Shown: piece by piece, positions 1 through 64,000 of the stretch
Position numbering within the stretch: the stretch's first letter is position 1
How the letters are laid out: each line of letters begins with the position of its first letter
NCBI GenBank assembly: GCA_001899635.1
Contig: MKVQ01000003.1
Coordinates: 124,001-188,000 of the forward strand
Length of the DNA stretch: 64,000 bases
Origin: Myxococcales bacterium 68-20
GTDB taxonomy: Bacteria > Myxococcota_A > Polyangia > Polyangiales > Polyangiaceae
Reading direction: 5' to 3'
Translations under genes and position numbers: made by a program
The notes under the pieces: generated by a model
What the model saw: only the letters and a program-made list of their open reading frames with translations
The model's database searches: none
Told to the model about the DNA's origin: nothing

Positions 1-162
1 GGTCCCGTCGACGTCCGTCTGGCAGGCCTCGCGCAGGCGGCCGTAGCTGACGGAGATGCCGTGCCCCTCGAGCAAGGACTTGAGCGACGCGGGCCCGCAG
101 TCCATCGCCGAAGTCTGCACGACCTCGGGCACGAGCCAGCGTCGCGCTCCCCCCATTCCCAT
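1..162 (-). CDS. N-terminal fragment of C39-peptidase ABC exporter
   Basis: The reading frame starts at ATG 162-160 and runs off the left edge, so only 54 residues are visible. They read as the start of a peptidase C39 domain: Gln16 (oxyanion-hole Gln), then Asp21-Cys22-Gly23-Pro24-Ala25 with Cys22 as the expected nucleophile, followed by the helix that normally contains Leu-Leu...Gly. Known members are inner-membrane ABC exporters that cut double-glycine leaders from peptides and export them. The start overlaps the stop of the HlyD-type gene (TGATG), so the two are very probably translationally coupled. The ATPase and membrane parts lie outside the window. The 54 residues match the C39 start well, but the full domain order is inferred. 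Confidence 0.85.
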   Translation of the reverse strand, partial: MGMGGARRWLVPEVVQTSAMDCGPASLKSLLEGHGISVSYGRLREACQTDVDGT

Positions 163-1400
163 CACGAGGCTCCGCCGGTGGGCAGCGAGGCCTTCGCCTC
201 CGGCGTCCGCGGACGCTCGAGGAGCTGCCCCGTCGCGCGAAGAACGAGCGTCGCGGGCGATGCCGCGTCGACCTCGATCTCGGTCGTCCCGGTCATTCCA
301 TGCTGAAGCGGGATCCGCCCCGACGGCTCGGCTGTGACGTCGAGCTCGATCCGCACGCGACCTTGCCGGGGCTCACTCGCGACCGACACGACCCGCGCGC
401 CGATCGCGCCGTATTGCGTCCACGGGTATCCGTCGAGCCGGACACGCGCCGTTTGGCCCGCACGGACACGCCCCACCGAGGTGTGCGGAGGAAACTCCGC
501 GACGACACGCAGAGCACCGCTCGGAACGATCACGCCGAGCTTCTCGCCTTCCTTGACCCACGCCCCGGCGGTCCGGATGGCGACGTCTTCGACACGCCCC
601 GCAACGGGCGCTCGGATCGTCCGCCGCTCGATCTCGTGCTCGAGCTCGGCGATGATCGCGAGTGACGTCGATCGGCTGCCTTCGAGCGTCGCGAGCTCAC
701 GCCGGAGATCTTCGATCCGCGCGATGCCTTGGCTCTCGCGCGTCCGCAAGGCTCGCGACTCGAGATCGGCCTCGAGCGCTCTCGCCTCCGCAGCGGCGCG
801 CGTCTCGTCGGCGCGAGCAGCGGCACGCTTCGCTTCGGCCTCCGAGATCGCGCCGCTCTCCTGGAGCTTCTGCGCGCGAAGCGCCTCCTCTCGCGCGAGC
901 CGCGCGCTGGTCTCCGCCTCGTCGTGCTTCGCCTTCCCTCCTCGCACGGCGACCGCGGTGGCGGCTCGGTCGTCGGCAAGCGAGCGCTCGTAGGCCGAGA
1001 GGACGCGCTCGAGAGCGCCGATCTGAGGCGAGAGGGTAGCCAGTCGCGTGCGCTCTTCGTAGAGACGCCGCTCCTCTGCCTCGGAGTCGAGCACGACGAG
1101 GACATCGCCCTTCTCTACCTCCTGGTTCAACGTGAGGTCGAAGACCTCGATCCGCCCCGACGCGAGCGCATCGATCGAGTGCGCGGCTCGCTCGGTCTCG
1201 AGCCGGGAGACATCGCTCACCTCGTAGACGCTCACCTTCGCGCCGAAGAGCCATGCGAGCCACGCTCCGAGAAGGACGACCGCAGACGCGATCGCGCAGT
1301 GAGGGAAGCGCGCTCGATCGACCGAGAGCGCGCGCATGGATCGAGCAAACGGAGCGGACACGAGCGCGCCCTCCAGCAACGAGCAGGCCATGCGCGTCAT
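162..1400 (-). CDS. HlyD-family periplasmic adaptor of peptide exporter
   Basis: A 412-residue membrane fusion protein. One transmembrane helix is visible at about residues 35-54, followed by a first biotinyl-lipoyl half, a long Ala/Glu/Arg-rich coiled coil (roughly 115-255), the second lipoyl half with the typical Arg-Ala-Pro-Val-Ala-Gly-Arg-Val motif, and a beta-barrel segment. Such proteins bridge an inner-membrane ABC exporter to the outer membrane. I chose ATG 1400 because it places the helix near the N-terminus and has GGAGGT about 15 bases upstream; the open frame extends to 1598 but without family-like sequence. It is directly coupled to the C39 exporter gene and divergent from the repeat-protein gene, which makes that protein the obvious candidate substrate (inference). 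Confidence 0.9.
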   Translation of the reverse strand: MTRMACSLLEGALVSAPFARSMRALSVDRARFPHCAIASAVVLLGAWLAWLFGAKVSVYEVSDVSRLETERAAHSIDALASGRIEVFDLTLNQEVEKGDVLVVLDSEAEERRLYEERTRLATLSPQIGALERVLSAYERSLADDRAATAVAVRGGKAKHDEAETSARLAREEALRAQKLQESGAISEAEAKRAAARADETRAAAEARALEADLESRALRTRESQGIARIEDLRRELATLEGSRSTSLAIIAELEHEIERRTIRAPVAGRVEDVAIRTAGAWVKEGEKLGVIVPSGALRVVAEFPPHTSVGRVRAGQTARVRLDGYPWTQYGAIGARVVSVASEPRQGRVRIELDVTAEPSGRIPLQHGMTGTTEIEVDAASPATLVLRATGQLLERPRTPEAKASLPTGGAS

Positions 1401-1520
1401 CGCATCGCGCGGGAGACCTCCGTGGACGCGCGCGTCACGCTGGTCGAACAAGCTCGAAGAATCTCGGCCTCGCGCCGCTGACCACTCGCAGAGGGGACCG
1501 CCGGCCGACGTAGAAATTTG

Positions 1521-1534
1521 CGAGAGGCCTCTCG
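1521..1534. promoter_or_regulatory. Perfect 14-bp palindrome, possible activator site
   Basis: CGAGAGGCCTCTCG is fully palindromic and sits about 80 bases upstream of the -24/-12 element of the repeat-protein gene, a common distance for an enhancer-binding-protein dimer. It lies in the 307-base divergent spacer between the HlyD gene and the repeat gene, so it could also serve the leftward operon. No binding data; the assignment is positional. Confidence 0.4.
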
Positions 1535-1606
1535 AGTTTTTGTTTCTTGCGAGCACCCGGGTCCCGTCCGGGATGCGGAGCGCACGAAAAGACCGCAAAT
1601 ATCGCG

Positions 1607-1622
1607 TGGCACATCACCTGCT
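1607..1622 (+). promoter_or_regulatory. Candidate sigma-54 promoter of repeat-protein gene
   Basis: TGGCAC-N5-CTGCT matches the -24/-12 consensus TGGCACG-N4-TTGC closely: the GG (1608-1609) and GC (1620-1621) are exactly 12 bases apart, as sigma-54 requires. Transcription would start near 1633, about 75 bases before the ATG at 1708. The same gene group encodes a sigma-54 enhancer-binding protein, which supports the call. Confidence 0.6.
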
Positions 1623-1662
1623 GAGGTCGCGTCCCGTCGGGGCCGGCCCCCACCGCAGTGGT

Positions 1663-1675
1663 GGGCCTTCGGCCC
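1663..1675 (+). other. Small hairpin in repeat-gene leader
   Basis: GGGCC-TTC-GGCCC forms a perfect 5-bp stem with a 3-base loop in the predicted untranslated leader, 32 bases before the start codon. It could stabilise the mRNA; it may also be chance in GC-rich DNA. Confidence 0.3.
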
Positions 1676-1707
1676 GCGGCGAACCGCAGCACTCATCGAG
1701 GGAAGCC

Positions 1708-2166
1708 ATGAAAGAAGACACGAAGAAGGACGACAAGCAGGCTCGAAACGTCGAGACGGAGAAGGTGAAGAGCGCCGGCGTCGTCGTGCGTAGCGGTACG
1801 AAAGCCGGCGGCCCGGTCCTCAATCACAATCAGGCCAAGGGCGTTCGCGTCCGCAGCGGTGTCAAAGCCGGCGGCCCGGTCCTCAATCACAATCAGGCCA
1901 AGGGCGTTCGCGTCCGCAGCGGCGTGAAGGCCGGCGGCTTCCGCCTCAATCACAATCAAGCCAAGGGCGTTCGCGTCCGGAGCGGCGTGAAGGCCGGCGG
2001 CTTCCGCCTCAATCACAACCAGGCGCACGGCGTGCAGGTGCGCACCGCGATCAAGGCGGGTGACTTCAAGCTGAATCACAACGCGGTGAAGGGCGTCCGC
2101 ATCCGCAGCGGGGTGAAGGCCGGCGGCATGCGCATGAATCACAACCAGGCCGTCGCGCGCGCGTAG
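1708..2166 (+). CDS. Basic 21-residue-repeat protein, candidate exported peptide precursor
   Basis: This 152-residue protein has a charged 22-residue leader rich in Lys, Asp and Glu, six tandem 21-residue repeats (residues 23-148) and a short tail ending Val-Ala-Arg-Ala. The repeat consensus is KGVRVRSGVKAGGFRLNHNQA: an alternating Val/Arg stretch, a Lys-Ala-Gly-Gly motif and Asn-His-Asn-Gln. It has no signal peptide and no cysteine. I chose ATG 1708, preceded by GAGGGA, because the upstream extension of the open frame to 1336 is unlike the repeats. The divergent C39 exporter and HlyD genes suggest export, and the Gly-Gly in nearly every repeat recalls C39 cleavage sites. However, the residues before Gly-Gly lack the usual hydrophobic leader pattern, so multi-site cleavage is only a hypothesis. 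I dimly recall short proteins with similar KAGG/NHNQ motifs in other bacteria, but no established function. Confidence 0.85.
   Translation: MKEDTKKDDKQARNVETEKVKSAGVVVRSGTKAGGPVLNHNQAKGVRVRSGVKAGGPVLNHNQAKGVRVRSGVKAGGFRLNHNQAKGVRVRSGVKAGGFRLNHNQAHGVQVRTAIKAGDFKLNHNAVKGVRIRSGVKAGGMRMNHNQAVARA
1774..2151 (+). repeat. Six tandem 63-bp coding repeats
   Basis: Six in-frame 63-bp units encode the 21-residue repeats. Units 1/2 and 3/4 are almost identical in DNA, including third codon positions, which points to recent duplication. Unit 5 (residues 107-127) is the most diverged: it has Gly-Asp in place of Gly-Gly and Asn-Ala in place of Asn-Gln. Confidence 0.95.
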
Positions 2167-2176
2167 CGAGCGGACG

Positions 2177-3340
2177 ATGACCACGGCCTCGTCGGCGGCG
2201 TCCATGAACGCCATCGAGGAACGACAGATCGCCAAGGCGAACCGTCTTCACGCCGCCGCCGACGAGGCCTCCAGCGCCGGAGACCACCGGCGTGCCGAGC
2301 GATCCTGCCGGCAAGCGCTTGCGATCTTCGAGCGCATCGACGGTCAACGGTCGCCGGACGTCGCGAACCTCTCCATCACGTTGTCCCGCATCCTCGGCGG
2401 CGGCGGCGGCGATCGTGCCGAGGCCCTGAAGGCAGCCCGTCGTGCGTGGGAGATCCTCGAGCCACTTCGCGGGAGCACGCCCGAGCTGTCTCTGCTCCGC
2501 TTCCTCGCCCGCCAGCAGCTCGGGGTCGCGCTGCGGGAAGCGGGGGACTTCCGTGGAGCGCGCCCGCTCCTCCTTCGCGCCGCTCGCACAGCGGAACGCC
2601 GATTCGGCAAGGACAGCATCGAGCTCGCCCTCGCCCTCAACCAAGTCGGGATCCTGTGCAAGTACACGAGCCGATACGAGGAGGGGCTGACTGCATACCG
2701 CCGCTCTCTCGCGATCCTGCGACGAGAGCTCGGGGCGTCTCATCCCGAGCTCGCATCGATCCATCACAACCTCGGCGGGATCGAGCACCATCGCGGGCGC
2801 TTCCGGAAGGCGGCAGTCCAGGCGGCAAGGTCGCTCGCCATCCGCGAAGCAGCGCTCGGCCGCTCCAGCCCGCTCGTGGCGGCCGACGCGGCCGCGTATG
2901 CCGCGATCCTCGCCGAGCTGGGGCGACGACGCGAGGCTCGCGCGCTCTACACGCGAGCGCACCGCATCTTCCTCCGCGTGTACGGCGAGCGGCACTACGA
3001 GGTTGCGATGAACACGCACAACCTCGCCGCGCTCGACGCGTCGTCCGGGCGCTTGCGTTCGGCCGAGACCCGCTATCGACGGGCGACCGAGCTCTTCACG
3101 CAAGCGATCGGACGGGATCATCCGGACACCGCGCTCGCTCGGTACAACCTCGCGGCGCTCCTAGCGACGCTGGGGCGCCCCGAGGAGGCGAGAGCTCACT
3201 GCATGCACGCGCTCCGCGTGTTCGAGGGAGCGTTCGGCAAGACTCACCCGCACACGGTCTCGACCGTCGACCTCCTCACCGAGCTCGACGGACTCTCCGG
3301 CATTACGACCTCCCGTCGGCGCCGCGTGCGCCGGCGCTGA
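2177..3340 (+). CDS. TPR (kinesin-light-chain-like) repeat protein
   Basis: A 387-residue soluble protein built from about seven tandem 42-residue TPR units of the TPR_10/TPR_12 type. Typical phrases are [15 protein letters not shown] and His-Pro-Asp-Thr-Ala between helices. TPRs are protein-binding scaffolds. There is no signal peptide or membrane segment. It starts 10 bases after the stop of the repeat protein and is probably in the same transcript, so it may bind the precursor or another component of the export system (inference). The start ATG 2177 has a weak ribosome site; ATG 2204 is an alternative. Confidence 0.85.
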
Positions 3341-3531
3341 GACAGCTCGAAGGACCAGACATGCACCGCGCACCGTTGCCACCGCGCGCTGACACACTAC
3401 CCGCGCTCGACGAGGAGGACGACAAGGTCCCCCGCGGCTCCCCTTGCACCGTGGCGGTCGAAGTCGAGCATCTCTTCGAGTATGCTGCGCGCCGCTCGCT
3501 AGGCTCGGGCGCGGGCGGGAGGAGCCGATGC

Positions 3532-5181
3532 ATGCCGCTTGCGGATGATGATGACTCGCCGTTCGTCGACGACACGAGCATCCTGCCGCGTGCTCGAGGC
3601 GACGACGCGTCGGGCGTCCGCCCCTGGAAGATCGCGATCGTCGATGACGAGCAGGAGGTCCACGACGTCACGGTCCTCGCGCTCAAGAGCGTCTCGTTCT
3701 CCGAGCGTGGGCTGTCGTTCCTGAGCGCGCGGTCGGCCCAGGCCGCGAAGAAGCTCCTCGCCGACAACCCCGACATCGCGCTCGTCTTGCTCGATGTCGT
3801 CATGGAGACGGACGACGCCGGACTGTCGCTCGTGAAGTACATCCGTGACGAGCTCGGCTACGGGCACGTTCGCATGGTCCTCAGGACCGGGCAGCCCGGC
3901 CAGGCGCCCGAGGAAACGGTCATCCGCCATTTCGACATCAGCGACTACCGCACGAAGACCGAGCTGACGTCGACCCGCCTGCTCACGACGGTGATCGCTG
4001 CGCTTCGAACGTACGAGCAGCTCCAGGCCGTGGAGAAGCAGCGTGCGGAGCTCGAGCGGCTCTATGTCGAGCAGAAGTCGGCGTACGAGGAGATCAAGGT
4101 CCTGAAGTCGGCGCTCGAACGCGAGCGTGACTACCTCCGCGAGGAGGTGAAGGAGGCCGAAGGCGGCGGGGACCTCGTCGGATCGAGCGCGGGGTTCGAA
4201 CAAGTCCGAGGGCAGATCGACGCCGTCGCGAAGACGGACGCGACGGTGCTGGTCCTCGGTGAGTCGGGCGTCGGCAAGGAGCTCGTGGCCAGGTCGATCC
4301 ACGAGAAGAGCGCGCGGGCGGCAGGGCCGCTCGTGAAGGTGAACTGCGCGAGCGTCCCGCGCGAGCTGTTCGAGAGCGAGTTCTTCGGTCACGTACGCGG
4401 CTCGTTCACGGGCGCGCACCGAGATCGCGTCGGGCGCTTCCAGCTCGCCGACACCGGGACGCTGTTCCTCGACGAGATCGGCGAAATCCCTCTCGAGCTC
4501 CAGGGAAAGCTCCTCCGCGCCTTGCAGGAGCGCGAGGTGGAGCGCGTAGGTGATACGAGAGCGCAGAAGGTCGACGTGCGCGTGGTCGCTGCGACGAACC
4601 GCGATCTCAAGGCTGCCGTGGAGGCGGGCACGTTCCGGGCGGACCTCTATTACCGCCTCAGCGTGTTCCCGCTGAAGATCCTGCCGCTCCGCGAGCGAAA
4701 GGCGGACATCGTTCCGCTCTTCGAGCACTTCGTGGCGAAGACTTGCCGGAGGCACGGGCGACCGTTCGTCCCGCTCTCACGCGAGGTCGCATGCATGCTC
4801 GAGAGCTACACCTGGCCTGGCAACGTCCGCGAGCTCGAGAACGTCGCGGAGCGCGCGCTCATTCTCTCTCCGGACGGGGTCCTTCGACTCGACGCCGCGC
4901 TCCCGGAGCTCGCGGCCGCTGAGGTCCTCGAACCGTCGACGCGCTCGAGTGCACACCTCCATGAAGGGAGCACCACGCCGGTGCGCACGATGACGATGCC
5001 GCCGCGCGGCTTCTACACGGTCGACGAGATGCGCGAGCTCGAGAAGCAGAACCTGGTCGCAGTGCTCGAGAAGGCGGGAGGCAAAATCGCGGGAGACGGC
5101 GGCGCAGCGGAGCTGCTCGGGATGAAGCCGTCGACGCTGACCTATCAGATCCGGAGCTTCGGCATCACGCGCAGGTCGTAG
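3532..5181 (+). CDS. Sigma-54-dependent response regulator (receiver-AAA-HTH)
   Basis: A 549-residue enhancer-binding protein. An N-terminal receiver (about 32-155; acidic pair Asp38-Asp39, phosphoacceptor Asp88, conserved Lys near 143) is of the type with a [11 protein letters not shown] stretch. A coiled-coil linker, an AAA+ domain (Walker A GESGVGKE at 243-250, Walker B with Phe-Leu-Asp-Glu-Ile-Gly-Glu) and a C-terminal Fis-type helix-turn-helix follow. The sigma-54 contact loop reads GSFTGA (290-295) instead of GAFTGA, a tolerated variant. ATG 3532 is strongly supported by GGGAGGAG seven bases upstream. It ends seven bases from the convergent V4R kinase, a likely signalling partner. It probably drives the -24/-12 promoter at 1607 (inference). 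Confidence 0.92.
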
Positions 5182-5188
5182 TCGTCCG

Positions 5189-6847
5189 TCATCGATCGAC
5201 TGCGAAGGTCACCACGAACGTCGCCCCCTTGCCGGGGGACGTCTCGAGCTCGATGCGGCCGCGCAGGACTTCGGCGACGAGAGAGTGGACGATGTGCAGA
5301 CCGAGCCCCGACCCACCTTCCGCGCGCCCCGTCGTGAAGAACGGCTGGAACGCCTGCGCCTTGACGTCGTCGCTCATTCCGCGGCCGTCGTCGGCGTACC
5401 GAAGCGAGATCCTCCCATCGGGCAAACGCGCGATGCGGACGTCCACGTGGAGTCTTGGCGGATCGGGTGTCGCCTCCACGCGTGCAGGAGCCGCCGTGAC
5501 CCCAGGCGCCGCGTGCATCACCGTGTTCGTGAAGAAGTTCGTCACGATCTGCGAGATCGCGCCGGGATAGGTGATGCACTCGAGCGTCTCACCGTCGCTC
5601 GTGAACGACACGAGGAGGCCCGCCTTGCGCGCGAGCGGTCCGAGACTCTCGAGCGTCTCGCGGACGTAGGCAGCGAGGTCGACGCGCCTCTGCTCCTGCG
5701 ACACGTGGTCGACGGAAGCGCGTTTGAACTTCGTGATCTGGTATGCGGCTCGCCCGAGGTTCGTCTCCACGAGCGAGAGGGCCTGTCCCGCCCGCTCGAG
5801 GAAGCTCCGCAGGTCCCCCTTCGTGAGCGCACCGTCCTCGAACTTTTGACGCACCGTCGCGATCTCGTCCTGCGCGACCCCGGTCGCGGTGACGGCGACA
5901 CCGAGCGGCGTGTTGACCTCGTGGGCGACGCCGGAGACGAGCAGCCCCACCGTCGCGAGGCGCTCCTTGCGAACGAGCTCCTCCTGAGCCTCCTCGAGCC
6001 GCTCCAGCGACCTCCGCACCTCCTCTTCGGCGCGCTTGCGCTCGAAGTACGTCGGGACGTCGAACCCGTGGTCGCGCATCCCCCCCGGGTCGATCCCGAA
6101 GTACTCGCGCGCGGCGGAAGCCACGCGATCCGGCTTTGCCATCACGAAGAAGCAGCCATCGTCGCCGCGTGCCCTGCACTTGACCTCGAGCGCGGTCAGC
6201 TCGACATCGAAGCTCGCCTGACACCAACCGGAAGAATAGCCGCCGTTCATGATGCATGCAGGACCGTCGGACCTCCGCCCGGCGCGCAGGAAGCTCGCAG
6301 CCTCGAACGAATACGGGTGCTCGTAGATGAGGAGGAAGTCGTCTCCCGGGACGGGGTTGCTGCGCGGGTCGATGGCGACCTGCGCCCAGCCCGTGTACGC
6401 GAAGTGGATCGGGCCCCCCGTGAGCTTCTCGACGGCCTCGCGCGACCCCAGCTTCTCGTGCATCTGACGCGCATCGTGGAAGCCGATCGTGTGCCCGATG
6501 TCGAAGAGGAAGCCGCGCGCGATGGCCAAGGCCTCTCGCTCGCCGCGATCGGCATAGAGGTTCACGAGCGTGTCGAGGAAGTCGATCGCGAACGCCGAGG
6601 CGCGAATGAGGAGGTAGCGCTCGCCGTCGATCGCGACGAGCGCGCGCGCCGGATCGATCTCGACCCGCCCGAAGACATCGCGCATCGTCGCTGCGGTGCG
6701 GTCGAAGAGAGGCGCATCCGCCGCCGGCACCTTCACGATCGTCGGTGAGCTCGGCTCGAACACACCTGCCCGCAGGCGTGCGTTCTCGCGCTCGAGCTCC
6801 TCGATGCGCGCCTTCAACACCGACGTTCCAGCCCCCTCTTCGCTCAT
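5189..6847 (-). CDS. V4R-domain sensor histidine kinase
   Basis: A 552-residue soluble kinase with no membrane segment. An N-terminal region resembling the XylR/DmpR sensory module (about 50-240) ends in a V4R fold with the conserved Glu-Val-Lys-Cys...Gly-Asp-Asp-Gly-Cys-Phe-Phe cysteine pattern. V4R domains bind small, often hydrophobic or aromatic ligands. A coiled coil (about 268-300), a histidine box of the form His309-Glu-Val-Asn-Thr-Pro-Leu-Gly and a HATPase_c domain follow (Asp-Asp-Gly-Arg-Gly-Met, then Gly-Ser-Gly-Leu-Gly-Leu). It converges on the sigma-54 regulator with only seven bases between stops, so it is the natural candidate to phosphorylate it. ATG 6847 gives a full-length protein. 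Confidence 0.88.
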   Translation of the reverse strand: MSEEGAGTSVLKARIEELERENARLRAGVFEPSSPTIVKVPAADAPLFDRTAATMRDVFGRVEIDPARALVAIDGERYLLIRASAFAIDFLDTLVNLYADRGEREALAIARGFLFDIGHTIGFHDARQMHEKLGSREAVEKLTGGPIHFAYTGWAQVAIDPRSNPVPGDDFLLIYEHPYSFEAASFLRAGRRSDGPACIMNGGYSSGWCQASFDVELTALEVKCRARGDDGCFFVMAKPDRVASAAREYFGIDPGGMRDHGFDVPTYFERKRAEEEVRRSLERLEEAQEELVRKERLATVGLLVSGVAHEVNTPLGVAVTATGVAQDEIATVRQKFEDGALTKGDLRSFLERAGQALSLVETNLGRAAYQITKFKRASVDHVSQEQRRVDLAAYVRETLESLGPLARKAGLLVSFTSDGETLECITYPGAISQIVTNFFTNTVMHAAPGVTAAPARVEATPDPPRLHVDVRIARLPDGRISLRYADDGRGMSDDVKAQAFQPFFTTGRAEGGSGLGLHIVHSLVAEVLRGRIELETSPGKGATFVVTFAVDR

Positions 6848-7139
6848 CGCACGGCCAGATTAGTCCCTTGCGCCTCGCGAGCGGATGACTTCCGCCATGG
6901 TTCGCCGATGCGGCCCTTCGCGCTCGAGAGAGCGATTCGCGGGAGCTGTCCTCCGACGTGAATCCCACCATGGCAGAGCTCAGGCCCCGCAGGACGTCCT
7001 CTCGCTGGCATCGCAGGTGGCTCTCGTCCACAGTGTCGCCCGCGATCGACGAACCACGGCAGCGTTCGTCGCGACTCTTCACCCTCTTGCTGATGCTGGT
7101 GGGATGGTCTTCCGGCCCCACCTGCTCGGGTCTTCGAAC
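6848..7139. other. Spacer between V4R kinase and DUF3817 gene
   Basis: About 290 bases containing the promoter regions of the two divergent genes. Open frames here have no family-like sequence, and I see no strong hairpin, repeat or recognisable promoter. Confidence 0.5.
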
Positions 7140-7445
7140 ATGAACGTGCTCCGCAACCTCCGTATCGTGGCGTTTCTCGAAGGGATGTCCTTCCTGGTCC
7201 TGCTCTTCATCGCGATGCCGCTCAAGTACATGCTCGATCTGCCGCTCGCCGTCCGTGTCGTCGGCAGCATCCACGGCCTGCTGTTCGTCCTGTTCGTCGC
7301 GGTGCTCGTCCGCGCGGCCGTCGAGCGAAGCTGGTCGCTCGGACGCTCCCTTGCGGCCTTCGGCGCAGGGTTCGTCCCGTTCGGAACCTTCGTCCTCGAC
7401 CGTGCCCTCAAGCGCGAGATCGAGAGCGCAGCTCGCGACAGCTGA
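7140..7445 (+). CDS. DUF3817 small integral membrane protein
   Basis: A 101-residue protein with three hydrophobic segments (about 8-28, 38-60, 70-88). The pattern Phe-Leu-Glu-Gly-Met-Ser near the N-terminus and Gly-Ser-Ile-His-Gly-Leu-Leu-Phe in the second helix fits the DUF3817 family, which is widespread and uncharacterised; members are often called YdzA-like. The start at ATG 7140 is chosen because family members begin with Leu-Arg-x-Leu-Arg about four residues in; the longer open frame has no related sequence. It is monocistronic with its own spacer on each side. Confidence 0.75.
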   Translation: MNVLRNLRIVAFLEGMSFLVLLFIAMPLKYMLDLPLAVRVVGSIHGLLFVLFVAVLVRAAVERSWSLGRSLAAFGAGFVPFGTFVLDRALKREIESAARDS

Positions 7446-7528
7446 CGTCGCCCGCCCCGTCGGGCCGCACCGGCGCCGCGCAGTCGAGGCGCTTCGTAGA
7501 ACGCTCCGCGTCGACTAGAACGATTCGC

Positions 7529-7846
7529 ATGATCCGTCGTGACTATCTCGAGCGAATGATCCAGCAGCTCGGCGACGCCCTCGCCCGCGCCGTCGGGCTC
7601 GCGAAGGCGGGCAAGCACGACGAGGCCACGCGCGAGATCGACACGCTGTACGATCGGCACATCGGCATGCCGCGCCGGATGCTCGAGCGTCTCGAGCTTG
7701 TGAGTGTTCGTTCGATGGTAGGCAATGAAAAGCTCGCCGCGCTCGTGCTGTTGCTCGAGACCGAAGCCGAGCTTCGCCGGACGAAGGGCGACACCGCAGG
7801 CGCGGAGGCTTGCGAGCGCCGCGCCCTCGCCCTGCGCGAAGGATAG
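7529..7846 (+). CDS. DUF6483-like small helical protein
   Basis: A 105-residue all-helical soluble protein starting Met-Ile-Arg-Arg-Asp-Tyr-Leu-Glu-Arg-Met-Ile, the form I associate with DUF6483 proteins. Helices at about 4-30, 32-48, 55-75 and 78-103 resemble a degenerate TPR. The function is unknown. A TAGAAC -10-like element ends eight bases before the ATG and there is no clear ribosome site, so the mRNA may be leaderless (inference). Confidence 0.65.
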   Translation: MIRRDYLERMIQQLGDALARAVGLAKAGKHDEATREIDTLYDRHIGMPRRMLERLELVSVRSMVGNEKLAALVLLLETEAELRRTKGDTAGAEACERRALALREG

Positions 7847-8260
7847 CGCGCGCCATAGCCCGTCACCGGCAACGGGCGCGAGGCGGACGCCGCGGGCGAG
7901 GAGCCGGCTAAGGCGCACCCCAGTTGCGCCGCTCCTGAAAGGTCGAAGCGGTCAGCTCACACGAGCAGGCTTTGACCGGAGATTCACGCCCGCTCGCCCA
8001 ACGGGCGGGCGTGAGTCGGAGGTCAATGCACGTGAGCACCGCCATACGGTAGCGGTCGCCGGCGCCGAAGACGTGCTCCATCCGCGGCCCCTGGCGTCCG
8101 CTCGGTGTGGCGATGAGTGGATGTCGGACTGTTTTAGGCGCACTAGTCCTTTTTGTCGTATCTGACGGTAGAGCTTTTGTGGATACTCGTCGTCACGTCG
8201 CGGGGGGGGCGCCGATAGAGGCTTGCTCGCGAATCCACGACGCGTCCAAGGAGAGGCCTC
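7847..8260. other. 414-base non-coding spacer
   Basis: No convincing gene on either strand; short open frames here lack family signatures. It contains a hairpin at 7985-8013 and an A/T-richer stretch at about 8128-8175 that may hold the promoter of the downstream beta-propeller gene. Confidence 0.5.
7985..8013. terminator. GC-rich hairpin, possible terminator
   Basis: CACGCCCGC pairs perfectly with GCGGGCGTG over nine bases around an 11-base loop. No T-run follows, so it could be an intrinsic terminator of the GC-rich kind or another structured site. It is 139 bases after the DUF6483-like gene. Confidence 0.35.
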
Positions 8261-9238
8261 ATGAACAAGACGCTTTCGGCAGCGATCTTTTCGGCTGGTT
8301 GCATGTTCGTCTCCGTCACCGCCTCGGGCCACGAGTGTTCGTCGCTCCAGGTCGTCGCCTCGTACACCGTCGGCGAGGTGCCCGAGTCAGTCACGCTCGA
8401 CCGGTCGGGCAACGTCTACTTCTCGAACGGGAACACCGTTCGAAGGCGTACCCACAACGGCCAGGAGAGCGTCTTCGCGACGCTCCCGATCCCCGTCTTC
8501 GCCCTCGGTGTGAAGGTCGGCCCCGACGGCTGCGTCTACAATACGAGCGTCAGCCTCGACCCGTCCGTCCAGGGGGCGTTCGTCTGGCGCACGTGCACGG
8601 CGGGCTCGATCGCGCAGCCGTACGCAACCCTCGACCACGCCGGTGGCCCGAACGATCTCGCATTCGACGACTGCGGCAATCTCTTCGTGACCGATCCCTT
8701 CCTCGGCCGCGTCTGGAAGGTGACACGGCAGGGGCACGTGAGCGTCTGGCTCTCGCATTCGATGCTGGACGGGAACGCGGCCTCCCCCTACCTGCTGTTC
8801 CACTCGCAGGGCGTGAACGGCATCGCATTCGACGAGGACAAGCGAAACCTCTATCTCGGCAACCTCGACTACGGGAAGATCATCCGCGTCCCGATCCGCT
8901 GGAACGGAAGCGCAGGAACGCCCTCCGTGTGGGTCTCCGATCCTCGCCTCCAAGGAGCGGACGGCATCGCCTTCGACGACAGCGGTGACCTGTACGTCGC
9001 CGTGAACGGACAGAACAGCCTGGTGAGGGTCTCCCGGCGCGGGCGCATCGAGGTGCTGTTCACGGGAGGCCTCCTCGACAGCCCGTCGAGCGTTGCCTTC
9101 GGTACGCGGCGCGGCGACCGGCGGACGCTCTACGTCGCGAGCAGCGCGTTCATGCGTTCGTTCGGGCTCCAGACCGGCACGCCGGCTCCCGCTCTCCTCG
9201 AGACGCGCGTGAAGGACGAGGGGCTCCCGCTTCCCTGA
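8261..9238 (+). CDS. Secreted SMP-30/NHL-type beta-propeller protein
   Basis: A 325-residue protein with an N-terminal signal peptide (about 1-23) followed by about six repeats of the NHL/SMP-30 kind. The recurring phrases are Gly-Ile-Ala-Phe-Asp, Asn-Asp-Leu-Ala-Phe-Asp and Leu-Tyr-Val-Ala. Family members are six-bladed propellers, some with lactonase activity; the catalytic metal ligands cannot be assigned confidently here. Start ATG 8261 has AAGGAGAG six bases upstream. It lies 30 bases before the hybrid kinase and may be co-transcribed with it. The role is probably periplasmic or outer-membrane-facing sugar or lactone handling, or ligand binding; this is inference. Confidence 0.75.
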   Translation: MNKTLSAAIFSAGCMFVSVTASGHECSSLQVVASYTVGEVPESVTLDRSGNVYFSNGNTVRRRTHNGQESVFATLPIPVFALGVKVGPDGCVYNTSVSLDPSVQGAFVWRTCTAGSIAQPYATLDHAGGPNDLAFDDCGNLFVTDPFLGRVWKVTRQGHVSVWLSHSMLDGNAASPYLLFHSQGVNGIAFDEDKRNLYLGNLDYGKIIRVPIRWNGSAGTPSVWVSDPRLQGADGIAFDDSGDLYVAVNGQNSLVRVSRRGRIEVLFTGGLLDSPSSVAFGTRRGDRRTLYVASSAFMRSFGLQTGTPAPALLETRVKDEGLPLP

Positions 9239-9268
9239 CGGGCGAGGCATTCGCGGAGAACGGCCATC

Positions 9269-11314
9269 ATGGGGGGAACGACTCAGTCGAATACGAGTGC
9301 CATCCTCGAAGCGATCCTCGAGAGTCCTCGAGACATCGTCATCCTCGCGTTGGATCGCGAGTACCGCTATCTCGCGTTCAACGACGCGCACCGGAAGACC
9401 ATCAAGCAGATCTGGAACGTGGACATCCACGTCGGTCTGAACATGGTCTACGAAGTGATCGGGCGAAGCGACGATCGGGATAGAGCGAAGCGCAACTTCG
9501 ACCGAGCACTGGCGGGTGAGCACTTCGTCGTCATCGAGGAGTACGGCGACGAGAAGCTGAGTCGCCGTTACTACGAGAACGTCTACAGCCCGATCATCGA
9601 CGCAGACGGGGCGGTGATCGGGCTGACGGTCTTCCTCACCGACATCACCGAGCAGAAACGCGCGCAGGAGCAGCTCGAACAGTACCGCCTCCGGCTCGAG
9701 TCGCTCGTCGCCGATCGGACGGCCGCGCTGGGCCGGAGCGAGGCCCTCTACCGAACGTTGGTGTTGAACGCGCCGGTCGCGGTGATCGTTCATCGCGACG
9801 GCAAGATCCTCTTCGTCAATCCGGCCGCCGTCACGCTCTGCGCAGAATCGAGCGAGAAGCGACTCGTCGGGCGATCCATCGTCGACCTCGTCAGCGCTTC
9901 GGTCGCTCTCCACGCCGGTGCCGCCGGCGAGCGTCCAGAGCGCGTCGAGGTCACGCTCAGGCGGCGTGACGGCACCCGAGCCGACGTGGAGTGGACCTCG
10001 ATCGCCGTCGACTTCGACGGGGCGCCGGCGACGTTCTCCCTCGCCGTCGACGTCTCCGAACGCAAGCGCATGGAGCACGAACGCCGGCGCCTCGAAGAGC
10101 AGATGCGTCATACGCAGAAGCTCAAGAGCCTCGGCGTCCTCGCGGGCGGCATCGCTCACGACTTCAACAACCTGCTCGTCGGCATCCTCGGTAATGCCGA
10201 CCTCGTGATTCGTGCCCTCGAGCTGTCGGCGATCCCCGAGTCGGCGCGGGTTCAGCTCGAACGGATCAAGGTCTCGGCGATCCGGGCCGCGGAGCTCACA
10301 CGGCGCATGCTGGCCTACTCCGGAAAGGGGACGTTCGTCGTCCGTCCGCTCGACCTCAACGGCCTCACGCGCGAGATGGTCGACCTCTTGAACGTGTCCC
10401 TCTCGAAGTCGGCGACCCTCGTACTCGAGCTCGCTGCCGACCTCCCTTTGCTCGAGGGCGACGCGACCCAGATCCGGCAGGTCGTCATGAACCTCGTCAC
10501 CAACGCCGCCGACGCGATCGGTGATGCTGCGGGAACGGTGACCGTCCGCACGTCCGTGATCGAGGCGGGGCGCGACCTCCGCGGGGCGTTGTACATCGCC
10601 GATTCGCTGGTCCCGGGAAGCTACGTCTGTCTCGAAGTCTCGGACACGGGGAGCGGGATGGACGAGGCCACACGCTCCCGCATCTTCGATCCGTTCTTCA
10701 CGACGAAGGAGAAGGGCCGCGGCCTCGGGCTCGCCGCTGTGCTCGGCATCGTCCGGTCCCATGGCGGCGCGCTGGCGCTGGAGACCCGTCCGGGTCGAGG
10801 CTCCCGGTTCCGGGTCCTCTTTCCGCGCGCCGAGCGACCGGTGCACGAGCCACTCTCCGCTCCCGAGATGTTCGCGTGGCGCACGACGGGGACGGTGGTC
10901 ATCGCCGACGACGAGCCGCGCGTCCGGGAGGTCCTACGCATGATGCTCGAGGACATCGGCTTCCGTGTCCTCGAGGCCGAGAACGCCAAGCGGTGTCTGG
11001 AGGTCTATCGCGCCCACCGTGACGAGGTGAGCTTGATCATGGTCGACCTCATGATGCCGGGCGGCGGTGGTCGCGAGGTCGTGTCGACGCTGCGGGCCGA
11101 CGGCGAACGCGTCCCGATCGTGATCTCCAGCGGCTACGACGAACGGACGATGAGCTCCGAGCTGCGCGGCGACGCGCTCCTCGCGTTCCTCGAGAAGCCG
11201 TTCGACTTCGACACCTTCGCACGCACGCTCCGAAGTCTCCTCGACGTGGCCCAGATGTCCAGGGCCTCACAGACGGCCGCGGCCGGTCGATCGGCAGCCC
11301 AGCCCCCCGTCTGA
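9269..11314 (+). CDS. PAS-PAS hybrid sensor histidine kinase with receiver
   Basis: A 681-residue cytoplasmic hybrid kinase. Two PAS domains (about 10-135 and 150-275, the first ending in Phe-Leu-Thr-Asp-Ile-Thr-Glu) precede a kinase core whose box reads Gly-Gly-Ile-Ala-His297-Asp-Phe-Asn-Asn-Leu-Leu, the subclass often found in hybrid kinases. HATPase_c motifs follow (Asn-Ala-Ala-Asp-Ala; Asp-Thr-Gly-Ser-Gly-Met; Gly-Leu-Gly-Leu-Ala-Ala). A C-terminal receiver (about 545-665) has phosphoacceptor Asp593 in Met-Val-Asp-Leu-Met-Met-Pro. There is no transmembrane segment, so the signal is intracellular. A GGAG lies ten bases before the ATG. No partner output protein is adjacent. Confidence 0.93.
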   Translation: MGGTTQSNTSAILEAILESPRDIVILALDREYRYLAFNDAHRKTIKQIWNVDIHVGLNMVYEVIGRSDDRDRAKRNFDRALAGEHFVVIEEYGDEKLSRRYYENVYSPIIDADGAVIGLTVFLTDITEQKRAQEQLEQYRLRLESLVADRTAALGRSEALYRTLVLNAPVAVIVHRDGKILFVNPAAVTLCAESSEKRLVGRSIVDLVSASVALHAGAAGERPERVEVTLRRRDGTRADVEWTSIAVDFDGAPATFSLAVDVSERKRMEHERRRLEEQMRHTQKLKSLGVLAGGIAHDFNNLLVGILGNADLVIRALELSAIPESARVQLERIKVSAIRAAELTRRMLAYSGKGTFVVRPLDLNGLTREMVDLLNVSLSKSATLVLELAADLPLLEGDATQIRQVVMNLVTNAADAIGDAAGTVTVRTSVIEAGRDLRGALYIADSLVPGSYVCLEVSDTGSGMDEATRSRIFDPFFTTKEKGRGLGLAAVLGIVRSHGGALALETRPGRGSRFRVLFPRAERPVHEPLSAPEMFAWRTTGTVVIADDEPRVREVLRMMLEDIGFRVLEAENAKRCLEVYRAHRDEVSLIMVDLMMPGGGGREVVSTLRADGERVPIVISSGYDERTMSSELRGDALLAFLEKPFDFDTFARTLRSLLDVAQMSRASQTAAAGRSAAQPPV

Positions 11315-11320
11315 GCGCAT

Positions 11321-11332
11321 CCGAGCGCTCGG
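11321..11332. other. 12-bp palindrome after hybrid kinase
   Basis: CCGAGCGCTCGG is a perfect palindrome seven bases past the kinase stop. It may be part of a transcription terminator or a protein-binding site; it could be chance. Confidence 0.25.
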
Positions 11333-11469
11333 GCGGGCTCCGGCCGCGAGATCCCGACGGTCCTCCCCCACGCCCGGAGTCGGAAAGGGCCGCAAGGCGA
11401 CGGCGTCGCAGGGAGGAGCAAGCGCCCGGTCGCGCCTCGCGATAGGAAATTCACCGCGCCGCGTCTAGA

Positions 11470-11958
11470 GTGGGACCTGGCCCAGTGCCCGTAGAGATCC
11501 CCAAAGACCTGGTCGAGCTCCTCACGAGCGGCGTGTCGATCCTCGTCGCGACGCGTGACACCCAGCGGCTGCCGGAGGCAGTCCGGGCCTTTGCCCCGGT
11601 CATCGCGCCGGATCGCCGGCACCTCGCCATCATCGTTCCCTCGGGGCCCGGCGACCGGACGATCGCGAACCTGAAGGACAACGGACGCATCGCTGTCGCC
11701 TTCTCGCGCGCCATCGACGACCTCTCGGTGCAAGTGAAGGGCACCAGCACGGACCTTCGCCCGACGACTGACGTCGACCGCACCATCGTCGACCGCTACC
11801 ACGCGGCGTACATCGAGGGGCTCTACCTCATCGGTATGCCACGAAGCCTGACGAGCCGGTTCCGGTGCTTTCCGGGCACCGTCGTCACGGTCGAGGTCGA
11901 AGGCGTCTTCAACCAGACGCCTGGCCCCGGCGCCGGCAAGCCGTTCGAGGCGCGATGA
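11470..11958 (+). CDS. FMN-binding split-barrel (PNPOx-like) protein
   Basis: A protein of about 162 residues resembling pyridoxamine-5'-phosphate-oxidase-like flavin barrels: an N-terminal helix, a Val-Ser-Ile-Leu-Val-Ala-Thr-Arg-Asp strand, Asp-Asn-Gly-Arg-Ile-Ala-Val-Ala-Phe, then Leu-Ser-Val-Gln-Val-Lys-Gly. These proteins bind flavin (FMN or F420) or haem and usually catalyse redox reactions. The start is uncertain: GTG 11470 or GTG 11485; a TCTAGAG -10-like element lies immediately upstream. Its stop overlaps the start of the next gene (ATGA), and that neighbour also begins with a flavin barrel, so the two products probably work together. Confidence 0.75.
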   Translation: MGPGPVPVEIPKDLVELLTSGVSILVATRDTQRLPEAVRAFAPVIAPDRRHLAIIVPSGPGDRTIANLKDNGRIAVAFSRAIDDLSVQVKGTSTDLRPTTDVDRTIVDRYHAAYIEGLYLIGMPRSLTSRFRCFPGTVVTVEVEGVFNQTPGPGAGKPFEAR

Positions 11959-13370
11959 CGACCCGACCTGCAAAGGACCTCCTCGTCACGCACCTGCCGC
12001 CGGCGGCGTTCCAGGGCGTGGTGCCGGCGATCATCGCGACGTCCGATGCCGAAGGCACCCCCAACGCCACCTACCTCAGCCAGGTCTTCCTCATCGACGA
12101 TCGCCACGTCGCGCTCTCGTGCCAGTTCTTCAACAAGACGAAGCGGAACGTGCTGGAGAATCCGCATGCGTGCGTCTTCCTGCACGATCCGCTGACGTTC
12201 GAGACCTTCCGTCTCTACGTAAAGTACCTCCGTGCCGAGACGACGGGGCCGCTCTTCGATCGGATGAGCGCACGCATCGAGGCGATCGCCTCGCACACCG
12301 GGATGAGCGGGATCTTCAAGCTGCTCTCGGCCGACGTCTACGAGGTGACCTCGATCGAGGCCATCGAGGACTTCCTCGAGCCCGCGCCGGCCGAGCCTCC
12401 GACCGACGAGCCGATCCGCCACCGCAACGAGCTGGCGAGCCTGCAGCTCGTGTCGGTCCGCGCGAGCCGCGCGACCGATCTCGAGGGTCTCCTGTCGGGT
12501 GTCCTCCAGGCGCTCCACGAAGGCTTCGGCTTCGAGCACTCGATGGTGCTGCTCCTCGACGAGTCCTCGGAGCGGCTCACGGCGATCGCGAGCCACGGCT
12601 ACGGCGACGCCGGGGTCGGCGCCGAGGTCCGTGTCGGCGAGGGGCTGATCGGGACCGTCGCGCGCGAGCGTTGCGTGCTCCGCGTCATGGGCGTCGGTCA
12701 GGAGCTCCGCTACGGACGTGCCATCCGCGCGACCGTGCATCGGCAAGCCGGGCCTCGCGCGCTTCGTCCCGAGATCCCCTTGCCCGGGCTCGTCGATGCG
12801 CAGAGCCAAATGGCGATGCCTCTGATCGTGGGTGACCGCCTCATCGGAGTCATCGCGGTCGAGAGCCGTTCGCTCGTCGCCTTCGACGCATGGCACGAGG
12901 CCTATCTCGACATCGTCGGCAATCAAGTGGCGGTCGCGATCGACAACATGATGGATCGCGACAGGGAGACGGAGGTGGAGCCGGCGCCGAGCTCCGACGA
13001 CGCTCCCGTCGTGTCGAGCACGACGCCGTCGATGGAGGAGCCCGCAGGCCGGGTGCTCCGTTTCCGGTTCTACGAGGGCGACGACTGCGTGTTCGCGGGC
13101 GACGACTACCTCATTCGCAACATCCCCGGTCGCATCCTCTGGCGGCTCCTCCGCGCCTACGAGTCCACGGGCCGCACGGACTTCTCCAACCGCGAGCTCC
13201 GGCTCGACCCGACGCTCGGCCTGCCGGCGATCCGAGACAACCTCGAGAGCCGGCTCGTGCTCCTTCGCAAGCGGCTCGCCCAGAAGTGCCCCGACGTGAA
13301 GCTCGTCTCGACCGGACGAGGGCTGTTTCGCCTCGAGCTCGGGTGCAAGATCGTCCTCGAGGACGGCTGA
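11955..13370 (+). CDS. Flavin-barrel/GAF fusion with C-terminal DNA-binding-like region
   Basis: A 471-residue fusion. Residues about 1-150 form a PNPOx-like barrel (Phe-Asn-Lys-Thr-Lys-Arg-Asn-Val-Leu-Glu-Asn-Pro). Residues about 165-330 are a GAF domain (Glu-His-Ser-Met-Val-Leu-Leu-Leu-Asp-Glu; Gly-Glu-Gly-Leu-Ile-Gly-Thr-Val-Ala). After a Pro/Ser-rich linker, residues about 360-471 look like a winged-helix region (Ile-Pro-Gly-Arg-Ile-Leu-Trp-Arg-Leu-Leu ... Leu-Arg-Lys-Arg-Leu). The whole suggests a flavin- or redox-sensing regulator; the DNA-binding assignment is inferred from the helical pattern only. It is translationally coupled to the preceding barrel gene and followed 120 bases later by a hemerythrin-like gene. 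Confidence 0.75.
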   Translation: MTTRPAKDLLVTHLPPAAFQGVVPAIIATSDAEGTPNATYLSQVFLIDDRHVALSCQFFNKTKRNVLENPHACVFLHDPLTFETFRLYVKYLRAETTGPLFDRMSARIEAIASHTGMSGIFKLLSADVYEVTSIEAIEDFLEPAPAEPPTDEPIRHRNELASLQLVSVRASRATDLEGLLSGVLQALHEGFGFEHSMVLLLDESSERLTAIASHGYGDAGVGAEVRVGEGLIGTVARERCVLRVMGVGQELRYGRAIRATVHRQAGPRALRPEIPLPGLVDAQSQMAMPLIVGDRLIGVIAVESRSLVAFDAWHEAYLDIVGNQVAVAIDNMMDRDRETEVEPAPSSDDAPVVSSTTPSMEEPAGRVLRFRFYEGDDCVFAGDDYLIRNIPGRILWRLLRAYESTGRTDFSNRELRLDPTLGLPAIRDNLESRLVLLRKRLAQKCPDVKLVSTGRGLFRLELGCKIVLEDG

Positions 13371-13490
13371 GAGGCCCGGGTCCCAGGCCTTTAAGATCCC
13401 TATAAGGTCGGGCCGAAGGTCTTACGAGCGACTTAGCAACCGGCCTCTTCGAGAGGTGTCACGTTCATCGCGTCCCGGAAAGGAATCGAG

Positions 13491-14225
13491 ATGAACGCGA
13501 CGATCGAGAACCAGCAGCTCCCCTCCGACACAGGCCCCGTCTCCTCCGCTCGCCCGCAGCGGTTCGACCTCTACGGTCCGATCCACAAGACGATCCGGGT
13601 CGTCATGTCGGACGTGCTCGTCCGGATGGGCAAGACGAACTTCGCGAACGAGAGCGCCGCGACGCGCATCACGGAGGACCTCCAGAAGCTTCTCGCTTTG
13701 TGTGACCAGCACATCCAGCACGAGGTGAAGTTCGTGCATCCCCACCTCGCGGAGCGCCTGCCGAACGCGCTCGCGAAGATCGACGACGGACACGTCGAGC
13801 ATGACCGTTTCGTCGCCGAGCTCCGCTCCCTCAGCGCCGGCGTCACCTCGGCACCGACGCGGGAGCTACGTGCGCTCGCAGGAAGCACGCTGTACCTCCA
13901 CTACAGCGCGTTCTTCGCGGACACGCTGACTCACATGGTGGAGGAAGAGCGCGTGCTGCAGCCTCTCATCCACCGGTTCTTCACCGATCAGGAGCTGCTC
14001 GGTATCCACGGAGCGATCCTCGCGTCGATCCCTCCGGCGGAGAACTTCGAGATGGTCTGCACCATGATCCCGTCGGTCAACGGACCGGAACGCGCAGACA
14101 TCCTCGGCGGCGTCTACGCGGGCGCGCCGCCGGAGGCTTTCCAGGCCCTCGTCGCCGCGATTCGACCTCGCCTCGACGCCGACGAGTGGACCGAGCTCCT
14201 GGGGCTCTGCCCGTTCCTCGGCTGA
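13491..14225 (+). CDS. Hemerythrin-domain protein
   Basis: A 244-residue protein with a hemerythrin-like four-helix bundle at about 28-160. Candidate iron ligands follow the family order: His32 after Gly-Pro-Ile, then Gln-His-Ile-Gln-His-Glu, His-Pro-His-Leu, His-Val-Glu-His-Asp and a later Met-Val-Glu-Glu-Glu. Such domains bind a di-iron centre and sense or store oxygen or nitric oxide. The C-terminal 80 residues are not recognised. An A/T-richer patch at about 13388-13410 (ttta...tataagg) may hold its promoter. The position beside flavin-barrel proteins suggests a shared redox or gas-response role (inference). Confidence 0.82.
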   Translation: MNATIENQQLPSDTGPVSSARPQRFDLYGPIHKTIRVVMSDVLVRMGKTNFANESAATRITEDLQKLLALCDQHIQHEVKFVHPHLAERLPNALAKIDDGHVEHDRFVAELRSLSAGVTSAPTRELRALAGSTLYLHYSAFFADTLTHMVEEERVLQPLIHRFFTDQELLGIHGAILASIPPAENFEMVCTMIPSVNGPERADILGGVYAGAPPEAFQALVAAIRPRLDADEWTELLGLCPFLG

Positions 14226-14397
14226 CGAGACCGAGAGCCAACGCGGGCAGGCCCCGCCCTCCGCCCGCAAATGCAGAAGCGAGTTAGCCGAGAAAACAGC
14301 CGCTTCGCTTCGCATCGCCGCTCGTCGAAAGGCCGTTGAGACTCGGATCGAACGTGACGACGGCGCTGGGTGGGCAATAGATTCGAGACTTCCGCCC

Positions 14398-16167
14398 ATG
14401 CGCCGCTCCCCCCTCTCGTTCACCGCCCTGAGCGCCCTGTCCGCCCTTCTCGTCGTGCACTGCGGAACCGCCGATGACGTCGGCTCGAACGAAGCCGATC
14501 ACACCGCCGGGGAGTACATCCACGAGAACGCGGTCTATGCGTGGGCCGAGCCGGACTACGAGGCGTTCGAGGCGATCAAGCCAAACCAGAAGCGTCGTCT
14601 CGCCGACGACCATGCGGTGGTCGTGCGCGTGCAGGCCTGGCTCGATCGCTACGACGCCATCGTGCGGGAGCGCGTCAAGACGGACGGCAAGCGTGGCAAG
14701 AAGGAGCTGCTCGCGCCCAAGCCGAAGGCGATCGTCTACGCCGACGACACGATCAACGCCTGGGTCTCGTGGTTCCCGGCGTGCATCGGCGACATCGGTA
14801 CGGATGCATCGTTCGCCCAGGCCGACGCCGGGATCGATCTAGACGGCGGCGATGCGGGGACCTCGTCCACGCGGACTTCGAGCCTGCTGCGCCTCGATCG
14901 CAAAGAGGTCGCGCGTTTCGGAACGTATCCGAGCTGCCTCGCCCCGAAGAACTGGCCCGCGCCCGGAAAGGCGCTGGCGACCTGGTGGAACCAGTCGAAG
15001 CCCGCGTGCTCGTTGACCGCACAGAAGGGCGGCGGCTTCGCGGTCGGCGGCGAAGGCTGCTCTACCGAGCCCCTCGCGGACACCGTCCGCCCCGGCGTCA
15101 TGTGGTCGACGGGCAGCGGCATCCACGCGACGACGAGCATCATCTCGAAGCTCTCGGAGAAGGCCTTCGCGGTCGTCATCGCGCACGAGCTCGGGCACTA
15201 CTACCGCGCCCACGGCTCGTCGGCGTACAAGGGCAAGTACGAGTTCTGGTACGAGCGCGACGCGCACGAGGCCGTCCGTCCCCTGCCCGCGGCGGACTCG
15301 CTGGCGCTCGGCGAGCAGGTCAAGCGCCTCTCGTCGTCGCAGAGCCTGCCCGCGATCCCGGGCCAGAAGGTCTCGCCGCGCACGGCGGCGTGGTTCGTCG
15401 ACTACAGCTTCGGAATGGCGCTCCGGGAGCTGCCGTCGTGCGTGGACGCGGAGATGGCGCTCTCCGGAAGTTGGATGACGACGCTGCGCTACGGCGGCAC
15501 TCCGACGGAGGCCGTGCGATCCGCCTATCTCGCCTTCGAGAAGAAGCTCCTCGCGTGCGCCGCCAGCGCGGCGGTCGGCGCCGAACGCGAGCGCTTCCTC
15601 GCATCGCTCGGGAGCCGGTTCCCCGGCGCAAACGAGGCATCGTTCGCCCTCGACGGCACGCTCCAGGACCTCATCGACTCAGCCGACAAGGTCGCACGCA
15701 CCTTCGACGAAGAAGAGGCCGCCGTACGCGAGCGCCTCACCAAGAACCGCATCGGCTGGTACACGACCGAGCAAGAGGCCGACGACCTCGCGATGGAGCT
15801 CTCGACCCTCGCCGGCCTCACGCCGAAGGAGGTGCTCGACGCCTGGGTCGAAGCGATCACGCTCTTCGAGGGCGACTACCCCGCGAGCTACCGCAGCGAC
15901 GGCTCACTCGATCTCGCGACGTGCAAGGCGCTCTACGCGAACGACTTCACGACGACGAAGGAAGACGGCACGAAGGAGCCGGCGTACGTGCCGATCGGAA
16001 GCCTCGGCGGCCTCCACCACTCCAACTGCTACCGACTCTTCAACTTGTGGCGCGAGAGCATCGCCCACGAGTACGTCCCGGCAGCGGCGCCCGAGGAGCT
16101 CTCGCCGGCTTGGTCGGAGATCCAGGAAGCGGCGAAGCGCGACGGCAGCGGCGGTCTGGAGCAGTAG
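14398..16167 (+). CDS. Secreted M48-like zinc metalloprotease
   Basis: A 589-residue exported protein. The N-terminal hydrophobic segment (about 5-21) ends in Val-Val-His-Cys, a poor lipobox because of His at -1, so lipid attachment is uncertain. The zinc motif His263-Glu-Leu-Gly-His267 is followed about 190 residues later by Glu-Gln-Glu-Ala-Asp-Asp-Leu-Ala (458-465), the gluzincin third-ligand pattern seen in M48-type peptidases. An Asp/Gly-rich stretch (about 140-160) is typical of surface proteins in this group of bacteria. Likely periplasmic or extracellular proteolysis; the substrate is unknown. It is flanked by spacers on both sides. Confidence 0.75.
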   Translation: MRRSPLSFTALSALSALLVVHCGTADDVGSNEADHTAGEYIHENAVYAWAEPDYEAFEAIKPNQKRRLADDHAVVVRVQAWLDRYDAIVRERVKTDGKRGKKELLAPKPKAIVYADDTINAWVSWFPACIGDIGTDASFAQADAGIDLDGGDAGTSSTRTSSLLRLDRKEVARFGTYPSCLAPKNWPAPGKALATWWNQSKPACSLTAQKGGGFAVGGEGCSTEPLADTVRPGVMWSTGSGIHATTSIISKLSEKAFAVVIAHELGHYYRAHGSSAYKGKYEFWYERDAHEAVRPLPAADSLALGEQVKRLSSSQSLPAIPGQKVSPRTAAWFVDYSFGMALRELPSCVDAEMALSGSWMTTLRYGGTPTEAVRSAYLAFEKKLLACAASAAVGAERERFLASLGSRFPGANEASFALDGTLQDLIDSADKVARTFDEEEAAVRERLTKNRIGWYTTEQEADDLAMELSTLAGLTPKEVLDAWVEAITLFEGDYPASYRSDGSLDLATCKALYANDFTTTKEDGTKEPAYVPIGSLGGLHHSNCYRLFNLWRESIAHEYVPAAAPEELSPAWSEIQEAAKRDGSGGLEQ

Positions 16168-16318
16168 CTCCACGGGGCCCTCGATCGAAGCCGGTCACTC
16201 GAAGCGTCTCGCTCACGGAAAGGCAACGCTCGGTCGTCGCGGGCAGGCTCGGACGCGCGCACAAGCTCGACCGGATGCCGCACGCGCAGCCGCCGAGGCT
16301 TGCGCTAACCTGCGCGGC

Positions 16319-17485
16319 GTGAGCCACAAGTCCCACTTCCGTCGTTCCCTCGAGGCCGACCCCGAGCGCCTCCACTTCGCAGCACACAGCCACCATCTCT
16401 GGCCCGACGTGAGCTTCGATGCGCACGTGCAGGCCTGGCTCGACGCCGCGCGGCTGGCCGATCGGAAGTGGGAGCAGATCTTCGCCGAGATCATTCCGCG
16501 CGCTCAGGGGCACATCGCGCGGCGGCTCGGCCTTTCCGATCCGAGCACGATCGCGTTCGCACCGAACACGCACGAGCTGGTCATGCGCCTGTTCTCGTGC
16601 CTGCCGCGCGAGCGTCCCCTCCGCGTCCTGACGACCGACTCCGAGTTTCACTCCTTCGCGCGCCAGGCCGCGCGGCTCGAGGAGGACGGGGCGCTCGAGG
16701 TGACCCGGATCAAAGCCGAACCGCACGCCTCGTTCACGGAGCGCTTCGCCGAGGCCGCGTCGAAGCCCGGCTGGGACATGGTCTATCTCAGCCACGTCTT
16801 CTTCAACTCGGGGTATGCCGTCCCGGAGCTGGCGCGCATCGCCCAGGGCGTGTCGAACGAGACGTTCTTCGTCATCGACGGCTACCACGCGTTCGGAGCG
16901 ATCCCCGTCGACCTCTCGGCCATCCAGGATCGCGTCTTCTACCTGGCCGGCGGCTACAAGTACGCGATGAGCGGCGAAGGCTGCTGCTTCCTCCACGCGC
17001 CGCCAGGCTATGGCGCGCGCCCGCGGGACACGGGGTGGTATGCAGCGTTCGGTGCGCTCGAAGATGCGCAGGCGCCTGGAGCCGTGCCGTACGCCCGGGG
17101 TGGGGCGCGATTCCTCGGGGCGACCTTCGATCCGAGCGCGCTCTATCGCTTCAACGCCGTGATGGACTGGCTCGACGCCGAGCAGCTCACGCCGGCAGCG
17201 CTCCACGCGCACGTGGTCCGGCTGCAAGAACAGTTCATCGAGGAGCTCGGGAAGGAGACGCTCCCGCTCCGTGAGCACCAGCTCGTCGTCCCGCTCGCCG
17301 AGAAGAGCCGCGGCCAGTTCTTGACCTTCGAGTCGCGCGCCGCAGCGGACATCCACCAGCGCCTCCTCGCTGCGAACGTCGTGACCGACGTCCGCGGAGA
17401 CCGCCTTCGCTTCGGCTTCGCGATCTACCACGACATCGAAGACATCGGCCGAGGCGTGGCGCGGATGTGCACCGCCCTCGGGTGA
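16319..17485 (+). CDS. PLP-dependent class V aminotransferase / kynureninase-like enzyme
   Basis: A 388-residue fold-type I PLP enzyme. Asp-Gly-Tyr-His-Ala-Phe-Gly-Ala-Ile-Pro is the cofactor Asp/His region, and Gly-Gly-Tyr-Lys214-Tyr-Ala-Met-Ser-Gly-Glu-Gly holds the Schiff-base lysine. The N-terminal Ala-Ala-His-Ser-His-His-Leu-Trp-Pro resembles kynureninase-like proteins. The reaction could be kynurenine hydrolysis, cysteine desulfuration or transamination; sequence alone does not decide. Start is GTG 16319; no strong ribosome site. A stable hairpin after the stop (17538-17565) probably terminates the transcript. Confidence 0.8.
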   Translation: MSHKSHFRRSLEADPERLHFAAHSHHLWPDVSFDAHVQAWLDAARLADRKWEQIFAEIIPRAQGHIARRLGLSDPSTIAFAPNTHELVMRLFSCLPRERPLRVLTTDSEFHSFARQAARLEEDGALEVTRIKAEPHASFTERFAEAASKPGWDMVYLSHVFFNSGYAVPELARIAQGVSNETFFVIDGYHAFGAIPVDLSAIQDRVFYLAGGYKYAMSGEGCCFLHAPPGYGARPRDTGWYAAFGALEDAQAPGAVPYARGGARFLGATFDPSALYRFNAVMDWLDAEQLTPAALHAHVVRLQEQFIEELGKETLPLREHQLVVPLAEKSRGQFLTFESRAAADIHQRLLAANVVTDVRGDRLRFGFAIYHDIEDIGRGVARMCTALG

Positions 17486-17537
17486 TCCGGGCTCGGAGAA
17501 CGCGGCTCGCTGCCCCGACTTCGACGCGGCCGTAGGC

Positions 17538-17565
17538 GATCGGGGCTCGGGGTGCGAGCCCGATC
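17538..17565 (+). terminator. Hairpin terminator candidate
   Basis: GATCGGGGCTCG pairs with CGAGCCCGATC (11 pairs, one bulged G) around a five-base loop, 53 bases after the PLP-enzyme stop. There is no T-run, as is common in GC-rich genomes. Confidence 0.55.
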
Positions 17566-17650
17566 GAGGGCGCACGGGAGAATCGCTCACGACGCTGACG
17601 GAAGTCGGCGGCGCTGGACATCGAGCAATGTCCCCCCACCTAGGTGAGCC

Positions 17651-19588
17651 ATGCCCTCTGCGTCTCGGCCCCGGTTTGCATCCCGCTCCTTGGTCATCGC
17701 TGCCGTCATCGTCGCGGCCTGCGATTCGTCGCCGTCGCCCGTCTCGACGGAGGTCGAAGGCGAGCAGGAGCCGTCGCTGTTGTTCCCGGGCGAAGGCCCA
17801 GGCCGGGAAAACGCTCCGCCGCCGGGTCCTGGTATGGTGGGTCCGGGATCGCCGCGGCCGGACTTCGGGGCGACGGTCACCCAGGCGAACGCGCCGCCTT
17901 CGCTCGGAGGAGCGAGCCTCGTCCTCTCCGACGACGGTAACGTCGCGTTCGCCACCGATCCCGATCGTGATCGAGTGGCCGTCGTCGATCTCACGACGAA
18001 GAGGGCTCGATTCGTCCGACTCCAGGTGGGAGACGAGCCGGGCCGCATCGTGACCGACGGATCGAAGCGGGTGCACGTCGTCCTCGATCGGGCCGGGTCC
18101 GTCGCGACGATCGACTCCGCGAGTGCGACCGTGATCGCACGACGGGCGGTGTGCGCGGCCCCCCAGGGCATCGCGCGGGACGGGAGCACCCTGTACGTCG
18201 CGTGCACCGGCGGCGAGATCGTGTCACTGCCGACCAATCCCACAGGCTCGCCGACGGTGCTGGCCCGTGGTGAACGCGATCTTCGGGACATCGTGATCGC
18301 CGGTGACAGCTTGCTCGTCAGTCGTCTCCGCAGCGCGGAGGTGTTGCGCATCCGCAAGGTCGACGGCGCGCTCGTCTCTCGCGCGGTGCGCCCGCGCCTC
18401 GGCTTCGAGCGAGTCGAGCCATTCGTGGCGTGGCGCATGGTGCCGTCGGGGTCGGGCGGCGCGATGGTCGTTCACCAAATGGCGCGCGCCGCGCAGGTCG
18501 ACGTCCAGGCTCCGAACGCGTATGCCTCCGAGCAGCCGTGTGGCGGGAGCGTCGACACCGCGATCACGAGCTTCGAGCCAACGAGCAGCTCGGACGCGCT
18601 CGTCCCCGTTCCGCACACCCTCATCGGCGAAGCCGTCGTCCCGGTCGACATCGCGAGGTCGCCTAGCGGCCGCCAGTGGGCCGTCATCGCCGCCGGCAAT
18701 GGGCACACGGCATCCCTGCCTCAAGTTCACCTCATCAAGGCGTTGGGCTCTGGCGAGGCGTGCCAGGCCCCGCTTCGCAAGTTCGACAGCAACGGGACAC
18801 GGATCGGAGCGGGTCTCGGAGCGGTCGACGGGCAAGCGGTCGCCGTGGCCTTCCGGCCGAACGAGTCGATCGTCGTCTTCACCCGTGAGCCGGCGGCGCT
18901 GCATCTGCGCACCACCGACGACCCGTGGAGCTCGACGAAGCGCTGGGAAAAGATCCCGCTCGGCGGCGAGAGCCGAGAGGACACCGGCCACGCCATCTTC
19001 CACAGCAACACCGGCGGCAACGTCGCCTGCGTGTCATGCCACCCAGGCGGCGGCGACGACGGTCGGGTGTGGAATCTCTCCAACGTTGCTCGCCGGACCC
19101 AGTCGCTGCAAGGGACCCTCGAAGGGACAGCGCCGTATCACTGGGGCGGTGACGCTCCCACGATCGCGACGTTCGCGAGCGAGGTCTTCGTCAAGCGCAT
19201 GGGCGGCCAGTTCCTCGACGCGCCGCAAGTGAATGCCCTCGACTCGTGGATCACGCGCATTCCTGCTCCCATCGTCTCGCCGCCCATCGATGACGCGGCT
19301 CGATTGCGCGGCAAGGCGCTCTTCGAGAGCGCCTCCGTCGGCTGCAGCGGATGCCACTCCGGGGCCAAGCTGACGAACAACGAGAGCGTCGACGTCGGTA
19401 CCGGCGGAACGTTCCAGGTCCCCTCCCTCCTCGGCCTCGCGCTGCGAGCGCCGTACCTTCATGACGGCCGTGCCGCCACGCTCCTCGATCGCTTCGGCGC
19501 AGTGGGCGGAGGCGACGACCACGGCAGCACGGCAGACCTCACGACGGCGCAGGTGAACGATCTGATCACTTACCTCGAGTCACTCTGA
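17651..19588 (+). CDS. Di-haem c-type lipoprotein with beta-propeller (MauG/peroxidase-like)
   Basis: A 645-residue lipoprotein: signal peptide with lipobox Val-Ala-Ala-Cys (Cys about 24), a YVTN-like propeller (about 60-430) and a C-terminal cytochrome region. Two haem-binding sites are visible: Cys460-Val-Ser-Cys-His464 and Cys565-Ser-Gly-Cys-His569. The later Val-Pro-Ser-Leu-Leu-Gly-Leu and Tyr-Leu-His-Asp-Gly-Arg stretch is typical of di-haem cytochrome c peroxidase/MauG proteins. Probable role: periplasmic electron transfer or peroxide-dependent oxidation at the outer membrane. It needs cytochrome c maturation. Start ATG 17651 is chosen because the signal peptide follows at once. Confidence 0.85.
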   Translation: MPSASRPRFASRSLVIAAVIVAACDSSPSPVSTEVEGEQEPSLLFPGEGPGRENAPPPGPGMVGPGSPRPDFGATVTQANAPPSLGGASLVLSDDGNVAFATDPDRDRVAVVDLTTKRARFVRLQVGDEPGRIVTDGSKRVHVVLDRAGSVATIDSASATVIARRAVCAAPQGIARDGSTLYVACTGGEIVSLPTNPTGSPTVLARGERDLRDIVIAGDSLLVSRLRSAEVLRIRKVDGALVSRAVRPRLGFERVEPFVAWRMVPSGSGGAMVVHQMARAAQVDVQAPNAYASEQPCGGSVDTAITSFEPTSSSDALVPVPHTLIGEAVVPVDIARSPSGRQWAVIAAGNGHTASLPQVHLIKALGSGEACQAPLRKFDSNGTRIGAGLGAVDGQAVAVAFRPNESIVVFTREPAALHLRTTDDPWSSTKRWEKIPLGGESREDTGHAIFHSNTGGNVACVSCHPGGGDDGRVWNLSNVARRTQSLQGTLEGTAPYHWGGDAPTIATFASEVFVKRMGGQFLDAPQVNALDSWITRIPAPIVSPPIDDAARLRGKALFESASVGCSGCHSGAKLTNNESVDVGTGGTFQVPSLLGLALRAPYLHDGRAATLLDRFGAVGGGDDHGSTADLTTAQVNDLITYLESL

Positions 19589-19615
19589 CTCGCGCGCAGA
19601 ACCAGAACGGAGCGC

Positions 19616-20836
19616 TCAGTACGTACGCACGCGAGCGCTCCGCGCTTCTTCCACGACGGCGCGCTCCTCGTCTCCGATCGCGCTCGCATCCTCGGCGATC
19701 GCGCGTGCATCGTCGCCCGCGAGGATGCGCTCGCGGCAGGTCGCCGAGCCCGTGAGGAGATCGAAGGCGGGGATGTCGTCGACGAACTCGTACTTCTCCG
19801 TGCGGAACCGGAACTGCTCCGGATGCGCGTGGTGCGCGAGCGCCACCAGGGCGACGTAAGTGGCGACCGGGCGAAACGCGCTCGGATCGGTGACGTGGAT
19901 CTGAACGCCTCCGCACATCTGGCGGCCGTGTTTGTGGAACGTCGGCTCGAACGACGTCGCCCGGGCGATGAACCCGCCGAGGCCCGTCGACTCGAGGCCG
20001 CGTGCGAGCCTCTCGCCGTCGACCCACGGCGCTCCCGTGAGCTCGAACGGCCGCGTCGTTCCACGGCCGTCGGAGAGGTTGGTACCCTCGAGCAGACAGC
20101 CGCCGGGGTAGACGAGCGCCGTGTCGTACGTCGGCATGTTCGGCGACGGCATCACGAACGGCCGCCCCCAGGCCGGCGCGTGGGCCCCTCGGTCGAGGCC
20201 CGAGGCGCGCACGACGGTGACGATGTCTTCGTAACCCTCCACCTTCGCACGCCACGCGACGATCTCGCCGAGGGTCAGCCCGTGACGGATCGGTAGGCGC
20301 TCGAGCCCGACGAACGACTTGAACCTCTCGTCCTGGAGTCTTCCCTCGATCACGACTCCGCCGAGCGGGTTCGGTCGGTCGAGCACCACCACGCGACCCC
20401 CTGCGGCTCGGCAGGCGCGAGCGACGAGCACCGCGGTCCAGACGAAGGTGTAGTAGCGAGAGCCGACGTCCTGGAGATCGATGACGACGACGTCGATCCC
20501 CTCCAGGTGCTCGCGGCGCGGCGAGAGATCCTCGAAGCGCTCACCGTAGAGGCTGACCACGCGCGCGCCGGCGTCGGTCGCGTCACCCACGCCGATCATG
20601 TCCTGCGCGTGCCCGGCCCAGCCGTGCTCCGGACCGAAGAGGATGCGCGGGACGATCCCGAGCCCGCGGAGCACCTCGAGCGCGTGAACGAGCTTCCTCG
20701 TCACCGACGCAGGATGCGCGAGCAGCGCAACGCGCGCGCTCCGGAGCTCCGCGACGAGCGGCGCGAGCGAGGGATCGGACGAGAGGCGATCGAGACCGAA
20801 GGAGGGAGCCGAGGTGTCGTTCAAGGCGACGCCCAT
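19616..20836 (-). CDS. namZ: DUF1343 / NamZ-like exo-muramidase
   Basis: A 406-residue protein matching DUF1343 throughout. Key phrases are Val-Ala-Leu-Leu-Ala-His-Pro-Ala-Ser-Val, Phe-Gly-Pro-Glu-His-Gly, Asp-Leu-Gln-Asp-Val-Gly-Ser-Arg-Tyr-Tyr-Thr-Phe, and Leu-Asp-Arg-Pro-Asn-Pro-Leu-Gly-Gly. The characterised member NamZ removes terminal MurNAc from peptidoglycan fragments (exo-beta-N-acetylmuramidase) for cell-wall recycling. I see no clear signal peptide, so it may be cytoplasmic, unlike secreted homologues. It begins one base after the stop of the SDR gene and is likely in one operon with it, under the TetR operator at 21873. The symbol is by family analogy. Confidence 0.82.
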   Translation of the reverse strand: MGVALNDTSAPSFGLDRLSSDPSLAPLVAELRSARVALLAHPASVTRKLVHALEVLRGLGIVPRILFGPEHGWAGHAQDMIGVGDATDAGARVVSLYGERFEDLSPRREHLEGIDVVVIDLQDVGSRYYTFVWTAVLVARACRAAGGRVVVLDRPNPLGGVVIEGRLQDERFKSFVGLERLPIRHGLTLGEIVAWRAKVEGYEDIVTVVRASGLDRGAHAPAWGRPFVMPSPNMPTYDTALVYPGGCLLEGTNLSDGRGTTRPFELTGAPWVDGERLARGLESTGLGGFIARATSFEPTFHKHGRQMCGGVQIHVTDPSAFRPVATYVALVALAHHAHPEQFRFRTEKYEFVDDIPAFDLLTGSATCRERILAGDDARAIAEDASAIGDEERAVVEEARSARVRTY

Positions 20837-20837
20837 G

Positions 20838-21848
20838 CTAGACGCTCCCGCTCGCGTCGGGGGCTCGAACCGCGTGGCGAGCGGTGGTGCCGTGGACGAA
20901 TCGCTCGTGGGACGCGCGATGCTCCTCCGCGAAGCTCGAGCCGGCCGCGTGGCTGCCCCAGTCGGGGCGCGTGCCGTCGATGTCGTCGATGCCGTACTCG
21001 GCAGCGAGCTGCCAGCTCGAGAAGAGGCCTCCGCTTCGCCTCATGATCTCGGGGTCGGAAGCGAGCGCCGCGATGCCCCTCCCGACGAAGCGGGGCGTCT
21101 CCGAGAAGAGGAAGTGGGGGTCCTTCTTCGCGCCGTCGCGCCACGTCTCCGTGGTGACGCCGAAATGCTCGAGCATCGCCTCTGAGCGAAGAAAGCCGGG
21201 CGTCACGGCGACCGCGGCGACGCCGTGCTCGCGGAGCTCCTCGCTCATCGCGAAGGCGAGGCGGATCACCGTGGTCTTCGCGATGTCGTAGAAGAAGTTG
21301 CCGCGGTAGTACATCGCGTCACCGTCGGTGATCTCGACGATCAGGCGCCGCTCGAGGGATCGCCGCTCCAGCAGGAGAGGCACGGCGTGGCGGCTCGTGA
21401 CGACGTGAGTGCGGATCGCTCGATCGAGGAGCACCCTTCCCTGCTCGAGATCGAGCTCCCAGAACGGCTTACCCCATTCGGTCAGCGCGTCGCCGCCCCA
21501 GACGTCGTTGACGAGCACGTCGAGACGCCCGTGCTCGTCGCGGATCCGCTTCACCAGCGCGGCGACGGCATCCTCGTCGAGGTGGTCGGTCCGCATGGCG
21601 ATGCCGGTTCCGCCGGCGGCGGTGACGAGCTCGGCCGTCTCCTCGATGGTCTCCGGCCGCCCGCTCAGCTCGAACGGCCTGGCGTCGGGGGCGCGACGTC
21701 CGGCGACGTCCGCGCGGCTGCTCCGGCCCGAGCAGTAGACCGTCGCGCCCGCGGCGCCGAGCTCGATCGCGATGCCGCGCCCGGCCCCGCGCGTCGCCCC
21801 CGCCACCAGCGCGATCTTTCCTTCGAGCGGTCGACGATCCTCGTTCAT
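20838..21848 (-). CDS. Short-chain dehydrogenase/reductase
   Basis: A 336-residue SDR. The cofactor motif is Thr-Arg-Gly-Ala-Gly-Arg-Gly-Ile (the Ala-Gly-Ala-Thr-Arg-Gly form), followed by Asn-Asp-Val-Trp-Gly-Gly where Asn-Ala-Gly is usual. Tyr-Tyr-Arg-Gly-Asn-Phe-Phe-Tyr-Asp-Ile-Ala-Lys supplies the Tyr-x3-Lys catalytic pair, probably Tyr and Lys of Tyr-Asp-Ile-Ala-Lys. It is longer than the usual 250 residues by a C-terminal tail rich in acidic and aromatic residues. The substrate is unknown. It is divergent from a TetR regulator with a shared palindromic operator, so induction by a ligand of that regulator is likely. Confidence 0.87.
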   Translation of the reverse strand: MNEDRRPLEGKIALVAGATRGAGRGIAIELGAAGATVYCSGRSSRADVAGRRAPDARPFELSGRPETIEETAELVTAAGGTGIAMRTDHLDEDAVAALVKRIRDEHGRLDVLVNDVWGGDALTEWGKPFWELDLEQGRVLLDRAIRTHVVTSRHAVPLLLERRSLERRLIVEITDGDAMYYRGNFFYDIAKTTVIRLAFAMSEELREHGVAAVAVTPGFLRSEAMLEHFGVTTETWRDGAKKDPHFLFSETPRFVGRGIAALASDPEIMRRSGGLFSSWQLAAEYGIDDIDGTRPDWGSHAAGSSFAEEHRASHERFVHGTTARHAVRAPDASGSV

Positions 21849-21872
21849 GAGCGAACCTCCGAGCGGGCATAT

Positions 21873-21892
21873 ATAAATGGCCGTTCATTTAT
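21873..21892. promoter_or_regulatory. TetR-type operator palindrome
   Basis: ATAAATG-GCCGTT-CATTTAT has perfect 7-base inverted arms in a short A/T-rich island between divergent genes (SDR start 21848, TetR start 21919). Size, symmetry and position fit an operator of the adjacent TetR regulator controlling both directions. Confidence 0.75.
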
Positions 21893-21918
21893 TTTCAACC
21901 GTGCGATAGAACCTCCTC

Positions 21919-22488
21919 ATGCCGCGGCCGCGTACGATCTCCGACGACGATGTCCTCGACGGCGTCGAGCGCGTCCTACTCGCGAAGGGCCCCCACGACT
22001 TCACCCTCACCGACGTGGCGCGCGAGACCAAGCTTGCTCCGGCCACGCTGCTCCAGCGGTTCGGTACGAAACGCGCGCTCGTCGAGGCTTTCGCGCGGCG
22101 GAGCGCAAGTCGGACGGCGGAGTCGTTCGCGGCGCACGAGCCCGGGCTCGCTCCCCTCCGCGCGTCGCTCGTCGCGCTGGCAGGCGCGCTCGACGATCGA
22201 CGGCGCATGGCGAACAGCCTCGCGCTCCTGCTCGAAGACGTGCGCGATCCGGAGCTCGGCGCGGCCGCTCGTGAACATGCCGACGCGATGGAGCGAGAGA
22301 TCACCCGCCACGTCCGCGCCGCGATTGCCGCGCGCGAGCTCGATACCGACGATCCCCGCGGCCTCGCGCGGGCCGTCCACACGGCCTACAGCGGTGCGAT
22401 GATCCTCTGGGCGATCCGCGGGCGTGGCTCGCTCCGCACCTCGGTGGGCCAAGCGGTCGACGCCGTGCTCGCGCCGTACCTTCGCTGA
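21919..22488 (+). CDS. TetR-family transcriptional regulator
   Basis: A 189-residue repressor. The N-terminal helix-turn-helix (about 28-62; Thr-Leu-Thr-Asp-Val-Ala-Arg-Glu-Thr-Lys-Leu-Ala-Pro-Ala-Thr-Leu-Leu-Gln-Arg-Phe-Gly-Thr-Lys in order) is typical, with Leu-Gln-Arg-Phe in place of the common Tyr-Tyr-His-Phe. The C-terminal helical domain would bind a ligand of unknown nature. It is divergent from the SDR-NamZ pair, with a 20-bp palindrome between them, and most likely represses that pair and itself. Confidence 0.92.
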   Translation: MPRPRTISDDDVLDGVERVLLAKGPHDFTLTDVARETKLAPATLLQRFGTKRALVEAFARRSASRTAESFAAHEPGLAPLRASLVALAGALDDRRRMANSLALLLEDVRDPELGAAAREHADAMEREITRHVRAAIAARELDTDDPRGLARAVHTAYSGAMILWAIRGRGSLRTSVGQAVDAVLAPYLR

Positions 22489-22494
22489 CGCTCT

Positions 22495-23373
22495 TCACAG
22501 CGACTCGGTTCGGAAGGTGTCGCACGCGGCGATATCGCCGCGCCGGTAGCCGGTTCGAAACCAGCGAGCGCGCTGCTCTGCGGTGCCGTGTGTGAACGTC
22601 TCCGGCGTGACGATCCCTCCCGACCTCTTCTGGAGACGATCGTCACCGACGGCCGACGCCGCAGCGAGGGCCTCCGCGACGTCGCCCTGCTCGAGCAGCC
22701 CGCGGGTCTGCGTCGAGTGCGCCCAGACCCCGGCGTAGCAGTCGGCCTGGAGCTCGAGACGCACGCTGAACCCGGCCTCCCCCTCCCGCTCGGACCGTCT
22801 GAGCTTGCGCATCGCCGCCGATGCGCCGAGCTGTTTCTGGACGTGATGACCAAGCTCGTGCGCGATCACGTAGGCCTGCGCGAAGTCCCCCTTCGCGCCG
22901 TAGCGACGTGCGAGGTCGTCATAGAACGAGAGGTCGATGTACACGCGCTCGTCGCTCGGACAATAGAACGGTCCCGTCGCCGCTTGACCGTAACCGCAGG
23001 CCGTCGTCGTCGCTCCGTCGAAGAGGACGAGCTTCGCATTCCTGTACACACGCCCGTCCGCTGCGAAGATCGACTGCCACGTCTCCTGCGCGTCATCGAG
23101 GACGAACGCGACGAAGTGCTTCTCCTCGTCACCTACCGTCGCTCCCGTCGTCCCGGTCACTCTCGAGGCATCCGTGGCGTCCCGGTCATCCGTGCCAAAC
23201 GTTCCCAGCAGCACCGAGCCGGCGAGGAGGACGAGGAGAACGACGATCCCGAGCGGATGGCGCGTGAGCAGCGGGGCCAGCGCGAGGATGCCGCTGATCC
23301 CGCCGCCGCCACCACCGCCCTGACCGCGACGATCGATGACGTCAGGGCTCTCGTGGCCTCGGTCCCATCGCAT
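22495..23373 (-). CDS. Neutral zinc metallopeptidase (YpfJ family)
   Basis: A 292-residue membrane-anchored peptidase of the zinc_peptidase family (YpfJ-like). It starts Met-Arg-Trp-Asp-Arg-Gly...Val-Ile-Asp-Arg-Arg-Gly, as family members do, then has a Gly-rich run, one transmembrane segment (about 39-60), and the zinc motif His172-Glu-Leu-Gly-His176-His, followed by Glu-Leu-Gln-Ala-Asp-Cys-Tyr-Ala-Gly-Val. The longer open frame to 23592 lacks related sequence, hence start ATG 23373 (23382 possible). The physiological substrate is not known. It converges on the TetR gene with a six-base gap. Confidence 0.9.
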   Translation of the reverse strand: MRWDRGHESPDVIDRRGQGGGGGGGISGILALAPLLTRHPLGIVVLLVLLAGSVLLGTFGTDDRDATDASRVTGTTGATVGDEEKHFVAFVLDDAQETWQSIFAADGRVYRNAKLVLFDGATTTACGYGQAATGPFYCPSDERVYIDLSFYDDLARRYGAKGDFAQAYVIAHELGHHVQKQLGASAAMRKLRRSEREGEAGFSVRLELQADCYAGVWAHSTQTRGLLEQGDVAEALAAASAVGDDRLQKRSGGIVTPETFTHGTAEQRARWFRTGYRRGDIAACDTFRTESL

Positions 23374-23527
23374 CCCACGCATCGAAGCAAGGCGACGGCC
23401 AGACGCTCGAACGCGAACCGAACGCGAACGGATGGGCGGACGGAAAGAATTGCGAGGTGAGCTCGTCCGCATTCGCGAAGGCCTGAATAGTGGTATGCTC
23501 TGCCTCGCAACTTTTGCGGACACACAG

Positions 23528-24892
23528 ATGCGCCGGGTCCTTGTCGTCGACGATGAAGAGAACATCCGCCTCGTCCTGAAGACGCTTCTCAAGCGCCATG
23601 GCTACGACGTGGAGGTCGCCGACAGCGGCGAAGCGGCGCTCGCGCTCGTGGACTCGTTCGGCCCGGACGTCATCCTCACCGACGTCCGGATGCCCAAGAT
23701 GAACGGTCTCGATCTGCTCGCGACGCTGAAGGCGAAGCAGAACCCGGCGACCGTGATCGTGATGAGCGCGTACGGCAGCGTCGACCTCGCGCTCGAGGCG
23801 ATGAAGGCCGGCGCCTACGACTACGTCGGCAAGCCGTTCAAGCCCGACGAGATCGTGCTCGCGCTCCGGAAGGCGGAGGAGCGCGAGTCGCTCCGGCGCG
23901 AGAACCGCGCGCTGAAGGAGCAGATCCAGAAGGAGAGCCAGTTCGAGTCGATCCTCGCGAAGAGCGCCGCGATGACGGAGATCTTCCGAACGATCACGAA
24001 GATCGCCGACTTCAAGACGACGGTGCTCATCCAAGGCGAGAGCGGCGTCGGCAAGGAGCTCGTCGCACGGGCCGTCCACGCACGGAGCGCGCGCAGGAAC
24101 CATCCCTTCGTACCGATCAACTGCGGGGCGATCCCGGAGAACCTCCTCGAGAGCGAGCTGTTCGGACACAAGAAGGGCGCGTTCACCGACGCGCACTCCG
24201 ATCGGCGCGGGCTGTTCGAGGAGGCCGACGGCGGCACCCTCTTCCTCGACGAGATCGGCGAGCTCCCGCTCAACCTCCAGGTGAAGCTCCTTCGTGCGCT
24301 CCAGGAGGAGTCGATCCGGCGCCTCGGCGACTCGAAGGACGTGAAGATCGATGTGCGGATCATCACGGCGACACACCGCGACCTCGCTGCCGAGGCCAAG
24401 GCGGGCCGGTTCCGTGAGGATCTCTTCTACCGGATCAACGTGCTGCCGATCCTCATCCCGCCGCTCCGCGCCCGGCGCGAGGACATCAACCTCCTCATCG
24501 ATCATTTCCTCACGCGGAACAACGCGCGGCTCGGCACGCAGATTCGCGCGCTCACCGCCGAATCGCGAAAGCTGCTCCTCGAGTACGCCTGGCCCGGAAA
24601 CGTCCGCGAGCTCGAGAACACGATCGAGCGAGCGATGGTCCTCTGTGACGGCGACGTGATCGACGCGCACGACCTGCCGGAGCGCCTCCGCGAGGCCCTC
24701 GATCCGGTGCAGGTGCAGCTCGCGACCGGCGAGCTCTCCGTGAAGAAGACGACGGCCGCGATCGAGGAGATCCTCATCCGGCGCGCGCTCCAGAAGACGC
24801 GCGGCAACCGCACGCGCGCAGCCGAGCTGCTCGAGATCAGCCACCGCGCGCTCCTCTACAAGATCAAGGACTACAAGATCTCCGACCTCTGA
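23528..24892 (+). CDS. NtrC-family response regulator
   Basis: A 454-residue regulator with receiver (1-120; Asp8-Asp9, phosphoacceptor Asp52, Lys near 102), AAA+ ATPase (Walker A Gly-Glu-Ser-Gly-Val-Gly-Lys-Glu; Walker B Phe-Leu-Asp-Glu-Ile-Gly-Glu) and C-terminal Fis-type helix-turn-helix (about 425-450). The sigma-54 loop reads GAFTDA (217-222) where GAFTGA is canonical; Asp at this place is seen in other NtrC-like proteins, but sigma-54 contact should not be assumed. No cognate kinase is adjacent. Start ATG 23528 fits the usual Met-Arg-Arg-Val-Leu-Val-Val-Asp-Asp-Glu beginning; no ribosome site is evident, and ATG 23494 is possible. Confidence 0.92.
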   Translation: MRRVLVVDDEENIRLVLKTLLKRHGYDVEVADSGEAALALVDSFGPDVILTDVRMPKMNGLDLLATLKAKQNPATVIVMSAYGSVDLALEAMKAGAYDYVGKPFKPDEIVLALRKAEERESLRRENRALKEQIQKESQFESILAKSAAMTEIFRTITKIADFKTTVLIQGESGVGKELVARAVHARSARRNHPFVPINCGAIPENLLESELFGHKKGAFTDAHSDRRGLFEEADGGTLFLDEIGELPLNLQVKLLRALQEESIRRLGDSKDVKIDVRIITATHRDLAAEAKAGRFREDLFYRINVLPILIPPLRARREDINLLIDHFLTRNNARLGTQIRALTAESRKLLLEYAWPGNVRELENTIERAMVLCDGDVIDAHDLPERLREALDPVQVQLATGELSVKKTTAAIEEILIRRALQKTRGNRTRAAELLEISHRALLYKIKDYKISDL

Positions 24893-24969
24893 CGAGGGCC
24901 CCATTGGCGGCGAGCATCCTGTAGAGTGTTCGCCTCCCCCCTTCGCGAGACCAGCAGAGGACGGTGACG

Positions 24970-25854
24970 ATGAAGCTCGAGGCGATCCTCGGAGACAACG
25001 CCGCAGAGCGGAGCGACGCGCTCGCCGCCTCCTCGTCCGCGCCGGAGCACGAGCGCTCGGCGCTTGCGAGCAAGGTCGCAGCGGTCGCGCGGGACACCGC
25101 CACCGCGCTCGCCGAGGCGGGCGAGGCCGGCCAAGCGACATCGGAATACGAGACCTCGTTCAAGCGCGCGTGCACCGCGCTGGCGACGCTCCGGGTGGAG
25201 ATCGCGAAGAACACGCTCCTCCGCATCGCGGACGAAGGGACGAAAGCGGTGAAGGGCGCACTCGCACGCGCGCTCGCCGAAACGAAGACGACCGAAGGCC
25301 GGGCGGTGCTCGTTCACCTGCTCTCGGATGACGACGCACGCGGTGAGGCGATCGTCGCGATCGGCGAGGCGCCGTGGCCCGAGGTCCTTCCGGCGCTGAT
25401 CGAGGTCGCCGAGACGGACGATCTCGCCGCCCGCCTCGCAGCGAGGCCGATCGCCAAATGCGGAGCCGCGGCAGGCCCGAAGGAGACGAACGCCGCCGCC
25501 GACTTCCTCCTCGAGCAGCTCGACGACGACGTCGTCCTGCCTTTTGCCGTCGATGCGCTCATTCGCTTCGGCGCTGGCTTTCCGGGCGTCACGGAGAGGG
25601 CCAAGCGACTCGCAAAGGAGCCGGGGAAGCGGAAGATCGCCGGGCTTTGCCTTGTGGCGGCGTTCGGTGACGAGGGCAACGCCGGCTTCCTCGAGCTCGC
25701 CCTCGCGGGGACGAAGACCAACGAAGATGCGGCCCGTACCTTTCTCGGACCTCTGCTTTCGGATACGGACGAACGCGTCCGGAGCTCCGCACGGCGCACC
25801 TGGAAGGCGCTGGATCTGAAGCCCACGGATTTCGGCCAGAATCTCGGCGCTTGA
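24970..25854 (+). CDS. HEAT-like repeat protein
   Basis: A 294-residue helical protein of unknown function. From about residue 75 it contains degenerate HEAT repeats (Ala-Leu-Ala-Arg-Ala-Leu-Ala-Glu; Val-Leu-Val-His-Leu-Leu-Ser-Asp-Asp-Asp-Ala-Arg; Ala-Ile-Val-Ala-Ile-Gly-Glu-Ala). The first 60 residues are Ala/Glu-rich and probably coiled. No signal peptide. ATG 24970 is preferred over GTG 24964 because AGAGGA lies nine bases before the ATG. It is 77 bases after the NtrC-type gene and 55 before a lipoprotein, so it may share a transcript with either. Confidence 0.7.
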   Translation: MKLEAILGDNAAERSDALAASSSAPEHERSALASKVAAVARDTATALAEAGEAGQATSEYETSFKRACTALATLRVEIAKNTLLRIADEGTKAVKGALARALAETKTTEGRAVLVHLLSDDDARGEAIVAIGEAPWPEVLPALIEVAETDDLAARLAARPIAKCGAAAGPKETNAAADFLLEQLDDDVVLPFAVDALIRFGAGFPGVTERAKRLAKEPGKRKIAGLCLVAAFGDEGNAGFLELALAGTKTNEDAARTFLGPLLSDTDERVRSSARRTWKALDLKPTDFGQNLGA

Positions 25855-25896
25855 AGGACGCCTTCGCGGCGGCCGACGCCCCTCGCCGGGCGGTGA

Positions 25897-25902
25897 TATA
25901 GT
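25897..25902 (+). promoter_or_regulatory. -10-like TATAGT before lipoprotein gene
   Basis: TATAGT ends seven bases before ATG 25910 in otherwise GC-rich DNA, and the gene has no ribosome site. This fits a leaderless transcript; no good -35 is visible. Confidence 0.35.
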
Positions 25903-25909
25903 CAAGCTC

Positions 25910-26440
25910 ATGCGTGGCCTTCGACTCTTGGTTCGTGGGGTTTGTCTCGGGCTCGTCGCGTGCGGGCTCGTCGCGTGCGGCGGCAGAGAGAAAGCGAAGG
26001 AGCCCACCGAGAAGCCGGCGTACACGGACGAGACGCCGAAATGGGAAGGCGCGACGACGCCTGAGCCAAACGCGCCGTCGAAGTCGTCCGGTGGACCGAC
26101 GGTCAACGAGGCACCGACGAAGCGCTCCGATCAGTACGACAGGGAGGCGACCGAGGTCGTCCTCAAGCGCGCCGCCCGTCAGGTGAAGGAGAACTGCGGT
26201 CAAGCCAAGGACGAGGATGGCAAGGCCGTCGGTCCGTGGGGCAAGACCACGATTCAAGTGCAGCTCGGCCACAACGGCCGCTCGAAGGGCACGACCGTGC
26301 CTTCCCCCTTCCAGGGCAAGCCGACCGGCAATTGCGTCGAGAAGGCGTTCGCGAACCTCACGTTCCCCCCGTGGTCCGGAGCCGACGCGCAGGTCGACTG
26401 GGAAGTCGAGCTCGTCGAGCCGGCCAAAGAGAAGAAGTAG
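25910..26440 (+). CDS. AgmX/PglI-like C-terminal domain lipoprotein
   Basis: A 176-residue lipoprotein with lipobox Leu-Val-Ala-Cys (first Cys about 18; a second Leu-Val-Ala-Cys follows at about 23, so the processing site is ambiguous). A Lys/Glu/Pro-rich spacer leads to an AgmX/PglI-type C-terminal domain (about 80-170): Asn-Cys...Thr-Ile-Gln-Val-Gln-Leu-Gly-His-Asn-Gly-Arg, then Gly-Asn-Cys-Val-Glu-Lys-Ala-Phe and Phe-Pro-Pro-Trp. The two internal cysteines may form a disulphide. In myxobacteria such domains occur in gliding and cell-envelope proteins; the exact role here is unknown. Confidence 0.75.
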   Translation: MRGLRLLVRGVCLGLVACGLVACGGREKAKEPTEKPAYTDETPKWEGATTPEPNAPSKSSGGPTVNEAPTKRSDQYDREATEVVLKRAARQVKENCGQAKDEDGKAVGPWGKTTIQVQLGHNGRSKGTTVPSPFQGKPTGNCVEKAFANLTFPPWSGADAQVDWEVELVEPAKEKK

Positions 26441-26553
26441 GTCCCGCTGCCGATCTGATGCGCGTCCGTACGATGCGCATCGACTGCCGATACGCGCGCG
26501 AACGCTGAGCCGCTCGTCGCCGACGAGGTCTGCGTCCGAACGCAGCCGCCACG

Positions 26554-26569
26554 TGGCGTAGCGACTGCA
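26554..26569 (+). promoter_or_regulatory. Weak candidate sigma-54 promoter
   Basis: TGGCGT-N5-CTGCA has the correct 12-base GG-GC spacing but only partial consensus. It would start transcription near 26580, just before the AGGAGG ribosome site of the Spy-like gene. It may be chance. Confidence 0.28.
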
Positions 26570-26593
26570 CGCGCGCCCGGCAGGAGGCAGACA

Positions 26594-27445
26594 ATGAAAC
26601 AGTTCGTTCGACTCATCAGTGTTTGCAGCGTGGCCTCGCTCGGGATCGTCGCGGTCCCGAGCGTCGCCAGTGCAGAGACCGCGGAGAGCGCGGACGTCGG
26701 GACCACGAGCTCCGCGATGCATGCGCACAAAGCCTTCAAGGAGGCGCTCGCCGAGCTGGATCTCCGGCCCGAGCAGAAGGAGGCCATCGACGAGCTCCGA
26801 GACGAGGGCAAGGAGCGCCGCGCGCCGGTGAAGAAGGCGAGGCGCGAGCTGATGTTGGCGGTCGCCGATCAGGTCGAGGAGGGAAAGATCGACCGTTGCG
26901 AGGTCGAACCTCAAATCAAGAAGGTCGCCTCCGCAGTCGCCGAGGCGCGTCCGGGTGACCGAGCCGCGTTCGAGAAGCTGCACGAGATCCTCGATCCGGA
27001 GCAGCGCGCGCAGTTCGTCGAGTCACTCCAGCGGCGCATGGAGGCGCGAAAGGGCAAGGCCGAGCCGCGTGCGCTCGTCGAGAAGATGGACCGCGAGCTC
27101 GACCTCACGGACGAACAGAAGCAGCAAGTCGCGCAGATCCTCTCCGGCCTCCGCCAGATCTACGAGGCCGAGCCCGCGCACGCCGAACATCACGAGCGCT
27201 GGGCGAGGATCCTCGAGGCGTTCAAGAGCGACCATTTCGACCTCGACAAGGTCGCCCCGATGAAAGATGTGGCGGAGAAGGTCACCAAGCGGATCGAGGG
27301 TCACCTCTGGGCAGCCGAGGCCGTGCTCCCCGTGCTCACCGAACAGCAGCGCGCCCGCCTCGCCGAGAAGCTTCGCGACAAGGCGAAGGGTCACAGCGGG
27401 ACGAAACACGGCGCCTCGACCGGCATGGACGACGACGAGGACTGA
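26594..27445 (+). CDS. Periplasmic Spy/CpxP-like LTXXQ protein
   Basis: A 283-residue exported helical protein: signal peptide about 1-27 (ending Ala-Ser-Ala-Glu), then repeated LTXXQ-like motifs: Leu-Arg-Pro-Glu-Gln, Leu-Asp-Pro-Glu-Gln, Leu-Thr-Asp-Glu-Gln and Leu-Thr-Glu-Gln-Gln. Spy and CpxP (about 160 residues) are periplasmic chaperones or stress sensors; this one is nearly twice as long, as if built from two units. The C-terminus is Lys/His/Asp-rich, possibly metal-binding. A strong ribosome site AGGAGG lies seven bases before ATG 26594. A long perfect hairpin follows the gene. Confidence 0.8.
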   Translation: MKQFVRLISVCSVASLGIVAVPSVASAETAESADVGTTSSAMHAHKAFKEALAELDLRPEQKEAIDELRDEGKERRAPVKKARRELMLAVADQVEEGKIDRCEVEPQIKKVASAVAEARPGDRAAFEKLHEILDPEQRAQFVESLQRRMEARKGKAEPRALVEKMDRELDLTDEQKQQVAQILSGLRQIYEAEPAHAEHHERWARILEAFKSDHFDLDKVAPMKDVAEKVTKRIEGHLWAAEAVLPVLTEQQRARLAEKLRDKAKGHSGTKHGASTGMDDDED

Positions 27446-27473
27446 ACCGCGTACCGCGACTTCCACCCCCCAC

Positions 27474-27509
27474 CGAGAGCCTGCGGGAGCTCGAGCCCGC
27501 AGGCTCTCG
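27474..27509 (+). terminator. Perfect 14-bp stem terminator
   Basis: CGAGAGCCTGCGGG and CCCGCAGGCTCTCG pair perfectly around AGCTCGAG, 28 bases after the Spy-like gene. It is the strongest hairpin I found in the window. No T-run follows. Confidence 0.7.
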
Positions 27510-27611
27510 ACCGCCGACACACCGCATCATCGCCGGAGATCACGGCCAAGACGCCGGTGAATATTCCGCGCGCGCGGAGCGTCTCTTCCTCCCTCGGGAG
27601 CATCCTCGGGG

Positions 27612-28826
27612 ATGCCCCGCGAAGAAAGCCCGTACATACTCGAAGCCATGCCCGCCGCTCGACTCGCTTACCTCGCCGACCGCCAGGTCCACCTCGTCTT
27701 CGACGATGGCACCGAGGAGCCGCTCGTGAGCCCCTTCGTCGAAGGGGTGCACCGTCGTGAGGCGAGCATCGAACGCAAGACCGGCTGGAAGACGAAGGGC
27801 ACCGGAGCGCGGTTCATGGGCGCGGCCGCGCTCTGGGACGAGGCCGAGGGACGGAGATCGCCGGCGACGTTCACGTCCGTCGCGAGAGGTCGACAGCGCG
27901 GCGAGATCCTCTACGCGATCACCACCGGTCCGGTGAGCGGCCTCTTCGCATACGACGTCGAGACGGGCGAGGAGCAGCGCCTCGTCCACGGGACCGACGG
28001 CGCGGCGCTGGCGATCGCGACGAGCGACGACCACCGCGTGATCGCGATGGCGCGCGACCAGAAGAACGGCGCGCGGAACCTCGCCGTCATGCGGGACGAT
28101 GGCGGCGACTCGGCGCTCGTCACCGACGGCGACACGATCGACGACGCGCCGGCGTGGGTGCCCGTCGGTCCCGAAGTGACGGAAGGTCGCCATCAGCTCG
28201 TCTACCAGTCGACCGGCATCGGGCGCGACGCCGCCGGCATGGTCGCCGGCTTCGGGCCGACGGAGATCAACATCCTCGACGCCGAGCACGGCTCGCTGAA
28301 GACCATCCTCTCGAGCCCGGACTACGACTATCTCGCGCCGCGCATGACCCGAGACGGCACGCTGCTCGTGATGCGGAGGCCGTACCAGGGACTACCGAAG
28401 GGCCCCGATCCGACCGCGTACCTGAAGGACGGCTTGCTCGCGCCGTTCAGGCTTGCCTACGCGGGCTTCCGCTATCTCGACTTCTTCTCGATGCGCTACA
28501 CCGGCAAGCCACTCGCGAACGCCGGCGACACGCGGGCGCGCAACATCGACGCGCGGAAGCTCATCGAGCGGCAGAACATCGCCGCCGCCGGCGAGGAAGG
28601 CGAAGACGCGAAGGCCCGGCGGGCACCTGCCGACTGGGTGCTCTTGCGCCGTCGGCCGAACGGCGAGGAGATCGAGGTCGCGAAGAGCGTCGTCGCCTTC
28701 GATCTCGACGCGAGCGGAGCGGTCTTCGTGAGCGACGGCGACGGCGTCGATCGGATCGGTGCGGACGGCGTGACGAAGCGACTCTCGCGCGCGCAGCGTG
28801 TGATGGCGATCGCCGCCACGCACTGA
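27612..28826 (+). CDS. Cytoplasmic beta-propeller-like protein, unknown function
   Basis: A 404-residue protein with no signal peptide. Repeated strand phrases (Gly-Leu-Phe-Ala-Tyr-Asp-Val-Glu-Thr-Gly-Glu; Thr-Glu-Ile-Asn-Ile-Leu-Asp-Ala; Tyr-Leu-Ala-Pro-Arg-Met-Thr-Arg-Asp-Gly-Thr-Leu-Leu-Val) resemble TolB/WD40-type propellers. A linker near 225-300 contains a more hydrophobic Phe-Arg-Leu-Ala-Tyr-Ala-Gly-Phe-Arg-Tyr-Leu-Asp segment. I do not recognise a family with certainty. Start ATG 27612 has GGGAG 11 bases upstream; ATG 27648 is a reasonable alternative. It converges with the HD/receiver protein. Confidence 0.65.
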   Translation: MPREESPYILEAMPAARLAYLADRQVHLVFDDGTEEPLVSPFVEGVHRREASIERKTGWKTKGTGARFMGAAALWDEAEGRRSPATFTSVARGRQRGEILYAITTGPVSGLFAYDVETGEEQRLVHGTDGAALAIATSDDHRVIAMARDQKNGARNLAVMRDDGGDSALVTDGDTIDDAPAWVPVGPEVTEGRHQLVYQSTGIGRDAAGMVAGFGPTEINILDAEHGSLKTILSSPDYDYLAPRMTRDGTLLVMRRPYQGLPKGPDPTAYLKDGLLAPFRLAYAGFRYLDFFSMRYTGKPLANAGDTRARNIDARKLIERQNIAAAGEEGEDAKARRAPADWVLLRRRPNGEEIEVAKSVVAFDLDASGAVFVSDGDGVDRIGADGVTKRLSRAQRVMAIAATH

Positions 28827-28872
28827 CTCACCGTTCGCCTGAAACCACGAGCGGTGAGCTCGAAAGGCGAGC
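28827..28872. terminator. Paired hairpins between convergent genes
   Basis: CTCACCG (28827-28833) pairs with CGGTGAG (28852-28858), and GCTCG-AAAGG-CGAGC (28858-28872) forms a second stem. Both sit between two convergent stops and may act as a bidirectional terminator. Confidence 0.5.
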
Positions 28873-28878
28873 CGCGAG

Positions 28879-31137
28879 TCAGAGACCTTCGTCCATCCGG
28901 CGCATGCCCTCGAGGAGCAGCGCTTCGGCCGACTCCGCAACGAGGCGCTTCGGCGGGACGAAGGACGGATCGAGCGCGAACTCGCCATCCTGGAAGCGAA
29001 CCATCGCGTAGAAGGCGTCGGCGCCGGAGATGTTGCCGAGCACCGCGTTCGCGATCGCGCCTTCGAGGAAGTGGATCTCGCCGGAGCTGCCGCCGCTCTT
29101 CACGTTGAGCTTGCCGGTCTTACGGCCGTGGAAGAGGACCTGCACGATGTCGGGCAGGCCCATCTCGCGGAGGCTTCCGCTCACGCCCTTCGCGCCGCCG
29201 CCCTTGCCGCTCTGAGAGCGCTGCTCGAGCATCGCCTTGATCTTGGCGACGAGGACGTCCGCCTGCACGGGCTTGGCCACGAAGTCCATCGCGCCGAGAT
29301 CGAACGCGCGTTGTGCCTCGGCACGCCCCTGCTTCTGGGTGTGGACGATCCACGCGACGTCGCGCCCCCAGCGCTCCTTCCGAGCCTCGGAGAGGAAGGC
29401 GAGGCCGTCGGCGTCGGGGAGCTCGACCTCGCAGACGACGAGATCGAACTCGACCCCCTCCATCGCGACGAGCCTGCGCGCGGCGTCGGCGCTTCGAGCG
29501 ATCTTCACGTCGAAGCCCTGCTCCACCATCCGGAGCTCCAGCACCGTCGACTCCTCGGGATCGGGGTCGACGATGAGCGCGCGATGGCGGTTCGCGAGCA
29601 GCTTCGCCTTCATGTCCTCGCCGAGGACGAGCGCCTTGTACAGATCGAGGATCGCCGGATCGAAGATCGTGCCCCGGTGCTTGTGGAGCACGTCCATCGC
29701 CTCCGCCGGACCAAGCACCTTCCGGAACGGGTTGCGTGGGTTCTGCGTGAGGTCCGCGTACGTGTCCGCCACGGCGAGGAGGCGGCCGCCGAGAGGGATC
29801 TCCTTGCCGGCCAGCTTGTCGGGGAAGCCCTTCCCGTCGAAGCGCTCGTACATGTGGAAGACGGCGTTCCGGATCGCTGGCGGCAGGCGCACCGCCTCGA
29901 GGAGCCGGAGCGGAGTGTCGTACGCCTTCTGCGCGGCGAGGCGGTGGCCTTCGTACTCACTGCAGTTGAGCGCGGTGAGATGGAACTGGCCCATCTTGCC
30001 GAGGTCGTGGATGTGCCCTGCGACGATGACCGCGTACGTGTCGGCGTTGTCGAGGTTCATCCGCTCCGCGACGCGGCGGAGGAGACGCGCAACCTGCGAC
30101 GAATGCCCGCGAAGCTCCTGTCGGGCGTTCTCGAGGAGGCTCACCATCACGGTGAGGAGCTCGATCGTCGTGTCGTTCTGGAACGCGTGCACCGAACGCT
30201 CCGCCGACGGGGCGGGCTCGGGCACGACCCGCATCATCAGCGACGACGGCTCCTGCGGAGGCGGGAGCGAATCGAAGGACGGTGCGCGGGAGCGAACGGG
30301 CGGCGGAGACGGCGGCTCACGGCGCGGCATCTCTCGCGGCGGCGGCGGTGCGGAGAGCGACACGTCGGCAGTGGCGCGCTTCACCGATGCCCGCTGGTTC
30401 GGGAGCGGCGGCGGCACCGGCATGTCGAAGTCCGGAGAGCTCGCGCGAACGGCGGATGCGCTCGGCCGGATGCCGCGCATCAGATCATCGTCGTCGTCGG
30501 GGCTCGAGCGGCGCTGGGCCGGCGGCGGAGAGAGGCGCTCGAACGCCATGTCCTCGTCGATGGTCGACGAGTTGCGCTTGAACGTCTCCTTCGCCGCCAT
30601 CACACGGCCGTCGGCGAGGACCTGCTGCCCGAAGTCGTAGGAGGTCACCCGCTCGAAGCGCTCGAACGCGCGGACGTCGCCCGCGTGGTGCTTGCGGATC
30701 GCCGCGGAGACGGCGGCAGGCCGTGCGACGAACGCCTTCACGTCACGAGCGCCGGAGACGAGCTTCACCTCCCGGAGCATCTCCGCGTTGTCGGGATCGG
30801 GCGTGACGACGCTGAGCACGCTCGTCTGGCGATCGAAGAGGACCGGGAAGACGCCCAGCGTCTCGGCGACACGACGCGGGACCATCTGGACGGTCGCGCG
30901 CGGGATGTCGGCCTTCGAGAGCTTCTCCGCGGAGACGAAGTGTGTGCGGTAGATGCCCGACAGCGCCTTGAGGAGATCGCCCTCGCTCAAGATCTCGTTG
31001 TCGATGAGTACGTCCTCGGCGCGCTCGGACGTCGCGTGGAGCAGCGCGACCGCTCGCTCGTATTGGGGCCGCTGCAGGATCTGCGCTCGATGGAGCAGAT
31101 CGACGACCTTCATCTTGGGCGTACCCTGAGCGCTCAC
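28879..31137 (-). CDS. MshEN - HD-GYP-like - receiver - DUF4388 fusion
   Basis: A 752-residue signalling protein. Residues about 1-150 resemble the type II secretion ATPase N-terminal domain (MshEN), some of which bind c-di-GMP. A long Pro/Ser/Arg linker (150-330) leads to an HD domain (about 340-515) with His377-Asp378-Leu-Gly-Lys, but the later motif reads His-Met-Tyr-Glu and Gly-Lys-Gly-Phe-Pro where HD-GYP enzymes have His-His-Glu and Gly-Tyr-Pro. The receiver (about 525-640) has Glu570 at the phosphoacceptor position, with Lys retained in Ala-Lys-Pro. A DUF4388 (PatA-type) domain ends the protein (about 655-752). The start is GTG 31137; ATG 31113 is an alternative. Probably a c-di-GMP-linked output or scaffold; catalytic activity is doubtful. 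Confidence 0.85.
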   Translation of the reverse strand: MSAQGTPKMKVVDLLHRAQILQRPQYERAVALLHATSERAEDVLIDNEILSEGDLLKALSGIYRTHFVSAEKLSKADIPRATVQMVPRRVAETLGVFPVLFDRQTSVLSVVTPDPDNAEMLREVKLVSGARDVKAFVARPAAVSAAIRKHHAGDVRAFERFERVTSYDFGQQVLADGRVMAAKETFKRNSSTIDEDMAFERLSPPPAQRRSSPDDDDDLMRGIRPSASAVRASSPDFDMPVPPPLPNQRASVKRATADVSLSAPPPPREMPRREPPSPPPVRSRAPSFDSLPPPQEPSSLMMRVVPEPAPSAERSVHAFQNDTTIELLTVMVSLLENARQELRGHSSQVARLLRRVAERMNLDNADTYAVIVAGHIHDLGKMGQFHLTALNCSEYEGHRLAAQKAYDTPLRLLEAVRLPPAIRNAVFHMYERFDGKGFPDKLAGKEIPLGGRLLAVADTYADLTQNPRNPFRKVLGPAEAMDVLHKHRGTIFDPAILDLYKALVLGEDMKAKLLANRHRALIVDPDPEESTVLELRMVEQGFDVKIARSADAARRLVAMEGVEFDLVVCEVELPDADGLAFLSEARKERWGRDVAWIVHTQKQGRAEAQRAFDLGAMDFVAKPVQADVLVAKIKAMLEQRSQSGKGGGAKGVSGSLREMGLPDIVQVLFHGRKTGKLNVKSGGSSGEIHFLEGAIANAVLGNISGADAFYAMVRFQDGEFALDPSFVPPKRLVAESAEALLLEGMRRMDEGL

Positions 31138-31157
31138 GGAGGTGACCGCCTTCTATT

Positions 31158-31802
31158 CTAACCGCCCTCGCTCGCCCTTTGGCGTACGAAACTCAGTAGG
31201 AAATCGAGGGCCACCTGGTTCTGGCCCCCCTCGGGGATGACGATGTCGGCGAACCGCTTGGAGGGCTCGACGAACGCCAGGTGCATGGGCCGCACCGACT
31301 CGTAGTACTGTTTACGGATTTGGCCGAAGGACCGCCCTCGGTGCTCGAGGTCCCGGCGGATCCGCCTCATCACGCGGATGTCGGGATCGGTATCCACATA
31401 GAGCTTCACTTCGAAGCGCGACCGTAGCCGTTCGTCCGCGAGGACGAGGATGCCCTCGACCACGATGATCGCCGCCGGCTCCACGAGCACGCCGTCCTTC
31501 GCGCGGTCGTGGACCGTGAAGTCGTACGTCGGGCGCTGGATCGACTTCCCCGAGCGGAGCGCATCGAGGTGCTGCGTCATGAGGTCGAGCTCGAGCGCAT
31601 CCGGATGGTCGTAGTTGACGCTCTCGCGCTCCGACTCCGGCAAGTGCGTCTGCGGCCGGTAGTAGTGGTCCTGCTGGAGCATCACTCCGCTTCCCGGCGG
31701 AAGCGCCTCGAGCACCGCACGCGCGATGGTGCTCTTACCCGATCCCGATCCCCCCGCGATCCCCAACACGAGCGGTGGCCGAAAGGACGGAGGCGGCTGC
31801 AT
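31158..31802 (-). CDS. udk: Uridine kinase
   Basis: A 214-residue P-loop kinase. Gly-Gly-Ser-Gly-Ser-Gly-Lys-Ser-Thr is the Walker A motif; Gln-Gln-Asp-His-Tyr-Tyr-Arg, Asn-Tyr-Asp-His-Pro-Asp-Ala and Thr-Tyr-Asp-Phe are the uridine/cytidine-binding signatures of Udk. It phosphorylates uridine and cytidine to the monophosphates in pyrimidine salvage. Start ATG 31802 is preferred over GTG 31820 because AGGA lies about nine bases upstream. It precedes the HD/receiver gene by about 20 bases, so the two may be co-transcribed. Confidence 0.93.
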   Translation of the reverse strand: MQPPPSFRPPLVLGIAGGSGSGKSTIARAVLEALPPGSGVMLQQDHYYRPQTHLPESERESVNYDHPDALELDLMTQHLDALRSGKSIQRPTYDFTVHDRAKDGVLVEPAAIIVVEGILVLADERLRSRFEVKLYVDTDPDIRVMRRIRRDLEHRGRSFGQIRKQYYESVRPMHLAFVEPSKRFADIVIPEGGQNQVALDFLLSFVRQRASEGG

Positions 31803-31967
31803 CGCGCATTTTCCTAGCACACGCGCGACAAACGGTCGGCGTCATGTTGCTCGCGCGAAGGCGAGCGAGACGCTCGCGCCGTGCTCCATTGCAGGTTTGA
31901 AATGCGCGCGCCGCTCGAAGGCACCACCGTGCGTCGCGACCGCGCGAGGCGTCGGATCGGTCGCGAG

Positions 31968-32699
31968 CTACTTCGTGTTGACGAGCCAGGCGAGCGGACG
32001 CCGATACGTGCTGATCATTCGATCGCTCGGGACCTCGTGGCCCATGCCGGCGACGAGCTGCACACGCACCGGGACCTTCACCTTCTTGAGCGTCTCGCCG
32101 ACGCACACGGTGTTCCGCGCCACGCCGTCGTTCTCACCGGTGAGGAGGTAGACCCTCTCGACCTTGCGCTTCTTCTTGTCGAGCGCTTCGGTCACGTCGC
32201 CCCAATACGCGTCGCTCGCGGCGAGGATGAGCCAGCGCGACCACGTGCGCTGATCCTTGAGGCCGACGTTCATCGCGACCCAGGCACCTTCGCTGAAGCC
32301 GACGAGGACGTTGTTGCGGCGCTGGACCTTGCCCTTGTACTTCGCGCGGAGCGCCTCGATCGTCGCGTCGATCACGCGCTGGGCGTCGACCGTGCCGTTC
32401 GTCCACGTTCGGCCACCCGCGTCGTTGACGCCGCTGCCCGAGGGGCAGACCACCCAGCCGAACTGCGTCGCGACGCGCGCCCACTTCCGGCAGTCCTCCG
32501 CCGGATTCCCTCCGCGGCCGTGGAGGTACATGATCACGGGCTTCGACCCGCGGGCATTCGGCTTGTAGTAGAAGGCGTCGGGAGCGCCGGGGACCGCGAT
32601 GCGGAGCGGGTCGCCGAGCGATGCGGGCTTCGCGAACGCCACACGCGGGAGCAGCGCGAGGATCGCCGTAGCGATCAGGGCGAGAAGCACACTACGCAT
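31968..32699 (-). CDS. Exported alpha/beta-hydrolase (esterase)
   Basis: A 243-residue protein with a signal peptide (about 1-23, ending Ala-Phe-Ala-Lys). The alpha/beta-hydrolase elements are His-Gly-Arg-Gly-Gly-Asn-Pro (oxyanion region), nucleophile Ser in Gly-Phe-Ser-Glu-Gly-Ala-Trp, Asp in Gly-Glu-Asn-Asp-Gly and His in Gly-Met-Gly-His-Glu-Val. This resembles PHB-depolymerase/feruloyl-esterase-like or carboxylesterase proteins; the substrate is not determined. Start ATG 32699 is chosen because it gives a proper signal peptide; the open frame continues to 32744. Located upstream of udk on the same strand with a spacer of about 165 bases. Confidence 0.82.
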   Translation of the reverse strand: MRSVLLALIATAILALLPRVAFAKPASLGDPLRIAVPGAPDAFYYKPNARGSKPVIMYLHGRGGNPAEDCRKWARVATQFGWVVCPSGSGVNDAGGRTWTNGTVDAQRVIDATIEALRAKYKGKVQRRNNVLVGFSEGAWVAMNVGLKDQRTWSRWLILAASDAYWGDVTEALDKKKRKVERVYLLTGENDGVARNTVCVGETLKKVKVPVRVQLVAGMGHEVPSDRMISTYRRPLAWLVNTK

Positions 32700-32758
32700 C
32701 GGGCCCCGAGCATAGTCAACGACGGCTCGGAGGCAACCCTCCACAGCGATCGCGCGGC

Positions 32759-32803
32759 CTCACGCGGCCTCAGGCGGTCTCAGGCGGTCTCAGGCGGTCT
32801 CAG
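32759..32803. repeat. Tandem 10-bp repeat
   Basis: CTCAGGCGGT occurs three times in exact tandem (32769-32798), preceded by a degenerate copy and followed by a half copy. It lies between the esterase start and the hemC stop. It is a simple minisatellite with no obvious function. Confidence 0.85.
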
Positions 32804-32855
32804 CGCTCTCACTTAGCGCGACGGGCCCTCCGGCCGGGAAAAAGCCGGGCGTCCG

Positions 32856-33767
32856 TCAGCCCAGCAAAGCCCCGCCGACCGAGAGCCCGAAGGCGGTGGC
32901 GTCGTCGTCCGAGGCCGGCCACGGGACGGTCTGGTCCTGGCGTGCGTGAACGAGAGCGCCCGTTCCGTTCGCGACGAACGCCCGGAGGCGCATCATGACG
33001 GCGCCGTCCTTCTCGATGCGCTCCGCGTAGGCGCCCAGCGGCGTCTTGCAGTCCGCTCCGAGCGCCGCCAAGACGCCCCGCTCAGCATGGACGCAACGGC
33101 TCGTGACCTCGTCGGCGAGCACCGCGAGGAGCCGGCCCGTCGCTTCGTCGTCGACCCGCGACTCGATCCCGAGGGCCCCCTGCCCGACGGCGGGAAGGCT
33201 GACCTCCGGCGAGAGCACCTCCGTGGCGCGGTCGGCGAGGCCGAGCCGCACGAGGCCGGCGCGCGCGAGGATGATCCCGTCCGCCTCGCCCGCGTCGACC
33301 TTGCGCAGGCGCGTGTCGACGTTGCCGCGCAGCGGGACGATCTCGAGGTCAGGACGCACGGCGAGGAGGTTCGCGGCGCGCCGCAGGCTGCTCGTGCCGA
33401 TCTTCGCGCCCTTCGGCAGATCGGCGAGCGTGCCGTACCGCGGAGCGACGAGGACGTCGCGCGGGTCTTCTCGCTGCGGGATGCAGGTGATCGCGAGGCC
33501 GTCGGGGAGCGTCGCCGGCACGTCCTTGATCGAGTGCACCGCAATGTCCGCCCGGCGCTCGAGCAGTGCCTCCTCGATCTCCTTCACGAAGAGGCCCTTG
33601 CCGCCGACCTCGGAGAGCGGGCGATCCTGGATCTTGTCGCCCGTCGTCACGACCTGCTCCTCGACGAGCTCGAGGTCCGGGTGCGCCGCCTTCAGGCGCG
33701 CAACGAACGCGCGGCACTGCGCGAGCGCGAGGGCGGACCGACGAGTGGCATAGACGAGGCGCGGCAT
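32856..33767 (-). CDS. hemC: Porphobilinogen deaminase (hydroxymethylbilane synthase)
   Basis: A 303-residue enzyme that joins four porphobilinogen units into hydroxymethylbilane. Conserved stretches are Ala-Thr-Arg-Arg-Ser-Ala-Leu-Ala, Gly-Lys-Gly-Leu-Phe-Val-Lys-Glu-Ile-Glu, His-Ser-Ile-Lys-Asp-Val-Pro, Gly-Thr-Ser-Ser-Leu-Arg-Arg, Arg-Gly-Asn-Val-Asp-Thr-Arg, and Cys240 in Asp-Cys-Lys-Thr-Pro-Leu, which carries the dipyrromethane cofactor. Length is normal. hemA and its HemX-like partner lie 8 kb away on the same strand, so the usual hem operon is split here. No ribosome site is striking at ATG 33767. Confidence 0.96.
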   Translation of the reverse strand: MPRLVYATRRSALALAQCRAFVARLKAAHPDLELVEEQVVTTGDKIQDRPLSEVGGKGLFVKEIEEALLERRADIAVHSIKDVPATLPDGLAITCIPQREDPRDVLVAPRYGTLADLPKGAKIGTSSLRRAANLLAVRPDLEIVPLRGNVDTRLRKVDAGEADGIILARAGLVRLGLADRATEVLSPEVSLPAVGQGALGIESRVDDEATGRLLAVLADEVTSRCVHAERGVLAALGADCKTPLGAYAERIEKDGAVMMRLRAFVANGTGALVHARQDQTVPWPASDDDATAFGLSVGGALLG

Positions 33768-34007
33768 GGGCCGGGCATCATAGCGCGCGAGGCAAGCATC
33801 TCGCCGAAGAACGCCGCCGAGAACATGAGCCTCGCGCGGCAGATCGCGATGAAGGTGCTGCGGAGCTCGCCAGCGGCCGCTGCCGTGGCTGTGCTTGGCC
33901 GCTGTCCTCCAGCCCGGCCCCTGGAGAAGAGATCCGAACCTTGGAGAAGAGAAGAGAGGTCGCGACGCGATCCACGCGACGCCGCCCTCCGGCGGGCACC
34001 GCTGATG

Positions 34008-34658
34008 TCAGACGCGTCGCCACGGCGAGAGGCCGTGGCGTCGGATCACTCGGTAGAGGAGGACGAGGTACGTGAGGTCGAGCACGGCGAACGCGACGTA
34101 CACGACGTAGAGGAAGTAGAGCGGACGGCCGAGCTTCTCCTGCGCGTAGATCAGCAGCAGCGTCCCGAAGAAGCGCGCGATGCCGATGTACATCGACTGG
34201 CCCTTGGGATTGTTCCTGCGCAAGAGCATCTGGAGGGACGCTGCGCTCAGCAGGAGCTGTGCTCCGAAGCCCGTGATGCTTCCGCCCGCGCGGTCATTCG
34301 CGTCGATCGTCAAGCCCACGACCGATGCCGCGGACACGACCAGCACGAACACGAACGCCGGCACGAACAGCTTTCGGGGATAGTGGGCTTGCCACTCCTG
34401 ACGCCCGTACCGCAGGTATTGCGCGACCATCACCACGTCCAGCGCGCCCCAGAGGAAGTTCACGAGATTGGCGGGGAACACATCGGGCCAGACGAGGCCG
34501 AAGATCATCTCCCACGAGATGTTCACGCACAGGGGAACGAGCGGCATTCCGTAGGTGCGGTCGAGGAAACCGCGCCGGATGATCATCAGGTAGGTAGCGA
34601 GCCAGAGCACGGCGCATGCGCCGAACGAGGCGAGGAACACGGGATCTTCCGTATGCAC
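34008..34658 (-). CDS. Polytopic membrane protein resembling Pyr4-type terpene cyclases
   Basis: A 216-residue protein with about seven hydrophobic segments. The stretch Tyr-Gly-Met-Pro-Leu-Val-Pro-Leu-Cys-Val-Asn-Ile-Ser-Trp-Glu50 matches my memory of the first conserved block of Pyr4/PaxB-family integral-membrane terpene cyclases, and Asp194 in the last helix (Ala-Val-Leu-Asp-Leu-Thr-Tyr) sits where the family has its second acid. Start GTG 34658 has GGAGG six bases upstream, and the UbiA gene stops three bases before it, so the two are coupled. A UbiA plus Pyr4-like pair suggests prenylation then cyclisation of an aromatic or other acceptor. The family call is from motif resemblance only. 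A small hairpin at 33982-33995 follows the stop. Confidence 0.55.
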   Translation of the reverse strand: MHTEDPVFLASFGACAVLWLATYLMIIRRGFLDRTYGMPLVPLCVNISWEMIFGLVWPDVFPANLVNFLWGALDVVMVAQYLRYGRQEWQAHYPRKLFVPAFVFVLVVSAASVVGLTIDANDRAGGSITGFGAQLLLSAASLQMLLRRNNPKGQSMYIGIARFFGTLLLIYAQEKLGRPLYFLYVVYVAFAVLDLTYLVLLYRVIRRHGLSPWRRV

Positions 34659-34660
34659 GT

Positions 34661-35596
34661 TCAACCTCCGAGCACGTGACGAGCGATGAGCGCGACGAAC
34701 GCGACGAACGCGTCCGTGCCATCGGGGAGCACGTCCGCGAGCAGGGTGACGTTCGCTCCCCTGCCGAGGCGAGCGAGCGTCGCCGCCACCACGACCACGC
34801 ATGGCGCGATCAGCCATCCCGCGGGCGCGAAGAGACCGCCCCACGTTCCGACCGCGACCACCACCGACCAGCAGACCGCGATCACCAACAGAATGCGTGA
34901 CGCGTGGTGGCGGCCATGTCGCACGGCGAGCGTGGGGACCCCATCGCGACGGTCCGCGTCGACGTCGCCGAGGTCGCAAGCAGCGGTGTTCACGAACGCA
35001 GAGAGGGACATCGCGAGGCCCTGCGCGACGAGCACTCGCGCGTCGTGTACGCCCACCGTCGTCGCTGCCCAGACCGCCGCGCCCGCCACGCAGAGCGCGG
35101 TGTACGCGTTCTTCGCGTAGGGAATGTCCTTCACACGTGCGATCCCGCGGCGACGAAGGGCCGGGATGACGCCGAGCCAAGGCATGCAGTACGCCGCGAC
35201 GCTGAGCGGGAACACGATCGTGATCGCGGCGGCGACGGCGCCGCGGAGCGCGTACGCGACGAGAGCCGCGGTCACCAAGAGGAGAGCCGCCATCCCCGAG
35301 CCGCGGGCCCAGCGACGAGCTCCTGCAGCCTTGCCCTCGTCGACGAGGTGGTCGATCGCGTAGCTACCGACGGCCACGCACAGCACCATCGCGAGTACCG
35401 CGATCGACAGCTCGGCGCGCACGAGCACCAGACTCGTCGTGACCTGCGCGGTGATGCCGATGGCAGCCGAAATCGGTGTTCCGGCGATCTTCACGAGCGC
35501 GGCGCGCGCATGGTTCCGGACCGCACGCGTGGGGTTCGGGACGTCCGGTAACGAGCGGGCGTCGGTCGCTCGAAAGAGCGTCGTCGTGGGCAGCAT
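34661..35596 (-). CDS. UbiA-family prenyltransferase
   Basis: A 311-residue integral membrane protein with about eight helices. The two Asp-rich motifs of UbiA enzymes are recognisable: Asp82-His-Leu-Val-Asp86 in helix 2-3 and Asp208-Leu-Gly-Asp211-Val-Asp-Ala-Asp215-Arg-Arg-Asp-Gly, followed by Val-Pro-Thr-Leu-Ala-Val. These bind Mg-diphosphate of the prenyl donor. The acceptor is not predictable; it is not a typical UbiA, COX10 or MenA by surrounding genes. ATG 35596 is well supported by TGGAGGA five bases upstream; the open frame extends to 35740 without related sequence. It is coupled to the downstream cyclase-like gene. Confidence 0.8.
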   Translation of the reverse strand: MLPTTTLFRATDARSLPDVPNPTRAVRNHARAALVKIAGTPISAAIGITAQVTTSLVLVRAELSIAVLAMVLCVAVGSYAIDHLVDEGKAAGARRWARGSGMAALLLVTAALVAYALRGAVAAAITIVFPLSVAAYCMPWLGVIPALRRRGIARVKDIPYAKNAYTALCVAGAAVWAATTVGVHDARVLVAQGLAMSLSAFVNTAACDLGDVDADRRDGVPTLAVRHGRHHASRILLVIAVCWSVVVAVGTWGGLFAPAGWLIAPCVVVVAATLARLGRGANVTLLADVLPDGTDAFVAFVALIARHVLGG

Positions 35597-36110
35597 CGAG
35601 TCCTCCAGAACGCGCGCCATCGCGCGTGAGGCCGCCCGACTGCAGCGCGCGTGCCGGCCCCGACACCGTCCATCTTCGCGGCGGCCACCGCGCATTTCGC
35701 GGGGCGTGGAGAGCGCTCCCCGACGTGCGCGCACGTTCACGCCTGCGTGCGCGCACCGCGTAGCGAGAGGGGCTCCTGAATGCCCTCGCGCCGCCCGGGG
35801 CGCTCGACTCCGTCGACGCCCAGACGGCTACGCGGGCATGTCGTTCGACGCCGGCTTCGTGTCGCCCCGTCTCGACATCGGTCCCGCGAAGCGATCGCCT
35901 CAGTCCGCGCTGCTCGCAGCTCGAGGACGTCCCTCCGCCGCCCGTCAGCGCTCCTGAGCCATGGTCTGCAACTCGGGCGCCGGTTGATTTTCAAGGCGCA
36001 TCGCACTCAAATCCGAACCGAAACGCAAGCAATCGACATCGCCGCGGGATAAGGATCCTACCTTTCAGGTTGGACTACTCGCGTCTCCGAGAAAACGAGG
36101 AGCCTTGCTC
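35597..36110. other. 514-base divergent spacer
   Basis: Region between the divergent UbiA and HEAT-protein genes. I see no supportable gene. It contains two GTGCGCGCAC palindromes (35725-35756) and an A/T-richer stretch at about 35980-36070 that could hold the promoter of the HEAT gene. Confidence 0.5.
35723..35756. promoter_or_regulatory. Twin GTGCGCGCAC palindromes
   Basis: ACGTGCGCGCACGT (35723-35736) and GTGCGCGCAC (35747-35756) share the same 10-bp palindromic core. Their centres are 22 bases apart, about two helical turns, 130-160 bases upstream of the UbiA start. This could be a double operator; alternating GC palindromes do arise by chance in such DNA. Confidence 0.35.
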
Positions 36111-39100
36111 ATGGCTACGACCGCGCGTCTGCTCGAAGAGCTCGAGTCCGTGACTCACCGCGAGCGCATGCGACGCATGGTGCGCCTCGGGGCGGCTTCG
36201 GCCGCGGGTGATACGAACGCGGGCGCCCTCCTCGATGCGCTCTGGGCATCCGGCAAGACATACGAGCGCACCCTCGCGCTCCAGGCGATCTACGGCTCAA
36301 GAGGGCGCGCCGGCGATGGACGCGAGCGCACGCGTTTGCTGGAAGCCGCCACCTCCGCGTCGCGGACGCTCCGTTTTCGTGCGATGCGTCTCGTCGCGAC
36401 TGCGTGTGACGACACGGGAGCGGGAGAGGTACTCCACCGGACCGCTTCACGGAATGCCCGCGGTCGGCTTCTCGCGATGCTTCATCGTCGCGGACGCCGG
36501 GGTGCGATCGCTGCCTTTCTCGAGATGGCCGGTGTGCTCGACGATCCGCGGAACGTCGACCTGCTGCCGCTCGCCTCGCGGGAGCTGGTGGTTCGTGAGA
36601 TGGATGGGTTCCGTCAACACGCGAGCGGGGTCGGATGGATGCGCCTTGCGAAGCATCATCCCGAAGTCGCCGCGAGCGAAGTCGATCGCGCGGCAGCGGC
36701 GAAGCTCGATCCGCGTTCGCGCGCCCGCGTTTTGCCGATCCTCACCGTCACGTCGCGGCGCGCTCCGACGCAGATGCTCGCGGCCGTGGCGCGCCTCTCG
36801 CGGGCGGGCGAGCCGGTGCCCGCCGCGGTCTGGAACGAGCTCGTGAAGCGCCTTCCGCACGAGACCGTGGATCTCCTGCGCGAGCGCGACGAGCACGCCC
36901 TCGTCGGGACGCATGCCCCGGGATCGTTCGCAGGGATTCAGCTCGCGAATGTCGCGCACCGCCTCGGCGCCGAACGGCTCTCGTACGTGGTGCGCCGGGC
37001 CTATCCCTCGCTCCCCGAAGGGCGGCGCGGCCGACGATGGCTGCTCCGGCTCACGCCCGAGGACCGGCGCGCCACGCTCGATGCCTGGGCGCACGGACCG
37101 GCGCGGCGCGCCTGGGGCGGGTTCCTTCTTCGCCACATGCCGAAGGACGAAGTGCGTCGCGACGCGTTCGAACGGTGGGTCGCAGCGGCGCGGGACAAGG
37201 AGGGGATCGTCAGCGTGGCCCGCCTCGCGGACTTGCCGCACGACCTGCGTCACGAGGAAGCCGAGCGCCATCTCGAACGCGTGCCGGCACTCGAGGGCAA
37301 GCCCGAGCGGCTCGCGTGGGCGCGGCTTCTCCCGTTCGAGCGCGCACGGACCAGCCTCGCGAGCTTCCTCGGTCACCCCGAAGGCGAAATTCGCGCTCTC
37401 GCGATGAGCGCGCTGGTCCGAACGGTCGACGGCGATCGTGCGAGTGTGAACGCACTGCTCGATGTCGTGAAGAGCCGGCGTTTCGAGCAGGATCCGGTGC
37501 GCCTGGCGACCATGAACGCGCTCGCGGATCTGCCGTGGGCCTGCTTTCCGGCCTCGACGTTGCCGGCGGTCGCCGAGATCGTCGAAGGGGCGCTCGCCGC
37601 CTCGGACCTCTCGACGACGACGGCGGCACACACGGAGCGGCTCGTCGTCCGCCTCTTCCGCGTCGATCCCGAGTGGGGCGCGGCGTGGCTCGCCGCACTC
37701 GTGAAGACGCGGGGAACGATCACGCAGCTTGGCCTCGGCGAGGGTCTTCTGCCGGACGATCTCGTCCGGTTCGAGCCAGCCTTCGCGAAGCTCGTCGCCC
37801 TCTGGGTGAGTCGCGAACGCGCTGGATCCGTCGTGTGGCTCGCGCGGAGCCTCGGCAAACGGCTCGCGCTCGCGCCCTCGGTGCTTTCGGGTCTCGAGCA
37901 ACTGGCGCGAGAGCTCCCCTTCGTCGGAGTGGCGGCGGCGGCGCTCGACCTCCTCCGACGCGCGGCGCCCGAGCGCTTCGGACGACTCGTCCCCGAGCTC
38001 CTCGGTGACGACGCGAGCTTCCTCGCGCTACCGAGCGTCGCAACGCACGTGTCGTGCATGCGTCAGGATCTGTTGCGCGGCATGCTCGGAACAGCAGCGC
38101 CGGTGCAGGGCCGGTTCGCGACGGGACGCGCGCGATGGGTCCTCGACTTCACCGCGGGAACGCCCACGTGGACGTCGTCCTGCCAGGAGCGCTGGGCGGC
38201 GCAGCTGGTAGGGCTCGCGGCCGACCCTGATCAGGACGTGCCGACGCTGCGCTTCGCGATCGATCGTCTCGCGTCCCTCGCGTTCGCCGACGCGAAACCA
38301 TTGCTTCGGTTCACGTCGGACACGCGCCAGCCCGTCCGCGAGATCGCGATCGACGCGGCGGCACGACTCGACGCAGCGGAAGGGCTCGACACGCTCCTCG
38401 CATGCCTCGCCGACGATCGTGCGCGCTGGGCGATCTACGCGCTGCGCTCGGTCTTCGCCGAGCTCCCGCGGCACGAGGTCCTCGCACGGCTCCGGGCAGT
38501 ACCTCGCGAGAAGGTCACGGTCGCCAAAGAGGTCGTGCGTCTCCTCGGCGAGCTCGGTGGCGAGGACGCGTTCGCCGAGATCCTCGCATTCGACATCCCC
38601 CAGACGAAACGCGACGTACGCATCGCGATGCTACGCGCGCTCTGGGGCTACCTCCACATGCCTGCGGCGTGGGCGACGTTCGAACGCGCGGCCGCCGATC
38701 ATGACTGGGTCGTCGCTTCGCGCATCGCCGACGTGCCGATGGAGCGCCTCACTGAGGACGCCGAGACGCGCCTCGCGGATCTGCTTGCCCAGGTGCTCGA
38801 TCGCCCCGAAGCGGAGCTGCGACTCGATCTCTTGCGTCGCGCCGGGGCGCTGCCGCTCCGGGACGTGACGCGGCGATTCTTTCGGGCAGTGGCCCGCCGG
38901 ATCGGCGCGAAGACGTCGGACGAAGCTCGCGCGGCCACGGCGGCAGCACTCCTCCGCATGCGCGGTGACGACGGCGAGGAAGCTGCGTTCGTCCTCGCCG
39001 AAGTCGACGCGGTCATCGCGCGCCGCCAGACGGCGACCGCGGTGCTCGAAGCGCTTCGGCCTTCGCCCTGGGGCCCTGCCTGGCGCGGTCGTCTCGCGCA

Positions 39101-39485
39101 CCGTGTGCTCCGGCTCCTCGCGACCGATCCGCGGTCCGTGATGCCACGCATCGACTTCGCCGGCCATGTCCTCGATGCGCGCGAGCTCGTGCGCCTGTTC
39201 GAAGAGCTTCAAGCGAGCAGCCTGCTTCACGTCGACGCGCTGGCGGCCGCCTTTGCCAGCGTGGACCGCTGCGTCTCGCCGAGCGTCATCGAGGCCCGTC
39301 TCCGCACCGCGCCGTCGGAGGAGTTGCGCCGGATCGCGCTCCACGCCCTCGTCCGAGAGGCGCGTCTCCGCGGCTGGACGCGCGAGCAACGGGCGCTCCT
39401 CGAGGAATACCGTGCCGATGGCGCGATGGTCGTCGCGAGCGCCGCCGCGTGGGTGTTTCCGCCAGCAGTGGATGCGCAAGCGTAG
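36111..39485 (+). CDS. Large HEAT-like repeat protein, unknown function
   Basis: A 1124-residue, almost entirely helical protein with no signal peptide or membrane segment. Degenerate HEAT/ARM-type helix pairs are visible throughout, for example around 740-830 (Ala-Leu-Arg-Ser-Val-Phe-Ala-Glu-Leu-Pro; Val-Val-Arg-Leu-Leu-Gly-Glu-Leu-Gly-Gly-Glu-Asp-Ala). It is rich in Arg and Ala. HEAT solenoids bind proteins or nucleic acids. Start ATG 36111 has GAGGAG upstream; TTG 36105 is possible. I do not recognise a named family. The gene stands alone, divergent from UbiA, with the 58-bp hemA-like repeat 40 bases after its stop. Confidence 0.7.
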   Translation: MATTARLLEELESVTHRERMRRMVRLGAASAAGDTNAGALLDALWASGKTYERTLALQAIYGSRGRAGDGRERTRLLEAATSASRTLRFRAMRLVATACDDTGAGEVLHRTASRNARGRLLAMLHRRGRRGAIAAFLEMAGVLDDPRNVDLLPLASRELVVREMDGFRQHASGVGWMRLAKHHPEVAASEVDRAAAAKLDPRSRARVLPILTVTSRRAPTQMLAAVARLSRAGEPVPAAVWNELVKRLPHETVDLLRERDEHALVGTHAPGSFAGIQLANVAHRLGAERLSYVVRRAYPSLPEGRRGRRWLLRLTPEDRRATLDAWAHGPARRAWGGFLLRHMPKDEVRRDAFERWVAAARDKEGIVSVARLADLPHDLRHEEAERHLERVPALEGKPERLAWARLLPFERARTSLASFLGHPEGEIRALAMSALVRTVDGDRASVNALLDVVKSRRFEQDPVRLATMNALADLPWACFPASTLPAVAEIVEGALAASDLSTTTAAHTERLVVRLFRVDPEWGAAWLAALVKTRGTITQLGLGEGLLPDDLVRFEPAFAKLVALWVSRERAGSVVWLARSLGKRLALAPSVLSGLEQLARELPFVGVAAAALDLLRRAAPERFGRLVPELLGDDASFLALPSVATHVSCMRQDLLRGMLGTAAPVQGRFATGRARWVLDFTAGTPTWTSSCQERWAAQLVGLAADPDQDVPTLRFAIDRLASLAFADAKPLLRFTSDTRQPVREIAIDAAARLDAAEGLDTLLACLADDRARWAIYALRSVFAELPRHEVLARLRAVPREKVTVAKEVVRLLGELGGEDAFAEILAFDIPQTKRDVRIAMLRALWGYLHMPAAWATFERAAADHDWVVASRIADVPMERLTEDAETRLADLLAQVLDRPEAELRLDLLRRAGALPLRDVTRRFFRAVARRIGAKTSDEARAATAAALLRMRGDDGEEAAFVLAEVDAVIARRQTATAVLEALRPSPWGPAWRGRLAHRVLRLLATDPRSVMPRIDFAGHVLDARELVRLFEELQASSLLHVDALAAAFASVDRCVSPSVIEARLRTAPSEELRRIALHALVREARLRGWTREQRALLEEYRADGAMVVASAAAWVFPPAVDAQA

Positions 39486-39922
39486 GCGCCGCCCGCTTCG
39501 GTCACGGATCGAGGTCCATCGCACCGGTCAGTGCGGGAGGCGCTCTTCGCTCTCCTGGGGCGCAGGCGCGGGCGGCCCGGCGAGGGGTGCCAGCTCCATC
39601 CCCAGCTCGTATCGGATCGGCATCGCCTATCGTATCGAGCCACCTGCCCCGACACCACCTGCCCGAGCCACCTGACGGCGCCGGGCTCGCCGATCTGCAA
39701 AAGACGTCGGTCCTGCAGTACCGGGGATGGCGTGCGGTGCGGGTCACGTCTGCGGTAGCGGCTGCGATCGTCGAGGGGACCGAGGCTCCGGAACGATGCG
39801 CGGCACGCTGTCCGCCGTATTGGCTCTCTCTCCGCCGGCTCGACCACACGCTCTCTTCGCGGTAGTGATGAGCTTGGTCGACGCGTCCGTCGTGAAAGGA
39901 CGCGTGGCGAAAGCGAGCCATC
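39486..39922. other. 437-base spacer containing hemA 3'-end copy
   Basis: No supportable gene. It holds a 58-bp near-copy of the hemA 3' end (39525-39582) and a patch at 39647-39679 where CCACCTGCCCG-like units recur. The rest shows no structure I can interpret. Confidence 0.6.
39525..39582. repeat. Direct repeat copy A of hemA 3' end
   Basis: 58 bases nearly identical to 42147-42205 (two substitutions and one single-base indel) in the same orientation. On the minus strand it would encode the last residues of HemA including the stop, but it is detached from any gene. Confidence 0.9.
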
Positions 39923-40933
39923 ATGCCTCTTCGCAACCGACACACCGTGAGAATCGAAGCCGTCGCCGTGGCGGTCATGCTCGCCGCTTTCGCGTCGACC
40001 ACTCACGACGCGGACGCCCAGGTCGTCCGCGATCACCGCTCGGGTGGCTCTAGCGACGGCAAGGAGTGGACGCCGCCCTCCACGACGCCTTCCGCGCCGC
40101 CTCCGGCGGTGAACGGGCCGCCTCCAACCGCGCCGGGCGAGTTCGCGTTCCAGAATGTCGTCAGCAAGCACTATCTGTCGGCGGCCGGCTCGCTACGCAT
40201 GTCGCCCACCCGAGGAGCGACCGAGAAGTTCCGCATCGTACGTGAGCGCGGGACCTCGTTCGAGCGGATCCAGTCGGCGTCCAACCAATTCGTGATGGCG
40301 AACGCCGACGTTCGGAAGCCTCCGGCGGCGCTGTCCTCGACCGCGGGCGAGGCTACCTTGTTCTCCCTTTCGTCCCGGGGCGCCGGCTCGTACGCGGGGG
40401 CATTCGAGATCGTCTTGAAGGCCGCACCGACGTGGACGTTGCAGCAGGACGGCGACGTGACCGGGCTGAAGCCGACCGTGTCTGCCTGGAACGTCACGAG
40501 CAATGCCCGGGCGCTGTTCTGGATTACGAAGTGCGGCGACATCGGCACCGGGCAGGAGTACGCGCTCCGGCCGGTCGGGGCGACGACGGGCTCGGCTCGA
40601 CAGCGTTTCGTCCGCCAGAGCGACGGTACGTACGCGCTCGAGATCGGCTCGCGGAAGTACTGGTCGGCGACCGGTGGCGGCGGCAATGCCCCGGGCAAGG
40701 GCTCGGACGGCTATCCCATCGAGTACAAGGATTCGATCGGCGCGTACGAGAAGTTCAAGGTGATCGACCAGGGCAACTGTACCTACGCCATCCAGACGGC
40801 CAAGGGCTGGTACTTCGGAATGAAGGCCGGAAGCTGGAACTGGAGCACAATCTCGACGCGAATCAGCGACCCGAACGCAGCGCCGTCGATCGGCTACGTC
40901 GCGTACTGGGAGCTCATGCCGATTGGTCTTTGA
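39923..40933 (+). CDS. Secreted beta-trefoil (fascin-like) protein
   Basis: A 336-residue protein with a signal peptide (about 1-33, ending Ala-Asp-Ala-Gln) and a Pro-rich spacer (50-75). The remainder contains repeated units such as Lys-His-Tyr-Leu-Ser-Ala-Ala, Arg-Lys-Tyr-Trp-Ser-Ala-Thr and Glu-Lys-Phe-Lys-Val-Ile, the pattern of fascin-type or actin-crosslinking beta-trefoils. Such domains bind carbohydrates or protein filaments. The function in bacteria is mostly unknown; some are extracellular lectin-like proteins. It lies inside the repeat-flanked segment. Ribosome site before ATG 39923 is weak. Confidence 0.65.
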   Translation: MPLRNRHTVRIEAVAVAVMLAAFASTTHDADAQVVRDHRSGGSSDGKEWTPPSTTPSAPPPAVNGPPPTAPGEFAFQNVVSKHYLSAAGSLRMSPTRGATEKFRIVRERGTSFERIQSASNQFVMANADVRKPPAALSSTAGEATLFSLSSRGAGSYAGAFEIVLKAAPTWTLQQDGDVTGLKPTVSAWNVTSNARALFWITKCGDIGTGQEYALRPVGATTGSARQRFVRQSDGTYALEIGSRKYWSATGGGGNAPGKGSDGYPIEYKDSIGAYEKFKVIDQGNCTYAIQTAKGWYFGMKAGSWNWSTISTRISDPNAAPSIGYVAYWELMPIGL

Positions 40934-41103
40934 TCGGCCGCGCGGCCGATGGGGCCTTGGTCGCGGAGGTCTGGCAACAGCTCAAACCAATCAACGACGC
41001 CGAGTATATGAATATTCACGATTCCCCCCAGAGGGGCGGAGCGCGGTAGCGAGCGCCCCCCGAACGAGGATGTATCGTATCGCCGCCGTGATAGGTTGTG
41101 TGC

Positions 41104-42003
41104 ATGCGAGTTGCTGCGTTGGCGTTCTCCTTGGCCATGATTGGCGCCGGTGCGGCTGCATGTTCAGGTGCATCGGGCAATCCGATGAGTGCGCCTCCTC
41201 GAGACGATGAGGACGCCGGGGACGACACGAACCATCCGCCCATTGACCCCGCGAGCGACGCGTCCAGCTTGGATGCGGGCGTCTCCGATTCAGGCTCGAG
41301 CCCTGACGCCGATTCCGGCGTTACGGTTCCGCTGCCGCCCGCGCTGCGGCTGGTGCATCTGTGGCCCTCCACTCTCGGACAGCGGGTCAATGTCTGTGCT
41401 CACCGTCACGGCGAACCGCCGAGCGCCACACCGCTGTCCGCGACGCCGCTTTCGTACACGGAGATCACGCCGTATTTCTCCGTCCCCGCCGGGACATATG
41501 ACTTTCGAATCGTCTTCGCGATGAGCGGCTTGCCGGGCAGCCCCGCGACGGACTGCCTGAGTGATGCAGGCTACGGCGCCGACGGGCTTACCGACGTCGT
41601 CGTTACCGGTCCCACGACGTTGACCGTTCACGCGACGTACGACGGCACGCCCGAAATGTTCGCCTTCGCCGATACGGGGACTCCGGTCCCAGCGATGAAC
41701 AACATCCGTGCGCGCAATGCAAATTCGAGCAACGTCACCATCCACGCACGCTCGTTCATGGTTGACCAGTATTGGGGCCCCATCCAGCCAGGTCACGAGT
41801 GGCCGATGCAGGCATTCGGACCGAACGACGGCGCAGTCTTCACAGTGTCTCGTAACGGCGGCGGCACCTATGTCGTCAGCGTGACTGCGCCGGACACTGT
41901 TGGAACGTGGGACATCTTCACCTACCGTCTTGCTTCGAACAGCACTCGGTTGGTGGCGTGTCCCGAATCGACGATCACGACGACCTGCAAGCTCGGCCTG
42001 TGA
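41104..42003 (+). CDS. DUF4397-like lipoprotein
   Basis: A 299-residue lipoprotein: signal peptide with lipobox Ala-Ala-Ala-Cys (Cys about 20), an Asp/Ser-rich low-complexity spacer (25-75), then a DUF4397-like beta domain (Leu-Arg-Leu-Val-His-Leu-Trp-Pro-Ser; Tyr-Phe-Ser-Val-Pro-Ala-Gly-Thr-Tyr-Asp-Phe-Arg-Ile). Probably displayed on the outer membrane; function unknown. ATG 41104 is preferred over GTG 41098. Codon choice is noticeably less GC-biased than in the surrounding genes, fitting an acquired origin. Confidence 0.65.
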   Translation: MRVAALAFSLAMIGAGAAACSGASGNPMSAPPRDDEDAGDDTNHPPIDPASDASSLDAGVSDSGSSPDADSGVTVPLPPALRLVHLWPSTLGQRVNVCAHRHGEPPSATPLSATPLSYTEITPYFSVPAGTYDFRIVFAMSGLPGSPATDCLSDAGYGADGLTDVVVTGPTTLTVHATYDGTPEMFAFADTGTPVPAMNNIRARNANSSNVTIHARSFMVDQYWGPIQPGHEWPMQAFGPNDGAVFTVSRNGGGTYVVSVTAPDTVGTWDIFTYRLASNSTRLVACPESTITTTCKLGL

Positions 42004-42146
42004 AGCAAACTCTGGGGGAGCTGCGAGGGAAGGAAGTGGCGCTGCTGGTAGCTGGGCTCGCTCGAATCGCGATCGCGTGAACGAACGCGCTTCGCGCTGT
42101 TCCGCTGAGCCCACACGGACGAACGCCGCGAGGTCCCGGCCCGACG

Positions 42147-42205
42147 CGGTCAGTGCGGGAGGCGCTCTTCGCTCTCCCGGGGCGCAGGCACGGGCGCGCC
42201 CGGCG
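42147..42205. repeat. Direct repeat copy B within hemA 3' end
   Basis: The functional copy of the 58/59-base repeat; it contains the final codons of hemA (Glu-Ser-Glu-Glu-Arg-Leu-Pro-His-stop on the minus strand). Its partner lies at 39525-39582. Confidence 0.9.
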
Positions 42206-43541
42206 CGGGCGGCTCCGCCCGGGGCAGGGCTTGCGCTGCGGGAGCGGCGGGCAGATCGAAGAGGTGCTGCGCCGCGCGCACGAGATCGTTGCCGTCGCTC
42301 GCGCCCGCTGCCTGCTTCAGCCGCGTCGTCGGCGAGTGGAGGAGCTTGTTCGTAGCGCTCTCGATCATCTGCGCGAGCGCGGCGCGGTCGGCCTCGCCGA
42401 GGTGCTTGAGCCGGCTTCCGAGGCTCCGCTCGAGCTCGGCGACGAGCACGCCCCGCGTCTTGGCCCGGAGCGCGACGATGGTGGGGTTCACGTTGAGGCC
42501 ACGCGCCCACTGGTTCCACGAGCCGAGCTCCGCCTCGACGATCTTCTCGGCGGCGGCCACCTCGGCCTTCCGCGATCGCATGTTCTCGGCGACCTCGCTC
42601 TGAAGATCGTCGACGTCGTAGACGTATGCGTTGTCGATGTGCTCGTGGATGGCCGGGTCGACGTTGCGCGGCACGGCGATGTCGATGAAGAAGAGCGTGC
42701 GCCCTTTGCGCTGCTTCATCACCCGCTTCACGAGATCGCGCGTGATGACGAACGACTTGCTCGACGTGGACGCGACGACGACGTCGGACTGGACGAGCTC
42801 GGACTCGAGCTGCTCGATGGGCGCCGCCGTCGCGTTGAAGTGAGCCGCGAGGCTCGCGGCCCGCTCGAAGCTGCGGTTGCAGATGCGGATCGCCTTCGCC
42901 TGCTGGCCGAGGCTCTTGGCGGCGGCTTCGGCCATCTCGCCCGCCCCGACGAGGAGCACGGTGCGGTCGCCGAGGTCTCCGAAGATGCGCTTCGCGAGAT
43001 CGACGGCGACGCTGGAGATGCTGACGGTCCCCGCGCCGAGCTGCGTCTCGGTACGGACGCGCTTGGCGACGGTGAACGCGCGGCTCACGCAGCGTGCGAG
43101 ATGGCTGCGGAGCGCACCGGATGCGACGGCGGCGTCGAAGGCGTCCTTCACCTGGCCGAGGATCTGCGGCTCGCCGAGGACCATCGAGTCGAGGCTCGCC
43201 GCCACCCGGAAGACGTGCCGGACGGCATCTTCCCCGGTGCGCTCGTAGAGGTACGCGCGGAGCTCGTCGATGTTGCGGGCGCCGATGTGATCGCGGAGCG
43301 CCTCGCGGATCGCCGTCGACGCGAGCTGCGCGGCCGCTTCGTGGCTGGTGCCGCTCTTCGGCAGGCCGATCACCTCGACGCGATTGCACGTCGAGAGGAA
43401 CATCACCTCGTCGATCTCCTCCCGCGCCGTGAGCCGCGCGAGGATCTCCGGAAGGAGCTCGCTGCTGCTCGCGAAGCGCTCGCGCACCTCGACCGGCGCG
43501 GTCTTGTGCGACAGACCGATGACGACGACCGGCAACGTCAT
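42150..43541 (-). CDS. hemA: Glutamyl-tRNA reductase
   Basis: A 463-residue enzyme that reduces glutamyl-tRNA to glutamate-1-semialdehyde, the first step of C5 tetrapyrrole synthesis. Landmarks are Gly-Leu-Ser-His-Lys-Thr-Ala-Pro-Val near the N-terminus, catalytic Cys52 in Ser-Thr-Cys-Asn-Arg-Val-Glu, Leu-Gly-Glu-Pro-Gln-Ile-Leu-Gly-Gln-Val, Gly-Ala-Gly-Glu-Met-Ala-Glu (NADPH) and Asp-Ile-Ala-Val-Pro-Arg-Asn-Val-Asp. The C-terminal 35 residues are a Pro/Ala-rich tail ending in the repeat described at 42147. Start ATG 43541 overlaps the stop of the HemX-like gene by four bases (ATGA). Confidence 0.96.
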   Translation of the reverse strand: MTLPVVVIGLSHKTAPVEVRERFASSSELLPEILARLTAREEIDEVMFLSTCNRVEVIGLPKSGTSHEAAAQLASTAIREALRDHIGARNIDELRAYLYERTGEDAVRHVFRVAASLDSMVLGEPQILGQVKDAFDAAVASGALRSHLARCVSRAFTVAKRVRTETQLGAGTVSISSVAVDLAKRIFGDLGDRTVLLVGAGEMAEAAAKSLGQQAKAIRICNRSFERAASLAAHFNATAAPIEQLESELVQSDVVVASTSSKSFVITRDLVKRVMKQRKGRTLFFIDIAVPRNVDPAIHEHIDNAYVYDVDDLQSEVAENMRSRKAEVAAAEKIVEAELGSWNQWARGLNVNPTIVALRAKTRGVLVAELERSLGSRLKHLGEADRAALAQMIESATNKLLHSPTTRLKQAAGASDGNDLVRAAQHLFDLPAAPAAQALPRAEPPAPGAPVPAPRESEERLPH

Positions 43542-44437
43542 GGGAGGATCTCGGGCGCTCGGCCGTGGCCCGAGGAGGAGGAGGAGGACGAGGTCGGCCC
43601 TGCCTGATGGAGCTGAGCCGTGACCGGAGGAGAAGGAGAACGAAGCAGGTAGAGCATCAGGACCGCGACGGCGAAACCGAAGCCCGCGATCGTGCCGTAC
43701 GCCGCGCGACGTCCGCGCCACCCCACCGCCGCACGCATGAAGAGGACCGCGGCGATGACGAGCCACGTGACATAGCCGAAGATCGAGCGAAGGACCTCGC
43801 TCGGCGCGCCGAGCTCGACGTGCCGTGCCCAGAGCGTGCCGGTGACGATCCCGATCGTGAGGAGCGGAAAGCCCGCGAGGAGGAAGCGGTGCTCCGCGCG
43901 GTCGAGGACGTCGAGCGGCGGAAGGCGACGGAAGACACCGTCGATCTGCTTCTTCTTCAGCAGGTGCTCCTGGATCAAGTAGAGCGTGGCCGCCGAGAAG
44001 GCGAGCGTGAAGAGCGCGACGCCGAAGAGGTTCGTGGTGACGTGGAACGGGAGGATCGCGCTCTTCACGCGTGCGCTCGGCTCGGCGCCGCCACCGACGA
44101 AGCGAGAAGCGAGAAGCGACGTCAGCGCCAGCGGCGCGATGAACGCGCCCGCGACCTCGATCTTGAGGCGCTTGCGCGCGAGCACGTACGCGACCGCCAT
44201 CGACATCGACGCGACGCTCATCGGGAAGTGGATCCCCTCGACCGGGCAGACGCGGAGGACGAGCGAGGCCACGACGATGTGCGCGGCATGGAGCGCGGCG
44301 CCGGCGCCGACCAGGCGAGGCCCGAGGAGCCCCACGTCTCCCTTGCCGCGGACGAGGAACCGCAAGAAGAGCACCGACGCAGCGACGTACGCGGCTGCAG
44401 TCAGGTAGAAGAGCCCTTCGGCGACGGTCTCGTTCAC
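43538..44437 (-). CDS. hemX: HemX/CcsA-like cytochrome c assembly membrane protein
   Basis: A 299-residue protein with about eight transmembrane segments. His-Val-Thr-Thr-Asn-Leu-Phe-Gly-Val-Ala-Leu-Phe and the Gly-Thr-Leu-Trp-Ala stretch are typical of the cytochrome c assembly (CcsA/CcmC/HemX) family, with candidate haem-ligand histidines. In many bacteria a gene of this family precedes hemA and affects its level; CcsA members handle haem for cytochrome c. The four-base overlap with hemA supports the HemX role. The C-terminus is a low-complexity Ser-rich tail. Confidence 0.85.
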   Translation of the reverse strand: MNETVAEGLFYLTAAAYVAASVLFLRFLVRGKGDVGLLGPRLVGAGAALHAAHIVVASLVLRVCPVEGIHFPMSVASMSMAVAYVLARKRLKIEVAGAFIAPLALTSLLASRFVGGGAEPSARVKSAILPFHVTTNLFGVALFTLAFSAATLYLIQEHLLKKKQIDGVFRRLPPLDVLDRAEHRFLLAGFPLLTIGIVTGTLWARHVELGAPSEVLRSIFGYVTWLVIAAVLFMRAAVGWRGRRAAYGTIAGFGFAVAVLMLYLLRSPSPPVTAQLHQAGPTSSSSSSSGHGRAPEILP

Positions 44438-44452
44438 GAGGATCCCCTCTTC

Positions 44453-44872
44453 TTACAACGTCCCCTCGGCGAAGCGCTCGAGCATTTCCTCGTCGCTCTT
44501 CGGTCCCGAGCCGATGTCCGTGCGTCCTGCCCGCGCCGTCATTCGCTCCGGCGACAGGAGGTGATCCTCGAAAGGCGTCGTCGGAACGCCGGCCCAGCCG
44601 GGCACGACGTCGTACGCGTTGTCACCGATGATCATCGAGTTCTCGAGGATCTCGGCGCCCATGGTCTCTAGCTCCGCCTTCGACTTCACCCTCCCGAGAA
44701 GGCCGTGAGGGTCCGGCGAGCCCGTGACTTCGACGACGACGTGCACGACCTCCGTGATCCCATAGCGGCGCCCCTCCGCCAGGATGACCAGCTCGGTCGG
44801 CGTGAGTTCGATCTTGCCTTCGACTCCCCACTGATCGAGAGATGCTTGAGGGAAGAACACGCGGTTTTGCAT
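44453..44872 (-). CDS. Conserved-looking hypothetical protein (139 aa)
   Basis: A small soluble protein; not recognised. The first 75 residues look like a beta-rich domain (Gly-Lys-Ile-Glu-Leu-Thr-Pro-Thr-Glu-Leu-Val-Ile-Leu-Ala-Glu-Gly), reminiscent of a PilZ-like barrel but without the PilZ RxxxR motif. The C-terminus is polar (Asp-Ile-Gly-Ser-Gly-Pro-Lys-Ser-Asp-Glu-Glu). Start ATG 44872 overlaps, on the opposite strand, the start of the next gene (CATG at 44870-44873), so the two begin back to back. It precedes the HemX-like gene by 15 bases and may be co-transcribed with the hem pair. Confidence 0.65.
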   Translation of the reverse strand: MQNRVFFPQASLDQWGVEGKIELTPTELVILAEGRRYGITEVVHVVVEVTGSPDPHGLLGRVKSKAELETMGAEILENSMIIGDNAYDVVPGWAGVPTTPFEDHLLSPERMTARAGRTDIGSGPKSDEEMLERFAEGTL

Positions 44873-45605
44873 GGCGCGCCGTAGGGACGAGGACGACGTC
44901 GGCGGAAGGCCGAGATCGCCGGGGGAGGCGTGGAGCTCACCCCACGATACCACGCCGGCCAAGATAGCCGCAGCGTACGAGGCCATCGTCAGCCTCGGGG
45001 ACTCGGGCGCCCTCGGCGAGCATGCGACACGGATGAGAAAGGCCTTCCAGCGTCGAACGGGAGCGTTCGGCCCGGAGGACCCCTGGTTCGAGAGTCGAGC
45101 GCGAGCGTTCTGGGACGATGCCCTCGTGCTCCAGGGCTTTGCCGCGCTTGCGGCGCCGCTCCTCGACGAGGACAGCCGTGCCATCACGACCTCGCTGGCG
45201 CGTGCCCACCGCGGCTTCTTCGTCGTCGAGGAGGTGGACGACCGCGGGGCCTGCCTCCTCGACCTCTGGTCCGGCGCCGAGCTCCTCATTCGTCACCTCG
45301 ACGAGACCCAGGCGCTCACGCTCGAACACGCCGAGGGCGCGATGGACGCACGGGTCACCGGCGGCCCCTCCGGCTCCGACCTGTTCCTCCTCCCGGGCGC
45401 CTACCATCACCCAGCGGATACGCTGGAACCGGCGACCAAGGTGCTCATCGCGGCGCAGGAGCGGGGGATGTCGACCCAGGCTGCGCTCGACGCCCTCATG
45501 CGGATGGACCTCGTGTTCCGCTCGTCGTCCCGCGTGAAGGCTGGGTTTGCCTACCGGGTCGAGAGCCTCGGCCCGGCCGGTCCGGCTTCTACCCGGGCCC
45601 CGTAG
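44871..45605 (+). CDS. Conserved-looking hypothetical protein (244 aa)
   Basis: A soluble protein with a helical N-terminal half (about 28-105) and a mixed C-terminal part (Phe-Phe-Val-Val-Glu-Glu-Val-Asp-Asp-Arg-Gly; Asp-Leu-Trp-Ser-Gly-Ala-Glu; Phe-Leu-Leu-Pro-Gly-Ala-Tyr-His-His-Pro). I do not recognise a domain. The start codon shares two bases with that of the divergent gene and has no ribosome site, so it may be leaderless or start further downstream at a non-standard codon. It ends 36 bases before the reductase gene. Confidence 0.65.
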   Translation: MARRRDEDDVGGRPRSPGEAWSSPHDTTPAKIAAAYEAIVSLGDSGALGEHATRMRKAFQRRTGAFGPEDPWFESRARAFWDDALVLQGFAALAAPLLDEDSRAITTSLARAHRGFFVVEEVDDRGACLLDLWSGAELLIRHLDETQALTLEHAEGAMDARVTGGPSGSDLFLLPGAYHHPADTLEPATKVLIAAQERGMSTQAALDALMRMDLVFRSSSRVKAGFAYRVESLGPAGPASTRAP

Positions 45606-45641
45606 ACCCTCCGGGACCGAGGCGCTATACGCGCCGTGACG

Positions 45642-46373
45642 ATGCCCCCGCCCCCGACCTTCGATGTCCGGCTCGCTCGGTCACGAATGCTCTCGCCGAA
45701 TGTCCGGGAGCTCGGCTTCGAGCGTGTGGATGGCGTCCCGTTCGACTTCCAGGCGGGTCAATGGGTGAGCTTCGTCCTTCCGCTCCCCGACGGTGAAGGA
45801 CGCCGGGCTTATTCGATCGCCTCCGCGCCCGACGGCTCCCCCGGCCTTGCCATCGCGGTCACGAAGGTCGAGGGCGGTCCCGGCTCCACCTTCCTCCACG
45901 ACCTCCCGGAAGGCGCAACGGTCCGCGCGATCGGACCGCAGGGCTTCTTCACCCGGCCGCGCGGCACGCCCCAGCCCTCCCTCTTCATCGGGACGGGCAC
46001 CGGCGTCACTCCGCTCCGCAGCATGATCCTCGACGCGCTCGGGTCGGGTGACGAGTCACCGATGACGCTCCTCTTCGGCGTACGGCATCCGGAGGATCGC
46101 CTCTACGTCGAGGAGCTCACGGCGCTCGCCGCGCGCCACTCGAACCTTCGTGTAGAATACACGCTGTCGAAGCCTCCCGGCGACTGGTCGGCCCGTCACG
46201 GCTACGTGCAGACGCACGTCGAGGAGCTGTGGCGCGACCTCGAGTCGAAGAACGCGGGCCCTCCGCACGCGTACGTCTGTGGCCTCGAGCGCATGGTGGG
46301 CTCCGTCCGCGATCTGCTCCGCAAGCAGATGGGCATCGAGCGCAAGCAAGTCCACAGCGAACGCTACGACTGA
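45642..46373 (+). CDS. Ferredoxin/flavodoxin-NADP reductase-type flavoprotein
   Basis: A 243-residue FAD/NAD(P) oxidoreductase. FAD-binding Arg-Arg-Ala-Tyr-Ser-Ile-Ala-Ser, the phosphate-binding Gly-Pro-Gly-Ser-Thr-Phe-Leu-His-Asp-Leu loop, NAD(P)-binding Gly-Thr-Gly-Thr-Gly-Val-Thr-Pro-Leu-Arg-Ser-Met and the Val-Cys-Gly-Leu-Glu C-terminal motif are all in family order. It transfers electrons between NAD(P)H and a small carrier; no iron-sulphur domain is attached. ATG 45642 is preferred to GTG 45636. Confidence 0.9.
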   Translation: MPPPPTFDVRLARSRMLSPNVRELGFERVDGVPFDFQAGQWVSFVLPLPDGEGRRAYSIASAPDGSPGLAIAVTKVEGGPGSTFLHDLPEGATVRAIGPQGFFTRPRGTPQPSLFIGTGTGVTPLRSMILDALGSGDESPMTLLFGVRHPEDRLYVEELTALAARHSNLRVEYTLSKPPGDWSARHGYVQTHVEELWRDLESKNAGPPHAYVCGLERMVGSVRDLLRKQMGIERKQVHSERYD

Positions 46374-46449
46374 GCGCCGTTGGCATTCGCACGGACATAG
46401 CGGCGGGACGCGCTCCCCCCCTCGAGCGCGCCTCCGCGAGGTCGACGTC

Positions 46450-46719
46450 TCAGTGGGTCGAGCGAGGTCCGCCGGACTCGCGCATGCGCACGAGGAAATC
46501 CTCGAGCCGCGCGATGAGCTCCTTCGCCGTGCTGCGCGTCGACTCGGTGACCTGCTTCGCAGCCTCCTCCACCTCGAAGACCTTCGGCTCGAGCGTCTCG
46601 TTCCATTCCTGCTTCGCGTCGAGTGTCGCGAGATGCAGCTGGAGCTTCACTTCGTCGCGGAGCATTGCGAGCTTCTCGATGCTCTTGTCGACCTCTTCCT
46701 TGATGTGATGGGTATCCAT
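46450..46719 (-). CDS. Small coiled-coil protein (89 aa)
   Basis: An amphipathic helical protein starting Met-Asp-Thr-His-His-Ile-Lys-Glu-Glu-Val, rich in Glu, Lys, Leu and Ala with heptad-like spacing over residues 5-80. It has no cysteine, signal peptide or membrane segment. Function unknown; it could be a small structural or membrane-associating helix. AGGGAG lies immediately upstream of ATG 46719; the frame continues to 46779 without similar character. Confidence 0.65.
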   Translation of the reverse strand: MDTHHIKEEVDKSIEKLAMLRDEVKLQLHLATLDAKQEWNETLEPKVFEVEEAAKQVTESTRSTAKELIARLEDFLVRMRESGGPRSTH

Positions 46720-46886
46720 GACTCCCTGCGTTACAGGAGCCATGCCACATCGGGTCGCGCGTCCGGATGACCTGATCATGCCGTCGAACGCGGGGCATCC
46801 CCGTCCCTCGCCGGACCACTTTGGGATGAGGCAAACGCGCGCGCCGCGGCGATCTGCTCCGCCGCGGCCGCCGTTCGACGCTCGCG

Positions 46887-46998
46887 CTAGTGTAGTGAGT
46901 CCGCCTCCGGACTCACGGAGCGACCAACACGAACGCCGGTGTGGAATCAGACTTCCCCGCCGCGAGGCGGGGCTCGCGGTGATGGATTCCCTACACTA
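46887..46998. other. 112-bp nested inverted-repeat element
   Basis: TAGTGTAG (46887-46894) and CTACACTA (46991-46998) are perfect inverted ends. Inside are two perfect stems: GTGAGTCCG-CCTC-CGGACTCAC (46894-46915) and CCCCGCC-GCGA-GGCGGGG (46955-46972). The right end overlaps the stop codon of the LysM gene, so on the minus strand it is that gene's 3' untranslated region. It could be a composite terminator, a structured RNA or a small MITE-like repeat. Confidence 0.55.
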
Positions 46999-48396
46999 AT
47001 AGCCCTTGCGCGCGAAGGCCTTGTCGCCGAGCTCGATCTCGCGGCGTGCCGTCGTGACGAGGGCCATCGCCGTACGCTTCTTCACGCTGATGACGCGCAG
47101 CTCGGCGAGCACCTCTTCGGGGAGAGCGGCATCGTCACGCGGCTTGGTGATGTTCTCGATCGCCGCCGGAGAGGGATCCTCGAGCGCGATGCGCTTGGCG
47201 GCACTGCGCGAAGGCTGCGTCTTGTGAAAGCCGTCCCCCTTGCGCACGACGAGGAGACGGTTACCCGGCTTCAGGCCGTCCTCGTCGCCCTTGTCGATGA
47301 AGACGACCTGGTTCTGGCCGTAGACGTTGTGCGGGTGGATGCTCGTGAGGATCGAAGCCTCGACGTCCTTCTCGTTTCGCGCCGGCGGAACGACCTCGAA
47401 GCGGCGCGCGATCGGGCCGACCCGGGCGCCGCGCTCGATCGTGTCGATCGTCTCGACCACACGCGCGCGAGCGATGCGCTCCTTCGGATTCCACTGATCG
47501 ACCTTCACCGTCCCCTGGATCTCGACGAGGCGGACCCCGGCCGACGACTTGATCGGACGATAGACGGTGAGCTCCTGGCCGATCTTGACGTCGTGGTCAC
47601 CGCCGATCCGGAGGTAGGCCTCGTCGTAGTCGGTGAGGAACATCTTGTCCTCACGCGCGCCGGTGATCTCGCCCCAGTTGCTCGACTCGTCCTCGATGAA
47701 GCCCTGGTTGCGGAGGAAGACGGTGTCGGCGGGGACCTGGCGCCGGCGATCGTTGATGTTCGCGCGCGAGTCGTTCGTCGCCAGCGGCGCAGCCTCGGTC
47801 GCGGCGCCGCCCTGCCGGAGCTTCACCTGGTCGCCGGGGTAGATCCAGTGCGGGTTCTGGATCTGCGCGTTGTACGACCAGATCCGCGGCCACTGATACG
47901 GGTTCTGGAAGTAGTAGCCGCAGATGCCCCAGAGGGTGTCGCCGCGACGGACGTTGTGCGTGTTCGGAGTCACAGCGGGAGCGGTGCCTCGATCGCTCGT
48001 ACCGCCGCCGATCATGAACGACCCGTTGGGGTCGCCGCGCACCGTACCACCCGCCGGACCGCCCTGCCGGAAGTCGAAGCCGTCACGCTCGTTGCCGGTG
48101 ATGGGCTTGGACGACGAGAACTGCGCGTTGCCACCGCCGAGGGTGCCGCCGGGCGGGACCGGCGCGACGCCACCGGGAAAGTAGGTCGTCGTCGTGGGGC
48201 CAGGGACCGTCGTGACGGTCGGGCCCGCTTGACCGCCACCCGCCTGACCCGACGTCGAGCCGCCGCCGGGGCCAGCGCCTCCCGGCTGCTGGGCGAAGAC
48301 GACAGTGACGTGCGCGACGGGGAGGACGACCCCGAGCGCGACGGCGATCGCGCGACGGTGCGCGACCTTGTTGAGAGACGGACTCACGAAGCTCAT
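46996..48396 (-). CDS. LysM-domain cell-wall protein
   Basis: A 466-residue exported protein: N-terminal hydrophobic signal (about 15-36), a Gly/Thr/Pro-rich low-complexity region (37-145), one LysM domain at about 146-193 (Arg-Arg-Gly-Asp-Thr-Leu-Trp-Gly-Ile ... Tyr-Pro-Gly-Asp-Gln-Val-Lys), then about 270 residues of beta-rich sequence without a known catalytic motif. LysM binds peptidoglycan. Its start overlaps the stop of the YbgF-like gene (ATGA), so the two are an operon; together they suggest an envelope-linked role near the Tol-Pal system or cell-wall anchoring. Confidence 0.87.
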   Translation of the reverse strand: MSFVSPSLNKVAHRRAIAVALGVVLPVAHVTVVFAQQPGGAGPGGGSTSGQAGGGQAGPTVTTVPGPTTTTYFPGGVAPVPPGGTLGGGNAQFSSSKPITGNERDGFDFRQGGPAGGTVRGDPNGSFMIGGGTSDRGTAPAVTPNTHNVRRGDTLWGICGYYFQNPYQWPRIWSYNAQIQNPHWIYPGDQVKLRQGGAATEAAPLATNDSRANINDRRRQVPADTVFLRNQGFIEDESSNWGEITGAREDKMFLTDYDEAYLRIGGDHDVKIGQELTVYRPIKSSAGVRLVEIQGTVKVDQWNPKERIARARVVETIDTIERGARVGPIARRFEVVPPARNEKDVEASILTSIHPHNVYGQNQVVFIDKGDEDGLKPGNRLLVVRKGDGFHKTQPSRSAAKRIALEDPSPAAIENITKPRDDAALPEEVLAELRVISVKKRTAMALVTTARREIELGDKAFARKGY

Positions 48397-49271
48397 CGAC
48401 TCTCCTTCGGACCGACTCCGCGTCCTCGCGCCTCGTCGGTCGACGATTGCGGAATCTTCTTCACCGCGTCGCTACGCGGGTAATCACGTCGCAGGCGATC
48501 CCAGTACTCCTTCGCGCGATCGGCCGACCCGAGACGGTCGTGGCACATGCCGATCTTGAGGAGCGCGTCGGGCGCCTTGTTGCCTCCGCCGAAGCGAGCG
48601 AGCACCGCCTCGAACTGCTCGGCTGCGCGGAGAGCCTCCCCGCGCGCGAAATAGACCTCGCCGCGCCAGTAGAGCGCGTTCTCCACGTACGGATGGTCGG
48701 GCCAGCGAACCATGAACCCGGCCAGCGCCTCGAGCGCGCGGTCGTACTGCTTCGCGTTCACGAGCGAGACCGCGTTCTCGTAGCTTCGCTTCGCCTCCGG
48801 ATCCATGATCGAGGGGCGCGGCGCATCCGAGCTCGCCCCCTCGTCCGCCGGCTCGACGTACGCGTCGCCCCTCGCGCGGCTCGTCGTCCTTCCGCGCGCG
48901 GAGCGCGAGGACGATCCCGATCCCTGGAGCCGGATCTCCGGACGCACGTTGGGATCGTTCGGGTCGTCGCTCTCCCGTGCGTCCTCGGTATCGCCGAGCT
49001 GCACCGTCCGCGGCACGACAGGCGGTGACGCCGGCGCGGTCTTCGCGGCGCGCGCCTTCTCCTCGGCCGGCACGTCCTCGAGCAGGCGGAAGCGCTCGTT
49101 GCTCCGATCCTGGTCCACCTGGACCTTGCCGATCGCCTCGCCCATCTCGGCGAAATGGCGGTCCGCAGCGCCTTCGGCGTGCGAGCAGCCGGCCCCGAAA
49201 AGGCCGCCAGCGAGCGTGACCCACCACGCTGCGGCACCGAACAGGAGGCGCATTGGCACACCAGAGCGCAT
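48393..49271 (-). CDS. YbgF/CpoB-like TPR lipoprotein
   Basis: A 292-residue protein. The N-terminus has a lipobox Gly-Ala-Gly-Cys (Cys about 23 from ATG 49271), then a charged region, and a C-terminal TPR module (about 160-275): Glu-Asn-Ala-Val-Ser-Leu-Val-Asn-Ala-Lys-Gln-Tyr-Asp-Arg-Ala, Tyr-Trp-Arg-Gly-Glu-Val-Tyr, Lys-Ile-Gly-Met-Cys. This is the arrangement of CpoB/YbgF proteins that couple Tol-Pal with cell-wall synthesis; no tol genes are in view. Start ATG 49271 or 49253; neither has a clear ribosome site. Confidence 0.75.
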   Translation of the reverse strand: MRSGVPMRLLFGAAAWWVTLAGGLFGAGCSHAEGAADRHFAEMGEAIGKVQVDQDRSNERFRLLEDVPAEEKARAAKTAPASPPVVPRTVQLGDTEDARESDDPNDPNVRPEIRLQGSGSSSRSARGRTTSRARGDAYVEPADEGASSDAPRPSIMDPEAKRSYENAVSLVNAKQYDRALEALAGFMVRWPDHPYVENALYWRGEVYFARGEALRAAEQFEAVLARFGGGNKAPDALLKIGMCHDRLGSADRAKEYWDRLRRDYPRSDAVKKIPQSSTDEARGRGVGPKESR

Positions 49272-49461
49272 GGTTTTAGGGTAGGCCCCGGCACGGCTCC
49301 GGGCCAATTTCGTGGAGTCGAGGCGCCTGCGCCGTCGCGGACGGCCCTCTCCGCCCGCAGCGTCCCTCGGATCCGCCCCGTCCGTCGCATGGGGGCGGAA
49401 GCCCCCCGCCCCACGAACGGGTGGCTTTACGATGGGCCGCGGCTAAGGCAGAGTCTGACGA

Positions 49462-50277
49462 ATGGCAGCGTCCCGGCGAAAGCTCGATCTGAGGAAGACC
49501 CTCTTCCTCCTGCCGAACATGATCACGCTTTCGAGCATCTTCTGCGGGTTCGACTCGATCCGCCTGAGCGCGACCTCGACCGGAGACGACGACTACTACC
49601 GGGCGTCCCTCCTGCTCGTGTACGCGCTCTTCTTCGACATGCTCGACGGGCGTGTCGCCCGGCTCACGAAGACGCAGAGCGCGTTCGGCCTCCAGATCGA
49701 CTCCCTCGCGGACGTCATCTCGTTCGCGGTGGCGCCGGCGCTCCTCGTCTACAAGTGGTCGCTCGTCCAGAAGGGCACCCTCGGCATCGTGATCGCCTTC
49801 ACGTTCGTCGGGGCCGGCGCGGTGCGCCTCGCGCGCTTCAACGTCCTCTCCATGGGAGATAGCGGCAAGCCGACCAAGCCGGGCAAGTACATCATCGGCC
49901 TGCCGGTCCCGGGGGCCGCCGGCATCCTCATCTCTCTCGTCGTCGCCAACCACGCGATCAACGGCGACCTCTCGGGTCCGAAGTACGTCTACCCGATGAT
50001 GGTCCTCACGTGCTTCCTCGCGTTCCTCATGGTCTCGACGATCCGCTTCCGGTCGTTCAAGGACCTGAAGCTCAACGCGCGCACGGTGGGGCTCGTGCTC
50101 TTCGCGGTCGCGTCGAGCGCGATCGTGTCGCTGCAGACGAAGCCGGCGTTCGTGCTCGTCTGGCTCCTCGCGTTCTACGTGGTCATCGGCCTGGTCGAGA
50201 CCCTGATCGCGCTGCCGAGCGGCCTCGCCAAACGGCGCCGCGAGGCCACGGAGCGATCGAGCCTCCCGCCCTCCTGA
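49462..50277 (+). CDS. pssA: CDP-diacylglycerol-serine O-phosphatidyltransferase
   Basis: A 271-residue integral membrane enzyme with about seven helices. The CDP-alcohol phosphotransferase signature Asp-Gly-x2-Ala-Arg-x8-Gly-x3-Asp-x3-Asp is complete (Asp-Gly-Arg-Val-Ala-Arg ... Gly-Leu-Gln-Ile-Asp-Ser-Leu-Ala-Asp). The N-terminal Pro-Asn-Met-Ile-Thr-Leu-Ser-Ser-Ile-Phe-Cys-Gly fits type II phosphatidylserine synthases. It makes phosphatidylserine, the precursor of phosphatidylethanolamine. No decarboxylase gene is adjacent. Confidence 0.92.
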   Translation: MAASRRKLDLRKTLFLLPNMITLSSIFCGFDSIRLSATSTGDDDYYRASLLLVYALFFDMLDGRVARLTKTQSAFGLQIDSLADVISFAVAPALLVYKWSLVQKGTLGIVIAFTFVGAGAVRLARFNVLSMGDSGKPTKPGKYIIGLPVPGAAGILISLVVANHAINGDLSGPKYVYPMMVLTCFLAFLMVSTIRFRSFKDLKLNARTVGLVLFAVASSAIVSLQTKPAFVLVWLLAFYVVIGLVETLIALPSGLAKRRREATERSSLPPS

Positions 50278-50389
50278 CCTCGCTCGGGAGCTCCGCCGCC
50301 GCGGACGAGTCGTGCGTCGCCTTGGTCCCGATGGTTCGGCCATTCGCGGGCCGGGCGTCGGTTTCGAGGTAGACTGACGGCATCCCACG

Positions 50390-52219
50390 ATGCTCGACGA
50401 CCTCTACCACCTGCGAGAGCGCGCGCGAGCCGCGCTCAATCGCGGCGACCTCGACGACGCAGCGAACGCGCTCGTCTCGGCCGCCCAGCAGACGCACGTC
50501 GCCGAGCACGACTACCTCTCGGTGCTCCGCCCGCTGGTCGAGGTGCTCATCCGTCGCAACGACGCTCGAAGCGCGCTCACCGTCCACTGGTACATGGCGT
50601 TCTCCGAGCCCGACGGCTGGCAGCGCGCACGCACGCTCTTGCCGAACGTCACGCCGGTCGATCGCGCTCGCACGCTCGCGGCGACGAACGACATGGCGGG
50701 CGCGGCCCGCGAGATGGAGAACGCAGGCCTCGTCGCGGCGGCCGCGATCTACCGCGAGAAGGCGGACGACTGGCGCGGCGCTCGCGCGCTCTGGTCGCGC
50801 CTCGGACAGGTCGCCTCGGGCGGCGCAGACGCGTACAACGCCGCGCTCGTACAGTTCAACCTCGCCCGATGCGCGAAGAAGTGCGGTGACGCACGGCAGG
50901 CCCGTGAAGCGAACGTCGCCGCCGTGCGTCTCCTCGAGGAGGCCGCCGACTACTTCGAGAGCGTCGGCCAGCGCGAGCGCGCATTCGACTGCTTCCAGGT
51001 CCTCGTCCAGATCGGGCGGGAGAGCGGGATGTTCGAGGACGTGCTCGAGGGCTTCGTCAACTGCATCCGGATCCTGCGCGAAGACCACCTCAAGTACTTC
51101 GCGCTCCAGTACTTCGAGGACGCGCTCATGGCCGCGAAGGAGCGCGGCGAGCTCTCCGCCGCGGCGACGCTCGCGCGCGAGGCCGCCGACTACGCGCGCG
51201 TCCTCGGCATGGCGAGCGCTTCGGCACACTACGTCGTGATGCAGGCGGAGCTCTGGCGCGACGTCGCGCGGCAGCACCTCGAGCGCGGCGCCCCCGTCGA
51301 GATCGCGGAGAACGCGCTCCTCGCCGGCATCCTCGCATTCGGCGAGGTCGGGCACTACGCGCGCGTTGGCGGGCTCTACAAGGAGCTCGCGCAGATGGAC
51401 CTCGAAGAGGCGCGCCGCAAGCACTACGCGCGCGCAGCCAAGCGCTACGAGGGTGTGCGCGACGAGCCGATCGACACCGCTCCCCTCCCCTCGCATCTCA
51501 GGCAGGACAACCAGTTCCCCGACGTCTGGCACGTCGACCTCATCGAGTGGGAACAGCAAGGCAGCGCCGCCGAGGCCTGCGCCGACGTCCTGCTCGATCG
51601 CCGCTGGCCCGATCTCATCCGACGCAAGGCGATGCTCGCGCGGTTGACCGCGTTCGCAGTGGAGGGGCGTCCCGACGACGCGAGCGGCCCCGCGACGAAC
51701 GCGCGCGTCCGCCTCGCGGATCAGCTCGCGCAGCTCCAGCTCTACGCCGTGCTCTCTCCGCTGGAGAAGCTGTTCCAGCGCCCCGAACGCCCCGTCAAGG
51801 TCGCGGTGCTCGCGGCGATGCAGCAGCTCTTCTTCAAGCGAAGCTTCGTCACCGTGCGCGCGGGCCTGCGCGACGCCGATCCGGCGGTCGTCGAGCAGGC
51901 GGCGAAGGCCGTCGAGTCGCTCTACTTCCAGCATGCGTTCGACCCGCTCTCGCGGATCGTCCGCGAATCGTCGCAGGCGCCGGTCCGAGCGTCGGCGCTC
52001 CGCGCCCTCGCGCGCGTCGACACGATGGAGGCCGCCGAGTTCCTGCTCGGCGTCCTCGAGCACGGCGCGCCCGCGGACCGCACCGCGGCCCTCGAGGGGC
52101 TGAAGCGCTCGCGGGGCGCCCGCTTCATCGAGCTCGCGCGGAGCGCGATGCACGCGACGACGGCCGAGGTGCAGGCGGTGCTGCGCGACGTCCTTCGCGC
52201 GCGCGGCGTCGCCGCCTGA
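50390..52219 (+). CDS. TPR/HEAT repeat protein, unknown function
   Basis: A 609-residue soluble, helical protein. Residues 1-340 have TPR-like helices (Ala-Arg-Ala-Ala-Leu-Asn-Arg-Gly-Asp-Leu-Asp-Asp-Ala; Ala-Ala-Asp-Tyr-Phe-Glu-Ser-Val-Gly-Gln-Arg-Glu-Arg-Ala-Phe), and residues about 450-600 are HEAT-like (Val-Leu-Ala-Ala-Met-Gln-Gln-Leu; Ala-Leu-Arg-Ala-Leu-Ala-Arg-Val). No signal peptide. TAGACT about 16 bases before ATG 50390 may be a -10 element. Probably a scaffold; partner unknown. Confidence 0.75.
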   Translation: MLDDLYHLRERARAALNRGDLDDAANALVSAAQQTHVAEHDYLSVLRPLVEVLIRRNDARSALTVHWYMAFSEPDGWQRARTLLPNVTPVDRARTLAATNDMAGAAREMENAGLVAAAAIYREKADDWRGARALWSRLGQVASGGADAYNAALVQFNLARCAKKCGDARQAREANVAAVRLLEEAADYFESVGQRERAFDCFQVLVQIGRESGMFEDVLEGFVNCIRILREDHLKYFALQYFEDALMAAKERGELSAAATLAREAADYARVLGMASASAHYVVMQAELWRDVARQHLERGAPVEIAENALLAGILAFGEVGHYARVGGLYKELAQMDLEEARRKHYARAAKRYEGVRDEPIDTAPLPSHLRQDNQFPDVWHVDLIEWEQQGSAAEACADVLLDRRWPDLIRRKAMLARLTAFAVEGRPDDASGPATNARVRLADQLAQLQLYAVLSPLEKLFQRPERPVKVAVLAAMQQLFFKRSFVTVRAGLRDADPAVVEQAAKAVESLYFQHAFDPLSRIVRESSQAPVRASALRALARVDTMEAAEFLLGVLEHGAPADRTAALEGLKRSRGARFIELARSAMHATTAEVQAVLRDVLRARGVAA

Positions 52220-52260
52220 GCGGCTTCTGCTCTATTAGATCGCGTGGCTACTTGTGCGCC

Positions 52261-52812
52261 TCAGCCCGGGCCCATGAGGGCCTCGATGCGCGGCAGATCC
52301 GCGATGTAACGCGCGCGCGTCTGCAGGCACGCCTCCCTCACCGCGGTCATCCACGCGGCGGCGTACCGCACGTCGCCCGCGCCCGCGTCGGGGATCCGTT
52401 CGGCGCCGACCGGCACGAACTTGCGCAGCTCGTTGACGCACACGAGCGTCCTCCGGTTCGCGTCGCGGCTCGCGGTCCACGCGTCGACGTCGAGCTGCGT
52501 CGGATCCGCGAGCACCAGCGGCCGCAAGCGCTCGATCTCGTCGATCCATCGCGCAGGTGCGATGATCTCCGACGGCGACGGGCCACCGAGCTCGTCGCGC
52601 GGCGCCGCGCCGTCGAGCGGGTCGCCGTACGACCGGAACGTGAACGCGCGGGGCAACCCGCACACCGGGCAGTTCCCGGTCAGCGCCCACGCGTCGGCCT
52701 GACCCGCGAGCGACAGGTCCTGCGCACCGCTCCGCGTCCCGCACTGCGGACACGGCTCGAGCGAGGCCGCGAACTGCATCTCGAGGATCGAGCGAGCGCG
52801 AGCGACCGTCAT
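52261..52812 (-). CDS. Zinc-ribbon hypothetical protein
   Basis: A 183-residue protein with two CxxC pairs near the N-terminus (Cys-Pro-Gln-Cys about 20-23 and Cys-Pro-Val-Cys about 47-50) that would hold a zinc. The remainder is helical with no known domain. It converges on the TPR/HEAT gene. Start ATG 52812 is chosen because the zinc ribbon follows at once; upstream codons are unrelated. Confidence 0.7.
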   Translation of the reverse strand: MTVARARSILEMQFAASLEPCPQCGTRSGAQDLSLAGQADAWALTGNCPVCGLPRAFTFRSYGDPLDGAAPRDELGGPSPSEIIAPARWIDEIERLRPLVLADPTQLDVDAWTASRDANRRTLVCVNELRKFVPVGAERIPDAGAGDVRYAAAWMTAVREACLQTRARYIADLPRIEALMGPG

Positions 52813-52966
52813 CGCGCCGAGTGTACTCCCCGCCCCGCGATCGGTGTTTGCGTGCATGGCCGGTGGAAAGTTCGCAGCCGAGCTGCCGTGCATGACCGCG
52901 TCGCCGCTCCTAGCCGAGCAGGATCAGGTATCGGCTCATTCGCGGTATCTTGCTCACGCGCGGGGC

Positions 52967-53716
52967 TCACCTGCCGCCGCACATCGTGGCGACGACGTCT
53001 CCGCTCCCGCGGCAGGTCACGTTGACGATCTGGCTGGAGCCTCCACACGCGGCAAGCGTCCGATCGAGGCCGCGCTTGCAACCTCCCTCGCGCTCGGCTT
53101 GCCGGCAGTCGCCGAGGTTCTGCCCCGAGCTGCACACGTTGCAGATCTTCTGGAGACACCATTCGAGCTCGTGGGCTCCGTCTCCGCAGCTGTCCGGTGC
53201 GCCGGCGAGCGCATAACACTGCGCGAACGCCACGAAGACGCGACCGTCGTTCGTCTTCACGATCGGCCCCCACTCGTTGTCCGTTTCTTTCGTGAAGACG
53301 CACGCGGCGCACGCGGCGTTCTTGCTCTCCATCGCCGCCTTCTGGGACTCGAACGACTGTCCCTCGTGAGCGAGGAAGGTCGTGATGTCGGCCCTCGTGC
53401 AGGGCTTGGGCCGCGTGTTGGGGAACCGCCACGGCGGGTACGAGACGGGCGCGGGAGCAGGGCACGTGGTGCTCGCGACCTCGGGCGCATCGGGCCCGGC
53501 ATCGACGACGGGCTTTTGGTCGACGACGCCGTCGTCGTCGTCGTCGTCGTCAGACGCAGGATCCGGAACGCTCGCGTCCTTCCCCCGCGCCCGGGAGACC
53601 GCGTCGTCGTCGACCTTCTCGAAGTCGCCGAACCCCACGATCGTGTTGCACGCCGCGAGCGCGAACGCGGAGAGCGCGGCACACATTCGTGACCGAGACA
53701 CCACGCTCCTCATCAT
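52967..53716 (-). CDS. Cys-rich lipoprotein
   Basis: A 249-residue lipoprotein: lipobox Ala-Leu-Ala-Ala-Cys (Cys about 23), an Asp-rich run of seven residues encoded by a GTC/GAC microsatellite, and a C-terminal half with about fourteen cysteines (Cys-Ala-Ala-Cys; Cys-Asn-Val-Cys), probably disulphide-linked. Secreted and surface-exposed; I know no function. It begins Met-Met-Arg-Ser; ATG 53713 is equally possible. Confidence 0.7.
   Translation of the reverse strand: MMRSVVSRSRMCAALSAFALAACNTIVGFGDFEKVDDDAVSRARGKDASVPDPASDDDDDDDGVVDQKPVVDAGPDAPEVASTTCPAPAPVSYPPWRFPNTRPKPCTRADITTFLAHEGQSFESQKAAMESKNAACAACVFTKETDNEWGPIVKTNDGRVFVAFAQCYALAGAPDSCGDGAHELEWCLQKICNVCSSGQNLGDCRQAEREGGCKRGLDRTLAACGGSSQIVNVTCRGSGDVVATMCGGR
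53531..53551. repeat. GTC trinucleotide microsatellite
   Basis: Seven tandem GTC units (GAC on the coding minus strand) encode the poly-Asp run of the Cys-rich lipoprotein. Such tracts can vary in length without shifting the frame. Confidence 0.9.
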
Positions 53717-53783
53717 AGCCTCGACGCCGTCCACACCGGCGGATCATCGCCGGCGGGAACTTTCGTCGCAGGTCGGAGGACGC

Positions 53784-54794
53784 TCAGAGCTTCAGGACGG
53801 CGGCGCCCCACGTGTAGCCGCTTCCGAATGCGGCCATCAGCACGTTGGAGCCACGCCGGCAGCGTCCCTCGCGCCAGGCCTCCGAGAGGCCGAGCGGGAT
53901 CGTCGCCGCGGTCGTGTTGCCGTACTTCTCGATGTTGGCGACGGCCTTCGACTCGGGGATGCCGAGCTTCTGGCACACGAGCTGGTTGATGCGGAGGTTC
54001 GCCTGGTGCGGGACGAAGAGGTCGATGTCGCCGGCGCTGATCTTCGCCTCTTCGAGCACTGCCCTCGACACCTCCGGCATCTTCTCCGTCGCCCAGCGGA
54101 AGACCTGCTTGCCGTTCATCGCGGGGAAGTGCTTGCCCTCGTCCATCATCTCCTTCGTCAGACGCGGGACGTACGCGCTCGCGGGCGCCTCGAGCCAGAG
54201 GTCCTTCGCGCCGGAGCCGTCCGCGTGGAGCTTGATGCTTCGCAGCCCCTGATCGGGATCCGTGGCCGGTCCGATGATCGCCGCGCCGGCGCCGTCGCCG
54301 AAGAGGACCGCAACGTCGCGACCGCGATCGGCGAGCTCGATGCCGGTCGAGTGGACCTCGGCGCCGACGAGGAGCACGTGCCGGTAGACACCGCCGCGCA
54401 CCCAGGCGTCCGCGATCGAGAGGCCGTAGAGGAAGCCGCTGCACTGGTTGCGGACGTCGAGCGCGGGCACACCGGGCAAGCCGAGCTTGTGACCGAGGAA
54501 GCATCCGGAGCCGGGGAAGTTGTGGTCGGGGGAGAGCGTCGCGAAGACGATCGCGTCGACGTCCTTCTCACTCGCGAGCCCGGCGTGCTCGAGCGCCATC
54601 TTCACGGCCGGGAGCGCGAGATCGCTGGCGCCGATGCCGGAGTGCTCGATGTAGCGCCGCTCCTTGATCCCCGTGCGCTGCTGGATCCACTCGTCCGACG
54701 TGCTCATCAGCTTCGCGAGGTCGTCGTTGGTGACGACCTTCGAGGGGACGTAGTGACCGATGCCGAGGATGGTGGACGCGGCGACGCTCTTCAT
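53784..54794 (-). CDS. fabH: 3-oxoacyl-ACP synthase III
   Basis: A 336-residue KAS III. Catalytic Cys118 (Asn-Gln-Cys-Ser-Gly), His263 (Val-Pro-His-Gln-Ala-Asn-Leu-Arg) and Asn in Lys-Tyr-Gly-Asn-Thr-Thr-Ala-Ala form the triad, with Gly-Asp-Gly-Ala-Gly-Ala before them. It starts fatty-acid synthesis by condensing an acyl-CoA with malonyl-ACP. It stands alone without acpP or fabD, so it may be a secondary copy or feed a special pathway. Start ATG 54794 has AAAGG eight bases upstream. Confidence 0.93.
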   Translation of the reverse strand: MKSVAASTILGIGHYVPSKVVTNDDLAKLMSTSDEWIQQRTGIKERRYIEHSGIGASDLALPAVKMALEHAGLASEKDVDAIVFATLSPDHNFPGSGCFLGHKLGLPGVPALDVRNQCSGFLYGLSIADAWVRGGVYRHVLLVGAEVHSTGIELADRGRDVAVLFGDGAGAAIIGPATDPDQGLRSIKLHADGSGAKDLWLEAPASAYVPRLTKEMMDEGKHFPAMNGKQVFRWATEKMPEVSRAVLEEAKISAGDIDLFVPHQANLRINQLVCQKLGIPESKAVANIEKYGNTTAATIPLGLSEAWREGRCRRGSNVLMAAFGSGYTWGAAVLKL

Positions 54795-54899
54795 GGCGCC
54801 TTTCTTTCCGCGACAAGCGCGGCCGTGCAAGCTCGAATGCACGACGCGCGGCGTCATCCGCGCCCATTTCAGGCCACTATCGCCACATCCTCGCGGACT

Positions 54900-55859
54900 T
54901 CAGGCGTTCGCGACCTCGCGGGTATCCGAGGCGAGATCCGCGAGGGCCGAGCGAAGATCAGGGAACACGAAGGCGAAGCCCGCGTCGACGAGGCGCTTCG
55001 GGATCGCGCGCTGACCGGTGAGGACGGCCTGAGCGGCCTCGGCGCCCATCGCCATCTTGATGGCGAACGGCGGAACACGCATGAGCGAAGGTCGATTGAG
55101 CGACGCGCCGAGCGCATCGGCGAACGAGTTCATCGTCACGGGCTCGGGGGCCGTGAGGTTGTAGGCACCGACGAGATCACTCCGTTCGATCATCGCCTCG
55201 AGCGCCCGCACGACGTCGCGCAGGTGCACCCAAGGCACGTACTGCTTGCCGTCACCGAGAGGCCCGCCCGCGAACGCTTTGAAGATCGGGGCGAGCTTCT
55301 GGTAGAGGCCGCCGCCGCGACCGAGGACGAGGCCGAAGCGCGGATGAACGACGCGGACGCCGGCGTCCTCCGCCGGCTTCGCGGCCGCCTCCCAATCCGA
55401 CGTCAGGGTCGCGAGGAAGTCATCGCCGGCGGGGCTCTCCTCGGTGACGATCTCGTCGCCCGTCTTCATGCCGTAGTGGCCGACGCCGGAGACGCTGATG
55501 AACACGGACGGCTTCGCCTTCGCCTTCGCGATCGCCTCCGCGAGGAGCCTGGCCGACTCGATCCGACTCGATCGCAAGAGCCGCTTCCGCTCGTCGGTCC
55601 AGCGCTCGTCCGCGACGCTCGCGCCCGCGAGGTGCACGACGGCGTCCGCTCCATCGACGATGCCCATCCAGGGCCCAGCCTGCTCGGGGGTCCAGGAGAC
55701 GAACTCGACCTTGCCACCGGCTCCGCACTCGGAGCACGCATGAGCCAGATCGCGCGCAGGGCCACGCGTGAGGATGACCACCTGATCGCCGCGGGCGACG
55801 CGCGCATGGGCAAGCGCCTTCCCGACGAGACCGGTGCCTCCACTGACTACGACGCGCAC
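54900..55859 (-). CDS. TIGR01777-family NAD-dependent epimerase-like protein
   Basis: A 319-residue SDR-type protein. The start Val-Val-Val-Ser-Gly-Gly-Thr-Gly-Leu-Val-Gly and the stretches His-Leu-Ala-Gly-Ala-Ser-Val, Trp-Thr-Asp-Glu-Arg-Lys and Arg-Phe-Gly-Leu-Val-Leu-Gly-Arg-Gly-Gly-Gly are typical of TIGR01777 (YfcH-like) proteins, whose substrate is unknown; relatives include plant SulA-type division proteins. GTG 55859 is the start, with AGGA six bases upstream, although the frame runs to 56084. A spacer of 105 bases separates it from fabH. Confidence 0.88.
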   Translation of the reverse strand: MRVVVSGGTGLVGKALAHARVARGDQVVILTRGPARDLAHACSECGAGGKVEFVSWTPEQAGPWMGIVDGADAVVHLAGASVADERWTDERKRLLRSSRIESARLLAEAIAKAKAKPSVFISVSGVGHYGMKTGDEIVTEESPAGDDFLATLTSDWEAAAKPAEDAGVRVVHPRFGLVLGRGGGLYQKLAPIFKAFAGGPLGDGKQYVPWVHLRDVVRALEAMIERSDLVGAYNLTAPEPVTMNSFADALGASLNRPSLMRVPPFAIKMAMGAEAAQAVLTGQRAIPKRLVDAGFAFVFPDLRSALADLASDTREVANA

Positions 55860-55939
55860 GCATCCTAGGATGCCGGACGGGGCCCCCCCGCTGCTACCTT
55901 TGTGCGCCCAGGGAATAATCCACGCTAATCTCGGCCCCG

Positions 55940-56983
55940 ATGCCCGCGATGCGACGGCTCTTGCCCTTCCAGCGAGCCCTGACGACGCTATGTCTCTTGC
56001 CGGTCTCACTACTCGCGGGCGCGTGCGCTCCGAAGGACGCAAGGGATGCGGAGGCACGCAAAGACATCGCGTGGCTCGCGGCAAACCCAGCCGGCGACTC
56101 GATCGCGGCCCTCGGCCGCCTCGCCGACACCGATGCGCGGGCCGTGGCGGCGCTCGAGGCCCGCGCCGCCCAGGACGTGAACGTGCACATCGCCGCGTGG
56201 ACCGCGGTCACCCGCGACGCCGGGTGGGGTGCACCGTTCGTGAAGGCGTCGCTTGCCGATCCGGGCCGGTCGGAGCTGGCCGCGAGCACGCTCCCGCGGA
56301 AGGACGCGCGGGTCGTTCCGTTCCTCGCCGAGCTCGAGGGCGCGATCGTCCGGCTCGCGAGCGGGAAGCGCGGCAGCTCGATCGCGGGCATCGTCGCGAG
56401 CCTCGGCCCGCCGGCGCACTCCACGGTCGAGCGCCGCCTGATCGATCCGAAGACCCGCGGTGCAATGTGCGACGGGATCGCGCTCCCCGACGCGAGCGGC
56501 GACGCGAAGTCCGTCTTGCTCGCCGTACCGACCGATGCTCGCGACCACCCTTCGTGCGTCACGGCAGTGATCGACATGGCCGCGACCGAAGACGTCGTCC
56601 GCGACTGGATCGCGGTCGGCTCCGAGCCGGGACTGCTCGGCGTCGCCGCTACGGGCACGCTCCCCTGCCCGCGCCTCGCGACGATCTGGAAGCAGGCGCT
56701 GACCGAGCGCAAGCCGGAGACCCACGCGACCCTGACCGTCCCGCTCCAGCGCTCGATCTCGCGGTGCGCGCCGCAGCTCGATCCGGTCGTAGCCGAGCTC
56801 CTCGCCAAGGCACCTCGTGCGCGCCCGGCGATCCTCCAGGGGATCGATCCCTACGGCACGGAGCTCGCGAGCATGAAAGAGACCTGCACCGCGCTGAAGC
56901 AGGGCTACGCGAACGGCGAGAACGCCCTCGCCCGCGAACGCGCGCGCGACGCGCTGAGCCACGGCTGCGCCTTCGTGCGCTGA
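55940..56983 (+). CDS. Lipoprotein of unknown function
   Basis: A 347-residue lipoprotein: lipobox Leu-Ala-Gly-Ala-Cys with Cys about 29, then Ala/Arg-rich helical repeats weakly HEAT-like (Ala-Leu-Gly-Arg-Leu-Ala-Asp-Thr-Asp-Ala-Arg-Ala; Ala-Val-Thr-Arg-Asp-Ala-Gly-Trp). Several Cys pairs could form disulphides. Divergent from the TIGR01777 gene and converging on livF. I recognise no family. ATG 55940 or 55949. Confidence 0.6.
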   Translation: MPAMRRLLPFQRALTTLCLLPVSLLAGACAPKDARDAEARKDIAWLAANPAGDSIAALGRLADTDARAVAALEARAAQDVNVHIAAWTAVTRDAGWGAPFVKASLADPGRSELAASTLPRKDARVVPFLAELEGAIVRLASGKRGSSIAGIVASLGPPAHSTVERRLIDPKTRGAMCDGIALPDASGDAKSVLLAVPTDARDHPSCVTAVIDMAATEDVVRDWIAVGSEPGLLGVAATGTLPCPRLATIWKQALTERKPETHATLTVPLQRSISRCAPQLDPVVAELLAKAPRARPAILQGIDPYGTELASMKETCTALKQGYANGENALARERARDALSHGCAFVR

Positions 56984-57030
56984 TCCCGACGTTCGGCGAC
57001 GACGTCGGCGCTCAGCGCTCGCAACGACGC

Positions 57031-57789
57031 TCAGCCACCGAGGTACGCGGCCTGGATCTCGGGGTTCGACGCGAGCTCCTTCGCGTAGCCCTCGAGGGCG
57101 ATCTCGCCGGTGCGAAGCACGTACGCGCGATGGCTCGTGGCGAGCGCGATGCGCGTGTTCTGCTCGACGACGAGGATCGTCACGCCGCTCTTCGCGATCT
57201 CCGCGATCGCGTGGAAGATCTGCTGCACGAGCTTCGGGGCGATGCCGAGCGAAGGCTCGTCGAGAAGGAGGAGCTGCGGTCGGGCCATGAGCGCGCGACC
57301 GATCGCGAGCATCTGCTGCTCGCCTCCCGAGAGCGTTCCGCCCTCCTGCTTCATCCGCTCGCCGAGACGCGGGAAGAGCTTGGTTACGTCTTCGATCGTC
57401 TCCTTCATCGTCTTCGCGTCGCGATGAAGGTACGCGCCGAGCTCGAGGTTCTCGCGCACGGTGAGGTTCGGGAAGATCGCGCGCCCCTCGGGCACGAGCG
57501 AGATCCCGTCCGCGACGCGCTTCTCTGTGGCGTCCCCCGCGAGCGAGCGGCCGGCGAGCTTCAAGGCTCCGCTCGCCAGCGGTAAGAGCCCCATGATCGT
57601 CTTCAGCGTCGTCGTCTTGCCCGCGCCGTTCGCACCGATCATCGCGACGATCTCGCCCGGGAAGACGCGGAGACTGATGCCCCGGAGCGCCTTGATGCCG
57701 CCGTAGGACACCTTCACGTCCTGGAGCTCGAGGAGCGGCGCGCCCTCCGCGATCGAGAGCTTCGCACGCGAAGGATGAGCGACGCGCAT
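57031..57789 (-). CDS. livF: Branched-chain amino-acid-type ABC ATPase LivF
   Basis: A 252-residue ATPase. Walker A Gly-Ala-Asn-Gly-Ala-Gly-Lys-Thr-Thr-Thr, signature Leu-Ser-Gly-Gly-Glu-Gln-Gln-Met-Leu, Walker B Leu-Leu-Leu-Leu-Asp-Glu-Pro-Ser, and Gly-Leu-Ala/Gly-Ile-Ala-Pro and Tyr-Leu-Gly-Gly at the end are LivF-typical. It powers uptake of branched-chain amino acids or related compounds (urea and amides in some members). It overlaps the stop of livG (TGATG) with AGGAGG just upstream, so expression is coupled. Confidence 0.93.
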   Translation of the reverse strand: MRVAHPSRAKLSIAEGAPLLELQDVKVSYGGIKALRGISLRVFPGEIVAMIGANGAGKTTTLKTIMGLLPLASGALKLAGRSLAGDATEKRVADGISLVPEGRAIFPNLTVRENLELGAYLHRDAKTMKETIEDVTKLFPRLGERMKQEGGTLSGGEQQMLAIGRALMARPQLLLLDEPSLGIAPKLVQQIFHAIAEIAKSGVTILVVEQNTRIALATSHRAYVLRTGEIALEGYAKELASNPEIQAAYLGG

Positions 57790-58991
57790 CAGGAGCCCTC
57801 CTTCTTGTGGGCCACGCCGTTCGTGCCCGCCTTCGGCGCGGCCTCGCCCTTGCCGGACTCCTCGTCGTGCTTGCCGACGTCGCTCTCGCTGCCCCACCCG
57901 CTGTCGAGCTTCGCGACGTCCGGCGCCGACTGCGGCGGCTTCGGGACCGGGCTCGTCGGCTCGTTCACGACCTCGATGCCCGAGACGTTCGCGCTCTCCT
58001 TCTCGACCGCGCCCGCGTCGAGATCGTCGTCGGGCTTCGAGAGGCCGCGCTGGAGGCTCTCGGTGAGCTCGCGCGAGAGCGCAGCGAGCTCGGAGGCGGA
58101 GAGCTTCTCCGCCTGCTTCGACGGCCCCTCCGCTGGGGCGTCCTTCACGCCGAGCGGGGACTGCGCTGGCTCCACCGGCGGAGGCGGGTTCGATGCTCCT
58201 TCGACCGCGGCGCGGACGGCCGCCGACTCCACTTCGTCCTCGCCGAGATACGCGGCGAGCACCTTCGGGTGCGTCCGGATCTCCGCAGGCGTGCCATGCG
58301 CGATCGTCTCGCCATGGTCGAGGACGTGGATCTCCTCGCACACTCCCATCACGACCTGCATGTTGTGCTCGACGAGCACGACCGCGAGATCGAACGTGTC
58401 ACGGAGCCACCGGATCTGCGTCTTCAGTCCCTCGGCCTCGCCGTAGTTCATGCCGGCGGCGGGCTCGTCGAGGAGCAGGACCGAGGGCTCGAGCATCATC
58501 GCGCGCGCGATCTCGAGCCGGCGCTGGTTACCGTACGAGAGCGACGTGGGAGCCTCGTCCGCCATCTCGTGGAGATCGAAGATGCGGAGCAGCTCGATCG
58601 CCCGATCGTACATCGCCTGCTCGTCCTCGTAGTGGACCGGCGAGCGGAGCACCGCGGCTGCAAGGTGCGCCTTCTTCTGGAGCTCGCATGCAACGAGGAG
58701 GTTCTCGACGACGGTGAGCTGCCCGAAGAGGCGGATGTTCTGGAAGGTGCGCGCGATCCCGGCTCCCGCGATCTGCGCCGGCTTCAGCGTGCCGAGATCG
58801 GCGCCGCCGAAGCCGATCTTCCCCGAGTCGGGCTTGTAGACCCCGGTGATGAGGTTGAAGACCGTCGTCTTGCCCGCGCCGTTCGGCCCGATGAGACCGA
58901 AGATCGCCTTGCCGCGGACGGAGAAGCTGACGTCGCCGACGGCGCGCAGACCGCCGAAGCTCTTCGTCACGTGCTCGAGGACGAGCTCCAT
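57789..58991 (-). CDS. livG: ABC ATPase LivG with unusual C-terminal extension
   Basis: A 400-residue protein. Residues 1-251 are a complete LivG ATPase: Walker A Gly-Pro-Asn-Gly-Ala-Gly-Lys-Thr, Ala-Arg-Thr-Phe-Gln-Asn-Ile-Arg-Leu-Phe, signature Leu-Ser-Tyr-Gly-Asn-Gln-Arg-Arg-Leu-Glu, Walker B Leu-Leu-Leu-Asp-Glu-Pro-Ala-Ala-Gly-Met-Asn. About 149 further residues form an acidic, Pro/Ser/Glu-rich, disordered tail that normal LivG proteins (about 255 residues) lack. The frame is open with no stop between, so it is a real extension. Translationally coupled to livF. Confidence 0.9.
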   Translation of the reverse strand: MELVLEHVTKSFGGLRAVGDVSFSVRGKAIFGLIGPNGAGKTTVFNLITGVYKPDSGKIGFGGADLGTLKPAQIAGAGIARTFQNIRLFGQLTVVENLLVACELQKKAHLAAAVLRSPVHYEDEQAMYDRAIELLRIFDLHEMADEAPTSLSYGNQRRLEIARAMMLEPSVLLLDEPAAGMNYGEAEGLKTQIRWLRDTFDLAVVLVEHNMQVVMGVCEEIHVLDHGETIAHGTPAEIRTHPKVLAAYLGEDEVESAAVRAAVEGASNPPPPVEPAQSPLGVKDAPAEGPSKQAEKLSASELAALSRELTESLQRGLSKPDDDLDAGAVEKESANVSGIEVVNEPTSPVPKPPQSAPDVAKLDSGWGSESDVGKHDEESGKGEAAPKAGTNGVAHKKEGS

Positions 58992-58992
58992 C

Positions 58993-60168
58993 TCAGGCCG
59001 CCTTCACCGTCTCGTCCGGCACCGCGCTCGGCGGCAGCTTCGGCTTCGGCCCCGCGCCGCCGCGCCCGCTGCGCTTCTTCTGGAAGAGCTCGCGCTCGCC
59101 CAGCAGCCCCTCGGGCCTCACGACCATGAGGAGCACCAGCACGATCGCATAGATGATCATGCGGAGCGCGTTCAGGTCGAGCGACTCGAACTGCGTCCGG
59201 AGCGCCTGGACGGCGGAGGTCGCCTGGACCTGCTCGATCGCCTTGATCGAGAAGGTGATGAAGACACCCCCGAGCGCCGCGCCCGTCACGCTGCCCGAGC
59301 CGCCGATGATCACCATCGTGATCGCATCGAACGACGCCTGGAAGTTGTAGCTATCCGGGTTCACGATCGGCGTGCCGTCGCGCATGATCGCCATCAGCCC
59401 GCCCGCGATCCCGGCACCGACCGCCGCGATGACGAAGGACGTGACCTTGTAGCGAGTGGGGTCGACGCCCACGGCCGCAGCGGCGATCTCGTCTTCGCGC
59501 AGCGCACGGAGAGCGCGGCCCCATCCACTGAACTTGATGCGCCAGGCCACGACCCCGAGGATGAACGCGAGCCCGAAGACCCAGAACGGCCCGGCGTAGA
59601 GCGGGATGCCCTGGTTGTCGATCCCCATGTAGCCGTTCTGGCCGCCGAGCCTCGAGAGAGCCCGCGCCACCACGCTCCCGTCCTCGCCGGTTTGGGCCGT
59701 GGCGATGACGAGACGGAAGATCTCCGCGAAGCCGAGCGTGACGATCGCAAGGTAGTCGCCCCGCAGCCGCAGGCTCGGCAGCCCGACCAGGAAGCCGAAG
59801 AGCCCCGCGAGCGTGGCCGAGGCGAGGAGGCTGATGGGAACGACGATGAACGAGCGCGCGAAGGTCGGCTCCCCACCGCCGAGCATCTCATGGAGGTTCG
59901 ACGCGACGACGGCGCTCGTGTAGCCGCCGAGCCCGACGAAGCCAGCGTGGCCGATCGAGAACTGCCCCGCCATTCCGTTGATGACGTTGAGCGAGAGCGC
60001 GACGAGCACGTTGCAGGCCGCGAGCATGAGGAGCTGGCGGAGCGAGCTGTCGTGAACGAGATCGCGGAGGAAGAGGTCGAGCAGGAGCGATACGGTGAGC
60101 GCCCCCGCGACGATGGCGACCCGCGACAGGCGCACCTTCCCGCTCTCCCCTGGCCGGCCACGCGCCAT
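58993..60168 (-). CDS. livM: ABC permease LivM
   Basis: A 391-residue permease with about ten hydrophobic segments. Leu-Asn-Val-Ile-Asn-Gly-Met-Ala-Gly-Gln-Phe-Ser-Ile-Gly-His-Ala-Gly-Phe and Tyr-Leu-Ala-Ile-Val-Thr-Leu-Gly-Phe-Ala-Glu-Ile are LivM signatures, with Ala-Leu-Arg-Glu-Asp-Glu as the ATPase coupling loop. A 40-residue polar C-terminus is added. The gene order is livM-livG-livF; a livH permease and a substrate-binding protein are not in the window, so they must be encoded elsewhere. Confidence 0.92.
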   Translation of the reverse strand: MARGRPGESGKVRLSRVAIVAGALTVSLLLDLFLRDLVHDSSLRQLLMLAACNVLVALSLNVINGMAGQFSIGHAGFVGLGGYTSAVVASNLHEMLGGGEPTFARSFIVVPISLLASATLAGLFGFLVGLPSLRLRGDYLAIVTLGFAEIFRLVIATAQTGEDGSVVARALSRLGGQNGYMGIDNQGIPLYAGPFWVFGLAFILGVVAWRIKFSGWGRALRALREDEIAAAAVGVDPTRYKVTSFVIAAVGAGIAGGLMAIMRDGTPIVNPDSYNFQASFDAITMVIIGGSGSVTGAALGGVFITFSIKAIEQVQATSAVQALRTQFESLDLNALRMIIYAIVLVLLMVVRPEGLLGERELFQKKRSGRGGAGPKPKLPPSAVPDETVKAA

Positions 60169-60185
60169 TCGACGCGGGTTTTACC

Positions 60186-60926
60186 CTATTTCACGACGCG
60201 GAGGTACGGCGGCAGCTCGCGCTTGGTCCGCGGCGGTGCGGCGGGTCCGGCAGGAGCGGGAGGTCCGGCGGGCCCGGCGACCCGAGGCGTCGTCGGCGCG
60301 CGATCCGCGCGATCCGCGCTCGCGTTCGCCTCGCGTCGATCATCGAGCTTCTCGACCCGCGGCGTGGACTTCTCGGGCGGCGGGACGGCGACGAGGACGG
60401 GGCGGGCCGTCTCTTCCTTCTTCTTGCGCGGGCGTTTGGCGCGAGCGCCGCGCTCGGAGGGCGTGCCGCTCTCGGACGCCGTCGTGTCGCGCGGGGCATC
60501 CGGCTGGATGCGGGACTTGCCCTTCGCTCGCCCCGACGCCGGCACGGGCACCGGGACCGGCGCTCCGTCCTCACCGCTCGGGCGCTGAACCTCGGCGCGC
60601 ACGGCGAGCTCCTGCGGCACGTCGTCCGGCCAGACCATTCCTCGGCCGTCGTCGCCGACCATGGCAAAGACGCTCTGCCACGGCACCACACAGAAGAACT
60701 TCGTGCGGTTGAACGAGAGCGTGCAGCTCATGCTCTCGTCGTCGAGCCGGAGATCGGGGATCGGAACGGGCATGTTAAGCCCGATCTTGAGGATGAGGCG
60801 TGGCTCCTTCCGGAACTGCGGAGGCACCACGACGCCGTTCGCGCGCGGGTCGAGGTAGACGTCGACGTTCGACCTCTCGAGCAGCGCGAGCGCGACCTCC
60901 TTCTTGGGGGGCAGGAGCTGGGTCAT
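60186..60926 (-). CDS. sspB: ClpXP adaptor SspB with ClpX-binding tail
   Basis: A 246-residue protein. Residues about 1-110 match the SspB substrate-binding fold (Leu-Pro-Pro-Lys-Lys-Glu-Val-Ala; Val-Asp-Val-Tyr-Leu-Asp-Pro-Arg; Val-Val-Pro-Pro-Gln-Phe; Phe-Cys-Val-Val-Pro-Trp). A disordered Pro/Arg/Lys linker of about 125 residues ends in Leu-Arg-Val-Val-Lys, the known ClpX-binding (XB) tail of E. coli SspB. It delivers ssrA-tagged proteins to ClpXP. Start ATG 60926. It lies 17 bases upstream of livM, perhaps in one transcript. Confidence 0.9.
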   Translation of the reverse strand: MTQLLPPKKEVALALLERSNVDVYLDPRANGVVVPPQFRKEPRLILKIGLNMPVPIPDLRLDDESMSCTLSFNRTKFFCVVPWQSVFAMVGDDGRGMVWPDDVPQELAVRAEVQRPSGEDGAPVPVPVPASGRAKGKSRIQPDAPRDTTASESGTPSERGARAKRPRKKKEETARPVLVAVPPPEKSTPRVEKLDDRREANASADRADRAPTTPRVAGPAGPPAPAGPAAPPRTKRELPPYLRVVK

Positions 60927-61007
60927 CGATAAAAATCGCTCCGAGGGGCCCTCGAAGACTCTCTCCCTTCTAGCGCGCCTTTCCTTCGTCTGCCAGTGTC
61001 GTGGTCG

Positions 61008-61694
61008 ATGGGCGCCGCCCTGCATCATCCGCAGCCCGAACACGGTCAGCCGACGACGAGAGCGAAGGCGCTCATGCTCGACGTGCCGCCGATGCCCCTC
61101 GTGGTGCGCGAAGGAGTCTTCGACGCATGGTCGTGGTGCAAGAGCGACGTGCTCGAGTGGCGGAGACCGGTGGGCTCCTCGGCGTCGGCGTTCGCATCGA
61201 CCTCCTCGACCGTCCAGGGCCAGAACCCGGCCGACCTCGTGTTCGTGATGCGTGAGGAGTGCTCGTTCCTGCCGCGCGAGCTCGCACGCCTCCATGCCTT
61301 CGGATACGGCCTCGACGCCGAGCTCGCGCTCGCGCCGTACGCGATCGACGACGCGACCGATCTCCTCTACGAGCACGACACCCGCCCCGGCGAGGTCTTC
61401 TGGCTCGCGGCGGGCACCCTCGATGCGCTCGTGTGGGGGCTGCACGACTGGGTCCACTTCCACAACCACGGACCGTTCGACGAGCCCGCGATGACCGAGC
61501 TCCAGTGCGATCTGGTCGCGCTCGCATGGCTCCGGCTGAACGCACCACGCATCGGCCTCACGGAGGCGGCGCTCGACGACGTCGCGCACAGCCTCGCGAC
61601 GCTGTCACGGAAGCGGTTCGCCGACGAAGAGGTCACCTCGCCGGTCGCCGACCTCGACGCGCTCTTCCTCGGCCCCTACCCGTCGCGGCTCTGA
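61008..61694 (+). CDS. Conserved-looking hypothetical protein (228 aa)
   Basis: A soluble protein with no signal peptide. The His/Trp-rich stretch His-Asp-Trp-Val-His-Phe-His-Asn-His-Gly-Pro-Phe-Asp-Glu (about 150) could bind metal, together with Glu-Leu-Gln-Cys-Asp-Leu. I recognise no named family. ATG 61008 is preferred; GTG 60996 is possible. It is divergent from sspB with an 81-base spacer. Confidence 0.65.
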   Translation: MGAALHHPQPEHGQPTTRAKALMLDVPPMPLVVREGVFDAWSWCKSDVLEWRRPVGSSASAFASTSSTVQGQNPADLVFVMREECSFLPRELARLHAFGYGLDAELALAPYAIDDATDLLYEHDTRPGEVFWLAAGTLDALVWGLHDWVHFHNHGPFDEPAMTELQCDLVALAWLRLNAPRIGLTEAALDDVAHSLATLSRKRFADEEVTSPVADLDALFLGPYPSRL

Positions 61695-61721
61695 TCCCCG
61701 TTTCCCCGTTCGCCGCGCCGG

Positions 61722-62510
61722 CTATCCCGTTCGCTTCGGCGAGCCGCGAGCCGCCGTCCGCGTCGCCAAGGCGTGCACGGAGAACGGCAGGAGCTGCGAG
61801 AGACGGGTGAGGAAGCGGAGCGGCGGGGGAAAGGCCACGAGCCCGGGCGCCCGCTCGAGACGATCGGCGACGTAGCGCGCGGCCTTCTCCGCATCCCACA
61901 GGAACGGCATCTGGAAGTCGTTCTTCGCCGTCATGGGCGTGGCGACGAAGCCGGGCTGGACGTCGGTCACGTCGATCCCGGCGCGTGCGAGGTCGAGGCG
62001 GAGGCCCTCGATGAACACCGAGAGCGCCGCCTTGCTCGCGCTGTAGTCCGACGATCCGGGCAGCGCTCGTCGTCCGGCGAGGCTCGACACCCCGACGAGA
62101 TGCCCCCGCTTCTGCCCGAGCATGATCGGGATGGCGCCCATGAGCGTCGCCATGGCACCGCGGACGTTCACGTCGATCGTTCGCACGACGTCCTCGAGCG
62201 ACAGTCGCGACGCGTGCGCCGGTGCACCGACGCCTGCGTTCGCGACGATCATGTCGAGCGAGCCGAGGATCTCCTCGCCGCGCTTCGCGATCCCATGCGC
62301 CGCCTCGGGATCGGCGACGTCGCAGACCAGATGATCCGCGCGCCCGCCCGCCCCCTCGATCTCCTTGCACACCTCGACGAGCTCGGCCTCGCGACGCGCG
62401 GTCACGACGACGTGCGCTCCGCGCCTCGCATACTCGATCGCGAGCGCGCGCCCGATGCCGCTCGACGCGCCCGTGATGAGGACCGTCTTCGTCTTGGTTC
62501 CCTTGGCCAT
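61722..62510 (-). CDS. Classical SDR oxidoreductase
   Basis: A 262-residue SDR: cofactor motif Thr-Gly-Ala-Ser-Ser-Gly-Ile-Gly, Asn-Ala-Gly-Val, catalytic Ser in Gly-Val-Ser-Ser-Leu-Ala-Gly and Tyr-Ser-Ala-Ser-Lys, and Pro-Gly-Phe-Val-Ala-Thr-Pro-Met. The Arg in Ala-Arg-Arg favours NADP(H). The substrate is unknown; the form resembles YqjQ/DHRS-type short-chain alcohol dehydrogenases. A 33-base gap to the phosphoesterase stop suggests they share an operon or are near neighbours. Confidence 0.92.
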   Translation of the reverse strand: MAKGTKTKTVLITGASSGIGRALAIEYARRGAHVVVTARREAELVEVCKEIEGAGGRADHLVCDVADPEAAHGIAKRGEEILGSLDMIVANAGVGAPAHASRLSLEDVVRTIDVNVRGAMATLMGAIPIMLGQKRGHLVGVSSLAGRRALPGSSDYSASKAALSVFIEGLRLDLARAGIDVTDVQPGFVATPMTAKNDFQMPFLWDAEKAARYVADRLERAPGLVAFPPPLRFLTRLSQLLPFSVHALATRTAARGSPKRTG

Positions 62511-62544
62511 TCGTCGAGTCTCGTTCCTTCGCGTAGCGCTTCGC

Positions 62545-64000
62545 TCAGCCGCCGACGATGCGGACGGCGCCGAGACGAACTGCGTGCTCGAGCCAGCTCC
62601 CGATGCGCGCCTGGTGGTTCCGCGTGTCGATCGGCGAGATGGTGCCGTTCGCGAGCATCTCCTCGAGCATCGGCTGGCTGCTCGGTCCGACGCCGTCGTA
62701 GAGCGCGCTCTGCAACGTCATCGCCACCTGAGGCATCCCCATCGGTGGCGCGACCGGCGCCTTCAGCTTCATGGCGTCGATGCAGTCGGAGATGTCCTTC
62801 GTCGCGTCCATGCGCTTCGACAGGCTACCGATGTCCCAGCGCGTCTTCAGCGTGGCGGCGACCGACGAGTGCTCGAGCTGGGTCTTGGAGACGTAGCCCT
62901 TCTTCACCGTCGGCCCGATCACGAACGCCGGGACGCGGAAGCCGAGCTGCTCGAACTCCTTGTCGTCATCGACGGTCTTCGGCGGCGGGACGTGATCGTA
63001 GAAGCCGCCGTTCTCGTCGTAGGTGACGATGAGCAAGGTCTTCGGCCACAGCGGGCTCTCGGCGAGCGCCTTGTACACGCTCGCAACGAACGCCTGACCA
63101 CGCAGGATGTTGTGCGAGGGATGATCGTCGCTCGCCTGGAAGTCGGGGTCGATCAGCGAGAACGACGGGAGCGTCCCATCCTTCGCCGCATCGAAGAACT
63201 GGTCCATCCGCGCGCTGATGCCCAGCACCTTGGTGGGGAGGCCGCCGGTGGCCCAGGACACCGCGCCCGCAACGTAGTTCTTCGCGGAGACCTTCTTGTT
63301 CTTCAGCTCGTCCCAGATCGTCTTCGGTGGGACGAGCGGCGGCGTGTTGTTCTTCTTGCCCTTCGACGTGGTCGCGTGAAGGTAGTAGCGGTTCGGCCAG
63401 GTCGGCCCCATCACGCTCGAGAACCAGCGATCGCAGACGGTGAAGTTGTCGGCGAACCAGTAGTAGAGCGGGATCTGGCTCCGGTCGTGGAAGCCCATCG
63501 CCTCGTCCTGGGACGATCCTTCGTGCTCCTTGACGAAGCCGTCGTTCTTCCCGTTGTTGAACTGGGCGTGCGCGGCGTCCCACCCGTGAGGCGGATCCTC
63601 CGGCGTGAAGTTCGCCATCTTGAAGACGGTGACCTTCGAGCCGTTGGGGGCGGGGTTCGACTCGGTGCCGGTGAGGCCGTCGACGGTCGCCTTGTTCACG
63701 TACCCGGCATCGCTCGAGAGCGCGCCGAGGAAGTGATCGAACGAGCGGTTCTCCATCATCAGCACGACGATGTGCTCGATGCCCGCGAGGAGCTCCTTCG
63801 GCGAGAGCGTCGGCGGCGCGGGCGGATCGATCGGGTCCCCCGTCCCCGGCGCCGAAGGTGTTCCAGGCTCCGTCGTCGACGAGCCGGCCGGAGGCGTCTC
63901 GGTGCCCGGCCCGGTCCCTGCCTGTGCGGGCGGGATGCCATCGACCTCACTCCCACAAGCGACGGCCACCGCGCCGAGGCCCAACCCCTGGAGCGCGGCG
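62545..64000 (-). CDS. Phospholipase C/acid-phosphatase-type phosphoesterase lipoprotein (5' end missing)
   Basis: At least 485 residues; the frame is open to the right edge, so the true start lies outside. The visible N-terminal part has a hydrophobic segment ending Val-Ala-Val-Ala-Cys, a lipobox. A Pro/Thr/Gly-rich spacer is followed by the PF04185 phosphoesterase: Val-Val-Leu-Met-Met-Glu-Asn-Arg-Ser-Phe-Asp-His (metal-binding Glu/Asn), Asp-Arg-Trp-Phe, Asp-Asp-His-Pro-Ser, and Thr-Tyr-Asp-Glu-Asn-Gly-Gly-Phe-Tyr-Asp-His. These enzymes hydrolyse phospholipids or phosphate esters outside the cell. Confidence 0.9.
   Translation of the reverse strand, partial: AALQGLGLGAVAVACGSEVDGIPPAQAGTGPGTETPPAGSSTTEPGTPSAPGTGDPIDPPAPPTLSPKELLAGIEHIVVLMMENRSFDHFLGALSSDAGYVNKATVDGLTGTESNPAPNGSKVTVFKMANFTPEDPPHGWDAAHAQFNNGKNDGFVKEHEGSSQDEAMGFHDRSQIPLYYWFADNFTVCDRWFSSVMGPTWPNRYYLHATTSKGKKNNTPPLVPPKTIWDELKNKKVSAKNYVAGAVSWATGGLPTKVLGISARMDQFFDAAKDGTLPSFSLIDPDFQASDDHPSHNILRGQAFVASVYKALAESPLWPKTLLIVTYDENGGFYDHVPPPKTVDDDKEFEQLGFRVPAFVIGPTVKKGYVSKTQLEHSSVAATLKTRWDIGSLSKRMDATKDISDCIDAMKLKAPVAPPMGMPQVAMTLQSALYDGVGPSSQPMLEEMLANGTISPIDTRNHQARIGSWLEHAVRLGAVRIVGG

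Follow-up and report, generated by a model that had tools for sequence, protein, structure and literature searches.

What does a gene built of short, near-identical repeats produce when it lies divergent from a type I exporter that carries a C39 peptidase? The question is posed by an open reading frame at 1708-2166 (+) of the window, the 64-kb stretch of DNA analysed here (G000:C3:124001-188000 in a genome of 11.9 Mb). This frame, called REP below, encodes 152 amino acids with six near-identical 21-residue units.

The repeat gene and its neighbours

1..165, minus strand: start of a C39-peptidase ABC transporter, which continues left of the window (G000:C3:121475-124162)
162..1598, minus strand: HlyD-family adaptor of a type I exporter, divergent from REP (coordinates of the longest ORF, whose TTG at 1598 probably lies upstream of the true start)
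1607..1622, plus strand: sigma-54 (-24/-12) promoter-like site TGGCACATCACCTGCT, 85 nt ahead of the REP ATG
1698..1705, plus strand: Shine-Dalgarno-like ribosome-binding site GAGGGAAG in the sequence close upstream of REP
1708..2166, plus strand: REP, 152 aa, with a 34-residue N-terminal part and six proposed leader-core units
2177..3340, plus strand: TPR protein (TPR_12, kinesin-light-chain type), directly 3' of REP and, at other loci too, a conserved REP neighbour
3532..5181, plus strand: sigma-54 activator with an AAA+ domain and Fis-type HTH, and by eye a receiver-like N-terminal part
5189..6847, minus strand: histidine kinase with a XylR_N/V4R-like sensor region (V4R under the Pfam cut-off)

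The repeats are real and look as the original prediction described them, with KAGG in five of six units and KAGD followed by NHNA in unit 5. The units read KAGGPVLNHNQ (twice), KAGGFRLNHNQ (twice), KAGDFKLNHNA and KAGGMRMNHNQ, and in unit 1 (TKAGG) Thr, not Val, precedes Lys. Tandem Repeats Finder reports a period of 63 nt, 5.6 copies and a score of 348, by a wide margin the strongest tandem array of the window. Elsewhere, at 32754-32811, the window holds a short tandem array of GCGGTCTCAG (5.9 copies, 91% matches). Comparison among the REP units gives pS=0.45 and pN=0.23, so the array is more than a recent DNA repeat. A same-genus orthologue (G545, L076) has four 21-residue units and the gene order seen in the window.

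Left of the window, a second ABC transporter follows the C39-peptidase ABC transporter. The trio of HlyD, C39-ABC and second ABC also adjoins REP at L013, L017, L018, L076 and L087, while several REP genes have no exporter alongside. In a class sample the exporter occurred in 9/11 REP genomes vs 46/306 others (p=3e-6, uncorrected for kinship). The C39 catalytic residues Gln, Cys, His and Asp are present in 46/46 exporters. The window genome carries a second C39-ABC cassette (L136, G000:C4:354500-373500; 42% identical), and a search of that cassette for a clear substrate found none.

The TPR_12 protein accompanies REP in most exporter loci and also in REP loci that lack an exporter. It lies near 5/6 REP cassettes vs 3/40 REP-less ones (p=2e-4), and the genomes of those three REP-less cassettes carry REP genes elsewhere. 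At three loci the TPR domain beside REP is fused to a Ser/Thr kinase (L019 8271-10874, L083 4351-7437, L085 3936-6518). Among the neighbours of 19 REP loci we found no recurring maturation enzyme. Radical-SAM-like ORFs occur at only 2 of the 19, and a radical SAM partner for REP was dropped, since it did not recur across loci. One of these ORFs (L018, 9252 onward, +; 632 aa) lies near a three-unit REP and is not conserved at other loci.

The site TGGCACATCACCTGCT is the window's sole hit for a strict sigma-54 pattern, where 0.08 were expected. Sites of similar score, 36-75 nt ahead of the REP start, precede the REP genes of L076, L013 (both), L016, L017 and L021, with a less perfect one at L080. 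None of 395 background upstream regions attains the score of these sites; the remaining REP genes have weak sites or none. No sigma-54 sites were found upstream of non-REP precursors, which argues that sigma-54 control belongs to the REP genes. ORFs resembling the window's activator are present at four more REP loci.

Conservation of the unit and the position of a cut

Searches of REP against Pfam, NCBIfam, PHROGs and PDB sequences gave nothing useful, apart from one PHROG annotated without a function that matches 23 residues of L013 (4e-6). Plasmids yielded one insignificant match, viral contigs none, and a literature search for the motif nothing relevant. The ideas of a metal binder or a nucleic-acid binder, both raised in the original prediction, drew no support from family and fold searches. 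Two chance matches from the first homologue search (L008, L009) were discarded, as were L014 and L015, which by eye are ribonuclease-J-like and have only GDFKLNHN in common with REP.

Searches with the whole protein and with a single-unit HMM place REP genes in about 16 genomes, from several families of the window's phylum and two genomes of the phylum containing a Terriglobia genome. The relatives have 1 to 16 units of 15 to more than 26 residues, for example 16 units of 23 residues in L013 and nine of 17 in L016. Versions with one or two units also exist (24-43 aa); the single-unit proteins of L081 and L077 have 24 and 35 residues. Several REPs have no N-terminal extension, their first residues already being a minimal leader of 10 residues (MKTKTQIKAG). 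Some relatives depart from the regular pattern. L086 (9782-10360) carries Cys-x-x-Cys inserts between KAG and NHN, with irregular spacing and a Pro-rich linker separating the units. A 38-residue paralogue in L013 (9290-9403) has two motifs, lacks Asn-His and has its own sigma-54-like site. The arrays of L017 (10129-10710) and L022 (1-192) finish in a degenerate, coreless motif (...SAVRAD, ...SAIRED), which looks as though the final site had become dispensable.

What these proteins share is the element [VI]-[RK]-[TS]-x-[VI]-[KR]-A-G, followed by [NQ]-H, which is found in the second half of the unit in nearly all REP proteins. Counting back from the Gly of Ala-Gly as P1, 85 units drawn from 21 REP proteins have Gly at P1 (100%), Ala at P2 (96%), Lys/Arg at P3 (98%), Val/Ile/Leu/Thr/Ala at P4 and Thr/Ser at P6 (99%), conservation that is partly by construction because these positions belonged to the unit pattern or filter. 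The positions free of that filter are Arg/Lys at P7 (89%), mostly Val/Ile at P8, mostly Leu/Val at P10, and +1, the residue after Ala-Gly. In L013 the silent sites of 15 aligned units are near saturation (pS 0.70), and G-L-x-h-[RK]-T-x-h-K-A-G and N-H vary little or not at all; each unit has thus been kept by selection.

The residue at +1 varies freely. It is Gly in 41/85 units and in only 1/16 of L013, so Gly-Gly is not the conserved element, and homologues without it keep the rest of the unit. The original prediction had proposed a multi-core precursor cut by C39 after each Gly-Gly, and had named just such homologues as a refutation, which here tells against a cut after KAGG. The precursor half of that idea is favoured by the retention of Ala-Gly (96-100%), and we consider the cut after KAGG very improbable. 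With Gly, Ala or Ser at +1, 57/85 units would show GG, GA or GS, the known C39 motifs (PMC10885120), but the other 28/85 carry one of R, K, D, P, N, L and M at that position, including the window's KAGD. Such a cut would also put Lys/Arg at -4, where the C39 peptidase LahT150 usually has Val, Leu or Ile, accepts Thr and fails with Lys or Asp; Lys at -3 is tolerated (PMC6363468). Shifting the cut upstream by one residue, so that it follows KAG, places Val, Ile or (unit 1) Thr at -4 in every window unit, so the original prediction's own objection to a C39 substrate, Lys at -4, falls away, and the KAGD unit is explained. In this register the hydrophobic residues of the leader lie at -4 in most units and at -8 and -10, with Arg/Lys at -7. 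For the window protein it would give the following products, with calculated monoisotopic masses, in order, of 2143.21 (twice), 2250.26, 2273.23, 2265.28 and 1454.70 Da.

1780..1809, plus strand: leader motif 1, VVVRSGTKAG, P10-P1 of unit 1; proposed cut after 1809
1810..1872, plus strand: predicted peptide GPVLNHNQAKGVRVRSGVKAG, 21 aa
1873..1935, plus strand: predicted peptide GPVLNHNQAKGVRVRSGVKAG again, 21 aa
1936..1998, plus strand: predicted peptide GFRLNHNQAKGVRVRSGVKAG, 21 aa
1999..2061, plus strand: predicted peptide GFRLNHNQAHGVQVRTAIKAG, 21 aa
2062..2124, plus strand: predicted peptide DFKLNHNAVKGVRIRSGVKAG, 21 aa
2125..2163, plus strand: predicted C-terminal peptide GMRMNHNQAVARA, 13 aa

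The motif in other candidate exporter substrates

Should the KAG segment serve export and cleavage, further substrates of this exporter would be expected to carry it as well. We therefore screened forty REP-less HlyD/C39-ABC/second-ABC cassettes for the REP motif. A strict pattern applied to the C-termini of short ORFs gave 8 hits within 3 kb of the cassettes (192 kb) and 1 farther away (204 kb). When an HMM of the REP P10-P1 segment only was run blind on 11,117 ORFs of REP-less loci, short motif-bearing ORFs ranked first, although their single E-values are weak (best 0.03), which counts against a leader-core reading of REP. In these ORFs the motif lies near the C-terminus, ahead of unrelated tails (VARPIVVC, SGFQGPPIIPRPAA, FRLSGWGDVGFKPRQ and others). 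In L146 (KVRTNLKGG) and L152 (RIRTHVRGG) Gly-Gly replaces Ala-Gly itself, not the next pair; this sets the register, with the cut after KAG, and argues further against KAGG. One short-ORF family (L144 4252-4782, L134 12397-12687) has the motif, then a tail containing CKPWLCPMP, with an exporter adjacent.

Two of the screened ORFs, both in L147, are microviridin-type precursors of the form PFFARFLEDQKR-VRTGVKAG-RGITTLKHPSD..., one of which reaches 54.6 bits with NF033738 (cut-off 26). In a search across the family, one related genus (five genomes) yielded nine microviridin-type precursors. [VI]RTGVKAG stands exactly at the leader/core junction in 9/9, with G, K or R next, and 8/9 are shown adjoining a HlyD gene. 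KAG is missing from the microviridin-like precursors of two other genera, and 5/6 of their loci adjoin a different ABC transporter. It is thus the exporter, and not the core, that the motif goes with.

Polyprotein, fibre or docking array

A tag that seems to serve related exporters as a cleavage mark recurs in every REP unit, so REP is probably a chopped polyprotein. In full, the reading we prefer, at somewhat better than even confidence, is that of a polyprotein of tandem leader-core units that is under sigma-54 control and is exported with a TPR partner. Each of six units would pair an export/cleavage signal, h-x-[VI]-[RK]-[TS]-x-[VI]-[KR]-A-G, with a core holding the conserved Asn/Gln-His. 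The divergent HlyD/C39-ABC/second-ABC exporter would recognise the signal, its C39 cysteine protease would cut behind each Lys-Ala-Gly, and five cationic 21-residue peptides and one 13-mer would leave the cell. Transcription would start at the sigma-54 promoter, probably driven by the nearby activator, and the TPR protein of the adjacent gene may be a dedicated chaperone, adaptor or regulator.

The array may instead stay whole. The original prediction had named a curli-like fibre as an alternative and structure prediction as a check, and AlphaFold2 (AF2) does model a beta-solenoid at medium confidence. This would be an uncut, secreted, functional-amyloid-like fibre of the curli/FapC kind with one rung per unit, in which the strand with alternating hydrophobic residues faces the interior and ladders of Asn and His line the corners; type I export would merely carry the protein out, removing at most the first unit. 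The scores are pLDDT 73.8 and pTM 0.69 for the window protein (7-row alignment), and 76.6 and 0.71 for the array of L013 alone. The in-out alternation L-x-V-x-T-x-V-x-A is conserved, and the best Foldseek matches are FapC (E 0.1) and CsgA (8c50; E 0.009, probability 0.84), but TM-scores of the top matches are just 0.14-0.26, and AF2 is known to give repeats confident but unreal beta-solenoids (PMC11795689). The units of L013 are well diverged, so the fibre keeps real weight despite such over-prediction. We nevertheless judge it unlikely: proteins of one or two units (24-43 aa) and the irregular spacing and Pro-rich linker of L086 suit a solenoid poorly, and a fibre leaves unexplained why microviridin leaders finish with that same strand sequence.

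A further possibility, which seems to us more improbable still, is that the motif is a docking tag for the exporter or the TPR protein, copied for avidity, and that a single cut on the N-terminal side frees a multivalent secreted protein. The association of the TPR gene with REP cassettes and the window protein's 34-residue N-terminal extension would suit this arrangement. Several homologues, however, have no extension and carry the motif at the very start, and the A-G end is retained in every unit under strong selection.

The polyprotein reading has its own difficulties, among them the ordered solenoids modelled for two arrays. In the shortest arrays, with units of 15-17 residues, the signal itself would be most of each product. 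No conserved maturation enzyme was found at the REP loci, and several REP genes lie away from an exporter. Its proposed leader is also unusual for C39. REP resembles the C39-exported peptides (LahT, ComA, colicin V) in having a C39-ABC with intact catalytic residues, an HlyD adaptor, and a short leader with a small-residue pair at its end and, in most units, a hydrophobic residue at -4. It differs in that the leader recurs in every unit and ends in Ala-Gly (96% of units), the canonical GG/GA/GS end being absent. Its hydrophobic residues lie at -4, -8 and -10, not -4, -7 and -12, and the basic -7 is disliked by LahT150; the pattern is beta-like rather than helical.

Other known systems match in part. 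The NHLM/NHLP export system likewise combines a C39-ABC, a second ABC and HlyD, and the best NCBIfam match of the C39-ABC is TIGR03796. Scores for all three models stay far below the curated cut-offs (TIGR03796 182.9/853, TIGR03797 120.2/709, TIGR03794 43.1/156 bits), and a leader of the nitrile-hydratase type is missing. Several cores per polypeptide are a feature of multi-core RiPP precursors (microviridin AMdnA, PMC5934393; cyanobactins), as they would be of REP. In REP each core has its own leader-end motif, C39 is the protease proposed to separate them, and no maturation enzyme recurs at the 19 loci. The microviridin-type graspetide precursors of the same bacterial family have the [VI]RTGVKAG junction and the type of exporter in common with REP; unlike REP, they have a single leader, a KYPSD core and a PFFARFL helix. 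REP has no TxKYPSD-type core, and the window genome has no NF033738 match. CsgA and FapC have Asn/Gln-rich repeats of about 20 residues, and REP is predicted to form a beta-solenoid as they do; its repeat motif is different, without significant sequence match or any Pfam or NCBIfam family above cut-off, and type I exporter genes are adjacent. Since REP fails the GG/GA/GS motif, the NHLM cut-offs and the microviridin core, we do not place it in those families. The best account is by analogy: REP would work like multi-core precursors and C39-exported peptides.

On a broader scale, we see an even chance that a family of C39 peptidase-transporters reads a short, beta-like Ala-Gly leader that can be repeated in tandem, with up to 16 leader-core substrates per protein secreted as sigma-54-controlled Asn-His peptides. 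In this survey the family turned up mostly in the window's phylum, and in two genomes of another. If true, this would be an iterated-leader logic in C39 export, recognition element and product alternating along one chain. The motif hRTxhKAG next to HlyD/C39-ABC would then be a handle for many unannotated short exported peptides, graspetides included. Published accounts describe the protease of microviridins as unidentified (PMC5934393) and the enzyme that cleaves graspetides as unknown (PMC8939145); in this bacterial family, the motif suggests a specific candidate. The microviridin-type precursors beside the C39 exporter are themselves unusual (L147 11191-11625 and 11856-12197; L157-L160; L167-L172). 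Most have two KYPSD-like cores, in some cases with poly-Gly linkers between them.

Follow-up and report, generated by a model that had tools for sequence, protein, structure and literature searches.

The hemA-hemC locus

The window considered here, by which we mean the whole stretch of 64 kb of DNA that was analysed, carries the haem operon ccsA-hemA-hemC with a gap of about 8.35 kb between hemA and hemC (33790-42146). The genes and other features of this region are listed below in window coordinates; modules A and B are the two portions of the gap that lie on either side of a detached copy of the hemA 3' end.

32856-33767, minus strand: hemC (porphobilinogen deaminase, Pfam), the ancestral next gene after hemA
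33791-39524, no strand: module A, the rest of the inserted DNA, on the hemC side of copy 1, GC 0.696
33792-33878, plus strand: at the left end of the insertion, probably what remains of an ISAs1-type transposase C-terminus (peptide matches in relatives)
34008-34661, minus strand: Pyr4-like transmembrane terpene cyclase (Pfam PF25129, E=7e-32)
34661-35599, minus strand: UbiA-family prenyltransferase (Pfam PF01040, above cut-off)
36105-39485, plus strand: HEAT-repeat protein, 1126 aa (Pfam HEAT_2, weak)
39525-39587, minus strand: repeat copy 1, detached hemA 3' end in the same orientation as copy 2, at a distance of 2622 bp
39588-42146, no strand: module B, cargo between the two repeat copies, GC 0.653, absent from all same-genus relatives
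39923-40933, plus strand: secreted ricin-B-like beta-trefoil protein, 336 aa (RicinB_lectin_2, PF14200, E=1e-4, below curated cut-off)
41098-42003, plus strand: DUF4397-like lipoprotein, 301 aa (DUF4397, PF14344, E=2e-5, below curated cut-off)
42147-42209, minus strand: repeat copy 2, comprising the end of the hemA coding sequence with the stop codon and the 3 bp that follow it
42150-43541, minus strand: hemA (glutamyl-tRNA reductase), intact (Pfam GlutR_N, Shikimate_DH and GlutR_dimer), with an ortholog in 12/12 genomes of the genus
43538-44437, minus strand: cytochrome c assembly membrane gene (ccsA-like, which we take to be ccsA), upstream of hemA at the start of the operon, syntenic in 11/11 relatives

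Our comparison rests on 11 genomes of the same genus, Labilithrix (the relatives in what follows), which together with our own make a genus set of 12. In all 11 relatives ccsA, hemA and hemC are consecutive and the spacing between hemA and hemC lies within 37-792 bp, being 37-272 bp in ten of them and 792 bp in G004, which has its own insert of 0.8 kb in this spacer. For the two nearest relatives, the alignment blocks with the window stop at 33787-33792 and restart at 42135-42146. About 8.35 kb of DNA has been inserted here into a deeply conserved haem operon, which evidently tolerates being split by 8 kb of DNA at hemA. The sequence-only reading of this DNA had pointed to relatives as the place to look for an empty site, and hemA does adjoin hemC in each of the 11 same-genus genomes; as to extent, it was right about the 2.6 kb flanked by repeats but missed the full insert, for the insertion spans 33790-42146 and those 2.6 kb therefore form its right-hand third only.

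Beyond the genus we considered 44 further hemA loci from other genomes (L044-L087; loci L039-L043 repeat five of the 11 relatives), 33 of which have hemC on the same strand within 562 bp of hemA. The remainder comprises two loci with longer spacers, L044 and L047, one with hemC on the opposite strand (L050) and eight in which hemC is not visible, some through contig end. The spacers of L044 (1447-5882, 4.4 kb) and L047 (4373-6566, 2.2 kb) are occupied by insertions of independent origin, in other genera. As a separate observation, the spacer of the two nearest relatives consists of unrelated tandem repeats, with a 35-bp unit in L015 (9216-9326) and a 19-bp unit in L016 (6264-6358); the L015 array, of 3.2 copies, was considered as a series of decayed hemA ends and discarded, its match being not above that of shuffled sequences.

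The repeat of the hemA 3' end

When the two copies are aligned pairwise (39525-39587 with 42147-42209), 59 of the 63 columns are identical and there is one gap, the resulting score being 104, whereas random pairs of 260-bp windows reach at most 40 and shuffled copies, set against the whole 64-kb window, at most 38. Searching the complete genome of 11.9 Mb retrieved the repeat in exactly two places, both at the hemA locus, and by inspection of the repeat list of the window this is the sole long, near-identical pair outside tandem arrays and paralogous coding regions. Among such arrays the window has one of 5.6 copies of a 63-bp unit at 1800-2151. A direct repeat of 58 bp in the same orientation, about 2.6 kb apart, had been noticed in the sequence-only reading and is borne out by these data, which add no further copy anywhere in the genome.

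The same reading had envisaged that the repeat might reflect a conserved protein motif. The agreement between the copies, though, covers not only the genus-conserved end ...RLPH but also the variable stretch of the HemA tail, and because the two have this stretch in common, the repeat is a duplication of DNA and the motif alternative can be set aside. Nor is copy 1 the end of a second gene, since a stop codon closes the hemA reading frame no more than about 100 bp upstream of it. Residual hemA sequence adjoining the repeat was sought at 39588-39922, 42004-42146 and 39486-39524 and not found. Beyond copy 1, the flanking DNA resembles that downstream of hemA in no relative, so that the ancestral flank is unrecognisable there; the flank of copy 2 scores slightly better, with 18 in one relative, where the null 95% point is 17, and no significant value in the others. 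The spacer sequences examined from the relatives contain no second hemA end. One further candidate for a hemA remnant, at the left edge of the insertion (33834-33915; p=0.005, 200 shuffles), was rejected because the best match of the relatives lies elsewhere in hemA and random pieces of our own genome equal its score.

Cargo of the insertion

Read from hemC towards hemA, the insertion presents the transposase remnant, the terpene cyclase, the UbiA protein, the HEAT protein, copy 1 of the repeat, the trefoil protein and the DUF4397 protein. The last two had been described as such in the sequence-only reading, and Pfam agrees in both cases with matches below the curated cut-offs; the relaxed codon use ascribed to them applies to the DUF4397 gene, which falls at the 4th percentile of codon score among 912 genes, but not to the trefoil gene, at the 35th. 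Neither gene was found in any of the other 384 of 385 genomes, with 5-6 candidates scored per genome, and no parental copy was found elsewhere; a separate search of 60 genomes returned one weak partial match to the DUF4397 protein. Of 60 genomes sampled from the family, 7 besides our own have relatives of the HEAT protein. The Pyr4-like cyclase is present in 14 of 193 genomes, our own and 13 others, none of the latter belonging to the genus. A second Pyr4-like copy resides in our genome at C23:236699-237304. The position of the cyclase beside the UbiA prenyltransferase (34008-35599) suggests a possible small meroterpenoid cassette. According to the abstract of PMC13307353, what Pyr4-like cyclases do in bacteria has largely not been explored.

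The left edge of the insertion deserves separate attention. The three best non-self matches of the peptide encoded at 33792-33878 are full transposases from relatives, aligned in register, and a profile built from six independent ISAs1 transposases ranked this segment first of 1211 six-frame pieces, with E=0.17. The peptide had no match in Pfam, NCBIfam or plasmids. We take this segment to be the probable, and no more than probable, vestige of an ISAs1-type transposase C-terminus, given the E value that the independent profile yields. The left-edge DNA has seven matches in our own genome, and the three inspected lie in unrelated genes. Because the remnant sits exactly at the left boundary, it could be taken as the trace of an insertion driven by an IS or a composite transposon. 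Such an origin is very improbable, given that the remnant is found at one edge only, where a composite transposon would have an IS copy at either end, that its match to the independent profile is weak, that the ISAs1 transposase tested has no match in our genome, and that a long repeat of a gene end is not a product of IS activity.

Searching the five inserted genes for recombinase domains gave no match and no integrase was found in the insert, extending to its whole length what had been said of the repeat-flanked part. There is no Rfam match within 32700-44500 and the only tRNA of the window is at 60252, which gives no sign of a tRNA or other RNA family as target here. These results bear directly on the earlier interpretation of the locus as site-specific integration at the hemA 3' end, with reconstitution of the gene and later loss of the recombinase. 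Its geometry is the right one, since we do find a gene 3' end, a direct repeat, an intact hemA and an empty site in relatives. The site-specific system is what fails to appear: a recombinase domain was detected in none of the five genes, the outer left edge near 33790 lacks a copy of the hemA end, with the consequence that the repeat does not bound the insertion, and the hemA-end repeat is absent from all three insertions of G004, L044 and L047. As these independent insertions in the same spacer lack the repeat, nothing points to repeated use of one attachment site. Without enzyme, outer repeat or site reuse, an integrase-driven event is improbable.

Similar loci in the same genome

We scanned 1.64 Mb of the 11.9-Mb genome, window included, for direct repeats. 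The 27 raw repeat rows reduce to nine widely spaced loci, hemA and eight more, after removal of tandem arrays, short spacings and repeats within the same gene: we dropped a tandem array at C1:200021-201770 (12 rows), a repeat with 310 bp spacing at C1:238280 and two rows within one C5 gene, and we merged two C1 rows (245755-249498) into the recA locus and two C44 rows (48785-57300) into a single locus. Five of the nine repeats overlap a gene 3' end, compared with 1.7 expected (P=0.01); leaving out hemA, which had been chosen beforehand, the count is 4/8 (P=0.046). The target sequences at the other loci are unrelated and vary in length from 46 to 455 bp, and for this reason a long, variable target duplication fits better than a specific att site, which counts further against site-specific integration at hemA. 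The density of such repeats is 9/81 20-kb pieces in our genome versus 3/19 in G003, 0/20 in G030 and 2/21 in other genera; a raised density in our genome is unsupported, its value being not clearly above those of G003, G030 or the other genera. The loci other than hemA are the following.

C44:48785-49037/56846-57300: rhodanese locus, 455-bp target flanking 7.8 kb of cargo
C44:64392-64590/67708-67907: locus of a presumably PqqB-like gene, with a 200-bp gene fragment beyond the cargo (a 778-aa orphan gene)
C1:192470-199927: PepSY-Gabija locus, the 3'-terminal 92 bp of a PepSY-like gene repeated beyond a Gabija system
C1:245187-248402: candidate locus at what we take to be recA, its 3' end and downstream DNA (319 bp, 85%) repeated 2.9 kb downstream
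C5, C23 and two in C3: further candidate repeats from the nine-locus set

The rhodanese locus is the cleanest scar, with a single-copy target in two relatives. Its target consists of the final 33 bp of one gene, the rhodanese gene and the final 33 bp of the gene that follows, its cargo includes an rve-type transposase, and its left copy has lost an internal piece. G005 and G006 possess the 455-bp stretch once, between the same neighbours and with no cargo. The same neighbours and absence of cargo are found in G004 (L244 6807-7156, G004:C91), where the rhodanese gene is inverted in place, while in G009 and G010 the gene and the rhodanese lie 140 and about 640 bp apart, respectively. Inserts of 6.5, 3.2 and 7.2 kb are present at or beside the spot in G003, G007 and G008, with no repeat detected; a match to the locus is lacking in G001 and G002 and is only weak in G011. 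Because other relatives carry different inserts at or beside this spot, it constitutes a hotspot of insertion.

At the PqqB-like locus the cargo is absent in 8/8 relatives that have both flanks on one contig, the flanks being 17-71 bp apart; the repeated piece is internal to the gene, and therefore a deletion in the left copy, that is decay, must be assumed. The 92-bp repeats of the Gabija locus enclose GajA (E=5e-212), GajB (E=6e-176) and two further genes, and no integrase was found in the four cargo proteins searched. The DNA between the repeats of the recA locus is repetitive and presumably RHS-like. The same scar pattern occurs at several loci of one genome, two of which have cargo-free relatives.

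Copies of this type need not all be target duplications. G003 offers a cautionary case at 847 kb, an 86-bp gene fragment located within an insertion that it does not flank; the source of the fragment is 6.7 kb away, with conserved DNA between. The case lends substance to a reading in which copy 1 at hemA would have been copied ectopically from nearby DNA as template, during repair when part of the insert was joined, and hence would be no marker of the entry of module B, a reading with which the unrecognisable ancestral flank beyond copy 1 also agrees. We regard it as unlikely, since it predicts neither the overlap of repeats with gene ends (5/9) nor the exact flanking of the cargo at the rhodanese locus.

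Origin of the insertion

What is observed at hemA is a duplication, an insertion of 8.35 kb, an empty site in relatives and a similar pattern at other loci. The best explanation of these observations, to which we give about even chances, is stepwise accretion in the hemA-hemC spacer, with module B arriving together with a target duplication of about 62 bp. Modules A and B would be two separate loads, B being probably the last. Module B would have entered at the 3' end of hemA and duplicated its target, the second copy of which (copy 1) would remain on the far side of the module; hemA would have stayed whole because the duplicated stretch includes its end and stop codon. A plausible cause would be a break with offset nicks, the long overhangs of which were filled in during the capture of foreign DNA with no dedicated recombinase. 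The different GC content of the modules, 0.696 in A versus 0.653 in B, argues for separate loads. Against stepwise accretion count the position of copy 1, internal to the larger insertion, the lack among the relatives of one having module A without B, and the nature of the flank beyond copy 1, where ancestral post-hemA DNA would be expected and the sequence is like that of no relative.

The main rival supposes that two strains with different loads in the spacer, one with hemA-B and the other with hemA-A-hemC, were stacked by recombination through a single non-homologous join, copy 1 having come along with module A. No special enzyme would then be needed to explain why copy 1 is internal, why the order is hemA-B-copy1-A-hemC and why the copies are 94% identical, and the scenario agrees with a spacer invaded repeatedly, as it has been in G004 (0.8 kb), L044 (4.4 kb) and L047 (2.2 kb). 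Yet neither module occurs by itself in any of the genomes compared, and the splice does not account for the rhodanese locus, whose cargo has a copy of the target at each outer edge. We judge it rather doubtful, if the least so of the rivals.

Stepwise accretion at hemA might also be one instance of something broader. We tentatively propose, as a possibility clearly below an even chance, that a recurrent, recombinase-free capture of DNA, duplicating 50-450 bp of target, brings accessory genes into Labilithrix, the Gabija system included; the events would be tolerated mainly where the duplication spans a gene 3' end and leaves the gene intact, and hemA, the rhodanese junction, the PepSY gene and recA would represent stages of decay. 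For the question of how genes enter bacterial chromosomes without integrase or transposase, several cargoes with the same scar of long duplication, and with empty sites in relatives, render the process countable in terms of duplication length, position and decay, and in terms of the role of non-homologous end joining or natural transformation. The most useful part of our results lies outside the window, in the several scarred loci of one genome, two of them with empty sites in relatives.

Comparison with known systems

Islands moved by tyrosine recombinases integrate at gene 3' ends and leave a direct repeat of the gene end, an intact gene and an empty site. Unlike them, the hemA insert has no integrase and no copy of the repeat at its outer edge, and the other loci have unrelated targets; hence neither a tyrosine or serine recombinase nor att repeats at both ends are found at hemA. 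Transposed genes of Arabidopsis are described in PMC2869330 as flanked by host-derived direct repeats that are single at the orthologous empty site. This is a eukaryote in which the parental copy often exists elsewhere, in contrast to the trefoil and DUF4397 genes.

The closest parallel is insertion with long target duplication, which is said to have been reported in Helicobacter pylori by Nobusato et al. in 2000 (Gene 259:99). Our search of the literature on long target duplication, Labilithrix and islands of Myxococcota found no myxobacterial insertion of this kind. The papers PMC3031569, PMC1643837, PMC3874152 and PMC4978471, which cite that report, derive the process from comparisons of H. 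pylori strains and tie it to restriction-modification genes, with repeat lengths of the order of 100 bp in one of them (PMC3874152), and entries in the reference list of PMC11708052 place it beside papers on end joining and the capture of DNA at breaks. Our case differs in that one Labilithrix genome is compared with other species and not with strains, that the copy at hemA sits within a larger insertion and that the cargo there is not a defence system; the repeat copies stand at both ends of module B but not of the whole 8.35-kb insertion, there being no one-module strain among the genomes compared. Our case shares with long target duplication, as those papers describe it, accessory genes between long and variable direct repeats of target DNA, a target that is single-copy in a relative and the lack of a mobile-element enzyme; target repeats of tens to hundreds of bp, empty relatives, absence of a recombinase and recurrence with varied targets and lengths are all found here. 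Our Gabija locus parallels the link that the same papers draw with restriction-modification genes. The hemA case would fit among the instances of a known but poorly understood process, insertion with long target duplication.
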